Positions 1 to 64,000 of a DNA stretch of 64,000 bases are shown here, piece by piece. Source of the DNA: Brachycybe producta (Eukaryota > Arthropoda > Diplopoda > Playtdesmida > Andrognathidae); assembly GCA_036925085.1 (NCBI GenBank), contig JAUPFP010000001.1:3146001-3210000 (forward strand). Direction: 5' to 3'. The notes under the pieces are model-generated. The model saw only the letters and a program-made list of their open reading frames with translations. It searched no databases and was not told where the DNA came from. A program made the translations under genes and the position numbers. Every line of letters begins with the position of its first letter. The stretch's first letter is position 1.

Positions 1-233
1 ATGAACACCAAATCAAAATTGACTTAATTATTAATATTTTAAATTGAAAAACTAAATCAATATTTTAATGTCAATATTTTATATAAATTATATTTAAGTA
101 ATTAACTCAATATTTTCAGATTATTAACTGATTAAATTGAATTCGATATATTGTTTGTTTGTTCTTCACAGGGCTCTGTAGAACACATTTATTTTTTAAA
201 TGCATTTAAATTATCAGGTGTGTACTAGGTATA
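1..233. mobile_element. Family K element, truncated by the window edge
   Basis: This matches the right part of the copies at 52822-53129 and 60398-60706, sharing the block GGCTCTGTAGAACACATTTA and an end reading GTGTGTACTAGGTAT. No coding capacity is seen. It is probably a non-autonomous DNA element. Confidence 0.6.
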
Positions 234-456
234 AGAGCAAATTGAAATTATGCTTTATTTCTAATACAAAAAAGGCTGATTAGAGGCTAGATGTCTGGTT
301 ACTATCAGTTGTTAACTAGAGTTCTAACCTCTAACCAGTATTTTTGATTTTTTTTAAAAAAACATAAATTGTTGGTTGATGTAAACGGGGGATTATTACT
401 TCACAATTGGCTCTTGGGCCACAGATTGAGAAACATTTGCTTGATATTATGCTGAA
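234..456. mobile_element. Family D foldback element, one end only
   Basis: Contains the D core (AGAGGCTAGATGTCTGGTTA and its near-complement after a short loop) and the conserved CCACAGATTGAGAAACATTT end block. The left terminus is missing, replaced by the end of the family K copy. Confidence 0.6.
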
Positions 457-504
457 CATTAAGCTGATTTGCATGTTTCAGAATAGCAATATTAAAAAGA
501 ACTT

Positions 505-705
505 CAAAATGTTTTAGAAACTAGAATGTTAAGAGTATTTTTTTAAAATGTTTTAGAAACTAGAATGATAACTCAAGTCACTTTAAGAGTATTTTTCATG
601 TTGTTATCTTTCAAAATCATTTTTTTTAGAAATTTAAACAAGAAAATACTCTTTAAAGTGATTGGGTTACCCTTCTAGTTTTTAAAACACTTTCAAACTT
701 TTCCT
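505..705. mobile_element. Family E foldback element
   Basis: Bounded by TTTTAGAAACTAGAATG on the left and its complement CTTCTAGTTTTTAAAACAC on the right, with internal arms around ATCTTTCAAAAT. The left end is present twice (511 and 546), as if partly duplicated. Confidence 0.6.
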
Positions 706-769
706 TCCGAAAGATAAAATTCCAGTTCCAATAATATTAACCAGCTTAACAAAAAAAATATTATCTATA

Positions 770-1160
770 ATAAAATGGCCGCCACCTATATAATCTATAA
801 AGTAAAGACAAAAATTGAGTTTGTAACAAAACTGTAACAAGATGGCTGCCACAAAATAAAATTTATAAAAGAAAGAAAATGGTGTCTCAGTGTCTGTAAC
901 AATATGGCGGCAATTACAATCGAATTTTATCAAGCTAAAAAAGCTAGTGTAGATTTTTTTTATACAAAGCTACATGTAGTGTCTGTAACAAGATGGCCGC
1001 CACAAAATAAAATGTATAAAATTAAGAAAATGGTGTGTCTGTAACAATATGGCGGCAATTACAATCGAATTTATCAAGTTTTAAAAAAACTAGTGTGACT
1101 TTTTTTCTTACAAAACTAGTGTCTGTAACAAGATGGCGGCCACAAAATTGAATAAATAGA
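770..1160. repeat. Tandem repeat with YY1-like cores
   Basis: Two to three degenerate copies of a unit of about 160 bp carrying GTGTCTGTAACAAGATGGCGGCCAC, here split as GTGTCTGTAACAA plus GATGGC(G/C)GCCAC, followed by AAAATAAAAT and a second ATATGGCGGCAATTAC block. No reading frame. A run of ten or more G follows near 1190. Confidence 0.7.
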
Positions 1161-1488
1161 AGGAAGAAACGAAAATATTAAGAGTTGAAGGGGGGGGGGG
1201 GAATGAGGCGCAAAATAGCGTAGAAAGGGGTTGAGCATGTAGTTTAGATCAAGGTTTTATGAATTGGTCACTTAAAAAGTCATAAGTGTCATATTAGATT
1301 TTAAGTTGCATTCATTTCAGATGTTTTTTTTTATTATTGAAGTTTCAATTGAACATTCAAAAAGACATGTTCAAACTATGTACAAAAGCAGTGACTTTAA
1401 ATACGACCCTTAAAATATGAACCTACAGGGTGTCTCATAAGTCAGGCAACACAATTAAGGGCGTCAATGTTTAGCCTCTTTCTCTTAC

Positions 1489-1679
1489 ACAGGCAATTAG
1501 AATACGTGATAAACAGACGTTTGCTCCGCCCCTTTTCATGACTAAACGGAACTTCTAATTGGTTTGTTGTGCTGTTCATGTGACGTCAGACTACATAACC
1601 AAACCAATTAGAAGTTGCGTTCGTCATAAAAAGGGGGTGGAACAAACGTCTGTTTATCCCGTTTTCTATAATTGCCTAT
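1489..1679. mobile_element. Family A palindromic MITE, copy 1
   Basis: Long imperfect palindrome beginning ACAGGCAATTAG and ending ATTGCCTAT, with TGACGTCA at 1581-1588 near the centre. A direct repeat TCTCTTAC flanks it if the element is read from AGGC to GCCTA. Arms hold CCAAT and CCGCCC motifs. Confidence 0.75.
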
Positions 1680-1938
1680 CTCTCTTACTAGTGACGACTG
1701 AATCACCTGAACCGAACATTGGAACCCTGATAACACAGACCTGTTAATCACAACCTGGTGCATAAACCCTAGCTGCTAACCTAAAGATAATTTGTTCACG
1801 TGGTACTCGTGAGGAGTAGGGGCCCCTTATAGGCTCTTGTCTACCTTCCCGATGAAGACCCTTCTTGTTAAGACTGCTGTACACCAATTGGTATAAGTGG
1901 CGCCTAAAGCCTATCGGCGGGTGGGCCGTAGTTATATT

Positions 1939-2148
1939 ACAGGCATTTAGAAATCGGGACGAACACAAGTTGGCTCCGCCCTTTTTATGATGACCGGCAA
2001 CTTCTAATTGGTTTGTTGTGTGGTTCGACGTTGAAAAGGGCGGAGAGCATGTGACGTCAGACTACATAACCAACCAATTAGAAGTTGCCGGTCGTCATAA
2101 AAAAGGGCGGAGCCAACTTGTGTTCGTCCCGATTTATAAAATGCCTGT
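1939..2148. mobile_element. Family A palindromic MITE, copy 2
   Basis: ACAGGCATTTAGAAATCGGG to the mirrored ATGCCTGT end. The 9-bp target duplication AGTTATATT lies on both sides. TGACGTCA is at 2052-2059; GGGCGGAG and CCAAT motifs are in both arms. No coding capacity. Confidence 0.85.
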
Positions 2149-2316
2149 AGTTATATTTGCAACATACATTGCCATTTTTATTGTTTCAATGATGTCCACC
2201 CTTCTGTAACACCCTGTAAATATTTATTAAAAAAAATGAAATTTTGGACATTGAGAAGGTTGAAAGGTCAAATAAATTTATGAATTATGTTTTTTTTATA
2301 TATATATATTTATTAG

Positions 2317-5300
2317 CTTATGACTGTTTGCAATATATGATAACTGGGAGCAGTTTGCTCAAAATAAGATCCAGTTCGAGACAATATTCTCGGTTTTTCA
2401 CACTTGCCGAAGACTTTTTAAATATTCGTTGGACTCCTACTTCCAAGAAATCTAATAAAGCACTTCGTGAGTCCGCATATTGTATTTATTATTTAATTAA
2501 AATAAATATATTTATTTGAATTAATTAAATTTTTTTTTTCATGTGTTTGTCTATTAGTTCCAATAGACAGTATTAAAGAGATTCGCAGTGGTAAATGTAC
2601 CGATGTCTTCCGTAATAAAGAACTGGCAACTGGATATTCTCCAGATTGCACTTTTTCCATAATTTATGGAAATAATTTTGAAGCTTTGGATTTAGTTGCT
2701 TCAACTCCAGAAGAAGCTAATATTTGGGTTACTGGACTTAATGCTCTCATTGGAGCTAACAAATGTAGGCTTACATACAACTGTTGAACCAACTTAATGG
2801 TTGCATCCGGAAACTAAAGAAAAAGCTATTTTCTTTAAAGAAATAAAAAAAAATAGAAATGCAGTGTCCGGAATCTGGAAGCATCTTTAAAATAAAAAAA
2901 AATGTCCGAAGAACTAGCCCCATCTTCACCTACCCTTCTCAAGAAAGCAAGCATCTAAATGAACCCATACTTGCTTTCTAAAGAATATTAAATTGAATAT
3001 GGTTTCATATTTGAGAAGAAAATGGCAAAATCAAGCACATTCGGAAATAATTTGCATGACATTTTTGTTTTAAAATTTTGTCAGAAAATTACTGTTGAGC
3101 CAACTTAATGGTTGCAGCCGGAAATTAAAAGAAAAAACTATTTTCTTTAAAGAACAAAAAAAAAATAGAAATGCAGCGTCCGGAATCCGGAAGCATCTTT
3201 TAAATAAAAAAAAATGTCCGAAGGACTAGGCCATCTTCACCTACCCTTCTAAAGAAAGCAAGCATCTAAATGAACCATACTTGCTTTCTCGAGAATATTA
3301 AATTGAATATGGTTTCATATTTGAGAAGAAAATGGCAAAATCAAGCACATTCGGAAATATTTTTATTTCAAAGAAAATTGTATCAAAGGTGGAGGAGAGC
3401 AAATTGCATTTCTAGATTTTTGACATCATAAAAAAAACTAGTCTTTAGTTTTCGGATTGCAGGCAATGTTAAATTATGTACTATATTATACATTTTAAAC
3501 GATTTCTTTTTAATCTTTACTAAATAATTAAATAACAAGCACCCGATGCATTAGAAGATCACGTTCACTTGAGAGACAAATATCCTTTATGGTTAAAAAA
3601 AATGTCTTAAAACTTGAATAATTAATTGATTTTTTTAAAAAAAATTAATTTCCTTAATTGTTTGCTCAAATGGTTGCAAGAAAAATTTAATGAAAGTAAC
3701 CCTGAAAAAACCGGATGTTTAAGCGAAGATGAAGTTGTGGCACTCGCCATGAAGCTCAATGGACAATTGACGACTTCACGAATTCGTCAAAAAATTGTGG
3801 TATATAAAGTTCAATTTGAACGATCTAGATATATTTTTTTTTCTTCAAAATATTATTTTGAAAATTTAAATTATTTTTTGGTGCATAAAGGGTTGAATTA
3901 TATATATTTTATGCTGGTTCAATAAAAATAATTATAATTTTCATTTTAATGCATATTTATATACGTTGGGTGCATATTTAAATTTTAAAAAATGCAACAT
4001 TTTGGCGTTTGTGCATATAAATATGCATAATTACATTTTGCATTATTTTTTTTTTTCGCGCATATTTTGTTTAATTTTATGCTAATTTTTTTTTATATTG
4101 TCAAGAAAAAAATTTTCGAAAATTTTCATTTTTTGTATTATTTTTTTTTCTATAAATTTTTTTTAGAAATTTCTATTTTATGCTGCATATTTTTTGTTGG
4201 CTCATATAATCTTTTTTTGCTGATTTTTAATCAGAAAAATTAATAAAGTTTATTAAATTTTATTTTAAATTATACTTCAATAAAAAATATTCTTGATGAT
4301 TTTTCTTCTTTTTTGTCTTCATATATTTAAAGAAAATAATTTTAATATTCATTTTTTATAGTTTTTTTTTTAAGTTCATTAATTTATTTCTATTTTGTTG
4401 CATATTTCAGCACTGTTTAAAGCATTATATTTTAAGATAATATCATAATTATTGCTCGGATTTTTATGCTAATATCAAGGCTAGTTTTTCTCAATCTGTT
4501 TTTCAAGAGCCCAATTATGAACTAACAACCCCCCAGCCCCATTTAGATCAACCAACAATTATATTTTTTTCAATCAAAACTGGTTAGAGGCTAGAATTCT
4601 TGTTGACAACTGATAATAACAAGACAACTAGCCTCTAACCATCCTCTTTGATTAGAAAAAGTGTAAATGATGATGGTGATTAGAACTGATTGCAGTACTT
4701 CCACAATGGGCCCTTCAGAGCCACATTTATTGAGAAACATAATATGTATTTGATATTATTGCATAAAAATCCGAGCCTTAATCATAATCCATTCTGTAAA
4801 CTTGTTTTAACAAAAAAAAAATATATATATTTTCTTAGGAAATGGAACAACAGAAAAGTGAAATAAGCCGTGGCAAAATCGGTTGTCGGGAATTCATTCA
4901 TATGTTCAAAGAGATTGCCACCAGACCTGAAATCTACTTTCTTATGATAAGGTAAGGGGGGGGGGGTTCTTTTTTTTACCCAATGAAAAAATGAGGACAC
5001 AGTGGCAGATGATCAAAAGGAAGAGTGATTAAAATTGGAAAGATTTATTGTGACGTCATTAAGCCCTTAATATAAACAATGTGACCTTTTTAGATATGCC
5101 AATAAGGATTTTCTAACGGTGGAAGACCTGCAGTTGTTTTTAGAAGGAGAACAAGGGGTAAGGAAGCTTGAAAAAAAAATGAAAGGATATTTATGTCTTT
5201 TTTTTATTATATAAATATATATATAGTCTAATAATAGATATTATATTATAAATATATAACGAAATTTATAATTTTTGAAAAGGTGCGTTTCCATTCAGAC

Positions 5301-8300
5301 TTGTGAGTCTTGAGTGGAAACATACCTTATGAGTGGAGAGACTAAACAAAAAAATCTCGAAAAATTATTTATGAGTTGGTTATTTTTCTAAATTTAATGA
5401 TTCAATTAAAACTACAGCACAATGAAAGAAGCACATTGAAAAAAAAAAATGGCAGAAAACATCTCAATTAAAAATGGCTGCCAATTTATACGCCTACAAA
5501 ACTAGACATTGTCATCAATTTTAAATCATTTTAATAAAAATGAGAAGAAAAAAAAAACTGTCGAAATGAAATTTGAGAGTAATTAAAACATTTAGCAAGA
5601 AAAATTAACCAAAAAAAAAATATGCATGTTTTATGCTATGTCAACACAAGAATACTGATTTAGATTATTCAAATAATTTGCATTTCTATTTTAAAATGCG
5701 CTTATAATTGGTTATAGACACCAGCTCATGTGTATGTGTTAAGTGTCAATCTGCGGAATCAGTCAAGCTGCAGATTGCCTAGCCAATTTGCAAAACAACC
5801 AACGTGCTAGTGTAGTGAATCTGCAAAATTCAATACATTATAGGTGTTGAATTTTGCAGATTCACTAGCAGGTTGGCTGTTTTGCAGATTGTCTAGGCAA
5901 TCTCCAGATTGACTGATTCCACGGATTGACATATGCATTTTTATAATTTTTTAGTAAATAAACTTATTTACATAATCTAACCTCAGGTGTTTTGAGCTGA
6001 CAAGTAATATACAAACTAAATACTAATTGTCAACTTAAGATGAGTGGTTGGAATATTTAAAAATTACAATATCATAATTTTTTTGATGTTTTGATTGGTC
6101 GTTAGACATGCCATTTTTTTTATCTTACCCTGCCCTTTTTTCTGTTTGCCCTGCCCTTTGTTATTTTCACCTAAGTATACTTTCATTCCCATGATGGTAA
6201 TGGATGTGGAATGTGGGAAGGGAAGTGGACATTTGCCCTATTACCAATTGCTCGAATGAGACAAAGGTTTTTAGGGCAAATGTCCATCTAGAACAAATTA
6301 TTTTTAGGACAACTGTCTGTAGGACAACTGTCTTGTTGGGTATATGTCTCTTTAGGGCAAATGTCAAGACACCCATTTTACATATTGTAAAATATTAATG
6401 CAGCTTTCAATAAATAAAACACCACCTTTACCTCATTTACATAATCTAACTCGGTAATCTTGAGCTGACAAACTATTTAATTCTTTAATAGGCTTTGAAA
6501 TCTCTTGTCTACTTTATGAGGTTTTTTTTTCTACTTATTAATGTGATCATTTTTTGTTTTGTTTGTTGACATTTTTTATAAACAATCTTCCAAAATAAAG
6601 ATGACCGGCCTCACAACAGACAAATGTCGTCAGCTTATTAACAAGTACGAACCATCGGATGAAGCTCGAAAGAATGGTCAGTTGCATATTGATGGCTTTA
6701 GTCAGTTTCTACTGTCCGAAGAATGTGACATCTTCGATCCGTGCCACCGTCAAGTATGTCAGGAAATGAGTCATCCATTGACCCATTATTTTATCTCAAC
6801 ATCTCATAACACGTATGTTAATTAGGTTAATTAATTACCTAAGTACTATGCTCATCAGAGACGTAATTAACTAATTTTTTGCGCCCGAGACAAGAATAAA
6901 TCTGGCGCAATCTTCAGAGAGGCGCCCAACAAGTTTTTGCAAAATTTGCTAAAAAAATGTCCTTTTTTTCTTATAAATTACAGTAAGGTATCATAAAAAT
7001 AACTACATTTCTCAGTAGTTTGGCGTTTGTTACAATTTTTCTTGGCTTATTCTAAATGGCCGTTTATTTAGTTTGGCGTCACAACCATCACTGATGTCTG
7101 CGCCCGAGGCAAGTGCCCCAATCGACCGCCTGGTCCTATAGTTATGGCTCTGATGTCCACAAATTTTATATTAATAATAAACAAGAATAATTAAATATAT
7201 TAATTAGATTTTTGTCTTCTTTCTAACAAAGATACCTTTTGGAGGACCAATTAAAAGGACCATCAAGTGCTGATGGTTATGTTTGGGCTTTGAGCAAAGG
7301 TTGCAGATGCCTTAAAGGTTATTTTTTTTTGTGTGTGTTGGTTTTCGTAGTATTTGTTTTCTCGTTTATTTATAAATTAATGACATAATTATACAAATTG
7401 AAACAAGAGAATTGCATATTTTTTTTTTATTTGTTGTTGCTTCTAGTGGATTGTTGGGATGGTAATGACGAACCAGTGGTTTACCATGGGAACACTTTAA
7501 CGAGTAGAGTGTCATTTCGCGAAGTTGTGGCTGTTGTCAAAGCCAACGCCTTCAGAGTATCAAGGTAATCAAAAACATATTATTATTACTTGGTACAAAT
7601 TCGAAAAGTACTTTTTTAATGTCCTCATTTTTTTTTTATTATTATTAAAAATCTAAAAGGTTGTCTCAAATGTTTCAAAATAATTTGTGTTCTGCTTATG
7701 ACAACTTTTTATGATTTTAATGTACATTTTTTATGATTGTTTGCGATTCGTGTTGATTATCGTGTGTTTTATGTCTTGACAAAATGGTTTTATTGTCTGA
7801 AGATATTTTAATGTTAAAGAAATTAATGTTAATATAAATTTTTATTGATAGTTAATTTAGTGGCATACACCATTTAGTTATCTGCGTTTTGTTATCTATT
7901 TAGCTATTTTTTTTTAATGCGGGTATTTAACGGAAATTTTGATAAAATAAAATGACATGCTTGAGTATATGATAGTTGTTTCACAAGCAATTAGAAAACG
8001 GGATGAACAGAAGTAAATGCAATTGGAAATCGGAACGAATAGAAGTTGGCTCCGCCCTTTTTATGACGACGGGCAACTTCTAATTGGTTGGTTATGTAGT
8101 TTGACGTCATATGCTCCACCCTTTTCAACGTCGAACCACACAACAAACCAATTAGAAGTTGCCGGTCGTCATAAAAAGGACGGAGCCAACTTGTGTTCAT
8201 CCCGATTTCTAATTGCCTGTACAGAAGTTGGCTCCGCCCTTTTTATGACGAACGGCAACTTCGAATTGGTTGGTTATGTAGTCTGACGTCACATGCTCCG

Positions 8301-9150
8301 CCCTTTTCAACATTGAAGCACCACACAACAAACCAATTAAAAGTTGCCCATTCGTCATAAAAAGGGCGGAGCCAACTTCTGTTCGTCCCGTTTTCTAATT
8401 GCCTGTGTTGTTTCTGGTTCATCTTATTGACATTAGCAGTGTTCGGAAATTAAAGAAAAAGCTATTATCTGTAAAGAAAACAGAAAGGTAGCATCCGAAA
8501 TGTAGACTAAACTAACTCCACATGTTTTCAAAATGGCCTCCTCATATGAGGCTTTCTAGTTTATCATATTTGAGAAGAAAATGGCGAAATCAAGTACATT
8601 CGGAAATTCTGTTTTTTTTTTCTTCTTTCTTTCAAGTATTGTCTTGAAGACGTGGCTCCAAATTTTACCTTTCCTAGATTTCTGTACAGCACAAAAAATT
8701 AGTCTTTAGTTTCCGAAAACAGCCATTTTTTCTTAATAGTTTTACATTTTATAAAATTTCTCAATTTATTATCACTTCATTAAAGAAAATTCTTTTGTTG
8801 TTTATTAAAAAAAATCAAGGTATCCATTGATTATTCATCTGGAAAATCACTGCAACATTGAAAATCAACGTTTTGTCGCATTCCACTTGAGGTCTGAATT
8901 AGGTGACCTTTTGTATGTCCACTCAAATGAAAGTGGTCAGAGGTCAGTTTGTGAAATGTCACCTGAAGAGATTGGAAGTAAAATCATTTTAAAGGTAAAT
9001 GTTTATTATTAAAATAAAAAAAAGAGAGAGAAAGAGAGAAAGAGAGAGAGAGCGAAAGAGAGAGAGAGAGAGAGCAAGAGAGAGAGCGAAAGAGAGCGAG
9101 AGAGAGAGAGAGAGAGCAAGAGAGAGAGAGAGAGCAAGAGAGAGAGAGAG

Positions 9151-9186
<36 letters not shown>

Positions 9187-12100
9187 GAATGGAGAAATTG
9201 AAAGTGTGTTAGAAACTAGAATGAGTAGCTTAATCATTTAACAGTTATTTTCATGTTGATATATATATCTTTCAAAATAAACTTTTTTGTAGACATAATT
9301 TAAAATTAGTACATTTTCAAACTATCATAAAAAGTTTATTTTAAAAGATGTCAACATGAAAATACCCTTAAGTGGTTGAGTTACCCTTCTAGTTTTCTGA
9401 AACACTTTCAAGTTTCTCTTAATTTTGCTTCTGAATAGACCAGAATAATGAAAAGAGTTCGAAGGAACATTTCCACTTTTTAATTGAATTTGTTTTTTTA
9501 TGATTTCAAAGGGAAGAAGACTTTCTCCTGATTGTCTTGACGTCGAGGGAGAAGTTAGTGACGAAGATGAGGGTAGTGACAATTACGGCAAGAGAAAAGT
9601 AAATTTCGGTTAATTTTTTTTTTTGCTTGAAAAACATAAAAGTCGTTTTCGAAAAAGTACCCTATGGAGCCCTATAAAGAACAGGCGAGATTTTTTTTTT
9701 TAAATCTCGACATTTCGACTTTTAATCTCTTATTCGGCCATGTTAATTATGCCATGTTGTTTGCACCATATTCTAATAAATAAATTATTGCTGCTACAAG
9801 AGGGCAATTGCAATAATTTCATTATTAGAGTATGGTGCAAACAACATGGCATAATTAACATGACCGAATAAGAGATTAAAAGTCGAAATTAATTTCGAGA
9901 TTAAAGTCGAAATTTGTCGAGATTAAAGACGAAATGTCCAGTTTAAATTAAAAATTTCCAGATTAAAGTCGAAATTAATTTCGAGATTAAAGTCGAAATG
10001 TCGAGATTAAAGTCGAAATGTCGAGATTAAAGTCGACATGTCGAGATTAAAGTCGAAATGTCGAGATTAAAGTCGAAATGTCGAGATTAAAGTCGACATG
10101 TCCAGATTAAAGTCGAACTGTCGAGATTAAAGTCGAAATTAATTTCGAGATTAATTTCGAGATTAAAGTCGAAATTAAAGTCGAAATTTCCAGATTAAAG
10201 TTGAAATGTCGAGATTCTGGAAAAAGTGGAAATGTCGAGATTTAAAAAAAGACTCGCATGTCCTTTACAGGGCTTCGTAAGAACCCGAATAAACGACGGG
10301 GGGAAACAAAATGTCTCTTTAATTATATAACCGTCATTTTTTTTCGCAGAGTCCCATTCCGCATCGTAAACTGCGCATGTGTAGAGAACTTTCCGATCTC
10401 ATGAGTCTAAGTCGAGTGAAATTTCTAGATTTTAGATCAACTCGAATCCAACGTAAGTATGAACCCCCCCCCCCCCCCTCCCAACCCCCTTTTTCAGAAA
10501 AAAAAAAAATGCGACACCATATTTTATAATGGAACCCAAGTGGCTAATAAAATCCATTTATAATGATTTTATTCATAAATACGCCCTTTGCTCCAAATTT
10601 AGAAAACCGCCATTCTACTATATACTAGAAATGCCTTTTTCTTACAAAATGGCATAAAAAAAACATACAGAAAAATATACCTAAAAAAAAGGTGTGGTCA
10701 ACTAGAAATCAAAATCTTTTATATAATACTATAAAACAAAAAAAAAAGATAAGTGTCTGTCACAAGATGGCGTCAATATAATTTTTTGTTTTATTAAAAT
10801 GATAAAGTGTGTTTTGAATTTCTTTCAATAAAATGGCGCCATTAGTTTCAATTCATTTTGAATTTTTTCTATCCACTCTCACTCTGAATTGGTCTAACTC
10901 TTTGAGGCGCGCATTTGCACACATTTGCAGGAAATGAAGACAATCTTGTCTTGCAGACCTTCACAAGAAATGTATTGCATCTAACATTTTCACCACCGCA
11001 CTTCCGGTTTACGTGCAATGATTTTTTTTAGAAAAATATATTTTTTGTTTTAATGTAATCTGGAGTTAAAGTGAATGGGGAGGTTGAGGAGCTCTCTTTT
11101 TAATTTATTATTTAAAAACTAGAAGGCACACTTAAACTTCTTTTTAGGTTTGCAGTTATAGATGGGGTTTCTAGTTTCTTATAAAAATTTCATTCATTTC
11201 TACTGAGCTGTTTAGTTTTTAGAAAATATTTCGTGTTTCGATCTTACTATGTTACTTATGTTAAGAATATGGGGAGCTTGAGGAGCTCAAATTTTAATTT
11301 ACTATTTAAAAACTAGAAGGTACACGGGAATTCTCTTTTAGGCTTATGCTTATAGATATGTTTTCTAGTTTCTTATAAAATTTCATTCATTTCTACTGAG
11401 CTGTTTAGTTTTTAAAAAATATTTCGTATTTTGATGTTGTCATTGTAACAAGATGGCGGCCAGAAACTTTGTAAACCCGATGTTTGTATTAATAATGGCA
11501 GAAATACAAATTCAAATATTGGCGATAAGGAGAAAGACAATACAATTGAGAACTTTAATACCCACAATTAGTTAATAAATGCATTAATTAGGTGTCAGTC
11601 ATTCATAATGAATGTTTTTTTTGTTTTAGTAAATTATAATTTCTGTTTTTTCTAGCTGGATGTGTGGAAACATATTCACTTTGCGAATCAACCGCAGCCA
11701 AATTAGCTCACGCGTGTCCGGAAGATTTTGTACATCATAATAAAAACTTCCTAACACGGGTTTTTCCAAACGGAAGCCGAATCGATTCCAGTAATTACAA
11801 CCCACAAGATTTTTGGAATTGTGGTTGCCAAATGGGTAAATTGAAATTGAAATTGAAATATTAGGTTGGTAGGAAAATAATTGCGGTTTTTTGTTTTCTT
11901 AGCTAATAACGAAATTTATGAATTCATAATTAACTTTATTAATCGAAATAAGCGCCATTAGAAATGACACATTTTTGGCCACAATTAATTACAAGTTTAT
12001 TTATTTCGGTTTCGAAATGCATTTTTGGCAGCCAGCTACCCGTTGTTGAAGATATTTGTTTCTTGTTCATTTTCAATTCAAATAGATTAAATTGAAACAC

Positions 12101-15100
12101 AATTAACAATAAAACTAAAGTTAATGTTAACTCAAATACAGACCGCAAAAATGCACTTTTAAATGATCTTAACGCAAACACAATGTACTAATTATAACTA
12201 CACTTATATTGAAAACAATTGAGTTTCAATATTGCAGTAAAAACAAAAACCGCAATTATTTTCCTACCAACCTTAATAATTTCTTTAAGGTGTACAAGGT
12301 TTCAAAAAAACATATTTTTACATTATGTATTTTTTGTTGTTGTTGCAGTGGCTTTAAATTTTCAAACACCAGGTCAAATGCTTGACCTTTATGATGGACG
12401 TTTTGCTCAGAATGGTGGTTGTGGTTATGTATTAAAACCATCTGTAATGAGGGAACCAGTTTCTTTCTTTCCTGCCCATAATAAGGGAGTCATTCCAGGC
12501 CTTGCACCACAAATTCTACGCCTAAAGGCCAGTAAGAGTTATTGTAGATTAACTTAACATGTCAACTCAAGATGACTGGTTTATGTTTGCAAATGAGGAG
12601 CCCTTTTTTTTCTCTTCCTGCAAATTGCAAGCAATTGAAGAAACTCATTGAAATATTCTAAGCAAGTAAGCTTGAGTTGATAAATAGTATTTGTGGGACC
12701 ATCATTTACATTGTAGGCCCTACATGTTGTCTAATAGGGCTCTGATTTTTATGCAAATATCAAAGCAAATATTTCTCAGTTTTGTGGCTCCAAGTACCAA
12801 TTGTGAAGTAATATCGATCATCATCATTAGAATAACTGCAATTATGATTTTTATAATCAAAAATGGCTTTGTTAGAGGTTAGATGTCTTGTTATTATCAC
12901 TTCTAGCCTCTAACTAACAACTGTATACATTTGTTCTACTGCAGTTGATTGATTTACTTCATAACTGGCACTTGAGCTCACAGACTGAGAAGCATTTGCT
13001 TGATAATTGCATAAAAATCCGAGCCATACTAATTGATTGTATGGCCGCCATTTTGTGACAGATTAATAAGATGTTTTTCGTAAATTTGTAAAAACAGGTC
13101 ATAAGTGGACAACACCTTCCCAGGCCTAAAGGCTCAACTGCCAAAGGAGATTCCATTGATCCCTATGTAGTGGTACAGATATTCGGCATTCCAGCTGATT
13201 GTGCCGAAGTTCAGACTAGAACAGTCTCCAATGAAGGTATTTTTTTTTCGAATCGATAATTTTTATGTTCAATTCTGCGTTTCAGCTGAACAACACTTAA
13301 GCGCAAACTTGAAAATTTTGTTAGAAACTAGAATGGTAGTTGAATATCACTTAATAATATTGTTGACATTTTTCAAAATCAAATTTTTATAGACAAAAAT
13401 TTAAAAAAAAAATGTCATCCGTGCTTAAAGTTTGGGTTACTCTTCTAGTTTCTAAAACATTTTGAAGTTTACTTTACATTCCCTATTGAAAAAAAAAAAA
13501 TAAAATAACCAGAGTTTGAGAGGCGTTTAAACTTAACTTAAAGCGTTTTAAGAAATTGAAAGTGTTTTAGAAACTAGAAGAGTAAATGAGTCACTTAAAA
13601 GGACATTTTAATGTTGTTGTCTTTCAAAATAAATTAATTATTGAAAATTTCAAATTCCGAATTTTCGTTTTTCACTTTCAAATTGGGTTAAAAAATATGA
13701 AAAATTTAAGAATGTGTTCATTTTCAAATTCCTATAAAAGTTCATTTTCTTTAAGTGATTCATTTACTCTTCTAGTTTCTAAAACACTTTCAGTTTTTTT
13801 TCTTCTTTAAAGTTGTTTCTAGAAGACAGAATAGTCTTAATCAAAGTTTGATAGTGGGGTAACCCGTCATAAATGACGGGAGCAAAATTCATAGGCAATT
13901 GTGCGCATGCGCGTCGTTTGTTCCTTTTTTTACTTCTTTCATTTCAATTTCAGTCACCCCCTCTCACTTTTTTTCCCCTCCACGTTTCTCTATCTCTCTC
14001 TCTCTCTCTGTCCTCTACACTTTCCAACCTTTTCCCCTCTCCAATTTAATATCATGGGGTTCTTGGATGGGAAGGGTGCAACATATAGTTGACCTTGAGA
14101 GAAAAAAAAAGCTGTTCATTTCTTCATTTATTCAAATTTATATAAATTTCGATGTTACTCCACACACACACACAGACCTGGGATATTATATATATAATAA
14201 TGTTTACACTTTAAACTCACTTTAACTTTATTGCATTTTTGTTATTTGACTTATGGCCGCCATCTTGTTACAGACAAACGCCATTTTTTTTTAAAAATAA
14301 AAATGTTTCAATTCTCGTTTTTTTGTTGTTGTTGTCAAAATAGGAAGTTGTCCAATGTTTGATGAAAGTTTCGAATTTCAAATCAACCTTCCAGAATTGG
14401 CTTTGGTACGTTTTGTTGTTTTGGATGATGATTACATAGGAGATGATTTCATAGGGCAATACACAATTGCCTTTGATTGCCTTCAAACAGGTTTTAAAGC
14501 AATATATTGCCATAGGTAAAACATAACACAAGTACATTTTAAACTATTTTTTTTCTACATGATAGGTTATCGTCATATACGACTGTTGTCACCAACGGGA
14601 ACCCTTTTGAGCGACAACTGTACTCTGTTTGTTCATACGGCCATTACGAACAAACGGGGAGGAGGGGTGAGAACACAGGAGGGTGTTTAAAATTGTAATC
14701 TTTTTGTGTGACAATATTTCATATTATTGGGTTTTTTGCATAATTCAGAAACCGCAGAAAAAATTTCGGAAACCGCATTCTGATATCCGAGGAATTGGAG
14801 TCAAAGCAATTGATGACATCATTAAAGTAATTATTATACATGTATATATATTAAGCCAGGTCTGTGTGTGTGTGTGTGTGTTTAACGCTGTACAAACCTT
14901 GAAGCACGTCGGAATTTATATAAATTTCAATGAATAAATGAACCGCTTTTTTTTCTCAAGGTCAACTATATGTTGCACTGTCCCCATCCAAGAACCCCAT
15001 TGATATTAAATTGGAGAGGGGGGAAAAGGTTGGAAAGTGTAGAGGGGGGGGGAAGAGAGAGAGAGAAACGTGGAGGGGGAAAAAAGTGGGAGGGGGTGAC

Positions 15101-16829
15101 TGAAATTGAAATGAAAGGAGTAAAAAAAGGAACAAACGACGCGCATGCGCACACCAGAGAAAATGAAAAACTCATTTTTTCTTTCAAATATAAAAAGGGG
15201 AAGGGTTTATCACGGGCAACTGTGCCCAGCATTAGAATTTCTCTTCCTCCGCCCTTTTATGAACGTCATCAATTTCTAATTGGGTTTGTTACTTGGTCTG
15301 ACGTCATAAAAGGGCGGAGGAAAAGAAATTCTAATGCTGGGCACAATTGCCTGTGAATTTCGCTCCCGTCATTTATGACGGGTTACCCCACTAGTTAAAA
15401 ACAAATGTTATTTATTTGTTTGTAGGGTGTTCTGCCAAGTGTTGTCGATGCTACTACGATGAGGGCAGCAACTGATGCTGCAATGACCGAACTTCGCGAG
15501 GAATTTGGATTGGGAGAAACTGCAAACATTAAGCAATGTCTTAGAGTTTTACTAACTAGGGTTGCAAATGGATCCGAACCTATCACATTAAATGTGGTAG
15601 AAAACTCTGGGGTAACTTTTAAGAAAAAAAAACAAAAATTCATCATTGAAATTCAATTTAGTATATATGAGAACCAATCATATTCAACTGGTTACATGAC
15701 AGTTTCCTGAATTACAAGTCAAAGGACCCGTATCGACACATTTGAGCAAAACCGTGAACCTCTTCGATAAGGTTTTACCCTTAAGGGCACTGCAATTTTA
15801 TAGATATTTTTGGTTATTTTTTTTCCTTCAAATTCGTGTTTTTATTTATTAAAAACAGGCGTTGCAAGAGTTTCGGAACGTGACAGACAATTCAGGTACT
15901 CACATAGAAACGGTAAATAAAGAGTTCTCGTAAATTGTCGAAATGTTCGAATTGTTTTTTGTCAAACTGTTAATGGTTTCAAACCTTTTTTTTTTTTTTT
16001 TTGGGTCCGTGCCAGTTACGTAAAGCTTACGAGGCTCTTCTAGAACTGTACGAAGATTTGGAAACGCTTTGTATACAAGCAGGTCTCAAAGGCAAGAAAT
16101 TAAATAAGGTATATGGTAGTGTGAACTAGCCTCTCTCTCTCTCTCTCTCTCGATCGTACAGCCGACTTATAGCTGTTTTTCGTATCGTAATTGGCTTGAA
16201 TCGTGTAGGCACTTGATACGTATGCTTGGAACATGCAGATTTTAAGAGGACAAATCGATCTCTTAGATAGTTGCCGTAAAGAATGCAAGCAAGCTGTAAC
16301 TCAGGTGATGTCATACCGCCGCTTTTTTTTTTTTTTTTAAATATTTCATCAAATTTTAACTCAATTTTTACAACAAAATTTTTGATTAAAACTGTTATAA
16401 TTTTAGTTTGAACAATTTTTTTTTTTTTTTGATTTTTTAACAAATTTTTTTAGAAACTTTGAATAAAATCTTTACGAAAATTAAATCATGATTTATTAAA
16501 AATCAAAAATAATTAATATTATAATTATAATTATTATTAATATTATTATTTTTATTTATTTATTGTTTGTCCAACAGATGCAATCTTCGACTGATTCTCA
16601 TTTGCTAAGTAGTTTTAACAAAAACAAAGATCGTAGTCCAGTAGTGACTCGTGATCGTCCTCGACTGGCCCTTCAAGATAAGGGACAGTTTCCGGACTGG
16701 GTGGGAACGTTGCCTCGTAGTCCAACGTCACCATCGGATGGTCAACCACGAGGAATCCTCAAGAATAAAACCCCATCGACTGCGTCTTTAACTCGTTCTC
16801 CACCGTATTGCCACCTCGAACCGAGTTAA
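2317..16829 (+). CDS. PLCL: Phospholipase C-like protein (PLCL/PRIP type), 24 exons, 5' end missing
   Basis: Exons: 2317-2466, 2558-2764, 3540-3603, 3697-3799, 4839-4951, 5094-5157, 6601-6812, 7232-7317, 7447-7564, 8820-8994, 9512-9598, 10350-10452, 11656-11835, 12349-12527, 13098-13236, 14344-14490, 14566-14666, 14749-14826, 15426-15611, 15703-15771, 15859-15912, 16016-16108, 16239-16304, 16578-16829. They join in frame to about 1008 residues, against roughly 1100 in vertebrate PLCL1. Visible order: PH (1-119), EF hands (120-290), X box (from [10 protein letters not shown], about 296-431), acidic linker [11 protein letters not shown] box (470-614), C2 (about 615-745), C-terminal tail. Whole stretches match PLCL1/2, such as [11 protein letters not shown] and [18 protein letters not shown]. 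In the family these are catalytically weak or dead PLC-fold scaffolds binding inositol phosphates, phosphatases and GABA-A receptor machinery. Catalytic His303, His347, Glu381, Ser502 and Arg536 are present; Lys333 replaces a conserved Glu. The exon 3/4 junction is the least certain, and exon 14 needs a GC donor. Confidence 0.95.
2775..3468. repeat. Duplicated family H element in PLCL intron 2
   Basis: Two direct copies (about 2775-3060 and 3085-3370) of a unit containing CCGGAAACTAAAGAAAAAGC-like ends, AAGAAAGCAAGCATCTAAAT and GAGAAGAAAATGGCAAAATC. The mirrored right end CTTTAGTTTTCGGATTGCAG occurs once, near 3445. Related copies lie at 8433-8725, 47153-47890 and 50310-50478. Confidence 0.65.
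3926..4452. other. AT-rich intron sequence, nothing recognised
   Basis: Runs of T and A with repeated TGCATATTT words on both strands; no frame or element ends that I can support. Confidence 0.5.
4453..4779. mobile_element. Family D foldback element
   Basis: Begins GCTCGGATTTTTATGC and ends with the complement GCATAAAAATCCGAGC. The inner arms carry the AGAGGCTAGAAT/CTAGCCTCTAACC pair. It lies in the intron before PLCL exon 5. Confidence 0.7.
5744..5930. mobile_element. Foldback element C in a PLCL intron
   Basis: GTCAATCTGCGGAATCAGTC at the left is mirrored by GACTGATTCCACGGATTGAC at the right, with further paired blocks inside (GCAGATTGCCTAG and CTAGGCAATC). About 187 bp, no frame, single copy in this window. 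Confidence 0.7.
7983..8406. mobile_element. Family A MITE interrupted by a second family A MITE
   Basis: The outer element starts ACAAGCAATTAG and ends AATTGCCTGT, with target duplication GTTGTTTC on both sides. It is split at about 8014 by the complete inner copy 8015-8220; ACAGAAGT occurs on both sides of the inner copy. The outer TGACGTCA is at 8284-8291 and the inner one at 8102-8109. Confidence 0.85.
8433..8725. mobile_element. Family H element
   Basis: GTTCGGAAATTAAAGAAAAAGC at the left (first 20 bases GTTCGGAAATTAAAGAAAAA) is mirrored by TTAGTTTCCGAAAACAGCC near 8702-8720. It shares the GAGAAGAAAATGGC block with the copies at 2775 and 47153. Confidence 0.55.
9018..9186. repeat. (GA)n microsatellite
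   Basis: About 165 bp of nearly pure GA dinucleotide with occasional AAAG and AGCAAG interruptions, starting 24 bases after the donor of PLCL exon 10. It produces spurious Arg/Glu-rich and Ser/Leu-rich open frames on the two strands. Confidence 0.95.
9198..9415. mobile_element. Family E foldback element
   Basis: GTTAGAAACTAGAATGAGTA at the left is mirrored by CCTTCTAGTTTTCTGAAAC at the right; the internal arms are TTTCATGTTGATAT and TGTCAACATGAAAAT. Confidence 0.65.
9667..10274. mobile_element. Foldback transposon with 20-bp subrepeats
   Basis: The outer ends are inverted copies (GAGCCCTATAAAGAACAGGC left; complement of GTCCTTTACAGGGCTTC right). The right arm is a tandem array of a 20-bp unit, GTCGAGATTAAAGTCGAAAT, from about 9890 to 10240. 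An inner palindrome at 9738-9872 pairs GCCATGTTAATTATGCCATG with its complement. Terminal repeats built of short direct subrepeats are typical of foldback (FB-type) elements. It lies between PLCL exons 11 and 12. Confidence 0.75.
10870..11035. repeat. Dispersed repeat shared with 18040-18240
   Basis: Both segments contain GGAAATGAAGACA.TCTTGTC followed by TTGCAGAC, a TGCAATGA block and CACTCTGAAT. The ends are not resolved. Confidence 0.45.
11070..11430. repeat. Family M repeat, two tandem copies
   Basis: A unit of about 185 bp with GAATGGGGAGGTTGAGGAGC, then TTTAAAAACTAGAAGG and TTTCATTCATTTCTACTGAG. Single and triple copies occur at 27425-27600 and 44280-44815. Confidence 0.65.
11861..12276 (-). 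mobile_element. Deleted mariner element in PLCL intron 13
   Basis: Termini TTAGGTTGGTAGGAAAATAA and the mirrored CCTACCAACCTTAA, running into ATTGCGGTTTTTTG, closely resemble mariner inverted repeats of the Hsmar1/cecropia kind; TA flanks both sides. On the minus strand a short frame ends with [12 protein letters not shown], which looks like the extreme C-terminus of a mariner transposase. At 416 bp it lacks the catalytic domain, so it is a non-autonomous deletion derivative. Confidence 0.8.
12735..13027. mobile_element. Family D foldback element
   Basis: AGGGCTCTGATTTTTATGC to GCATAAAAATCCGAGCC, in the intron between PLCL exons 14 and 15. A CTAAT word occurs just outside each end. Confidence 0.7.
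13308..13475. mobile_element. Family E foldback element
   Basis: TTGTTAGAAACTAGAATGGT is mirrored by ACTCTTCTAGTTTCTAAAAC. A second copy follows at 13556-13796. Confidence 0.65.
13556..13796. mobile_element. Family E foldback element
   Basis: GTTTTAGAAACTAGAAGAGT at the left and ACTCTTCTAGTTTCTAAAAC at the right are exact complements over 20 bases, so this copy is among the best preserved. Confidence 0.75.
13854..14178. repeat. Left inverted arm flanking PLCL exons 16-18
   Basis: Reads GTGGGGTAACCCGTCATAAA at its outer end, then GCGCATGCGCGTCG, a pyrimidine-rich middle and TTTATATAAATTTC before a short (CA)n. All of these recur in inverted orientation at 14858-15391. No coding capacity. Confidence 0.85.
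14858..15391. repeat. Right inverted arm flanking PLCL exons 16-18
   Basis: Reverse complement of 13854-14178, starting from (TG)n inside and ending TTTATGACGGGTTACCCCAC outside. It is longer because a family B MITE (15212-15355) and about 50 further bases lie between GCGCATGCGC and the outer end. Confidence 0.85.
15212..15355. mobile_element. Family B palindromic MITE inside the right arm
   Basis: CTGTGCCCAGCATTAGAATT is mirrored by AATTCTAATGCTGGGCACAA; TGACGTCA is at 15299-15306 and CCGCCC/GGGCGG pairs are in the arms. Related to the copy at 20559-20753. Confidence 0.75.
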
Positions 16830-17123
16830 TTCAGTGCCAATTTGGTCAACCTAAAAAAAAAATTTGGGACATTTCTAATTAAAAGTCCTAAGATTTCAGG
16901 ATCAATAACATGGTTACCGTAGAGGGCCTTTTTCATTTTTTATTTTGAATTTTTTTTTTTTTAAAAAAATTGTTACAACTGCTAGGAAAGAAAAAAAAAA
17001 GCTTTTTCTGGCTGTTTCACCATTTCTGTACATTGTACATAGATGTAAATGTAAACTCAATAAGTAATTATTAATTAACAATTAGGAGAAAGAAAAAAAA
17101 GCCATCATTGTTTAAAATGTCAT

Positions 17124-17129
17124 AATAAA
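17124..17129 (+). terminator. Candidate polyadenylation signal of PLCL
   Basis: AATAAA about 295 bases after the PLCL stop codon. It is the first good match downstream. Confidence 0.45.
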
Positions 17130-17559
17130 ATCCCACAGCAAATACGTTGCCAAATATTACGCATTTTTTGAAGTTTTTTTTTTCATATTTGGTTCAGCAT
17201 ATACAGTATATTCTCGTACATTTATTTCGACATATTTTCTAGTCTTTTAAAATAAACTTTTTGAAGAACACCAAATTTTAAAGTTGTGAAACATAAAATC
17301 TTTTCGACATAATTTTTTAAAAAAAAAATTTAAAAAAATTATCTCGAAAGATTTTCTGTTTCACATTTTTAAACCAACTTGAAGTGAAAAATGAAAATTG
17401 AATATTAGAAATTGTTCTAAAATGTTTATTTTAAGAGATATACATTTTATCAACACAAAAATCCAGTGTTGAAACTAATCACTTTTAAAAGTAATTAATT
17501 ACAATTACTAATTACATCAGTAAGAATAATTAATTACTATTACTAATTACATCAGTAAG

Positions 17560-17960
17560 AATAATTAACAACAATTAACAATTAACAGATTTTAAAAAGA
17601 AATTAATTACAATTAACAGATTTTAAAAAGAAATTAATTACAATTAACAGATTTAAAAAGAAATTAATTACAATTAACAGATTTAAAAAGAAATTAATTA
17701 CAATTAACAGATTTTAAAAAGAAATTAATTACAATTAACAGATTTTAAAAAGAAATTAATTACAATTAACAGATTTTAAAAAGAAATTAATTACAATTAA
17801 CAGATTTTAAAAAGAAATTAATTACAATTAACAGATTTTAAAAAGAAATTAATTACAATTAACAGATTTTAAAAAGAAATTAATTACAATTAACAGATTT
17901 TAAAAAGAAATTAATTACAATTAACAGATTTTAAAAACAAATTAATTACAATTACTCATT
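17560..17960. repeat. 31-bp tandem array
   Basis: About 12 near-identical copies of a unit containing AAGAAATTAATTACAATTAA and CAGATTTTAA, lying between the convergent PLCL and COMMD1 genes. The copies are directly adjacent with no unique spacers. Confidence 0.9.
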
Positions 17961-18039
17961 TTTTCCTGAATGTAATTTAATTAATTTTAAAGTTAGATCT
18001 TTCATCATTTCACGAGCAACGAATTTTTTAATTTGCAAT

Positions 18040-18240
18040 TTCCGTAAAACCTCAACCACGCCAACTGTTAATTAGCTTTTGAAGCGTGTATTGCACTCCG
18101 GAAATGAAGACATTCTTGTCTTGCAGACGTCACAGGGAACGTTTCCATTCTCGCTCTTCCAGTTCACTTGCAATGAATTTTCGAAGTTCGGTCGTTACGA
18201 GTATCTACAGAAACACCTCAACCACGCCCACTCTGAATGG
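18040..18240. repeat. Dispersed repeat shared with 10870-11035
   Basis: Contains ACCTCAACCACGCC twice and the GGAAATGAAGACATTCTTGT block, also seen in a PLCL intron. Its class is not recognised. Confidence 0.45.
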
Positions 18241-18366
18241 GCCTAACTTTTAAACTTTTACAAATGGCTGACTTATAAAAAAAATATCTTAAACTTTGCT
18301 TTTATGACACAGTTTAAGAATAAGACTTTTAAAATACACTTTTTCAATCCTTTTCTCATTGAAGAT

Positions 18367-18372
18367 TTTATT
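18367..18372 (-). terminator. Candidate polyadenylation signal of COMMD1
   Basis: AATAAA on the minus strand, about 125 bases beyond the COMMD1 stop codon. Confidence 0.5.
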
Positions 18373-18495
18373 TTGCATTCAAATATTTTAATATACAAAA
18401 TTAATACAAATTAAATTACATTCAGAGAAAAACAAAAGTATTCAACAAAAAATAGTATTTGAATTAACAATGGTCCACTTTTTAGCTGTTTTTTT

Positions 18496-19739
18496 TCAGT
18501 TCTCTGAATTCGACATTTCCGTTATCCGAGCATCGATTTCGTCCATCGAGCGTAAAAGTGAAGCAAGATCCTTTTCATCCAGTTCAAAGTTGAAACACTG
18601 TTTTTGGGTTTTTCCTTGTGGATTGCATTTCATCTGAACGACGGCAACGGGAGCCAGAGGATCTCCTCCTCCTCCACCACCACCACGATCCGAGCTCCGA
18701 CTTGTCGATCGGCCTTGATGAGTCGGAACTTCGATCCTCCAACTGAGCCCCTCGAGAGTTGCCGTTCCGAATGCAGACCTTTTTACGATAATCTCGTGGA
18801 TCTTAGACCTGTGAATCTTCCAAAATCTAGCCAAGGTCTTCGCTTGTATTTCGTTGATTCGACCATCTCTTCGTTTCGTCTGCGAAGTTAAGAAAGCTTC
18901 GGTTTGCTTTAAGTCCATGTCTGACGAAGCCATTGTCTGGAAAATAATAATAATTCTTTTATTGTGCCACTTAAAGGTTGCCTATACAACATCTAACATA
19001 AGTGCAAGGTCAAAAAATAGAACAAACTAAAAAAATACAAGTAAATTTATAATACAAAAGCGTATTAAGTTCCGCGTATTGGACCCGTTGTAATTCAATT
19101 CAATTCAATTCAATTCAATTAGATACACCTGCAATCAGCTTGAAAGCCATGTGGCAGGGAGGGATTGCTCCCAATCACGACTGATTGTCATTGTTTAAAA
19201 ATAAGACATCATCACGAAATTGAAATCGTCCTAACAAAGAACTATTCACAGGAAGAGAATTCCATAGTCTTAACAACATTAGGAATAAAAGACCAAAAAT
19301 ATGCATCAGTCCTAGCCATTAATTCTTTGAAAGTCTTTGAATGCCCAAATCTACCTTTACGAGGATTTCTAGTTAGTAAACCATTAAGCAGGGTAATGTT
19401 ATCATCAGACAGCCATTAATTAGGAAACAAAATATCCTAGCTATGTCAACTCGAGATTACAGCTTGGATTATTGTAAATGAAACACGTGACCTCATTAAC
19501 ATAATCCATCCTGTCATCTTGAGTTGACAAAAGTGGGAAATATACAGAGGGAAATATATGCAAATCACCCGTATTAGTTGTGACATTTTGTCCAGAATCT
19601 GATTAAAATCATTCAAAGAGAAATTTGGATAACATTCAGACTTTAGTTCTTCATTTGGTATTTCCGCATTTTCGTAATCAATGCGGAAAATTCCGTTTAA
19701 AAGAATCAAAAGAGCGTTTTCGTCCACCTCCTCCGCCAT
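18496..19739 (-). CDS. COMMD1: COMM domain-containing protein 1
   Basis: Two exons: 19739-19569 and 18936-18496 (minus strand), joined in phase 0 by a GT-AG intron into 203 residues; human COMMD1 has 190. The N-terminal helical half (LLILLNGIFRIDY...QILDKMSQLIR) and the segment SSDMDLKQTEAFLTSQTK align with COMMD1 without gaps across the splice. The C-terminal COMM domain follows (GLSWRIEV near residue 115 to the end), with VAVVQM and a FELDEKDLASLL helix. COMMD proteins form the Commander complex, which recycles endosomal cargo with retriever; COMMD1 is also linked to NF-kB turnover and copper handling. One oddity is a run of seven glycines within the COMM domain (DRGGGGGGGDP), in a surface loop by position. 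The start is the first Met of exon 1. The gene is head-to-head with INTS7, and its intron holds a LINE fragment. Confidence 0.97.
19085..19430 (-). mobile_element. 5'-truncated LINE end in the COMMD1 intron
   Basis: On the minus strand a frame reads RNPRKGRFGHS and MARTDAYFWSFIP, then after a one-base frameshift RLWNSLPVNSSL. ARTD.Y.WSF.P....WNSL is the typical C-terminal end of non-LTR retrotransposon reverse transcriptases. It ends in about five ATTGA repeats (19097-19120), a LINE-like 3' tail. A related fragment lies at 30954-31390. Confidence 0.7.
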
Positions 19740-19787
19740 GTTCTAAACGGTTTCTTTAAAAAAGCACTAGATGGCGCCACATGTCGG

Positions 19788-19846
19788 ACAGGTTGTTAGA
19801 AATAGGCGAAAACTTCAGTTGGCTCCGCCCTTTTCTAACAACCTGT
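19788..19846. mobile_element. 59-bp minimal MITE next to COMMD1
   Basis: ACAGGTTGTTAGAA at the left and TTCTAACAACCTGT at the right are perfect complements around a core GTTGGCTCCGCCC shared with family A. The 8-bp duplication CATGTCGG flanks it on both sides (19780-19787 and 19847-19854). It lies about 50 bases upstream of the COMMD1 start codon. Confidence 0.85.
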
Positions 19847-20211
19847 CATGTCGGATAGTCAAAAAAAATTCTAAGATGGCCACCACAACCGTTTAACTAC
19901 ATAGAGGTAACTCAACTGTATGTTAAAGAAAAACGAGGTGGGTGAGTGAAATTAAATTGTGTAGCATCTTTTCAAGGTTATTTTTATTTTTTATTTCTCA
20001 TTTATTTTTTTAATTTATTTGTTTATAAAAATAACTTTGAGTTTTTTTTTATAAAGTCATGAACTATTTGTTAAATAATTAAATTTTGGCGTCTATTGGC
20101 TACATTCAGGTATAGCAAGGAATATTGTAATCAATTCGCTGAGTTTTAAGTAGAACTACCTCTATTTCTATGTATGTCATTATTGCCTATAAAAAAATAT
20201 TTCCTGTTGGT

Positions 20212-20402
20212 ATGGAAGCTCGTTTAGAACATTTATCACAATAATTTTCTCTTAATAAGATTGAAAAACTGAACAATAATATTGTGCGCACGTGCAATAA
20301 ATATTGCGCAAACACTCAATACCCACAATCAATAAAGATCGAACCAACGCTCAATAAAATTGTGCAAAACTATTGTGCGAAAGGTCTCAAACGGGCTTCC
20401 AT
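20212..20402. mobile_element. Foldback element between COMMD1 and INTS7
   Basis: ATGGAAGCTCGTTTAGAAC is mirrored by GTCTCAAACGGGCTTCCAT. Inner words AATATTGTGCGCACGTGC and GCACAATA-like blocks pair less well. Confidence 0.5.
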
Positions 20403-20558
20403 AACCGGCTTCCCTGTGTTTGAGGCTATATCGTTACCTACATCGATCTGATGTAAAGTAGCGTTCATAATATCGTAACACAAAAAATAGCCTCTACTTA
20501 ACCTCCTCATTTTATTCTTGTACTATAATGAAGAATTCTATGTAAAGAAAAATATAGA

Positions 20559-20753
20559 AAGGCAATTGTACCCAGCATTGAAATTTCTGTTGCTCCGCCT
20601 TTATGTAAACGTCATCCATTTTTAATTGGTTTATTACTTGATTTGACGTCACACTTTCCGCCCTTTTCAGTTTCTAATTGGTTTGTTACTTGGTCTGACG
20701 TCATAAAAAAGGGCGGAGCAAAAGAAATTGTAATGCTGGGCACAATTGCCTGT
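20559..20753. mobile_element. Family B palindromic MITE upstream of INTS7
   Basis: Ends AAGGCAATTGTACCCAGCAT and AATGCTGGGCACAATTGCCT, flanked by the 9-bp duplication AAATATAGA (20550-20558 and 20754-20762). It has TGACGTCA twice (20644-20651, 20696-20703), CCAAT motifs and GGGCGGAGC. It lies about 150 bases before the INTS7 start codon. Confidence 0.85.
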
Positions 20754-20906
20754 AAATATAGAGGCTATTCTGACCAAGAAAGAGGCTAATTTTGGAATTC
20801 TGGGACCTCGGGTTGATTTCAAGGGCACTTTTTTCATTGAGTCAATTTCAGTCAAATTACAATTTTGTAATTTTTGTTTCGGGTTTTAACAAAAATAATG
20901 TTTTAA

Positions 20907-23900
20907 ATGGCTTCAGTGACAGCCAGACTCAGCGTTCTCGGTGAAAACGGATATGGTGAACCGGAACAGGACGCAAATTCGGCGCTTACCGAATTGGACA
21001 AAGGTCCAGTATTATTAATAATAATAATAATAATAATACTAAGTCAACATAAGTTGACTGGTTCAAATATCTTAATGATTGAAAGAGGTGCAGGAGGGGG
21101 AGGGGCTCTTTATAGGGCGAAGTTGAACGAAATTAATCATTTTTTGTAAATTTTAAAAAGAATTCCAAGAATTGTTTTAAAAATAAGCAAAAATTTATCA
21201 ATTTTTATAAAGAAAACTAAATGAAAATCGTGAATTTTAAAAAAAATGTAAATGAAAATTGTGAATTTTAAAAAAAAAAACTAAATAAAAAAAGTGAATT
21301 TTTTTTTAAAAAATGTAAATAAAAATCGTAAAGTTTTTTAAAAAAATGTAAATAAATTATTTAAATCGTGAATTAAAAAAAACTAAATAAAAATCGTGAA
21401 GTTTTTAAAGAAAAAATAAATAAAAATTGTGAAGTTTTTTTTAAAAAATAAATAAAAATCGTGAAGTTTTTTTTAAAAAACTAAATAAAAATCGTGAAGT
21501 TTTTAAAGAAAAAATAAATAAAAATCGTGAAGTTTTTTTTAACAAAAATGTAAATGAAAATCGTGAATTTTTGCATAAAACTAAATGAGATTTGTGAATT
21601 TTTGAAGAAATCTAACTGAAAATCGTGAATTTTTTTTAAAAAAAAAAAACTAAATAAAAATCGTGAATTTTTGCATAAAACTAAATGAAAATTGTGAATT
21701 TTTTAACAAAAAAAATCGAAAAAAAATTTGGATTTTTTTTTTTAATTTTGAAGAATTTCAGAAATTGTTTTAAAAAAAAATCGTCAATTTTTAAAGAATA
21801 CAATTCGTCATTTAAAAAAAAATAAATAAAAACATTAAAATTAGAATCATGAATTTAAAGAAAAACTTAAAAAATAAATGGTGAAATTCGTTAAAAACTC
21901 ATAAAATCTTGGAATTCTTTTAAAAGAAAGTAAAAAAAAAAATCATTAATTTTTTTTAAAATATTGAATAATTGAAAATTGTGTTTTTTTCTTTTAAATT
22001 AGGTCTGCGTTCGGGAAAGATTGGCGAACAGTGCGAGGCCATTGTTCGTTTTCCTCGTCTCTTTGCCAAATATCCGTTCCCGATCTTGATCAATTCCGCT
22101 TTTCTCAAGTTGGCCGATGTTTTTCGACTCGGGTATTCCCATTGTTCTGATTTAAAACATTCCGAGGATTAGAAAAAAAGAGGAAATCGGACTCAAATGT
22201 GATTTTTATTTCGTTTTTTTGTTTCAGGACAAACTTTTTAAGACTTTGCGTCTTGAAAGTAACGCAACAAAGTTTCAAACATCTCGACAAGATTCTGAAC
22301 GTGGACGAATTCGTTCGACGAATCTATTCGGTCATTCACAGCAATGATCCTTTAGCTAGAGCTCTTACTCTAAGGTATAAAATAACAAAAACACCCTGGT
22401 TACGACATGTCAACTCGAGATAACTGGTTGTAATATGCAAATTAGTTTGCAAATATCGTATTTTATGTCGTATTTTATGTCGTTTGTCGTAATATTATGT
22501 CGTATTGTTGTTTATTGGTCTATTTTTTTTAGGACTTTAGGTAGCATAGCTTATATTATTTCCGAACGGCGTAATGTTCATCACACGATACGTGTAAGCC
22601 TCGACTCTCACGATGCGGTCGAATTGGAGGCAGCCATTTTTGCTACGGAGAAATTTTCTTCTTGTTCGAAGTAAATTGTTTTTTTTTTGAAGATGTGGCG
22701 ATGATATATTGTTTCGATAAACCATTTTTTAAAAATATTTCAGAACATTTGCTTCAAACATATGCGAGAAAGTGAGTCTTATGATCGAAGGTTTGGCGAC
22801 ACCTGTCGACATGAAGCTCAAACTCATTCCGATCTTCCAATTCATGCATCACGACGCGCAAACGGCAGCTACAGTCAAGTTTTCTCCGCCGTTGTTGTTA
22901 TCACAAATAAAACAGAACTTTTTGTTTATATTTAATGCTAATTTCTGTTCGTAGGTACGGAAGTTGTGTACCGATTTACTGCCGATGTATCCGGCTCGAC
23001 AGTTCGTGTTGATAACTCTGAACACGTTAACTCGGTTGGCATCGGCTTCTACGATCGACGTTCCGGATCAAGTTTCTCTTCTTATTCAGTATTTGATTTC
23101 CGATCCGAGACGTCCGGTCAAGTGCCTAGCTCTTAGAAACCTGAAATTTCTGGCCGAAGTCGGAGCTCATATGTGGACAGAGTCCGACATTAAGGTTCGA
23201 AAAAAGTGAACAAAAAAAAAAAAGAAAGCCGTAACGATATTTATAAGCTTTTTTTTTCGTTTAAAAACAAAATGTCAAATTTCGCAATCAATTTTCAGGC
23301 TGTTTTTGATTTTGCCGTCGAAACTCAATACAAGGAACTGAAATGTTCGTCTCTCGGTGTTCTTATAATGTTAGCGAAAACTGTAGCTGTTGGAAAGTTT
23401 GACATTTTTGCTGGTCAGAAAATTTTAATTAAAAAAGCTGCTTTTAAAGGTGTCTAGAGAGACAATCCAGAGTTGTGTACGTGTTATGAAACGAGCTCGA
23501 TTTTGTGGTTCCGAAAGTTGCTCAAATGGCTGTAGCGACAAAACCTTAAGAACGTCTTAAAGATCAATTTTGCGGTTCCAGAATTACTCAAAAATGGCTC
23601 AAACCACCAAACGGGAATTCGAAAACTTTACGAAAATTTGTTAAAACCTGAAGAACATATTAAAGAATCCAAACCATTTTTCACAAAGCTGAAAGATGTT
23701 CTCGAAGAACGAAATGTATTTAGCAAAATGGACCTTTTTTTGATTGCAATTAACATGGGTCGAGCAAATTAGAATAATTTAAAATTGTGTAAAATAAAAA
23801 CCCGTTCGAATATTGCAACCCGAAAGACCTTAAAATTCAAGAAGCGATTGCAACTTTAATTATCGTTCAAAACGCAATTCGAGAAGCGATTTGTAGTTGG

Positions 23901-26900
23901 AATCGAGACCTTGTTTTTCGAAAAACGTCAAATTTCACTTAATATGGCTTCACGAGCAAACCCCGTGCCAATGCTTGAATGTCTCTTGAGGCTCTTAAAT
24001 AATTTTTATAAAAGAATTTTTAAAACGTTTTTCTTGTTAAACTTTTATCAGGATCTCCGTTTCAAAGACTTTGTCTGGAGTCTTGTTACAGCGACGATGC
24101 GATGGTCGCTGCGAAATCGGTCGAATTGCTCACCCACGTTGCTCTTTATACCTATCGAGGTATTAACGATGACGAGAGGCATTCGATATTTGTATTTTAT
24201 TCGCGGTTTTTTTTTTTTTTGCTCTTCAGAGGGACACACCGATGACGAATTTGATTTGTTTCAAGAAGCTGTTCTGGCCATCGAATCTTTTCTGCTTTTT
24301 GTTACGTCCGGTGGTAACGACAGTACGCTTAAAGCTCCTCTAAAGGTTTGCCTTTTGTGTGCTGTTAGTCTTTGTGAAGCAGATTCTGCAATCAGTCATC
24401 AGTTTGTCGATTCTATCGGATCGTTGATCACCACAACGACTGGCAAGTTGTCAAATAAATTTTTGTTTCGGAAGTCGATGGTCGAAACACCTCATGAATT
24501 TCTTGACAGCTTAAATGGTTAATGGGTCTTTTGTGTTCATAGGTCAAACAACAGTGTTGCTGTGTGAAGCACTGGCTGCTATGGCCAACTGTAAGGCACA
24601 CATACTGTCTAGCCTCGCAACCGACCTGCTGTTGTCTCTACGTCGTGCAACAGAAGCAAGTGGACAGGCTCAAGACACACAGTTGATCGTGATGCTGTCT
24701 ACGCTAGCATTTCAAGCTGCCAAAGATAAAATGAGCCTCAGTTCCGAAGTGGAAACTGTCGTAAACGAGGCTGCCGAAACGATCGACCCTTGGGCTTGCT
24801 ACAAGATAGCGAGGCAAGCAGCACGTTATGGCCACCATACCATTGCGGCACGACTTTTTGCGAGCCTCACTAACTGCGTCTCGTCGGAACATCTCCATTT
24901 TTGGCTCGTCGGTCTCTGGGAGATATTTGCTGGCGAGAGTTGTCTCGTCACGACTACGAGTACACTGACGCATGTCGATCGTCTCACTGAAGCAGTCGCT
25001 CACTACATGAGGGGAATTTCTGCTCTTAAGGTGGTTTTCGACAGTCATTTCTATCAGTTCGACCTCAATGTTATATTTCATTTTGTTTTGCTTTTAAGTC
25101 GGCTACGACACAATCGCAAACGCTTCAGTTTCAGTACGAATATGCTCGTCTTCGAGCAGAGATGCTTCAGGTTCATGCTCAGCTCATCGACTCTTGCTGT
25201 AGTCACAGAACAGCTCCTCCTCCTGCTATTGCTGCAGCCGTCGCAACAGCAACTCGTGATGAGCTTAGCAAGTGTGGACGGATCGCTGTACAGGTGTGCT
25301 CTCTTAATTCGTACTTTTAATGTTTTCAGCTGGTAAACGCCCCTCGAACCTCTGGTTATTCTGTCTTTCAGAAGCAAAAATTAAGAGAAACTTGAAAGTA
25401 TTTTAGAAACTAGAAGGGTAGCTTAATCATTTAATTTTATATTTTCATGTTGATATCTTTCAAAATAAGCTTTTTTTACGATAGCTTGAAAATAATTACA
25501 ATTAAAATTTGGGTGTCTATAAAAAAAAAGTTTAATTTTGAAAGATATCAATATGAAAATATTATAATATACGATTCAGCTACCGTTCTAGTTTTTAACA
25601 CGTTCAATTTATCCTTAGTTGTTACTCTTCTGAATCAGATTTCGAGTTCGAAAAAAATGATTACGAGTGTTTTTTTTTTCTTCTGTCCTCTTTCTTGTCT
25701 GTAGCTTCGTAAATCGGTTAAAGATTTCCGTTCGGTCGGAGAGATGTACGGGAAACTCTGCCAATCTTACTTCGACATGGATCCTGTGACTCTCGCCAAT
25801 ATTCTCGTGTATTTTATTCATTTTTATCTAGTTTCGTATTTGTAGATTTCAGAAAATAACTCCATTTACAGGCTTCAGCAGAGTTGTAATCTCGTTGCAT
25901 ACGCCATCGAGAACGTTGCGTTAAAGTCTCAGAACGTCGGCTTATTGGGACAAGACGACGAGGGAGCCTCACTAGACGTAACATTAATGGGACTTACGAA
26001 ACAGCAACAAGTAGATGGGATTGAAATACGAGGGATGTTGCAAGCGAGCCGTCGTGCACATGCCATTGCTCACGAAATCATAATACAGCCCGATCTTAAA
26101 CCAATCGGCTACGAAGTTAGCAATCATTTCTTTCCTTTTTATGATAAAAGTGGAAACCGGTTTAATAGCAAATAGACACTCCAGGGTTGTATTGTGCCAT
26201 GAGACGTGGTCAATTTTGATGTTCCAAAGTTACTTAAAACGCTCTGGCAACCAAACGACAATTTGAAACGTCATGAAATTACATTAATACCAAAAGAAAA
26301 ATGGACCATTTTGAGGTTAATGGCCTTTTAACATAGATCGAGAAAAATTAGCATCATTAAAAATTGTATAAAATAAAATAAAAAACCTCTTGAATATTGC
26401 AATCGAAAAGATCTTATAACCTGGGCCACAAGATTTAAGAAGCGATTGCAACTTCGATTATTGTTTAAAATGCAGTTTAAAGAAAGATTTGTATTCAGAA
26501 TCGAGACCATGTTTTTGGGGAAAAAAAGCGTCTATGGCGTCATGCAGCATGTACGAGCCGTACACTGCTACACGCTGGAGTCTCTACGCTCGTAACTGAT
26601 ATTTTATCCGAATTTTTGTGTGTTTAAATGTTTCCCGCCAAATATTTTATTTTGTAATTTTAATTTATTTATTACATTTTTAGCATATTCAAGCGATCTT
26701 GGACATATCGCGAACCGTGACTGAAGTTCCACTCTGTTATCCTCGATTCTTCTTTCAGTCGTTACAGTCGACCGTTATCAAAGTACGGCAATTGTAAAAA
26801 TGATGTAGTTTTGATAAGTGGGACATTATTTATGCGTTTAAACGTATTGGTCTCACTTTTCGAGACTGCTTCAGTTTTTTTTTTGAGCTCGAGTGCGAGT

Positions 26901-28466
26901 TTTTTAAATTGTGCCAACTGCATATTAGAGAAATAAATCTTGTTTTCTTATCTTTTATCGTTAAGTTGGCCATATCGCCTCAACCACGATCACCTGGCGA
27001 ACCGATTAACGTTCAGAGCAGTTCTAATTTGGCCCTTAAAGTCGAAGGAATTGTTCAGCACGGTGCTGGACAGGGAAGATTTCGTAGTGTCAAAAGTGTT
27101 GTCATTTCTGTCAGTTCGCAATTGCAGTCACGACAGCAGTCGAGCGGCATTGACAACAAGGTAGTTGTTGATCTCGACATAAAATAAGACTTGTTGTCAA
27201 CTCAAGATTACTGGTCGGATTATTTTAATAAGAGCCAATTGGTGGTGCGTTTATAATTAGTTGAAGCTCGAGACGCTGTGAGATTTCGAGGCCTCGGAGT
27301 TTGACACTTTACTCTTGCATATTATACTTTAACGGCCTCTGAAAACTGGGAGCCCTAGGCTCGTGCCTGCTATGCATAAGCCGAAAATAACCACTTACGA
27401 GATGCCTGTGTAAGGTTAGAAACTAGAATGAGGAGGTGAGGTGATCGGTTTTAAATGTTCTGTTTAAAAACTAGAAGGTATACGAACATTTCCTTTTATG
27501 TTTATAGATGTGATTTATAGTATTTTTTTTTAAATTTTTCTTTCATTTCTACAAAGTTGTTCAATTTTTAGAAAATATTTCGTATTTTTGTCTTCGAACG
27601 GGGAAGTAAAAAATGTATGAACCACTTTATTTTGCTAATTTAAATAATCCAAACAGTAATCTTGAGTTGACAAATACTAATTGCTAGGGCTCGGATTTTT
27701 ATGCAATATCAAGTAACTTGTTTCTCAAATTGTGGCCCAAGTGCCAATTGTGAAATAATCATCATCCTCATTACAGCAACCAACCATGCTGATTTTCTTT
27801 TTATCAAAAAGACTGTTTTGAGGCTAGATATCTGGTTACTATCAGTTGTCAAGTAGAGTTTTAGCCTCTAAGAAGGTGTTTTTTGATCTAAACGGGAAAT
27901 TGTTACTTCACAATTGGCTCTTGGGCCACAGATTGAGAAACAGTTGCTTGATAAATGCATAAAAATCCGAGCCATACTAATTGCCCAAATTCAAGAAGAA
28001 AACTTGAGTGTACTAGAATATAAAGGAAAATTCTATTCAAGAGATACTGAAATAAAACATGTTTTTTTTTCTATGTTGGAACCCTGTTCAGAGGGTTGAA
28101 GTTGTGGTTCAAGTGTCAAGTTTCCTTTTCTTGAATTTGGACCTATGCTTAAGTGAATTAATTGTTACTGGGATTTTTTTTTTTCAGGCTTATGTTTCTG
28201 ACAATTTCACAAATGTGAATAACATGACGCAAACAGTTACGCCACACAATGATTATTTTAACGCTCAGTTTCTTTTGGCGTTTCCCGTGGCTGGTGTGCA
28301 TTTGATTGTGATTGATGTGGCCGTTCTCGATGAGAACGGAGAGCTTTGGAAAACCGGACCACGGTCAGTTATGACCACAAAGTCGTGCGACGATTCTGGA
28401 GGACAGAAGTCGAGTAGTAGCGGCTCTTCTTCGACCTCTCGTTCTTCTATTCCAGTCCGATATTAA
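20907..28466 (+). CDS. INTS7: Integrator complex subunit 7, 16 exons
   Basis: Exons: 20907-21003, 22003-22132, 22228-22374, 22533-22670, 22744-22873, 22955-23194, 23299-23413, 24052-24159, 24230-24442, 24543-25030, 25099-25293, 25705-25808, 25872-26115, 26684-26782, 26966-27160, 28188-28466. They join in frame to 973 residues; human INTS7 has 962. Diagnostic segments include GYGEPEQDANSALTELDKG, the alpha-solenoid with FPRLFAKYPFPILINSAFLK and LRLCVLKVTQQS, IARQAARYGHHTIAA, and the C-terminal beta domain with LKVEGIVQHGAGQG, TPHNDYFNAQFLL and ELWKTGPR. INTS7 is a structural part of the nuclear Integrator, which cleaves snRNA and attenuated pre-mRNA transcripts; it pairs with INTS5/8/10-type scaffold subunits. 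Intron 9 needs a GC donor. The last 40 residues are a Ser/Gly-rich low-complexity tail unlike the vertebrate Gln-rich tail. Introns 7 and 13 carry copies of one dispersed repeat. Confidence 0.97.
21180..21760. repeat. Degenerate tandem repeat in INTS7 intron 1
   Basis: Many copies of a unit of about 30 bp, consensus AACTAAATAAAAATCGTGAA followed by T and A runs of variable length. Confidence 0.8.
23458..23945. repeat. Family N repeat in INTS7 intron 7
   Basis: Shares GAATATTGCAA, AAGCGATTGCAACTT and ATCGAGACC...GTTTTT with 26170-26530 and 44850-44945. Same orientation in all three; no frame. Confidence 0.6.
25391..25606. mobile_element. Family E foldback element in INTS7 intron 11
   Basis: ATTTTAGAAACTAGAAGGGT at the left; CCGTTCTAGTTTTTAACACG at the right; internal ATGTTGATATCTTTCAAAAT with its complement. 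Confidence 0.65.
26170..26530. repeat. Family N repeat in INTS7 intron 13
   Basis: Homologous to 23458-23945 (GTTCCAAAGTTACTTAAAA, GAATATTGCAATC, AGCGATTGCAACTT). Confidence 0.6.
27425..27600. repeat. Family M repeat in INTS7 intron 15
   Basis: AAAAACTAGAAGGTATACG, then TTTATAGATGTGATTTATAG and TTTCATTTCTACAAAGTTGT, as in the copies at 11070 and 44280. Confidence 0.5.
27685..27974. mobile_element. Family D foldback element with clear target duplication
   Basis: TAGGGCTCGGATTTTTATGC to GCATAAAAATCCGAGCCA, flanked on both sides by TACTAATTGC (27675-27684 and 27975-27984). It lies in INTS7 intron 15. Confidence 0.85.
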
Positions 28467-28839
28467 CGTCTCTCTGTCTCTTGTCTATCAAGTCATTTTT
28501 TTACGTGTTTAAGGTTTACGTAAACAGGTTTTTTTTTTCAGAAAGAAACTTTTAAGAAAAAGTACAAAAGTTTATTACGAACTAGAAAAAAAAAATAATG
28601 ATTATTTAAGTAATTTTCGTAAAAAAATATACTTTTTATCGCAATATGAACATATTCGTAACTTAATGAATCAGAAATGATTTGAATATTCAAAAAATTG
28701 AAAGTTAAGCATAAATTAAAAAAAAAGGAAAGGAAACTTGACATTTGAACTCTCAAAACAGGGTTTCATGCTGGAATCTTATTCAGAGGGTTGAAGTTCA
28801 AGTTCAAAGTGATAAAGCCCAGATTTTAAAAGGGAACTT

Positions 28840-29192
28840 GGCACTGACTGCAGAGTAGAACAGAACATGTTTGCGAACATTTCCAGAGAACATGTTCGTT
28901 GTTTTGTTTTCTGCGGCCGGAGTGTCCTAACTTGAACAGAACATGTTCGCCACATGTTCCCAGTTGGTATCATAATAGATGTTCGGTGGAAATGTTCGCT
29001 GAGACGTCCAAACTGCTCCTGGCACGAACACGAACATCCTTTGATGTGATGGGCAAAAAAAACCAAGAACTGGTTGATCGGGGCCGAACAGAGAACAATG
29101 AACAAATTTTGTTACAGAGAAATGTTCGGAAAACCGTTTTTACTTTTCTCGAACAGTGATCGGTTCGTTTGTTCTGTTCTAGTCTGGACCAC
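28840..29192. mobile_element. Family F foldback element, copy 1
   Basis: GTAGAACAGAACATG at the left is mirrored by TTGTTCTGTTCTAGTCTGG at the right. It shares CCAAACTGCTCCTGG and CGAACATCCTTTGATGTGA with 29774-30083. Confidence 0.65.
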
Positions 29193-29773
29193 GAGCTTTT
29201 AAGTATCAGTTGAACTTTCAGAACGGGGTTCATGTTTCCAAATTTTTGAATTTATGACTAAATTTTACTTTGTTTGGAGATTTAAATGAATCCGTATTCA
29301 TTTAGTAACGAAAACGATTTTCATATTTTGCAATAAAAAGTTAAATTTTTAAAGATTAATTATTGTGAAAATGCTTTTAGTTTATATTCAATTATCATTC
29401 TAGTTTCTAACAAAATTTGAATTTTTTTCTTTGAAGTTTCATCTAAAACAAAAAAATTTGGCATCAACTTTTTAAACGTTTCGTGTCTCGATTTGATCTT
29501 ACTACATTAATTTATGATAATAATTCATTATTTATAAGTCAACTTCATTGAAAAATAATTATTCTAAGCTAATTAATTGATGTTCATTTGTCCAATTTGT
29601 GGTAATTGGATAATTGCTTTAATTCAGTCAATTCATAAAAAAAAACACATTTTTCCTTCAGCAACATGGAATTCATTGATTATTGAATTTTTGAGATTTG
29701 AGTTTCATAAAAGCAACAATAAGATGAAACTGAAGTTGTTTTAGAAACTAGAAGAGTAAATGAATCACTTTAA

Positions 29774-30083
29774 GTGCGGGTCTAGATTAGAGTAAAACAC
29801 AGAACAGAACATGTTCGTTGTTCTGGTCGTTGTGGCCGGAGTCTCCAAACGTGAACAGAACATGTTAGCAAAACGTGTTCGCAGTTGGTAACCTCATAAT
29901 GGATGTGTTCAGGGAAATGTTTGCCGAAACGTCCAAACTGCTCCTGGTCCGAACACGAACATCCTTTGATGTGAAGGGCAAAAACCAGAAAACCTGAAGG
30001 ATCGAGGCCGAACATGTCCATAAAATCATCCAAACTGTTCGCAAACATGTTTGGTTCGTTGTTCTGTTCTAGTCTGGTCGCAC
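29774..30083. mobile_element. Family F foldback element, copy 2
   Basis: GTGCGGGTCTAGATTAGAGT at the left and CTAGTCTGGTCGCAC at the right are imperfect complements. The inner part has many GAACATGTTCG words. Confidence 0.65.
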
Positions 30084-30188
30084 CCAAAGATGGTTTTACA
30101 GTGTAAATGCCCCTTGAACTTTGTGGAATGGAGGTGGCCTAATATTTACGGAGGGGGACATTACGCCCCACCAGTTTTCTCCTTGCAG

Positions 30189-30380
30189 GTCTGTGACAGA
30201 TACAAACGTTTTAGTCGCAACGATTGTCGTGGACATAGGATGTACAGTGCATCCTTATGGATTCATTCCTGTGGATACACAAGGTGGTGAAGTTTTAGCT
30301 GCTTTAACTACTGGTGCGACGTGGCCGGCCTTTCCAAGCGCGTATCTCTTCGGATTCAAGTTTCAGAAAACGACAAAAAT
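30189..30380 (+). CDS. Isolated exon, possibly an alternative INTS7 exon
   Basis: A 192-base segment with a strong acceptor (TTTCTCCTTGCAG) and a consensus donor GTAAGT at 30381, open in one frame: SVTDTNVLVATIVVDIG, then HPYGFIPVDTQGGEVLAAL and FPSAYLFGFKF. Codon use looks coding. It enters in phase 2 and would fit the potential donor CG/GTCAGT at 28364 inside INTS7 exon 16, giving TGPR-SVTDT and ending at a TAA at 30382 if the donor is not used. I do not recognise the sequence. It may be an alternative INTS7 end, an exon of an unseen gene, or a fossil. Confidence 0.4.
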
Positions 30381-30953
30381 GTAAGTATGTTGGAGGCTCT
30401 TAACACATTCGAAACCAATTAAAGTGTCACTCATACAGTATCTGAGGGCAAATATGGGAGAGCGGGTAATAAATGATGAAAGTAAGAAACCTCCGTAGTT
30501 ATAATTCTACGTTTTGAGCAGCTATAAAGCAACAATGAGCAGCTTTTTTTTATTTATTTCTCTTCTTTTCCACCAAATTCTTTATTATTTCATTGACAAA
30601 ATGGCTTCCTTATCTCCATTTTTATATAAAAAAAAATGTCACTTATCCTCTTTGTCTTCTCAAGTCCCTCGTATAAAAGGTATAACTTGAAAAACTTCTA
30701 CGAAGACTGTCATTTGTGACTGGAAGTAGCCTCCTTATAAACTAGATTTACCATTTGGAGGTTCTCATTTGAAAATAGGGAACCACATTACAGAAGGAAA
30801 AAAAAACATCATAAAAATAGACAATCATACCTTATGATGTCACTGCATATATGATCTATCATATTATGTTGCATATATCAATCAGTGGCAGTCACAAAGA
30901 TATGACAGTATTTGCCATATAAAGATGTTTCGTAGGTTGTTTTTCTGAATATG

Positions 30954-31390
30954 TTTGATTTGATTTGATTTGAAAAATTACTCTGCAAGCAGCCATAAAG
31001 GCCTATGGCAGAGGGACAAGAGTCCAAGTGCAGCATAGAAAATGCATTGTCAAAACCAGAAAATATAAAACCCCATTGATATAAACCCAACAACAATTTC
31101 AATATTTTTTTAATGCTGCAAATGTATGCATTGTCAAAACAAAACAAAATTATGACTCCCATAAAATACGTTTTTCCTGCACAAAATTCCCAGCAAGCGA
31201 GTTCCATTGTCGAATCGCCCTCGGGACAAATGACCAGTAATAAGAATCTGTTCGTGCAAAAATCTCTCCAACTTTGTTAGAGTGGTCACCCCTACCCAAA
31301 TATAATGCCCTGCAAAGTTTACTTGAAGTAGGTTTAGGGAAAGAGCCTTCTAGCATCTTACATGGTTATGAGCCAGATATGACAAATTTG
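30954..31390 (-). mobile_element. 5'-truncated LINE end
   Basis: The minus-strand frame (31356-31150) includes LCRALYLGRGDHS and FARTDSYYWSFVPRAIRQW followed by NSLAGNF, the C-terminus of a non-LTR retrotransposon reverse transcriptase. About 170 bases later the minus strand ends in TCAAA repeats (30954-30976), a LINE-like 3' tail. Only the last part of ORF2 and the 3' UTR remain. Confidence 0.75.
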
Positions 31391-31912
31391 CTGTCATATA
31401 CAACAATCTAACTTTTTTTTTCTGTAATAATTTCATATAAAATAAAACAAAAAATGTGTTCTATATAAATGAACAAGAAACACAAATATAAAAACAATTT
31501 ATAATTGTCACAAAGTAAAAAAAAAAACAACAACAACGAATGCAAATGTAAAAAAACAAATATAATACCATCATTTAAATACAAAGAAGCATAATTTAAA
31601 GTCAAAAACCAAACGAACCAATCACCACCACCACCACCAAAAAAACAACAACAAATCAAAACCCCACCAACACCATCAAAAAAACAAAATTGTCAAAAAC
31701 TGTCTTATAATCAAACATAAGGAACATGTTTCATGCAAATTAACAGTCAACAAAAATCACCCCAAAAATTTAATTGTTCATTTTATAAATTGAGTGTTTG
31801 TTTTTTTTTTCTGAAAAACATAAATGTCCGCTTTTTTTTTGTTCCAAAAAAAAAAGTTGCAAAAAGTTAACAATTTTCACTGAAGGTTCCAATGTACACA
31901 CACCTCATTTTT

Positions 31913-34900
31913 TTAAGGTAAACAATAGGTAACAGGAGGTGGGAAAGGTGGGTAAACAATTGGGTACTTAGTTGGAGGAGGTGGGTATTTGGTTGGAGGT
32001 GGATATTTGGTGGGAGGAGGATATTTGGTTGGTGGTGGATATGGAGGGTATTTAGTTGGTGGTGGGTATTTCGTAGGTGGTGGGTAAGGAGGGTATTTCG
32101 TAGGTGGTGGGTAAGGAGGGTATTTAGTTGGTGGTGGTGGTGGTGGAGGAGGAGGAGGAGGTGGATAATATGGATATTTTATGGGTTGTGGTGGTGGATA
32201 AGGTGGATATTTTGTCGGAGGTGGGTATTTCGTAGGTGGTGGGTATGGAGGGTATTTCGTAGGTGGAGGATATGGTGGGTATTTGGTTGGCGGTGGGTAC
32301 TTAGTAGGTGGTGGATAAGGAGGGTATTTAGTTGGTGGTGGTGGTGGTGGTGGAGGAGGAGGAGGTGGATAATATGGATATTTTATGGGTTGTGGTGGTG
32401 GATAAGGTGGATATTTTGTCGGAGGTGGATATTTGGTTGGAGGTGGGTAAGGTGGATATTTTGTAGGTGGAGGATACTTGGTTGGAGGTGGATATGGTGG
32501 ATATTTCGTAGGTGGTGGAGGTGGTGGATATGGATATTTAGGTGGTTGATATTTCATGGGTGGAGGAGGTGGATATTGTATTGGTTGATATTTGGTAGGA
32601 GGTGGAGGTGGAGGTGGATATTTTGTAGGTGGTGGATATTTAGTAGGTGGTGGATACTTAGTAGGTGGTGGAGGAGGAGGACGATATTTTATGGGCGGTG
32701 GTGGAGGACGGTATTTCATGGGTGGTGGTGGCGGAGGGTATTTCATGGGTGGTGGTGGAGGAGGATATTTCATGGGTGGTGGTGGAGGAGGATATTTCAT
32801 GGGTGGTGGTGGAGGAGGAGGAGGAGGATATTTATTTGGTGGATATGGAGGATATGCAATTGGATAAGATGGATATTTTGTCGGTGGTGGCGAGGGAGGT
32901 GGCGGTGTCTGATATTTTGTCTGCGGAAATATGATGCCTCTTCCGGCCACACCATAATTGTTAACGCAGAAATAACCCTTAAGATATGGATCATATCCGC
33001 AACAACCACCGCCTTTTTGACAGGCTTTGCTTGTAGTACAGGACTGAGGTCCTGAAGGTGTTGTCGATGTGGCCTTACACGAGTAAGAGTCGTAACGACA
33101 AGTTCCCCATGGTGAGGAAGTTCCAGGCAAACAGCAACCGCCATAAAGACAATCACTGTCTTTGTAACACTTATAAGGCAATGGTGGGTATTGAATGCAC
33201 TGACGAGGGTCATAGCCTATTGGAGCACATGTTGCTGGTGACCCTTTGGGTCCAGGTTTGCAACATTCTGTTGGTTTGCATTGAGAATTGGCTGTACATG
33301 AACCCTACAAAGATAATGAAAAGTAATTTAAAACAAAGTTAATTTAAAATTAATTAATATTAAATCATTTTTCGTGCTTTTTTTTGTTGAGTGGTTTGAT
33401 TTAAAAAAGATAATTTCAAGTAATTCACAATTTTGTTTTCTATAAATATAATTTTTTATGCAATTTATAACAAAATTTTCTTCTGTTTCAAACAGCAGAA
33501 AGAGTAATTCTTGATAAATTTATTCAAAATCAAATGTGGTGCAACATTTAATTAGAAGTGAAATTTCTAGTTAAGGTAATTAAGCCAATCGTATCTTTTA
33601 GGTTTGCTTGAAATACACAATAAATTAGCAATATTTTATGCAAATTTATGCAACCGTAAATTGAATTGATTTTATTTTAAACATTGTTCCCAATTTCCCC
33701 ACTCCATTCCCTCAAAAACTCATTGTCTTCTAGTTAAAAATTACTTAATGTAGACAATGTTAGAAAGTAATTTGCAATAAAAGTAATGAATTACTGTAAT
33801 TAATTTTTTTTTAAATTAATTACTACTAATTAGTAATTCACCACGTTACTTTCGAAACTTTATAATTTGTTAATATAATTAATTACCTTTTCTAATAAAA
33901 AAAAATTTCAATTACTTTTTAATTACGTTTTTCAAATTACGTTTGTTTTTGTCTTTTTGTTCTCAAACTATTGAGGTCGAAGGTTACCTATTCCTGGATT
34001 TTTTTGCTAAAATAGCCTGATGTACATCTGAGTGTGACTTTCTGCACTTTTTTTTAATCTATGATTTGTAATTATAAAGTAATTTAAATGTTTTTTTTTT
34101 TGCAAAAATACATAATTCTAATTAATTTCTTTTTAAAACTTAATAATTGTATAATTACTGGTAATAAGTTTTTCAATGATCTAATTAGTAATTATATAAT
34201 TATTGAAAATACTAGACAAATTAATTTGTTTCAACACTGGATATAAATATAAACATTTTAATAAATAAATACTAGAAAATCCACCAAAAACGAGTTCGTT
34301 TTTCTATGACATTTTCAGTAAAGTTTATTAATTGTAGTTGTAATTATTTTTTTTACTGATGCAATTACTAATTAGTGATTGAAAATAAAATTACCCCAAC
34401 ATTGTGTGGCTATAAATAAAAAACATTTAATTATATTTTTCTAACAAAATACTAGAAAAGTGCACCAAATTTAGTAAAAATTTATTAACTGCAGTAAGAA
34501 TTAGTTTTTCATTGGTGTAATTATAGTATTTTTAATTAATTACTTTTACAAGAAATTTAACTCAACATTTGATACTATTTGAAACAATTTAATTCTAATT
34601 TTTCTAAGAAATAAAATACTAGAAAATTCACCAAAAATGAGTTAGTTTTTCTATAACAACAGTTTCAGTAAAATGTATTAATTGTAGTTGTAATTAATTT
34701 TTTTTTACTGATGCAATTACTAATTAGTAATTGAAAAGAAATTTACACCAACATTGTGTGGCTATAAATAAAAAAATATTTAATTATATCTTTCTAACAA
34801 AATACTAGAAAAATGCACCAAAAATGAATTTCTTTATCAATTATATAACATTTTTAGAAAAAATGAAATTAACTGTAGTTAGAATTAGAATTTTCATTGC

Positions 34901-35310
34901 TGTAATTAGTATTTGTAATTAATCACTTTGAAATGAAATTTATCGCAGCATTTGACATAATTAGAATAATTTAAATTATAATTTTTTTTTCTCTAAACAA
35001 AATACTAGAAAAATGCACCATAAATGAATGAGTTCATGCATTTATAACAAATTAATTGTAAAAAAAAAAAATCTACACATAAAATGCTACCAAATACAAC
35101 AAAGACTAACATTTTTTTTTTAGCACTTATGACTATTTTTCTTGTTAAAAATTTAAAATTAAACAGAAATATGAACAAATAATACACATTTACCAATGCA
35201 GTTGGCGGTGGAGGTGGAGGTGGCGGTGGATAAAAATATCCGGAAGGATCGGCCAAAACAGTAAAACTCCATGTACAGATGAGCAATAATTTGCAATTTA
35301 TAAATTTCAT
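31913..35310 (-). CDS. Secreted cysteine-module, Tyr/Lys/Pro-repeat protein
   Basis: Two exons: 35310-35194 and 33304-31913 (minus strand), joined in phase 0 to 502 residues. Exon 1 encodes a signal peptide (MKFINCKLLLICTWSFTVLA, cleavage likely after Ala20) and a run of prolines. Exon 2 starts with three modules of about 40-50 residues having a CC pair and spaced cysteines: CTANSQCKPTECC, CYKDSDCLYGGCC and CTTSKACQKGGGCC. About 330 residues of PPPTKYPPYPPP-type repeat follow, including a duplicated block of about 70 residues. The module spacing recalls colipase/Dickkopf/WAP-like small domains; no family is firmly identified. Tyr-Lys-Pro repeats are typical of extracellular structural or adhesive proteins such as mussel foot proteins, cuticle or eggshell proteins. 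A role outside the cell is well supported; the exact function is inference. The repeat is collapse-prone, so its length is uncertain. Confidence 0.85.
32090..32520 (-). repeat. Coding minisatellite in the Pro-rich gene
   Basis: Two nearly identical blocks of a little over 200 bp (around 32100-32200 and 32325-32410 as landmarks), each containing the poly-Pro tract and PIKYPYYPP. The duplication is in frame. Confidence 0.7.
33990..35030. repeat. Degenerate AT-rich tandem repeat in the Pro-rich gene intron
   Basis: About five copies, 180-200 bp apart, of blocks containing AAATACTAGAAAA.TGCACCA and TGCAATTACTAATTAGTAAT. Confidence 0.7.
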
Positions 35311-36473
35311 TACTGAATGGAGGGTTTAATTAATTATATTATTAAGATCTCTATATAGTTTATGCTGAGATAATAATATTTGCAACAAAAAATAAACTAA
35401 ATTACATGAAACACACAACACACCACCATCAAATTTACAACCTTCCAATTGTAACATGGATATGACATAAGGAGAAAATTGTATTTATCAGATGTTGAAA
35501 AAGTAGTGACTGTGACAACTTTTTTTTTGTCATAAGTCTTAACAACAGTTAAGCCATATGGATTTTTGAGGTCCAGTTGTAAATTTCAAACTAAACATAT
35601 TGCAACAGGTTGTTGCTTATTTTATAACGGTCACACGTCGATGGGTCAGTGTGTTCATTGGTTGTATTTATATATATACATATATACCTATATATACATA
35701 TATATACATATATATATGTATGGAATTATTATTAATATTATTGTTAAAATAAAAGCCCACCGCCACCTTCAGAAGAAACACGCGACTTATTACTTTTTTC
35801 CTATATAATAAATATAATAACATTTTTTGTTCAATTTCCATACCGCCTCCTCCTTCTCCTCCTGTTGTATTTCATTTAAAACAATGTTTTAGAAATTTCA
35901 TTAAAAAAAAAATAAATGAAAAAAAAACTACCTCATTTTTTTTTTAGAAAAAAAAATGACAAATATTTCTATAGGTTTTATTATTATTTATGAATAAAAA
36001 TAGTTGTGTTAATGGTTATCCAATTAAAGAGATAACATTTTTAACAAAAGTTTTTTTTAAAAAACTTTTTCTTATGAGGAGAGAGAAAGAACAACAAAAA
36101 TACTTCCTACTTTAAAAGTAACTGGAATTACGTTTATAAAAAAAAAAAAGTTACTTTCACTTTTTTTTTAATAATTCATTACCTCTGTGTCTCTGCAAAT
36201 CAAAAAATGGCTTCAAATTTCAGGAAAAATTTGAAACATTTTTTCATAATATCATTTTACCCATTTATTTAACCAAACTAAATGTAAAATATGCTAAAAT
36301 AATATTATAGCATAATTAGCATATTTTACATTAATTTAATCAAAAAGTCTAAATTATTCTATTGATTTTTTTGGAGTCAAAAAAGAATAAATATCAATTT
36401 CAGTTTTAGATCAATTCAACTTAAAAGACAATTGAACTAAACAAATTATTGCTTAATTTTATATAATAATAAT
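35311..36473. other. Upstream region of the Pro-rich gene
   Basis: CTATATAG at 35351-35358 lies about 40 bases before the start codon on the minus strand and could be a TATA box. A (TATACATA)n microsatellite is at 35668-35716. The rest is AT-rich without recognised elements. Confidence 0.4.
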
Positions 36474-36745
36474 TAGGGCTCGGATTTTGATGTAATATCA
36501 ACTGGAATGTTTCTTAATTTGTGGCCCAAGTGCCAATTGTGAAGTAAACACAGAAAAGGCTGGTTAGAGAGGCTAGATGTCTAGTTACTATCAGTTGTCA
36601 ACTAGAGTTCTAGCCTCTAACTATTTTTTTTTAAATTAGAAATAACGATTTCTTTTATCTAAACGAGATTTTTACTTCACAATTGGCACTTGGGCCACAA
36701 ATTGAGAAACATTTCGGTTGATATTGCATTAAAATCCGAGCCCTA
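36474..36745. mobile_element. Family D foldback element
   Basis: TAGGGCTCGGATTTTGATG to CATTAAAATCCGAGCCCTA, flanked by ATAATAAT on both sides (low-complexity, so the duplication is uncertain). Confidence 0.8.
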
Positions 36746-36789
36746 ATAATAATAATAATAATAATAAATTATTATAAAGGAGGTTCTTT

Positions 36790-37206
36790 AAGGCGCGGAT
36801 AAACTAAAATTAGATGTTCGCAAACTTGTTTGCAAACACTGTTCTAGAACGGCTCGCGAGCATAACGTTTACACCAAAAAAAAAAAACTAACGTGTTCGC
36901 GTTCGCATAGGTGAACAGGTCTCTAGAGTAGTTCGTCAAGAGTTCGCGTACGGTTAGCGTTTTTATCAAAGATGTCATCAAACGATGGCGAGACGAGCTC
37001 GCGAACAGTTCTAGACCTGTTTTTCTGTTCGCCAGATATTCAAGAACGAACCCTTTGATGTACCACCTCAAGAGCCAAGGTTTAGATGGTAGCTCGCGAA
37101 TAGTGCTAGAGCTGCTCGCGAGCTCCCGTCTAAACTGGGTTCTGTTTCTGTTCGCGAACACGCCCCGAGCGGTTCGCAAACTGTTCTAGAACGAACTTGG
37201 TTTAAC
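36790..37206. repeat. Foldback-like segment rich in TTCGCGAAC words
   Basis: CACTGTTCTAGAACGGCTCG near the left and AAACTGTTCTAGAACGAAC near the right, with many GAGCTCGCGAACAG words between. Related in style to family F but not the same sequence. Confidence 0.5.
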
Positions 37207-37348
37207 AAAATATTATCTAAAACTATCCGTTCTAAAACCATTTTACCTAAATTTACCATTAATTTGCCAGAATTAACTCAAAAGTGATAAAGCTTTTTTT
37301 TAAAATATTTTTTTACGAATTTTAATAACTAACTAATTAGCTTAAAAG

Positions 37349-37492
37349 GTAGCTTAAGGGTCGTATTCTTAATGATTGCTAAGTCAAAGGTAGTGCTAAA
37401 GACATCAACTTTTGATAGGAAGTTTCATGGAAAAGTTGATATGTTTAGCACTAGCCTTCACTTAGCAATCATTAATAATACAACTCAGCTAT
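37349..37492. mobile_element. Foldback element G
   Basis: AATGATTGCTAAGTCAAAGG and TAGTGCTAAA are mirrored by TTTAGCACTA and CTTAGCAATCATTAATA. A half copy follows at 37632-37745. Confidence 0.6.
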
Positions 37493-37854
37493 AAGCAATA
37501 TGCTTAGTTAAGAATGAGCTCAGTTGAGCAACTGTTTAGTTTAGAAAGAAGTGAGCTAAGCAAATGCTTAGTTTAGAACGGGCTGTCTTCATAATTCCTA
37601 TTTTGATTAAAAATCAAAACAAATGAACCTATCTTAGGGTCGTATTCATAATGATTGCTAAGTCAAAGGTAGTGCTAAACTCATCAACTTTTGATAGGAA
37701 GTTTCATGTAAGAGTTGATTAGGTTAGCACTAATTTTGATTTGAAAAACCATTAAGTTTGCCATAATTGAAAATATGATAAGTTTAGCAATAGCTTTAAC
37801 TATATCTCGGTAAAGGTGGATTTACACCGTGTTTTGTTTAAAACACGTGTTATA

Positions 37855-38335
37855 TTAGCAATGTTTTTTTAACAAATCAACGTATAACTTTTGTTATCAA
37901 CAAAATTAATGTTGATAACAAAAGTTAATAACATTTTCTTGGCTCATTTTTTTTATTATTTGTTAAAAACATTGCTAATAACGCGTGTTTTAAGCAATGT
38001 TGCCCTTCGATGTGTAAAATGGCCTTAATTTAAAAAAAAAATACCCCAATTTTTATTCAAAGTAAATTTCGCAAATAAAATATGGAAGACATCAGCAATG
38101 TTTTTTAACAAATCAACGTATAACTTTTGTTATCAACAAAATTAATGTTGATAACAAAAGTTAATAACATTTTTTTGGCTAATTTTTTTATTATTTGTTA
38201 AAAACATTGCTAATAATGCGTGTTTTAAGCAATGTTGCCCTCCGATGTGTAAAATGGCCTTAATTTAAAAAAAAAATACCCGAATTTTTATGCAAAGTAA
38301 ATTTCGCAAATAAAATATGGAAGAAATGAAAATGA
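37855..38335. repeat. Tandem duplication of a 238-bp unit
   Basis: The block from AGCAATGTTTTTTTAACAAA to AAATAAAATATGGAAGA occurs twice in direct order (about 37857-38094 and 38095-38332). Each copy has an internal palindrome around AACAAAATTAATGTTG. Confidence 0.8.
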
Positions 38336-38339
38336 AAAG

Positions 38340-39080
38340 TTAGTTGTCCCAATTGACACGCTTTCCCTCCAATGTATACCAGTAGTAGTACTTAGTAAAT
38401 GTGGTGTCATTTTGTTAACTGTTTATTTTATGGCCCAATACCTATGTAGGCTACTCAACACAACAACATCTTTCATTTTAGACTATTATTATAATTATTA
38501 TTATTATTTCATCCTATGTATCAATTTTTTTGTTGTTGTTGTTGTACATAAATTCGTCCAACTGAAGTGGATTTCCTGATTGTCGCCTTTGTGAACACAT
38601 TTCTCAATGAGACAATACTGTTTTTGTTTTGTCACCACATTTGTCGTTTTATATTTATATTTCATAAAAAAAAGGGTAATATTAATTTACAAAACGATGC
38701 ATTAAGTTCCCGTTTAATAACAAAACTGAAAGTACTTTGTATTGTTTTTGGGTTGTTTTGTTATTTATTTTTTTTTTTTGGTTCTCCCTTTCAAATTTTA
38801 ATATTTAATATATAGGTAGAAAGAGACTCTACTAAATAAAAGACATAATAAATACTTTTGGCTAATGTTCATATTTAGTTGTTCATTGTGTTTTAATATT
38901 CTTCCGCATGTTAATTCATACGTCTAAATTTATATAATTGAATAATGAACAAAAATTATTCAATTTGTAAATTTTTTTTATATATAAATATATTGAAATT
39001 ATTGAATTTTTGAAGAATTTACTTGGGTTCAAGTTAGCTTTTTTTTTTAAAAAAAAAAGTTTTCTTTAAAGTTAATGAGT
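38340..39080. other. Intergenic sequence, nothing recognised
   Basis: AT-rich; the 82-residue open frame at 38567-38815 has no recognisable family features. Confidence 0.5.
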
Positions 39081-39399
39081 AAGGGCTCGGATTTTGATGC
39101 AATATCAACCGGAATGTTTCTCAATTTGTGGCCCAAGTGCCAATTGTGAAAGAATCAATCATCATTATTAGAGCAAACTGCAATTATGCTTTTTCTAATT
39201 AAAAAAAAGGCTGGTTAGAGAGGCTACATGTATGGTTGCTATCAGTTGTCAACTAGAGTTCTAGCCTCTAACTATTTTTTTTAATTAGAAAGAACAATTC
39301 TTTTTTTTTTATCTAAACGAGAGTATTACTTCACAATTGGCACTTGGGCCACATATTGAGAAACATTCCGGTTGATATTGCATTAAAATCCGAGCCCTA
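39081..39399. mobile_element. Family D foldback element with 9-bp target duplication
   Basis: AAGGGCTCGGATTTTGATGC to GCATTAAAATCCGAGCCCTA-like ends; TTAATGAGT is present on both sides (39072-39080 and 39400-39408). Confidence 0.85.
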
Positions 39400-39415
39400 T
39401 TAATGAGTTTCTGAA

Positions 39416-40055
39416 TTAAGAGGCTACATCGTAAAAATTACTTTGAAAAATCTCCGCAAAGAGCGCTAGCATCGTTTTTCTATTGAGTCCATAGACACAA
39501 TGTTAAAGATAAAACGTTTAATTTTTAAAATACACAGTAGTCGCGGTGGCAATATGTTTATTTTTCATATTTAAAGTTGTCCAATTTTGATGGTTCAAAG
39601 TGCAATGTGTACCTTAAATATATGTTTATCTAGTGATAGAATGACAAAAAAATGGAAAGTGTGCTTCTATTTTTTAAAAAAAACTATTTCAAAATCGTGA
39701 ATTTTTAATTCTATGTTAAACTCTATTGAGTAAGAAACATACACAACAATTAAAATGTTCATAAAAAATACCTAAAAATAATTAATTAAAAAACCAGAAC
39801 AAAATCAACACGTGCGTCAATGTGTTGGCTTCACTGTGGTTTAATTTATAGCTTTTTTTTCTGGTTTTTTAATTAATTATTTTTAGGTATTTTTTTTATG
39901 AACATTTTAATCGTTGTGTTTTTCTTACTCAATGGAGTTTAACATAGAATGAAAAATTGACGATTTTGAATTATGATGAATTTTGAATAGAAAAACGATG
40001 CTAGCGCTCTTTGTGGAGATTTTTCAAAGTAATTTTGCGATGTAACCTCTTATGT
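39416..40055. mobile_element. Long foldback element, about 640 bp
   Basis: AAGAGGCTACATCGTAAAA and GCGCTAGCATCGTTTTTCTA at the left are mirrored by TAGAAAAACGATGCTAGCGC and GCGATGTAACCTCTTA at the right. The arms run about 250-300 bp. Confidence 0.75.
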
Positions 40056-40059
40056 TGGT

Positions 40060-41205
40060 TTTACACCGAAAAATAGCAAAAAATAACATTGTTAGTAGCA
40101 AAATATTAATAATAAAGTGTCTTAGACTGTTTTGGCAAATGTCGATAACAAAATGCTAATAACATCTTTTTTGACAAAAATGTTGGTAGCATGTCGGCAA
40201 AAAACTGATCCACGAGTATATAATGTTATTAACAGTGTTGACACAACAGAAATAACTTGCTAGTAACATCCTTCGATCAAGATATCGCCTCTAGAAAGCA
40301 GTCGAAAAATTTCTGATATTAACAAAGTTATTATCAACATGTTAATGGAAAAAAATAACAAATGCCAACAGAAAAATGTTATTGACAAAAGTTAATAGCA
40401 AAATGTTAATAACATACGTTAATTAACATTTTTTTTTTATCTGTTTTGATAAATGTCGACAAAAATGTCGGTAACATGTCTCGACCGCTTTGAGAGACAG
40501 GCAATTAGAAATCGGGACGAACAGAAGTTGGCTCCGGCCTTTTTTTATGATGAACGCAACTTCTAATTGGTTGGAATTATGTAGTCTGACGTCACCATGC
40601 TCTCCACCCTTTTCAACGTCGAATCACACAACAAACCAATTAGAAGTTGCCGGTCATCATAAAAAGGGCGGAGCCAACTTCTGTTTGTCCCGATTTTTAA
40701 TTGCCTATCCTTGAGAGAGGTTGCAAATTTCTGCTAAGTATATTAACAAAGTTAGCAACAATGTTATTGACATGTTAATGGAAAAAAATAAATAAATGCT
40801 GAAAGCAAAATATTTATTGATAAAAATTGATAGCAAAATGTTATTAACATTTTTAGAGACTTTTAACAATGTTATTAACAAAGTTTTGTTGATAATAATT
40901 GATAGCAAAATGTTATTAACATTTTTAGAGACTTTTAACAATGTTATTAACAAAATTGTGTTGATAAAAAACAAAATGTTATTAACATTTTTAGAGACTT
41001 TTAACAATGTTATTAACATTTCTAGAGACTTTTAACAATGTTATTAACAAAATTTTGTTGATAAAAATTGATAGCAAAATGTTATTAACATTTTTAGAGA
41101 CTTTTAACAATGTTATTAACAAAATTTTGTTGATAACAAAAGTTAATAACATTTTCTAGGTAGATTTTTTAATATTTGTTAAAAAAAAACATTGCTAATA
41201 ACACG
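40060..41205. repeat. Repeat-rich element with tandem core, hosting a family A MITE
   Basis: Starts GTTGGTTTTACACCG and holds many TGTTATTAACATTTTT words. From 40820 to 41130 there are four direct copies, 60-85 bp, of TTAGAGACTTTTAACAATG plus TTATTAACAAA. Related in sequence to 37855-38335. Confidence 0.6.
40497..40708. mobile_element. Family A palindromic MITE
   Basis: ACAGGCAATTAGAAATCGGG to ATTGCCTAT; flanks CTTTGAGAG and CCTTGAGAG match at 8 of 9 positions. TGACGTCA is at 40587-40594. Confidence 0.85.
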
Positions 41206-41495
41206 TGTTATTGGTTTTATTGGTTTTTTGTTTATTTTGAAGTCATTAACACATAAGTTCAATTAAATATTAAAGTAGTTTTATTTCCTTATAAAGTTTA
41301 AACTCTTCTCTGTTTTCTTAATTGAAATTATATCAAAATTTATCTATAAATAAGGACAACATAATTATTATGAAATAATGTCAAAAAGTCTTTGACCATT
41401 TGTTAAATTACATTAAATTTAATGTGGTATCAATTAATTCAAGGCCCTTAACTATGTGTGAAGGGGAGGGGGGAGGGTATTTGGGTGTTAAAACA

Positions 41496-41703
41496 ACAAA
41501 CAATTAGAAATCGGGACGAACTTCAGTTGGCTCCGCCCTTTTTATGACGACTGGCAACTTCTAATTGGTTTGTTGTGTGGTTCGACGTTGAAAAGGATTG
41601 GAGCATGTGACGTCAGACTACATAATCAACCAATTAGAAGTTGCCGGTCGTCATAAAAAAGGGCGGAGCCAACTGAAGTTCGTCCCGATTTCTAATTTCC
41701 TGT
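41496..41703. mobile_element. Family A palindromic MITE
   Basis: Ends ACAAACAATTAGAAATCGGG and TTTCTAATTTCCTGT; the exact 9-bp duplication GTTAAAACA lies on both sides (41487-41495, 41704-41712). TGACGTCA is at 41608-41615. Confidence 0.88.
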
Positions 41704-41753
41704 GTTAAAACACACCACCTCTCTAAAAATAAAATATATCAAACAAAGATGTG

Positions 41754-42325
41754 TTAGAAACTAGAAACGGTAACAAAATGTCTTAATAGTATTTTCATGT
41801 TGATAAATCTTCCAAATTAAACTTTTTTTTTTCTACACTTGGGATATTTTTCAAACTGTTATAAAAAGCTTATTTTGAAAGATTTATCAACATGAAAATA
41901 TCCCTTAAAGGGGTTTTTATGAATATTTATTTTGCTTTTTGCTACCAGATGGCGCAGTCTGCAGTTTTCCATTATGTTCTATAGGAGGTCTCTTCCATCT
42001 CTTTCACCTATGGGTTTTGAGAAAATTTCTATTTTTCAAGCAAACTTTTTTCAGAAGAAATTTTACGAAAAAATTCGCAGTGTTTTAGAAACTAGAATAG
42101 TTTGTGATAATGCTATAAGTTTTTTCGTGATGATATCTTTCAAAATAAACTTTTTAGGACAAGTTTGAAAAAGGCCATTTCTATGAAATGTCATTGAAAA
42201 GAATTAATAACGGGTCATTTTTCAAACTGTAGTATAAGAATTGTTTATTTTGAAAGATATTGCTACAAAAAAAACTTTTAGCATAATCATTTACCATTCT
42301 AGTTTTGAAAACAATTTGAATTTTT
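41754..42325. mobile_element. Two family E elements, the first incomplete
   Basis: TGTTAGAAACTAGAAACG at 41754 opens a copy whose right end is lost near 41915. A second, 42077-42320, runs from GTTTTAGAAACTAGAATAGT to CCATTCTAGTTTTGAAAAC. Confidence 0.6.
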
Positions 42326-42781
42326 TTCATAATAATGTTTCTAAATGTTTGCTTCACATTTTTTCCGTTAAAAAACCCACAAAAAAAAAAGGTTACCATA
42401 TTTTTAGAAAATCCCATAAAAAGTTTATTTTAAAAGATACCATATCATAAAAAGAAATACTCTTTTGCACCTTAGCTTTGGACCATAGTTAATTAATGGA
42501 AGTGATTCTGGAATTTGAAACCTTGGCATTAATGAGTTTAGCCTAATTTAATTGTTAGACATTTTTTGTCTAATGGAAATTAACATGAAAGAATGGGCGC
42601 ATTTTTTTTTGTTATTCAAAAACAAAATTGAAAATAATTTAAAATAATGACGAAAAAATATGAAACACCTTAATTTATCATTTCAGATGAGAATAAAGTT
42701 TGTTTGATGAAAAAAAATCAAACATAAATCGAGTTCAAACTAAATTAATTAACTGGGAATTTTTTTTGATTAGATGTTAAT

Positions 42782-42988
42782 ACAGGCAATTAGAAATCGG
42801 GACGAACACAAGTTGGCTCCGCCCTTTTTTATGACGACCGGCAACTTCTAATTGGTTGGTTATGTAGTCTGACGTCACATGCTCCGCCCTTTTCAACGTC
42901 AAACCACACAACAAACCAATTAGAAGTTGCCGGTCGTCATAAAAAGGGCGGAGCCAACTTGTGTTCGTCCCGATTTTTAATTGCCTGT
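42782..42988. mobile_element. Family A palindromic MITE, best preserved
   Basis: ACAGGCAATTAGAAATCGGG to TTTTTAATTGCCTGT with the exact duplication GATGTTAAT on both sides (42773-42781, 42989-42997). TGACGTCA is at 42870-42877, flanked by CCAAT and CCGCCC boxes on both arms. Confidence 0.9.
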
Positions 42989-43453
42989 GATGTTAATTTG
43001 GTTTTAACGCCATCTAGTGGCAACTTTTTTTAAATTATTTTAAAGCGTTTCCATCTTAAAATATAATATAACAATACAAAGGTAATAAAAGTTCTTGAAA
43101 AAGTTGAAGAAAAATCACTGAACCAATAGACAAACTAATTTAACTATTTATAAAAATAAAAAAAAGTACTTAAACGCCATTGTTTTTTTTAAAAGAAGTT
43201 TTAAAATGCAGTGATGCAAAACAACTTACTGAAGTCTTATTATTCCTTAGCAAAAGCAAACTTTGTCCTTAGACAAAAATGCAAATACAATTCAATAGTA
43301 AAATACACATAGAGATCTACTGTGTAATACAAATGAAACAAAAAGTTGTAGAATTGTTTCAGTCATTTAAGAATAGACAATTAAATCGTTTTTGGTTCGT
43401 AAATTTCTAATTGCTAATTAAAAATTACTATCCGAACTTAAGGACAAAAAAGT
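42989..43453. other. Intergenic sequence, nothing recognised
   Basis: AT-rich DNA with no element ends or coding signal that I can support. Confidence 0.5.
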
Positions 43454-43726
43454 ATGAGGCGCCGTTTGGGTCATAATTAATATACTTTTTAAAGTGTAAA
43501 TATATATATGTTTTTCAATTAAATTCCAAACATATCGATTTATTCCAGGTAAAATGTATATCCCAAAAAAATATCTTATATATCCCAAAAATATTTTATA
43601 TATCCCAAAAAATATTTTATATATATCCCAAAAATATTGTTAGGTTAGGTGTTTGGGATATATAAAATATTTTTGGGATATACATTTTACCTGGAATAAA
43701 TCGATATGTTTGGAATTTAATTGAAA

Positions 43727-43815
<89 letters not shown>

Positions 43816-43848
43816 AGTATATTAATTATGACCCAAACGGCGCCTCAT
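43454..43848. mobile_element. Near-perfect 395-bp palindrome with (TA)n
   Basis: TGAGGCGCCGTTTGGGTCAT at the left and ATGACCCAAACGGCGCCTCA at the right are exact complements, and pairing continues to a small loop near 43640. The right arm contains an expanded (TA)n tract (43731-43815). TA is present on both sides, suggesting a TA-targeting DNA transposon. Confidence 0.8.
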
Positions 43849-44279
43849 AAAAAAGGGTTCTTTTTTTTCTATTAAGCAAAAGGAACAAATGTCAGAAGGT
43901 TATTCTTCAAGTTGAACTAATAAACAAAAATTTCAATTTTAAGACTCAAAGATTTGAAAAGATCCTTGATTTCATTTTTTTTGTTTTAATTATTAATTAA
44001 TTATTAAACCTTGAAGAAATAAATTGCGAAATTTTGTTCATATAATAAACTAATTTATATATTTTTATTGGGGGAAGGGGGGGGGGGGGGGGGGGGTTCT
44101 AAAAGAATTTTATAACAAAATAAATCACGTTTTTAAGGTGGCTGAATAGATATTCAATTTATGTTTGTCTCTCCAGATGGCGCGCCACTGCTTCATAGAC
44201 GTTTTTTTTGTAAAATTTGGACTTATTCTGAAAAAATTTCAAATTGTTTTCAAAACTAAAATATTAGAAAATTATGACT

Positions 44280-44815
44280 AGGTTGGATGGGGAGGTTGTG
44301 GAGCGCGTGTTTTGACTTACTATTTAAAAACTAGAAAGTACACTGAAATTTTCTTTTAGCGTTATGTTTATAGGTGAGTTTTCTAGTTTTTTTTTTTATA
44401 AAATTTCATATATTTCTACTGAGCTGTTCAGTTTTTAGACAAATATTTTCTGTTTTTATCTTATGTTACGTGAATGGGGTAGTTGTTGAGCTCGTATTTT
44501 AATTTATAATTTAAAAACTAGATGGTAGACGGACATTTCCTTTTAGTTTTATATTTACAGATGTGTATTCTAGTTTCTTATAAAATTTCATTTATTTTTA
44601 CGAAGTTGTTTAGTTTTTAGAAAAATATTTTGTATTTTGATCTAATCACATTAAGTGATTAGGATGGTTGCAGAGCTCGGGGTTTAAATTTACTACTTAA
44701 AAACTAGAAGGTACACGGAAATTTCCTTTTAGGTTTATGTTTACAGATATGTATTCTAGTTTTTTATAAAAATTTCATTCATTTCTACCCAGCTGTTTAG
44801 TTTTTAGAAAATATA
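44280..44815. repeat. Family M repeat, three tandem copies
   Basis: Three units of about 175 bp, each with GGTTG.GGAGCTCG-like start, TTTAAAAACTAGAAGGTACA and TCATTTATTTCTAC-like blocks ending in TTTAGTTTTTAGAAAATAT. Confidence 0.7.
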
Positions 44816-46035
44816 TTACAATGTACTTAGTATTATAATTTTATCAGAACATCATTGCAACTTCAATCATATATATTGTTCAAAATAAAAGATTTGAAGA
44901 GAGATTTTGTAGGCTAGAAATCGCGACCATGTTTTTTTGTTGTTGGACACATTGCGTCTACGACCATCTCATGGAGCAGCACGTGCACGTGCATAATAAT
45001 TTCCAGTCACTTTAAGAAAAAATCAAAAAAATGAAATTAAAATGATTAATAAGTTGAATGAAGGACATTAATGACATCATTTATTTATTGCATTTTTTTT
45101 TGTGATTTGTAGTTTAATAAACCACAAACAGGAACAAACTTTTAACTATTGTTAACTAATTAACAAGTCCACTTCTTATTCAATGATATTTTCAAACAGA
45201 ATTAAAAGTTACTCTTCTTTTCATTAATTTTTACTAAACACTAAAAGACAAAATGGAAGACAAATTTTTTCTAGTTTTTTTCGTTTTTCAATGAGAGACA
45301 AAAAAATTGCACAAATTGTAATTTTTGTTTTTTTTTGGCATTTTGGCAACAATAATTAAAATTACATTTACAAACAATTCAACAATGCACTTAACTGTTA
45401 TATTTATATTATTTAACCTACTAAAAATGGAATTTATTACATTTAGGCTTAAGTTAACAGTCATTTATCTTTGCTCATTTTTTTCTTGAATAAAGAAAAA
45501 AAAAACAATTAATCTGAATCAACAATTTTTTTTAAGACTAGAAACTTTCAAATTACACTATCGACAAATATACATATAATTCAATTAGAGAGAGATATTT
45601 ATCTTAAATTTTTCATTTTATAAGATTTTTTTTATGGTTAACAAAGACAAACATTTACAAATTTCACAGAAAAATTTACATTCATTTTAAACTTTTTTTT
45701 TATGGATTTCTTTAAAAAAAATCATTTAAAGACTAGAATGATCATTTCAATTTTTTTTTCTTCTTCTAAATAAAATGGAAGACAATTTGATATTTAGGAA
45801 GACATTTTTAATTTTGAGATATAAATGACACTTGGAAGACATTTTGAATCTCACTTAATAAACCCTTTTGACAGTTTTAATTAATATTGGAAGACAATTA
45901 AAAGACAAATCTTTGAAATTTTATGATTAAAAATAATTATATATTATTTTACATAATACATTGAAATGATAAATGTCCATTTGCGGACAGTAAAAGTCCG
46001 TAAACGTAACATTTGAAAAAAAAAAAAATACGTTA
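44816..46035. other. AT-rich intergenic DNA
   Basis: Apart from a fragment of repeat N at 44850-44945, I see nothing supportable. TGGAAGACA words recur through this stretch. Confidence 0.5.
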
Positions 46036-46651
46036 GAATCTCGATTATCCGGATCTCGGTAATTTGGATTTCGTGGTAATCCGAACTTTGAGGTAATTCG
46101 GACTTTAGGGTAATTCATGCTTCCGAATAATCCTAACCTCTGGGTGATATAGACTTCCGGGTAATTTTCATATCCGAGTAATCCTGATTTCTGATTAATA
46201 TAAATGTTTTATTTTAGATTATAAATGTTTGAATTTTAACTTCCGGATAGTGAAGGTTAGAATTACAGTAAGTCGGCGATTTTCTGGATTATCTGGACTT
46301 GTGGGTAATGTTCATTTCCGAGTAATCCTGATTTTCGATTAATATAAATATTTTATTTTAGATTATACTGTGTGTTTTAAGTTTAACTTCCGGATAGTGA
46401 AGGTTAGAATTAAAGTAACGAAAAAGTCGGCGATTTTCCGGATTATCTGGACTTGCGGGTAATGTTCATTTCCGAGTAATCCTGATTTCCGATTAATATA
46501 AATATTTTATTTTAGATTATACTGTGTGTTTGTATTTTAACTTCCGGATAGTGAAGGTTAGAATTACAGTAACAAAAAAGTCGGCTATTTTCCGGATTAT
46601 CTTGGACTTTTGGTAATCCGGACCACAATTTAATCCGGATAATCGAGATTC
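46036..46651. mobile_element. Element with inverted ends and internal tandem repeats
   Basis: GAATCTCGATTATCCGGA at the left is mirrored by TCCGGATAATCGAGATTC at the right. Inside are three direct copies of about 130 bp with TTCCGAGTAATCCTGATTTC and TAACTTCCGGATAGTGAAGG. The terminal sequence resembles pogo/Tigger-type ends; this is an impression. Confidence 0.65.
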
Positions 46652-47152
46652 AATAACAGAAGAAGAAAAAAATTTAAAATAAGCCCAATAAATAACATTT
46701 AGTAAAACTTAAAATATATTCACATATTTCCCACCAATTATGCATATTTTATAGTGATCGCTGATTATTATAGATAATTATATATTATTATAATATTTAT
46801 GATCATAACTACTTATTAATTAGGAGAGAGATAGAGAGAGAGAAAAATGGAAGACTTTTTTTTTGGAGAATAATGTTAATTGTATATATATTACATGTAC
46901 ATATGAATAATGATTAATTAATGTATATTAATATAATATTTCTAAATAATGACCATCACAAATTTTTAAAATGGAAGACAAGACACCAGTTTTTTTTTTG
47001 GAAGACAATTTTTTTAGAAAAGAAATTTCACGAGAAAAAAAAAAACTTCAAAAAAACTAATTTCTAAACTAATTTTTAAGCCTAACTCTAAAGAAACATT
47101 TTCCAAGATGTCTAATTAATTAAAAAAAAATCTAGAGAAAAATTTTATATAA

Positions 47153-47890
47153 TGAGGCTGTATCCGGAAACCAAAAGAAAACAGAAAAGTAGTGTTCGGA
47201 AACAACATTAAAGAAAATAATTTTAATTTGAAAAATTACTCTGCAAAAAAAAAAGGAATAAGTGTTCGGAATCTATGCTAGCGCCACCTACTCTTTTCAA
47301 GAAAACAAGCATCTAATCAACATTTTACTTGCTTTCTTGAGAAGATTAAAATAAATGTGGTGACCTACAGTACTGTGAAGATGGATAAGTAGAAGCCATG
47401 TTTGTACCAATGACTTCCTTTTCTAAGGCTTCATATTTGAGTAGAAAATGACAAAATCAAGCATATCCGGAAATTTAAAGATTTAAAAAAAAAACCAGAA
47501 AAGTAGCATTCGGAAACAACATGTAGGTGGCGCTTCTTTAAAGAGAATAAGTGTTTGAGAACTGTGCTAGCTCAACTAGTAGTTCTCAAGAAAGCAAGCA
47601 AGCATCTACTCCAGCATACTTGATTTCTTGAGAAGATTAAATTGAATATGGTAACATCTAGTGTTAAGATCAGACTGTAAAGAATGTGTATATCTAGACG
47701 CCATATTTGCACCAATAGCCTCCTCCATATGAAGCTTTCTAATGCATCATATTTGAGAAGAAAATGACAAAATCAAGCAGATCCGGAAATTCTTTTCTTT
47801 TTAAAGAATTTTTCTATGAGACCGGGCAATTATCTATCATGATTCTTTACAGCTTAAAGAAATTAGCTTTTAATTTCCGGATACAGCCAA
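47153..47890. mobile_element. Family H element, long copy
   Basis: GGCTGTATCCGGAAACCAAA at the left and TTAATTTCCGGATACAGCC at the right are complementary. The inner part is duplicated (two AAGAAAGCAAGC and TTGAGAAGAAAATGACAAAA blocks). Confidence 0.75.
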
Positions 47891-48597
47891 TAAAATGTAT
47901 CTCTAGAATGATGCTACTTTAATTAAGATATCTAATAGACACATTTGTTGCATTTTTGCGACCTTTAAAGCAGCGATCACACTAGCTATTTTTTTCTTGC
48001 AAGATTCCTGTGCAAGAAATAAGTCAAAAATTCTTGTGAATCTTGTAGAGTTTCTTGCAAAAAAAAAAAGCCCCCAAAAAATCAGCGTTGCAAGAAACCA
48101 CAATATTCTTGCCAAGACAACATTGACACAACAATTGCAATTAATCCAAGGACCCATTGCAGTGAATCTTGCTTTAAATATTACCAAATGGGATCGGTGC
48201 TTTTAGGTTTACAAACTCACATCAAGTAATGGTCTTTAATGGATACCTTTTTTTTAAATCTTAAAACTGATATGATGGGTCCACGTAACCCGCTTTTTTT
48301 AATTATACATTCAACATTATGAATTATTTGGTTTGGTTTTAGCCTCAAACAAGTCTAATGAAATTTTTCATTGACTTTAGCTTCTTCTGAAATAAAATTT
48401 ACATAAAATGAAGTTTTTAATTGATCAATTTTTTTTTAGAAAAAAAAAGTGGTCAATCGTCAAAAGTGGCCAGTGGTCAGTCGTCAAAAGTAGTTGCTAA
48501 AGAGGAGACCCTCACCCTCGAACATAGGCCTACTAGATTCAGAAATTCTTAACCTTTTGTTTTTCCCTTCTACCTCCATTAAGAGGAACTTTAATTA

Positions 48598-48802
48598 AGT
48601 TGGCTTCACGTGAACCACTCGGTGGCGCCACTGAATCATAAGAAAAATTGTGTGAATAATTGATATAACCTTTTTTTGTGGTACAGTGGTCGCCACTGTG
48701 GTGAGGTGGTAGCTTGTAAACACCTATTATGTAACTATAGTGGGGTCTGCTAAAAACGACTAATTTTTGTGGCGCCACAAAGTGGTTCGTGTGAAGCTAG
48801 CC
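48598..48802. mobile_element. Foldback element J
   Basis: TTGGCTTCACGTGAACCACT and GGTGGCGCCAC at the left are mirrored by GTGGCGCCACAAAGTGGTTC and GTGTGAAGCTAGCC at the right. A longer relative spans about 50660-51555. Confidence 0.65.
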
Positions 48803-48843
48803 TTTAATGTTTCTAAACCCATTTCCCCTCAAGAAGATTTAAA

Positions 48844-48849
48844 TTTATT
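48844..48849 (-). terminator. Candidate polyadenylation signal of VGAT
   Basis: AATAAA on the minus strand, about 175 bases past the VGAT stop codon. Confidence 0.45.
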
Positions 48850-49023
48850 TTCAATATAATTTGAATTTGTTTGCATAATTATAGTTAAGTTTTTATCAGA
48901 TAATTTTTGATGGAGGCATTTGGAGCGCCACGGGCCCGCGCCCGGATGAAATTGGGGCGGAAGTGGGGGGTGGGTGGGGGGAAATACTCTTTCTCTCTCT
49001 AAATTGGTTAAGAAACCCTGAAA

Positions 49024-52000
49024 CTAGACCATCATATGCGGTATTTTGATGTGATAAGCCCTTTTGAGAGCGCGCCCTGAATAATAAATTCCTATAGAGC
49101 CAACAATGGCGCCAAGACAAATAATGAACACATCCAGACTGATAATGTACCACTGAAGAGTGTCCCACTTGAGGCGCAGATGAAAATAAGCGGGCCAAAC
49201 AAAAGAGAGCATGGTGCCCGTGAAACTACCAATGAAACCCATAAGAATTGCAAAATGTGGAATCGAAATGGCCATCATGATTGTGAAAAAGACAAGGGCC
49301 AAACGAAGCGCCAAACCCCACACTTTAAGCATTCCGTCGAGCGCAAAGCATGATGGGAAGGGCGTCTGAGGCGCGCCACGAAAAAAGGAATTCTCGACGA
49401 GATCAAGAGCAGCGTAAAAGGGTAACGGATAAGAAAGAAGCGCCTTGACCACCAGAATCAAATTGACCAATGTCTTGAATCCAGGTGACTGAAGGTTATT
49501 GGTGATGACGTCATCGGTGTCATCGGCGTACACCAGATACGCAACGTAGGCGAAGACGGCCTTGAAGATCGCCGCGGCCACGTGGCTCCAATCGAGCATC
49601 CGATTGAACTTAGATCGATCTCGAAGCGAACCCTCCAATGTTGGCAAAAAAATATGGGAGGTGTAACTGAAGACAACGATTCCTAAGGAAATGGGAAACG
49701 TGTAGATATCGATGCGGACGTGGACCTTATCGAATGCCCAATCGCCAGCTCTGGTCAAGCAATAGCCAATGATGATGACGTTGATGAAAAAATGGGCCAC
49801 CGTGTTCCAGAAGGATAGAAATGAAACGGAACGGAGGGATTTGAGGAAGGCGCACGGCAATATAAACATGCCGCAAATCATCATCCATGATAATTGGTCG
49901 ATGGAGCCCTCGGGAAAACTTCCCTGCATCAGATCGCCTGTGAGGACCACGTACAGGATGCACGTCATAAGCAACTCGATCATCTGAGCGCAATGAACGA
50001 TTTTACCGCCGTATTTTTCGCCAAAACATACTTCGGCTATGGCCACATACGAATCTCGGACACGAACTTTTTCACCTCGTTCGTCAATTTCGTACAAACA
50101 TTCGACAAGAATTTTACCCGTGTGACAACAGATGTATGCCACGAATACCATTGCAAAAATGCCCAAGTAGCCACCGTTTTTCACGGCGAATGGCAGCGAC
50201 ACAATAAACATTCCCTGTGAAAAAATATACAAAACAAGAATGTTTTCTTGTTGTTGTTAAAATACTAGAAAAAACAAAAAGAAATTTGGCAAATTAAAGA
50301 AAATACAGAAAAATATAAACGTCCGGCAACCATATTTTGCAAGAAAAAGAATCAAGCATATCCGGAAATTCTTTTCTTTTCAAGAATTTAGGTCTATCTA
50401 GAAGGAAGAGCAGCTGACTCTTTCTAGATTCTTTAAAAACATCAAAAAATAGGCTTTAGTTTCCGGATACAGCCGGTTGCGTATCTCTGCAAATTATTAC
50501 CGAACGCACACCTGCGCCAATAAGCGCCGAACTGAATAACCACCACATTTTTGGCGCCAAAAATTAAAGAAGCGCAAAATTGAATCAAAAAAAAAAATTT
50601 CAATTTTGCGCTTCTTTCATTTTTGGCGTTTATTCAGCGCTACACAAAAAAATTCCAATAAGCCGTACTTCACACGGACCACTCTGTGTCGCCACAAAAA
50701 AATGTTCGGGGGGGGGGGGGTTAGTTAGACTATTGATTTACTTAGGATGTGTTCAAAGCGAACCACCGCCACCGGTTTTTTTTTTATTTGAAGATTGTTT
50801 TCGAGTTCAGCCACCAGTGGCGAACACGGACCACCAATGAAAAACAATGCAATGTTGTCAGTGGTGGCCACTGGTATGACCTTGATCGCCATTGACAAAA
50901 TTGCGTTGTTCGACACTTGTGGCTGAACTCGAACACTTTTCGCTACTGTGATACACACAAAAAAAAACCGGTGGCGGTGGCTTTTTGTGAACAATGGAAC
51001 TTTGTATTCAATGGTCAGCTAAAAACGACCACTTTATGTGGCGACACAAAAAGTTGTGCCACCTAGTGGTTGACGCAGCTTGCTTCACAACTACCACCAC
51101 CATTTTAAAAGAATAGAATGTAAACAGTGGTGGTCACTAGTGTTCGGATTTTTATGCAAAATCAAGCAAATGTTTCTCAATCTGTGGCTCGAGAGCCAAT
51201 TGTGAAGTAACAATCTCGTTTAGATCAATCAACAATTCTGACTAGAGGCTAGAACTCTAGTTGACAACTTCTAGTTCTAGTAAGACATCTAGCCTCTAAC
51301 CAGCCTTTTTGATTAGAAAAAAGCAAAAAAAAATGCAGTTGCTCTAATGATGATAATTGGCACTTGAGCCACAGATTGAGAAAACATTTGCTTTGATTTT
51401 GCATACAAATCCGAGCTCTATTGATCACCATTGACAAACAGGGCGGTGGTCGCCACTTTTTGGTTGTACTCGTAAACACTCTATGTAACGTAGAGTCAGC
51501 TAAAACCGACCACTATATGTGGCGACACAAAAATAATGGAGCGTGTGAACCGGGCTAATTCACGAGAGTGCTGCAAAGATGCTTGCAGTGATTGCCTGTA
51601 CACAGGATGATCTGCTTTTTTTAAAAAAAAAAAATAAAAATGGCACAAATGCCCCTAATGGGCCTTTTGGGCCCCTAATGTTACCTGTATGGCATTGGTA
51701 ACGTTCCATCCGGCCTGCCATTCCGATATCCTATGTCTTGGATCACCAAACTCTCCACATCCTTCCAGATTTAACTCATTTGCAAATCCGAACTCATCAT
51801 CATCTGGTATCAGATCTCCGTTCATTTTGATGCCAACCCCCTGACCATCAGCTCCTCCACCAGATTCTTCACCAAAACTGGTCATATATGTCCCACCACC
51901 ACCCCTTTCCATTGGCCCACCACCTCCTTCTCTAAAGGCGGCCATTTCTGTATCTCTGGCCTGATGACCATATTTTGCAAAATGAATTTTTTCATCACGT

Positions 52001-52089
52001 TCTGTACAGGGTGGTATTATTTCGCGAAATGTTTCCCAGGCCGCTTTCATTTGCGGAACGTATTTTTGATAATCGAATGGTAATGGCAT
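49024..52089 (-). CDS. SLC32A1: Vesicular inhibitory amino-acid transporter (VGAT/VIAAT)
   Basis: Two exons: 52089-51685 and 50214-49024 (minus strand), joined in phase 0 (NVTNAIQ / GMFIVSLPF) into 531 residues; human VGAT has 525. The join recreates the SLC32 signature around WNVTNAIQGMF. Further matches are GGYLGIFAMVF, CCHTGKILVECLYE, VRVRDSYVAIAE, MTCILYVVLTGDLM, GIVVFSYTSHIFLPTLEGS and ALLSYPLPFYAALDLVE. The first 125 residues are a cytosolic, acidic and Gly-rich tail; nine or so membrane helices follow, and the C-terminus is short and basic. The protein loads GABA and glycine into synaptic vesicles using the proton gradient. It lies downstream of and in the same direction as the tetraspanin gene, but nothing suggests a shared transcript. 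The single intron is filled with family H, J and D repeats. Confidence 0.97.
50310..50478. mobile_element. Family H element in the VGAT intron
   Basis: Only the right part is clear: AAGCATATCCGGAAATTC, then CTTTAGTTTCCGGATACAGC. Confidence 0.5.
50515..50640. repeat. Small inverted repeat in the VGAT intron
   Basis: GCGCCAAAAATTAAAGAAGC with GCAAAATTGAA is mirrored by TTCAATTTTGCGCTTCTTTC and TTTTTGGCG around an A-rich loop. Confidence 0.65.
50660..51555. mobile_element. Family J-related element with nested family D copy
   Basis: ACTTCACACGGACCACT and GTGTCGCCACAAAA at the left; TATGTGGCGACACAAAA and GTGTGAACCGGGCTAAT at the right. CACCGCCACCGG and CCGGTGGCGGTGG pair inside. The family D element at 51139-51420 interrupts it. 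Confidence 0.55.
51139..51420. mobile_element. Family D foldback element in the VGAT intron
   Basis: TTCGGATTTTTATGCAAAAT to GCATACAAATCCGAGCTCT, with the AGAGGCTAGAACTC / GTCTTACT-type inner arms. Confidence 0.7.
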
Positions 52090-52821
52090 GTTGATAACCG
52101 GTTATCAAATATTAAATATTTTTTTTTTTATAATATTGTCTGTTCAGAAAAGTGGACTGATGGTAACAGGGTCAACAATGACACAATAAAACACACAGAT
52201 ATTTAATTTAATTGTTGTTTTTTTCTTCTCAAATTTAAAAATTTTCACACGTTTAAAATATGAAGTTAATTCTATTTTTTGTAAACATCGTTTCAAAATT
52301 TAAAATGTAATTAGTTGTAATTATTGATTTTTTTTATTAAAAAAAAAGTTAATTAAGTCAAATTTCGGAAGATGGAAAGGAAGTTGGCAACAAATTGAAC
52401 GGAGTTTGCGAACCAAACAATTTAATCTGGATTTTGACCAAACAATCTACAAAAAAAAAAGAACAAAAAAATTTATTAAAACTTGTTTTTTTTTTAGAAT
52501 TAATGCAAATAAAATTTGCATATATATCTAATTAAATATGCAAAAATTTAATTTCTATGTTTTAAGCTAGTTTTTAATGTAAAAATGTCCATCAAACTCT
52601 TTTGTTTATTCAGTCTTTGTGGATTTTTAGAAACTAGAAAGGTAGTTTCATCATTTAAGAGGGTATTTTCATTTTTGTTATCTTCTAAAATAAAGTTTTT
52701 GGTGTCAATTTAAAAATTAACCCAAGTGTTTTAGAAACTAGAAGGGTAGTTCCATCATTTAGGAGAGTATTTTCATTTTTGATATCTTTTAAAATAAACT
52801 TTTTATGTGAGTTTGAAACTA

Positions 52822-53129
52822 ATACCTTGTACACACACATGAGTTAAATGAATTCAAATTAAATGTGTTTAGGTGAAATATACGGAATCCAGTTAAGGAC
52901 ATGAACACCAAATAAAAATTAACTTTATTATTAATATTTTAAATTGAAAATCTAATTCAATATTTTGTTAATAGTTTAATTATATTTAAGTATTAACTCA
53001 ATTATTTTCAGATTAATTAACTGAATAAATTGAATTCGACATATTATGTTTGTTTGTCCTTCACAGGGCTCTGTAGAACACATTTATTATTTAAATGCAT
53101 TTAAATTATCTAGTGTGTATTAGATATTA
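52822..53129. mobile_element. Family K element
   Basis: ATACCTTGTACACACACATG at the left; GTGTGTATTAGATATTA at the right; nearly identical to 60398-60706 over its whole length. Confidence 0.7.
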
Positions 53130-53294
53130 CTCAACTTTAAAAAAAAATGTAACTAGAATTACAATTACCAAATTATAAATATTATTAAAATAATATGAAT
53201 TATATATGCAAAATAATTTTATAATTACTAAAAAAATTAATTACAAGCTTATTTGAATTAGATTAAGTGATTATTAATATAAAAACCAAAGTAA

Positions 53295-53402
53295 TTCCAT
53301 AAGTAATTTAAAAGGTAATTTGAAAAGTAATTTAAAAAGTAATTTAAAAAGTAATTTAAAAAGTAATTTAAAAAGTAATTTAAAAAGTAATTTGAAAAGT
53401 TA
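53295..53402. repeat. 12-bp tandem array
   Basis: About eight copies of AAAAGTAATTTA. The open Lys-Ser-Asn-Leu frame across it is a by-product. Confidence 0.85.
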
Positions 53403-54299
53403 TTGTTTTTTTCATTTTTCAATCAAAATTAATTTAAAAGTAATTTTCAAAACAATTAAAAAGCAATTTAAAGTAAATACATTTTATAAAAAAATGAAAA
53501 ATGAAATTATTTACAATTATAAATTGTACAAGTTTAACAAAAGTAATGTGAGTAATTAGTATAATTGCTAATTACTTGACAAAAATTAATTTAATTACAT
53601 TACATTTTTTTTTACTTTTTTAGAAAATTATTTCTCAATTAAAATCTCAAAAAAAAAATCTCCTAATGGATCTGATTTAAATTGAATCTGAATTATTTTT
53701 TCCATTTAAAATGGATGAAAATGGAAGGATTTTTTTTTTCAACTTTAAGGATCGATATTTTTCTTATATTGGTAACAAATCGTTTAATTGTATCGATTAG
53801 TTTAATAAAAAAAATCCAAAAGAAGCTAAAGAAGAAGAAGAAGAAAAAATCAATGAAAATAAAAAAAATATATATGAATTTTATTAAAAAAAAACCCTAA
53901 AAATATTTAATTGTAATTAAGTAAAATAATAAAATCAAATAAAAATAAACCAATTTTACTAACAGTTAAGCTATATTCACATGATTGTTGTGATAAATAC
54001 TGAATTATTAGAAGCAAGAGATGAAAATGACGGCCATCTTTGAATTTAAGCCTAACCTATAAAACATAATCATCCTGTCAATTAGCCTCATCCATGTCAC
54101 CCTAGACAACAAAAAAGCCTCCAAAATAGAAGAAGATGGAAAAAATTGCATCTAAAAGATGCTCAAATAAAAATCTTAATTATTTTATATTACAACAAAA
54201 TTAAATTAAAATATATATTATTAATAATAGAATTATTATAATAAATTTTTTTCAAAACGTACCCGTTTGATGTTGGACCCAAATTGACCTGGGCCAAAA

Positions 54300-54416
54300 T
54301 TGCTGTTCTTTGCACTTTGACAAAGAATCGGTAGAGGGCGCTTTTATCTATTTGGTTTTCGTTCTTTGCACTTTTACAAAAAAAAATCGGTAGAGGGCGC
54401 TCTTATCTATTTGGAT
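54300..54416. repeat. Two direct copies of a 57-bp unit
   Basis: TTCTTTGCACTTT, ACAAA and then ATCGGTAGAGGGCGCT and TTATCTATTTGG occur twice in direct order. TGACGTCA lies nearby at 54602-54609. Confidence 0.75.
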
Positions 54417-55059
54417 ATTCTTTTGAAATGCATGCAATTTTCCAAACCCTCTCTCTCCCCCCCCCCCCACCTCTCTCTTAAATGCATTCATCATCATTTG
54501 AAGAAAAAAAAATCCAAAAAGCATCCTTCTGGAATTGAGAGGCTCGCATGCAGCCTTTTGCACACATTTGAAGAAGAAAAATAGGGGTCACCTTCAAACT
54601 GTGACGTCATTACTCTGCTAGCAGTGTTGCCAGTAGAGTGTGTTTTTCTTGCTTGAGTTAATTAAAAGAGAAATAAAAACTTGAGTTTAATATTTAAAAA
54701 AATAATTATATTGTTTAATGCAAATTAATTGCAACAAAAAATGGCGAAATTATAGACTAAAAATCTAAAATTATACCTAAACATTATCAGCAATTGTTTT
54801 TTTTTTTATTATAGAATTTCTGAACAAGGGGGACGACACACACACACAGAGGGCATAGCATATAAATGCGGATAAATTATTATCCGCATTTTAATTTTAT
54901 TGCCTGAGTGTTCAAGTAAAACGCGGATAAAAAGTAGAATGGCTTGCCATAAATTTCCTGCTGTTGTGAATCTTGATGAATCTTTGTGAATCTCCGTACA
55001 TGATTTTCTTTTATGTCGTCTCTCTTAGATCTGAATGATTTATTTAATTTTTTCAATTT

Positions 55060-55495
55060 TTTCAATTTTTTTCAATTTTATCAATTTTATCAGAGTTTTA
55101 TCGGAGTTTTATCAGAGTTTTATCAGAGTTTTATCAGAGTTTTATCAGAGTTTTATCAGAATTTTATCAGAATTTTATCAGAATTTTATCAGAATTTTAT
55201 CAGAATTTTATCAGAATTTTATCAGAATTTTATCAGAATTTTATCAGAATTTTATCAGAATTTTATCAGAATTTTATCAGAATTTTATCCATTTTATCCA
55301 TTTTATCAGAATTTTATCCATTTTATTCATTTTACCAATTTTATCAATTTTATCAATTTTATCAATTTTATCAATTTTATCAATTTTATCAATTTTATCA
55401 ATTTTTATCAATTTTATCAATTTTATCAATTTTATCAATTTTATCAATTTTATCAATTTTATCGATTTTATCAATTTTATCAATTTTATCAATTT
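55060..55495. repeat. Paired 11-bp and 10-bp tandem arrays
   Basis: About 20 copies of AGAATTTTATC (earlier ones AGAGTTTTATC), then about 17 copies of CAATTTTATC. Because 10 and 11 are not multiples of three, all frames stay open and give false Phe/Tyr/Ile-rich proteins. Confidence 0.92.
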
Positions 55496-55664
55496 AAACA
55501 ATAATCTTTTTTTTGTTGTTTCAAAATAATAAATTTTAATACATCTTTGAACACTTTTACATTCAGAAAAAAAAAATATATAAAAAAATATCTTAATTGG
55601 CCATATTTGTTTTGTCTTACTTATGCAACTTCCCACCAGGTGTCGTTTTATTCCAGGTATATTT

Positions 55665-58600
55665 TTATGATGCATAAACACCGTTCTCATTCGGTGCCTC
55701 CTCCAACATTTCATCAATCATTCTTTTTCGAAGGCGTCTCAGTGTAATAATCACATAGATGGCGCTCACGCAGCCTAATATCTATTTCGAAACATTATTA
55801 GAAAAAATCAATAATTATTGTTAGGTGGCAGCACTGTAGCATAGGATAAGAAAAATTTCAAAATAAACAAGTGCTGCTGGCAAAGCTGTAAAGTAGAATG
55901 ATAAAAATTAAAAAAAGCCTACAAGTGTAGATGGAAATACTTAAAAAGTAGGATAGCCAAAATTTAAAAAAAAATCTGATTGTAGTTGGCAACACTGTAG
56001 AGTAGGATAGCTAAAATTAAAAAAAAACATCTGGTAACACTGTGAAGTAGAATAACACAAAATTAAAAACTATGTAAACTAGAATGACAAAAATATAAAA
56101 AAAACCTACAAGAGTAGATGGAAATACTTAAAAAGTAGGATGGCTAAAATTAAAAAAGAAATATGATTGTAGTTGGCAACACTGTAGAATACGGTAGCTA
56201 CAATTTAAAAAAAAGCATCTGGCAACACTGTAGAGTAGAATAACAAAAAATTAAAAAAGACCCTTAATTTTAGGTGGCGACACTGTAAACTAGAATGACA
56301 AAAACATAAAAAACCTACAAGTGTAGATGAAAACACTTAAAAAAAGTAGGATGGCTAAAATTTAAAAAAAATCTAATTGCAGCTGGCAGCACTGTAGAGT
56401 AGGATAGCTAAAATTTAAGAAAAATCATCTGTCAACACTGTGGAGTAGAATAACAAAAAATTAAAAAATACCCTTAATTGTAGCTGGAAACACTGTAGAG
56501 TAGAATGACAAAAATATAAAAAAAAACCTACAAGAGTAGATGGAAATACTTAAAAAGTAGGATGGCTAAAATTAAAAAAGAAATATGATTGTAGTTGGCA
56601 ACACTGTAGAATACGGTAGTTACAATTTTAAAAAAAGCATCTGGCAACACTGTAGAGTAGAATAACAAAAAATTAAAAAAATACCCTTAATTGTAGCTGA
56701 AAACACTGTAGAGTAGAATGGCAAAAATATGAAAAAAACCTACAAGTGTAGATGATAACACTTAAAAAGTAGGATAGCCAACATTTAAAAAAAACGCATT
56801 GTAGTTGGCAACATTGTAGAGTAGGATAGCTACAATTTAAAAACCCATCTGGCAACACTGTAGAGTAGAATAACTAAAGATTTAAAAAATACCATTAATG
56901 ACAAAAATTAAAAAAAGCCTAAACGTGTAGATGAAAGAAAACACTTAAAGAGTAGGATGGCTAAAATTTAAGAAAATCTAATTGTAGCTGAAAAAACCGC
57001 TAGAGTAGGAGGGCTAAAATAAAAAAAAGCATCTGGCAACACTGTGGAGTAGCGTCACAAAAAATAAAAATCCCTCGCTGAAAACACTATAGAGTAGAAT
57101 GACAAAAATTAAAAATAATACTACTTTTTCTAAAGTAATATAACAAAAATTAAGAAATTATAAATGGTGCTGGCAATATTGTAGAGTAGGATAGCTAAAA
57201 TGTTTTAAAAAAATTCTAATTACAGCTGGCAACACTTGATTAGGATGCAAAAATTTTTTTTAAAAAAAATTAAAATTTAAAAAAAAAACTAGACTAGGCC
57301 AAACTCACCTGTAATAAACCTGTTCCTGCAATGATTGACACCCAAATATCGTGATTGTTTTTGAACCAGTCTAGTAATTTGTTACCACACCCATGCTGTC
57401 CGATACACAAAAACAAAGGAAATTATTTTGCATTTATTTTCATTAGAAAGTGGTTTTTATTTTCATTTTCCGCCAACCGAAATAAAAAAATTTTTACCTG
57501 TTTTAAAAAACGTTCCCCTTCAGTTGCGTTTAAAGAGGGCGCCACTTCCACTGATTTAATGGGAATAATCTCATAACATGTGTCATCTATAGGGTCATTG
57601 CGATATGCAAATTCTTTGGGTCCAGTGTAACCACAACAATGAAACTAAATTTAGAGAAAAGAAATTCGAAATTGTGTTTAATGAAGTTGTTATATAAAAG
57701 TTAAAATTTAAATTTAAAATGTAATTTTTTTTATAATTAAAGTTAAAACTTTAATAAACTTTAAAATTGGAAACCTTTAATTAAAAACCTTTAAAATAGT
57801 TTGAAAATAATTTAAAAAGTAGAAACTTCAAAATAGTTTGAAAATAATTTAAAAAGTAGAAACTTCAAAATAAATTTAAGAAATAGATTTTAAAATTTGA
57901 AACTTTGATAAGGAAATATTTTAAAATTTGAAACTTTGATAAGAAAATATTTTAAAAATTTAAAACATCAAAATAATTTCGAAAAATATAAAACTTTGAA
58001 AAAAAAATTTAAAATTTAAAATTTAAAACTTTGAAAAAAAAAATTTTAAATTGAAAACTTTGAAAAAGAAATTTTAAAATTGAAAACTTTGAAAGAAAAT
58101 TTTTAAAATTGAAAACTTTGAAAGAAAATTTTTAAAACTTGAAACTTTGATAAGAAAATATTTTAAAATTGAAAACTTTAAAAGAAAAATTTTAAAATTG
58201 AAAACTTTGAAAGAAAAATTTTAAAATTGAAAACTTTGAAAAAGAAATTTTAAAATTGAAAACTTTGAAAGAAAATTTTTAAAATTGAAAACTTTGAAAG
58301 AAAATTTTAAAATTGAAAACTTTGAAAGAAAAATTTTAAAATTGAAAACTTTGAAAAATAAATTTTAAAATTGAAAACTTTGAAAGAAAAATTTTAAAAT
58401 TGAAAACTTTGAAAGAAAAATTTTAAAATTAAAAACTTTGGAAGAAATATTTTAAAATTTGAAACTTTGATAAGGAAATATTTTAAAAATTTAAAACATC
58501 AAAACAATTTTGAAAAATATAAAACTTTTAAAAAACAATTTGTAAACTGAAAGAAAAATTTTAAAATTGAAAACTTTGAAAGAAATATTTATAAAACAAA

Positions 58601-61600
58601 ACTTCGAAAATACTTTAAAAAGTGGAAACTTTAAAACAATTTTTAATAATAAAATTTGAAACTTTGAAAGAAATTTTTTTTAAAAAAAAAAACTTTTGAA
58701 AATAATTATAAAAATGGAAACTTCAAAATATACAATTTAAAAATAAGAATTTTCATTATTTTTTTTAAAAGTAGTAATATTTTTCATACGTGATTTTGAA
58801 CAATATTTCTTGTTCCTTGGTTAACTTGACTCCAGCCATTTTCTACTATGTCACCCATCTAAGTCAAATTTAATAACAAAAAATATGAATATATTAAAAA
58901 TTATAATTATGTGGCTTTTTTGTTAAAAAAAAAAGCTTTTAAATGTTTCAAAATAAAAAACTTACATCTAATCTTAAAACATTCAAACTCAAAATGCCAC
59001 CCACTTCAAAGGCGATTGCAAGCACTGAAGCCATTATATACTAAAACAACAAAAAAAAAATCATATAAGAAATATTGTACTAAAAACTAGAAGGGTAGCT
59101 GAACAACTTTACAGTCATTTTCATATTTGATATCTTACAAAATAAACTTTTTAATAAAACAAACATTAAAAAATATCGTCTGTTTAAAATTTGAGCAAAA
59201 TGAAAATAAACTAGAAAGTGTTTTAGATACTAGAAAAGGCAGCTAAGTCACATGTCGATCATATGTAGATATCGTTCAAAATAAACTTTTTAATAAAACA
59301 AACATTAAAAAATATCGTCTATTTAAAATTTGAGCAAAATAAAAATAAACTAGAAAGTGTTTTAGATACTAGAAAAGGCAGCTAAGTCACATATCGATCG
59401 TATGTAGATATCGTTCAAAATAAACTTTTTAATAAAACAAATATTAAAAAATATTGTCTGTTTAAAAGTTGAGCAAAATGAAAATAAACTAGAAAGTGTT
59501 TTAGATACTAGAAAAGGCAGCTTAGTCACATATCGATCATATGTAGATATCGTTCAAAATAAACTTTTTAATAAAACAAATATTAAAAAATATTGTCTGT
59601 TTAAAGTTGGGTTTCATTTTCAAACTGAAATATAAAAAAGCTTATTTTGAAAGATATCAACGTGAAGATGGTTTATTAACAGCTGATTTTCGAACTCTGA
59701 TAATTCTGTCTTTCAGAAGAGCAAAATGAAAAGAAACTAGAAAGTGTTTTAGATACTAGAAAATGCAGCTCAGTCACATATCGATCATATATAGATATCA
59801 TGTAAGATATCTTTCAAAATAGACTTTTTTATAGCCAAAATTTATAAAATATCGTTTTCTTAAAAGTTGGTTCATTTTCAAACTCATATAAACTCATAAA
59901 AATAACCGCGACCCTTCTAGTTTCTAAATTACTATCAACTTTCTTTCAATTTTGCTTTTTTTTTTTTTTAAAAAAAACAGAATAACCAGAATTTGAGGGG
60001 CGTTTACACTTTTTAAAAAATAGTTTAAAATGAAAAATAAAGGGATATCCAATATTAATTATAACAAAAAAAAAATTACAAATGAATCATTTAAAAGTAG
60101 GTCATTAGTAAGAATTCATTGAACCGGTTTCTGTGGTTCATGGATCAATAATTTACACGCTTTTTTTTTCTTCTTCAAAAAATTGGGAACAAAATTTAAC
60201 GCTCATTTAAATGAGGTGGGCCACCACTGTTTAATTATGAGCTATTTTGAGGCAAAATCGTTTAACTCCCACAATAACTATTGTGGCCACCTTATACCCT
60301 TACACACACATTCAAACACAATTAAATATATTTAAGAATTAAACCATATTAAATTTCCTCTATGTTCATTTAACTGTAAATTTATTTAAGTCTTCTTATA
60401 CCTTGTACACACACATGAGTTAAATGAATTCAAATTAAATATGTTTAGGTGAATTATACGGAATCCAGTTAAGGACATGAACACCAAATAAAAATTGACT
60501 TTATTATTAATATTTTAAAATTGAAATACTAAATCAATATTTTAATGTCAATAGTTTATATATTTAAGTATTAACTCAATATTTTCAGATTAATTAACTG
60601 AAAAAATTGAATTCGACATATTGTTTGTTTGTCCTTAACAGGTCTCTGTAGAACACGTTAATTATTTAAATGCATTTAAATTATCAGGTGTGTGTACTAG
60701 GTATTACACACACATTCAGTTTTAATTGAGTTATTCCAACTCATGTAAACTGAATTTAATTGTTAATGTGTGTCTAAGTGCATTGTGGGAAATCCAATAA
60801 GGCGAAAAAGCTAACATTACTTTTAAATTGAAATTCCGTTAGAAACTAGAAAGGTAGTTCAATCACTTAAGGATTATTTGACATAAAAAAAGTTTATTTT
60901 AAAATATCTCAACATGAAAATACCTATAAAGATATTCAGCTACCCTTCTAGTTTATAAAATACCTGCATGTTTCTTTTAAAATAAACCTTTTGCAGACAA
61001 AATTTCAACAAAAGAGCAACACTGAAGAGAAATTGAAATAGTGTTAGAAACTAGAAGGGTAGCTGAATCAACTTAAATGGTATTTTCAAAATAAAACCTG
61101 CTTGAAGTTGGGTAATTTTCAAAGTGACATTAAAAAAAGCTTATTTTAAATGAAAATAAGCCTATATAAGTGATTGAACTATATTATAACCCTTCTAGTT
61201 TCTAAAATACCTTCAAGTTTATTTCAAAATAAAACTTTTTGCAGACAAATTTTTTTTTAAATTGTGTCATTTTTCAAAACTGAATAGAAAAAGTTTATTT
61301 AAAAAAAAGTATCCAACATGAAAAAGCCCTTAAGTGATTGAGAATCCCTCCTAGTTTTTAAAGCACTCTGGTTTTTCCTTAATTTTGCTCCTGGTACCAC
61401 CTGTTTTCACATAATTGTATTAAAATTAAATTACCATTTGCAAAATACACGAGCTGTTACTTGTGGCTCCAACCCAACCAAGTAATCCTAAACAAAAAAA
61501 AGTAACTTTAATCAAACCAGTTACAATTAAAACCAGTTACAAATTAATTATTTTACAAAAAAAAAATTGTGAAGGTCGACTTGTCTACAAGAGACAATTT

Positions 61601-63065
61601 TTTTTTCCGATAAATTGTCATTATTAAATAAAATCACGTTCAATTTTTATAGAATTTCCACACGAAAAAAAATGAAAATTTGATAATTAAATTTTCACAG
61701 GCAATTAGAAATCGGGACAAACAGAAGTTGGCTCCGCTCTTTTTTGATGACGACCGGCAACTTCTAATTGGTTTGTTGTGTGGTTCGACGTTGAAAAGGG
61801 CGAAGCATGTGACGTCAGACTACATAACCAACCAATTAGAAGTTGCCGGTCGTCATAAAAAAGAACGGAGTCAACTTATGTTTGTTCCGATTTCTAATTG
61901 CCTGTAAATTTTCATGTCAATGAAATGCAAAGTAAATTCCAAAGTGGAAATTAATATGAATGGAGAAAGAAAAAAACCTAACAAAAAAATTTACATAAAA
62001 TTATTTGAAGCGTTTTAAAAACTGGTTAATGAACCAATGAGTCAACCAACTTTTAAAATAATTCATCAAATGGTTCAGAGAATATTGGAATTATTTTAAA
62101 ATTATTACCTATTGTAAAAAGCAGAAATCCTAATCCAACTATAATATAAGTGAAAACCTAAGAAAAAATTAATAATATAAGTTGCTTAAAAGTTTGCACA
62201 AAATTCATAAGAAATATGATGACTAGGGATCGGATTTTTATGCAAAATCAAACAAATGTTTCTCAATTTAATGCTGAAGTGCCAATTGTGAAATCATCAT
62301 CATCATCATTAGAGCAACTGTATCTATGGTTTTTTTTTCTAATCAAAAGGCTGGTTAGAGGCTAGATGTCTGGTTACTATCAGTTGTCAACTAAAGTTCT
62401 AGCCTCTAACTAGTGTTTTTTAATTGAAAAAAACAAAACAATTATTGGTTGATTATAAGAGGAATTGTTACTTCACAGTTGGATCTTAAGGGCCACAGAT
62501 TGAGAAACATCTGTTTGATATTGCATAAAAGTCCGAGCCCTGATGATAACTGAAACATTTTTTTTATAAAACGACATAATTTTTATTAGTAATAATTAGG
62601 GTTCAGAATTATATGAAAAATCAAGCCAGATGTTTCTCAATCTTTGGCCCAAGTGCCAATTGTGAAGAATCACTCTCCCATTTAGATCAACCAACAATTA
62701 TGAATTTTTTTTTTCTAATAAAAAAAACACTGCTTAGAGGCTAGAACTCTCTAGTTGACAATTGGTAGTAACCAGACATGTAGCCTCTAACCAACCTTTT
62801 TTTGTTAGAATAAACATAATTGCAGTTGCAACAATGATGATTATTACTTCACAATTGACAATTGGGCCACAAATTGAGAAACATTTACTTGATATTGCAA
62901 AATAATTTTCTTTAAAAAATAATTTTACAAAAATTGACTAAATATAATAATAATTATATTAAATAATTGAATAATTTTTACCAGATTTCCAGACAAGAAT
63001 TGTTTGACGGTGACAGAGGTGGCCAGCACCCATGCCATATAACCAATTAGAGTGCAACCAATGAG
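55665..63065 (-). CDS. Tetraspanin, eight exons, N-terminal exon(s) outside or unseen
   Basis: Minus-strand exons: 63065-62982, 62157-62109, 61487-61435, 59040-58966, 58858-58790, 57644-57498, 57395-57309, 55781-55665. They join in frame to 226 residues plus stop, all with GT-AG introns. The visible part starts in TM1 (LIGCTLIGYMAWVLA). Next come the first loop, TM2 (YIIVGLGFLLF, then GLLGWVGA), TM3 (MASVLAIAFEVGGIL) and the large loop with FHCCGYTGPKEF, DDTCYEI and HGCGNKLLD. TM4 follows (VSIIAGTGLLQILGCVSAIYVI), then a basic-acidic tail ending NGVYAS. CCG plus two further loop cysteines is the tetraspanin hallmark (two disulfides); NAT in the loop is one N-glycosylation site. Tetraspanins organise membrane microdomains with integrins and other partners. 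The usual Cys after TM2 (GCCGA in many members) is Trp here. Subfamily cannot be assigned safely. Confidence 0.93.
55800..57260. repeat. Degenerate satellite in the last tetraspanin intron
   Basis: About 20 variants of GGCAACACTGTAGAGTAGAA followed by TAACAAAAAATTAAAAAA or a related line, in a higher-order pattern of about 300 bp. It fills nearly the whole intron between exons 7 and 8 of the visible set. Confidence 0.88.
57700..58740. repeat. 28-bp tandem array in a tetraspanin intron
   Basis: About 30 copies of a unit with AAAATTGAAAACTTTGAAAG and AAAAATTTT, almost filling the intron between 57644 and 58790. Confidence 0.9.
59145..59640. repeat. Tandem 131-bp units derived from family E
   Basis: Three to four near-identical units containing GAAAGTGTTTTAGATACTAG, GATCATATGTAGATATCG and AAAATAAACTTTTTAATAAA. 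A diverged fifth unit is at 59735-59830. Confidence 0.85.
60398..60706. mobile_element. Family K element in a tetraspanin intron
   Basis: ATACCTTGTACACACACATG to GTGTGTGTACTAGGTATTA; imperfect inverted ends; nearly the same as 52822-53129. Confidence 0.7.
60836..61380. mobile_element. Cluster of family E elements
   Basis: Left ends at 60840 and 61042 (GTTAGAAACTAGAA) and right ends at 60945, 61190 and 61345 (CTTCTAGTTT or a variant) indicate two or three adjacent copies, partly decayed. Confidence 0.6.
61697..61905. mobile_element. Family A palindromic MITE in a tetraspanin intron
   Basis: ACAGGCAATTAGAAATCGGG to CGATTTCTAATTGCCTGT with the 8-bp duplication AAATTTTC on both sides. TGACGTCA is at 61810-61817. 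Confidence 0.87.
62224..62541. mobile_element. Family D foldback element
   Basis: TAGGGATCGGATTTTTATGC to GCATAAAAGTCCGAGCCCT, between tetraspanin exons at 62109-62157 and 62982-63065. Confidence 0.75.
62597..62900. mobile_element. Family D foldback element, right end lost
   Basis: TAGGGTTCAGAATTATATG at the left, inner arms intact (CTTAGAGGCTAGAACTC, TAGCCTCTAACCAAC), and GAGAAACATTTACTTGATAT near the lost right terminus. Confidence 0.65.
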
Positions 63066-63567
63066 CTATTTTACAGTCAAAATGAAACAAAAATTGTATT
63101 AAAAAAATACTCAATAATTTTTTTTTGTTCTTGTTTAGTGTTTTCACAAAGAAAAATTTGAAAAACTAGTAAAAAAAAATACAATAAAAAAAAGATGATT
63201 AACGGATGTTTGTAAAATATCGGGGGTTAAAGGTTACAGAGATATTTGTATTTATTTTGCTCAGAATCCCGCTTTTGTGAAAAAGAACTTCCCTTTAAAA
63301 GTTTATTGTTAATCGGGTTTTAATGCATTAAAATGAGTTTCCTTTTCCTGTATTTGAATTAAAAACTTTTTGGAAAAAAAATCTGTAAAAAGTTACTATA
63401 ATATTTTAGAAAATTTATAAATTTTTCTGTAAATATTACTGAAAGGTTTAACTGAAATTTGACTTTTAATTTTTTTTAAATAATATTGTTCTAATCTGTC
63501 CAAGAAACATATATTTTAAAATAAAAATGCAAAGTTTTCAAACCCTCCCTTTTAATTTAAATTATAA

Positions 63568-63870
63568 TTATGAAAGTGTTAGAAACTAGAAGAGTAAATG
63601 AATCACTTAAAAGTATTTTCATTATGTTATCTTTCGAAATAAACTTTTTATAGACAGACAATATCATTTGCTTAAAGTTGTGTTATTTTCAAACTTTAGA
63701 CAAATAAAAAGCTTATTTTAAAAGATAACCATGAAAATACCTTCTAGTTTCTAAACCACTTTCTAAGTTTGCTTTTAAAAAAACAAAATAACCAGATGTT
63801 GAGCGACATTTACACATTAAATCCACTTTTAGGTTAATTCATTTACTCTTCTAGTTTCTAAAACACTTTC
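63568..63870. mobile_element. Family E foldback element
   Basis: GTGTTAGAAACTAGAAGAGT at the left and TACTCTTCTAGTTTCTAAAA at the right are complementary. An extra right end sits at 63740. Confidence 0.65.
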
Positions 63871-64000
63871 AAACTGACAACGACAAACCAAATTATTAAA
63901 AAATAGATACAAAAAATAGGTTCAAATTTGGATTGAGGAGTTTTTAATTTTTTTATTAGTAATTTTTTTTTTAAAAATTAAAAGAATACATTAAACATTA

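Follow-up and report, generated by a model that had tools for sequence, protein, structure and literature searches.

The DNA around position 42782 of the stretch analyzed here raises the question of whether a mobile palindrome carrying CRE, CCAAT and GC-box words supplies its host with ready-made promoters or keeps these words for its own use. The whole stretch, referred to below as the window, is 64,000 nucleotides long and corresponds to G000:C1:3146001-3210000 in a genome of 295.3 Mb and 442 contigs.

The palindrome at this position (Table 1) belongs to a family, designated A, with a consensus of 206 bp, and comparison of the consensus with its reverse complement revealed arms that are identical to position 75 on each side and match more weakly beyond. 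The unit begins with ACAGGC and ends with GCCTGT, the word GATGTTAAT on either side of it forms a perfect 9-bp duplication, and its arms contain ATTGG at 42851 and CCAAT at 42916. A second word, CAATTAGAA, starts 4 bases inside the tip and recurs in family A at the CCAAT block of each arm. It is the longest repeated word of the family A consensus arm, a length reached in 5 of 500 shuffled arms; in the related family B, the longest such word had just 7 bases and lacked significance (119 of 500 shuffles). We take the CRE to be a site for CREB/ATF, the CCAAT word for NF-Y and the GC box for Sp1, and factors of these types are widespread in animals.

Table 1. Positions in the window of the palindromic units, the parts of the unit at 42782 and two neighboring genes
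Feature	Position	Strand	Remark
Family A unit	42782..42988	+	207 bp palindrome
Target-site duplication GATGTTAAT, left	42773..42781		flank of the 42782 unit
Target-site duplication GATGTTAAT, right	42989..42997		flank of the 42782 unit
Tip word CAATTAGAA	42786..42794	+	recurs around the CCAAT words
GC-box hexamer CCGCCC, left arm	42819..42824	+	
TTCTAATTGG (reverse CCAAT)	42846..42855	+	best-conserved block of the element
CRE octamer TGACGTCA, core	42870..42877	.	
Further CCGCCC	42884		core of the 42782 unit
CCAATTAGAA, right arm	42916..42925	+	
GC-box hexamer GGGCGG, right arm	42946..42951	+	
Family A unit	1489..1678	.	old copy; target-site match 8/9
Family A unit	1939..2148	-	target-site duplication AGTTATATT
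Family A unit (7983-8014 + 8221-8406)	7983..8406	+	interrupted by a second family A unit (8015-8220)
Family B unit	15212..15354	+	inside a larger element (13852-15393), in its right terminal repeat
Family B unit	20559..20753	+	two tandem CCAAT-CRE modules; target-site duplication AAATATAGA
Family A unit	40497..40708	+	target-site match 8/9
Family A unit	41496..41703	-	target-site duplication GTTAAAACA
Family A unit	61697..61905	-	no GC-box hexamer; 8-bp target-site duplication
COMMD1-like first coding exon, frame (neighbor)	19446..19739	-	COMMD1_N, E 4e-9
INTS7 first coding exon (neighbor)	20907..21005	+	phmmer to Integrator subunit 7 chains, E 6e-4

All ten positions listed in the original prediction proved to be copies of two related palindromes, eight of family A and two of family B, although the description of their contents held only in part. 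The entries at 7983 and 8015 are both family A units but constitute a nested pair rather than independent positions, with an outer 8-bp duplication, GTTGTTTC, and an inner one, ACAGAAGT. The CRE, which had been placed in every copy, is present in all but the 32-bp left piece at 7983, the CRE of that unit lying in its right part, at 8284. The mirror order of the motifs is a consequence of the inverted repeat and not an independent fact, and both B copies depart from it: that at 15212, for which CCAAT had been claimed in each arm, has a single ATTGG and no CCAAT, and that at 20559 has two ATTGG words and two CREs, all in the same orientation. GC boxes, expected in every copy and in both orientations, are missing from some: neither hexamer is found at 61697, only CCGCCC at 1489 and 8015, and only GGGCGG at 40497.

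Because the ten are copies, a word common to them counts as one observation, and the rarity of the motif combination was accordingly assessed for one ancestor. All three motifs occurred together in 1 of 5,000 dinucleotide-shuffled palindromes, a figure that overstates the surprise because the motif set was picked after looking; singly, the CRE occurred in 25, the GC box in 157 and CCAAT in 1,035 of the 5,000. This rarity favors the possibility that every insertion brings a ready-made promoter or enhancer, active in both directions, for use by host CREB/ATF, NF-Y and Sp1-type factors. The choice of motifs after the fact, together with the expectation that any ancestral 8-mer recurs in copies, favors instead the possibility that the words were chance content of the ancestor, amplified with it and useless to element and host alike. 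The likeness to vertebrate core promoters that had been drawn for the motif set does not apply here, the genome being that of an invertebrate as judged from COX1, whose reading frame contains 10 TGA and 4 AGA codons and stays open when translated with the invertebrate mitochondrial code; cox2 lies directly downstream of cox1, as judged by eye, and from known gene orders the host might tentatively be a chelicerate or myriapod. COX1-like stretches with mitochondrial-code stops were also observed in large nuclear contigs (G000:C1:12697416-12698753 and C17:4027703-4029047) and are likely nuclear copies of mitochondrial DNA.

The mobility of the palindrome was borne out, in a family far larger than the window suggested, with thousands of copies, many of them with 9-bp duplications. 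A search of its own genome with the 42782 unit, in which 40 of 875 candidates were scored, returned the unit itself and at least 47 further matches, some of which are second arms of one unit. Genome-wide counts gave 10,600 family A ends (first 26 bases, up to two mismatches), 6,926 family B tips (up to three mismatches) and 15,825 occurrences of the CCAAT-14bp-CRE module ATTGGTTNGTTANNTNGTCTGACGTCA (up to two mismatches), the reversed control being 0 in each case. This module, with its fixed spacing, is common to families A and B.

Target sites were compared for 68 units cut from the window and from fetched loci. Exact duplications of 9 bp were found in 19 of these units and of 8 bp in seven, and 32 of the 68 showed a 9-bp flank match with at most one mismatch, whereas shuffling of the right flanks left on average 0.46 such units (maximum 3); in 25 of the 68, no duplication reached the required score. 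The asymmetric core was oriented evenly, 34 versus 33 among 67 units after one core-less unit was dropped. Unit pairs with a spacer of about 40 bp at two loci, L037 and L049, share one outer 9-bp duplication with one mismatch each, and the unit pair at L119 (251-639) is flanked on either side by ACAGAAGTT, the target word of the nested unit in the window. Insertion of one unit into another at a shared target word, ACAGAAGT(T), was observed at 7983-8406 of the window and at L119:216-818, and it is possible that this word is a preferred self-insertion site.

The 206-bp consensus, inverted arms, 9-bp duplications and 10,600 ends are features of a MITE, and a length of about 206 bp leaves no room for a transposase gene. 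Family B units were in addition found inside the terminal repeat of a third, larger repeat at four of six fetched loci and in the window element at 13852-15393. The latter spans 1.5 kb, has inverted ends (TAGTGGGGTAACCCGTCATAAATGACGGGAGC...) and belongs to this third, very abundant repeat, whose terminus GTAACCCGTCATAAATGACGGGAGC occurs 7,025 times genome-wide with up to two mismatches. Because of this location, part of the family B copies may have spread as passengers of the larger element.

Members of the Mutator (MULE) superfamily have long terminal inverted repeats and create target-site duplications of 9 to 11 bp. With 9 bp the predominant duplication length in the 68 units and consensus arms as long as those described above, we provisionally assign the palindromes to this superfamily on the basis of duplication length and arm length. 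Duplications of 8 bp are characteristic of the hAT and P superfamilies, and here exact 9-bp duplications outnumbered them; Merlin elements, with an IS1016/IS1595-type transposase, create duplications of 8 to 9 bp. We think it improbable that the palindromes belong to Merlin or another superfamily with 8- to 9-bp duplications and that the Mutator/foldback label is wrong. The seven exact 8-bp duplications are consistent with such an origin, as is the finding that, among the MULE genes with fetched flanks, none lies between correctly ordered ACAGGC ends, but the excess of 9-bp duplications, the long arms and the presence of MULE transposases argue for Mutator.

These transposases were identified as 21 matches to PF10551 in the same genome, of which 17 fall in open frames 694-1,088 codons long. 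One MULE lineage, on contigs C13 and C28, is bordered by inverted ends of 70 bp (ACTAGCGTCTGG...) and shows a 9-bp duplication that is exact at C28 (AAAGAAGAT) and matches at eight of nine positions at C13. This is the sole MULE with defined ends, and its tips, ACTAGCGT, are unlike ACAGGC. Giant near-perfect palindromes with a MULE transposase frame in each arm were observed at L173 (C2:4230500-4240000) and L174 (C38:893500-902000), with arms of 4.5 and 3.6 kb that are 99.8-100% identical, and a third such pair is present on C5 by its coordinates; those at L173 and L174 are either recent foldback elements or assembly artefacts.

Transposase genes on C89, C43, C32 and other contigs were considered as possible autonomous members whose native promoter would be the palindrome, after the right tip of a unit seemed to lie upstream of a transposase gene. 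This candidate was rejected, since the ends face the wrong way and at least three of the units there are separate insertions with their own target duplications (GTTATAAAA at L109, ACAAATTT for a C-type unit at L106 and a less clean 7/9 match at L126). Thirteen upstream flanks of MULE genes contained 11 units in 21.3 kb, with a unit in seven of the 13, and nine downstream flanks contained three units in 16.5 kb, with a unit in three of the nine; both MULE loci on C89 have units nearby. Since units also cluster around other units (21 extra units in 76.3 kb at 27 A-centered loci), no conclusion was drawn from the higher upstream density.

Sequence variation was analyzed in an alignment of 105 full-length family A copies, with truncated copies and identical sequences excluded, 24 of which had been brought in by a CRE-bearing query. 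The CRE was retained in 86 of these copies, both CCAAT words in 84, a GC box in both arms in 58 and the full motif set in 37. The test was repeated on the 81 copies outside the loci obtained with the CRE-bearing query, leaving out 27 bases at each end, and a variant shared by at least three copies was counted as a change carried by amplifying lineages, rarer (private) variants as changes that arose after insertion.

Among the 81 copies, the CRE showed no shared variant over its eight columns, which was reached by 13 of 145 windows, itself included, while its private mutation rate was not low (133 of the 145 windows were equal or lower); with a threshold of two copies, it ranked 19th of 145 for shared and 129th for private variants. 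Only AACTTCTAATTG and TGACGTCACATGCTC formed runs of at least eight columns free of shared variants at the three-copy threshold. The 15-mer of lowest divergence in the element, taken from the alignment of 105 copies, was AACTTCTAATTGGTT, around the reverse CCAAT, and among the 81 copies the private rates of the two CCAAT words were mildly low, with 36 and 22 of 148 windows at or below theirs. The GC boxes were not conserved, ranking 121, 108 and 92 of 147 for shared variants and with 137, 43 and 104 of 147 windows at or below their private rates.

Counts by alignment cell in the 105 copies gave 0 of 810 shared-variant cells in the CRE, compared to 430 of 11,896 at unmarked inner positions (339/10,701 outside CpG and 91/1,195 in CpG), and 17 of 810 private-variant cells, compared to 185 of 11,896 (172/10,701 and 13/1,195, respectively). 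The conservation signal for the CRE is modest, and the alignment columns are not independent of one another. An initial analysis, of 67 copies and made without the split into shared and private variants, had found CRE positions outside CpG at background (10/380 versus 190/6,395, p 0.88) and those in CpG better than background (2/126 versus 63/765), with CCAAT also better than background (7/659) and GC boxes outside CpG worse (43/780).

Conservation of the motifs against the decayed arms had been put forward as a test of promoter function, and the outcome does not favor it: the CRE is privately mutated about as often as other positions and the GC boxes lack constraint. We read this as amplifying lineages having kept CCAAT and CRE, with inserted copies losing the CRE as they do other positions, a pattern that points to use by the element. 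Selection on the transposon, for end recognition and possibly for an ancestral promoter in the terminal inverted repeat, fits these data better than retention by the host, and the sampled copies bear no sign of host constraint. The rank of the CRE, reached by 13 of 145 windows, and the unconstrained GC boxes would also be expected of words that are incidental to both parties, but the CCAAT block is the least diverged part of the element, and families A and B have both retained the CCAAT-CRE module and the CCGCCCTTTT words although their sub-terminal parts have diverged, making chance content a doubtful account. The proposal that motifs serve the transposase, offered originally as an alternative, is better supported for CCAAT, which is part of the most conserved block and lies inside the word repeated at the tips.

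A position compatible with host use was found between two genes in the window. The family B copy at 20559-20753 ends 153 bp upstream of the INTS7 start codon (20907) and lies 820 bp from the start codon of a COMMD1-like gene on its other side, at 19739 on the minus strand, such that its two CCAAT-CRE modules are located between head-to-head genes, where a direction-neutral promoter would sit. The first INTS7 exon alone gave no Pfam match, and later exons match INTS7 Pfam models. This copy is the single candidate for exaptation, one case found without a background rate. The word CGCCATCTAGTGG, which we take to resemble the CTCF core motif, and near variants of it were observed beside elements and gene starts, at 43008-43020 of the window, just upstream of the COMMD1-like start codon and at loci L106, L107 and L117. 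A 463-codon frame at 31913-33304 on the minus strand, which encodes a cysteine-rich domain and, after it, a long KYPPP repeat rich in proline, had no Pfam match.

The INTS7 copy and the fixed-spacing CCAAT-CRE pair common to both families are consistent with host promoter activity, but several observations argue against it as a general property of the insertions. Apart from the mutation pattern of the CRE and GC boxes, the nested pair at 7983-8406 lies inside a phospholipase C gene, between exons at 6547 and 12213 and away from the gene start; the copy at 15212 lies beyond the last exon of this gene detected with Pfam and was not counted as intragenic. The CRE octamer TGACGTCA is also common in the genome anyway, occurring 35,739 times compared to 7,349 for the reversed octamer, an approximately fivefold excess. 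The idea that most of these octamers derive from the palindrome family was rejected, as only one of 40 sampled sites was in a unit and 39 were outside, although this sample was confined to the first 325 kb of contig C1, a region with few units; by count, the modules would explain no more than 44% of the octamers (15,825/35,739). We therefore consider it unlikely that each insertion provides a ready-made promoter or enhancer, a claim that the conservation pattern does not support and that may hold at single copies such as that at INTS7.

In sum, we propose with moderate confidence that the palindrome is a high-copy, non-autonomous MITE of the Mutator/foldback kind whose arms keep words that serve the transposon. 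A MULE-type transposase encoded elsewhere would bind the long inverted arms and cut at ACAGGC/GCCTGT; its putative recognition word is CAATTAGAA, which is found both at the tips and around CCAAT. The retention of CCAAT and CRE in lineages that amplify would reflect their use by the element, CCAAT presumably as part of the recognition word and the two together plausibly as what is left of a parental promoter in the terminal repeat, comparable to that of maize MuDR. Single copies may be bound by host factors, and one that inserts at a gene start, as at INTS7, may then be used.

This model has a close counterpart in maize Mutator (MuDR/Mu), which shares the 9-bp target-site duplications and long inverted ends, the ends holding transposase binding sites and promoters and many members being non-autonomous (PMC3310237, PMC2774946). 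MULE terminal repeats in maize are described as combining a transposase site of about 32 bp with promoters for the transposase genes (PMC3310237), and by analogy the family A arms may have the same division of labor. Unlike the maize elements, the palindromes consist only of arms and a short core, reside in an animal and have no ACAGGC-ended transposase among the fetched flanks, and their transposase binding and promoter activity are putative.

MULEs are reported to be rare in animals, with a median of 0 in 100 genomes, and for the foldback-type element FB4 of Drosophila the long ends and a duplication of 9-10 bp are taken as arguments that it is a MULE (PMC8277862). The nematode family Tm1 resembles the palindromes in its foldback structure, duplications of 8-10 bp (mostly 9) and MITE-like majority, and it includes a MULE-type transposase (PMC3169594). 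Both FB4 and Tm1 differ in tips and sizes, and Tm1 is further set apart by its 39 copies in M. incognita, compared to thousands here, and by 13-15 bp repeats in its arms (PMC3169594); Tandem Repeats Finder detected no tandem array inside 42782-42988. The double units with one outer duplication at L037 and L049 resemble plant MULEs with tandem, or multiple, terminal inverted repeats (PMC3310237), but whole palindromic units are doubled here, and some of the doubles, such as that at 7983-8406, arose by simple nesting and have an inner duplication.

For the INTS7 copy, a parallel is provided by MER20/MER39 at human decidual prolactin, a transposon-derived, upstream, cAMP-responsive alternative promoter whose use was demonstrated (PMC1891148), whereas the INTS7 copy is known by its position. 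The arrangement described there also differs in that the CRE is in the LTR and the DNA transposon brings C/EBP sites (PMC1891148). A search of one open-access library found no paper combining TGACGTCA with miniature inverted-repeat elements, and among the matches listed, judged by title or the start of the abstract, none described the CRE/CCAAT/GC-box set in transposons.

Thousands of Mutator-like MITEs with a conserved CCAAT-CRE module provide the numbers needed to ask whether such words are retained by the element or by the host, and the split into shared and private mutations is a cheap test that can be applied genome-wide. We regard it as a long shot that some of the more than 15,000 fixed-spacing CCAAT-CRE modules seeded across this invertebrate genome by a MITE family, the double-module copy at INTS7 among them, now serve as direction-neutral promoters responsive to cAMP and join separate genes in one program.
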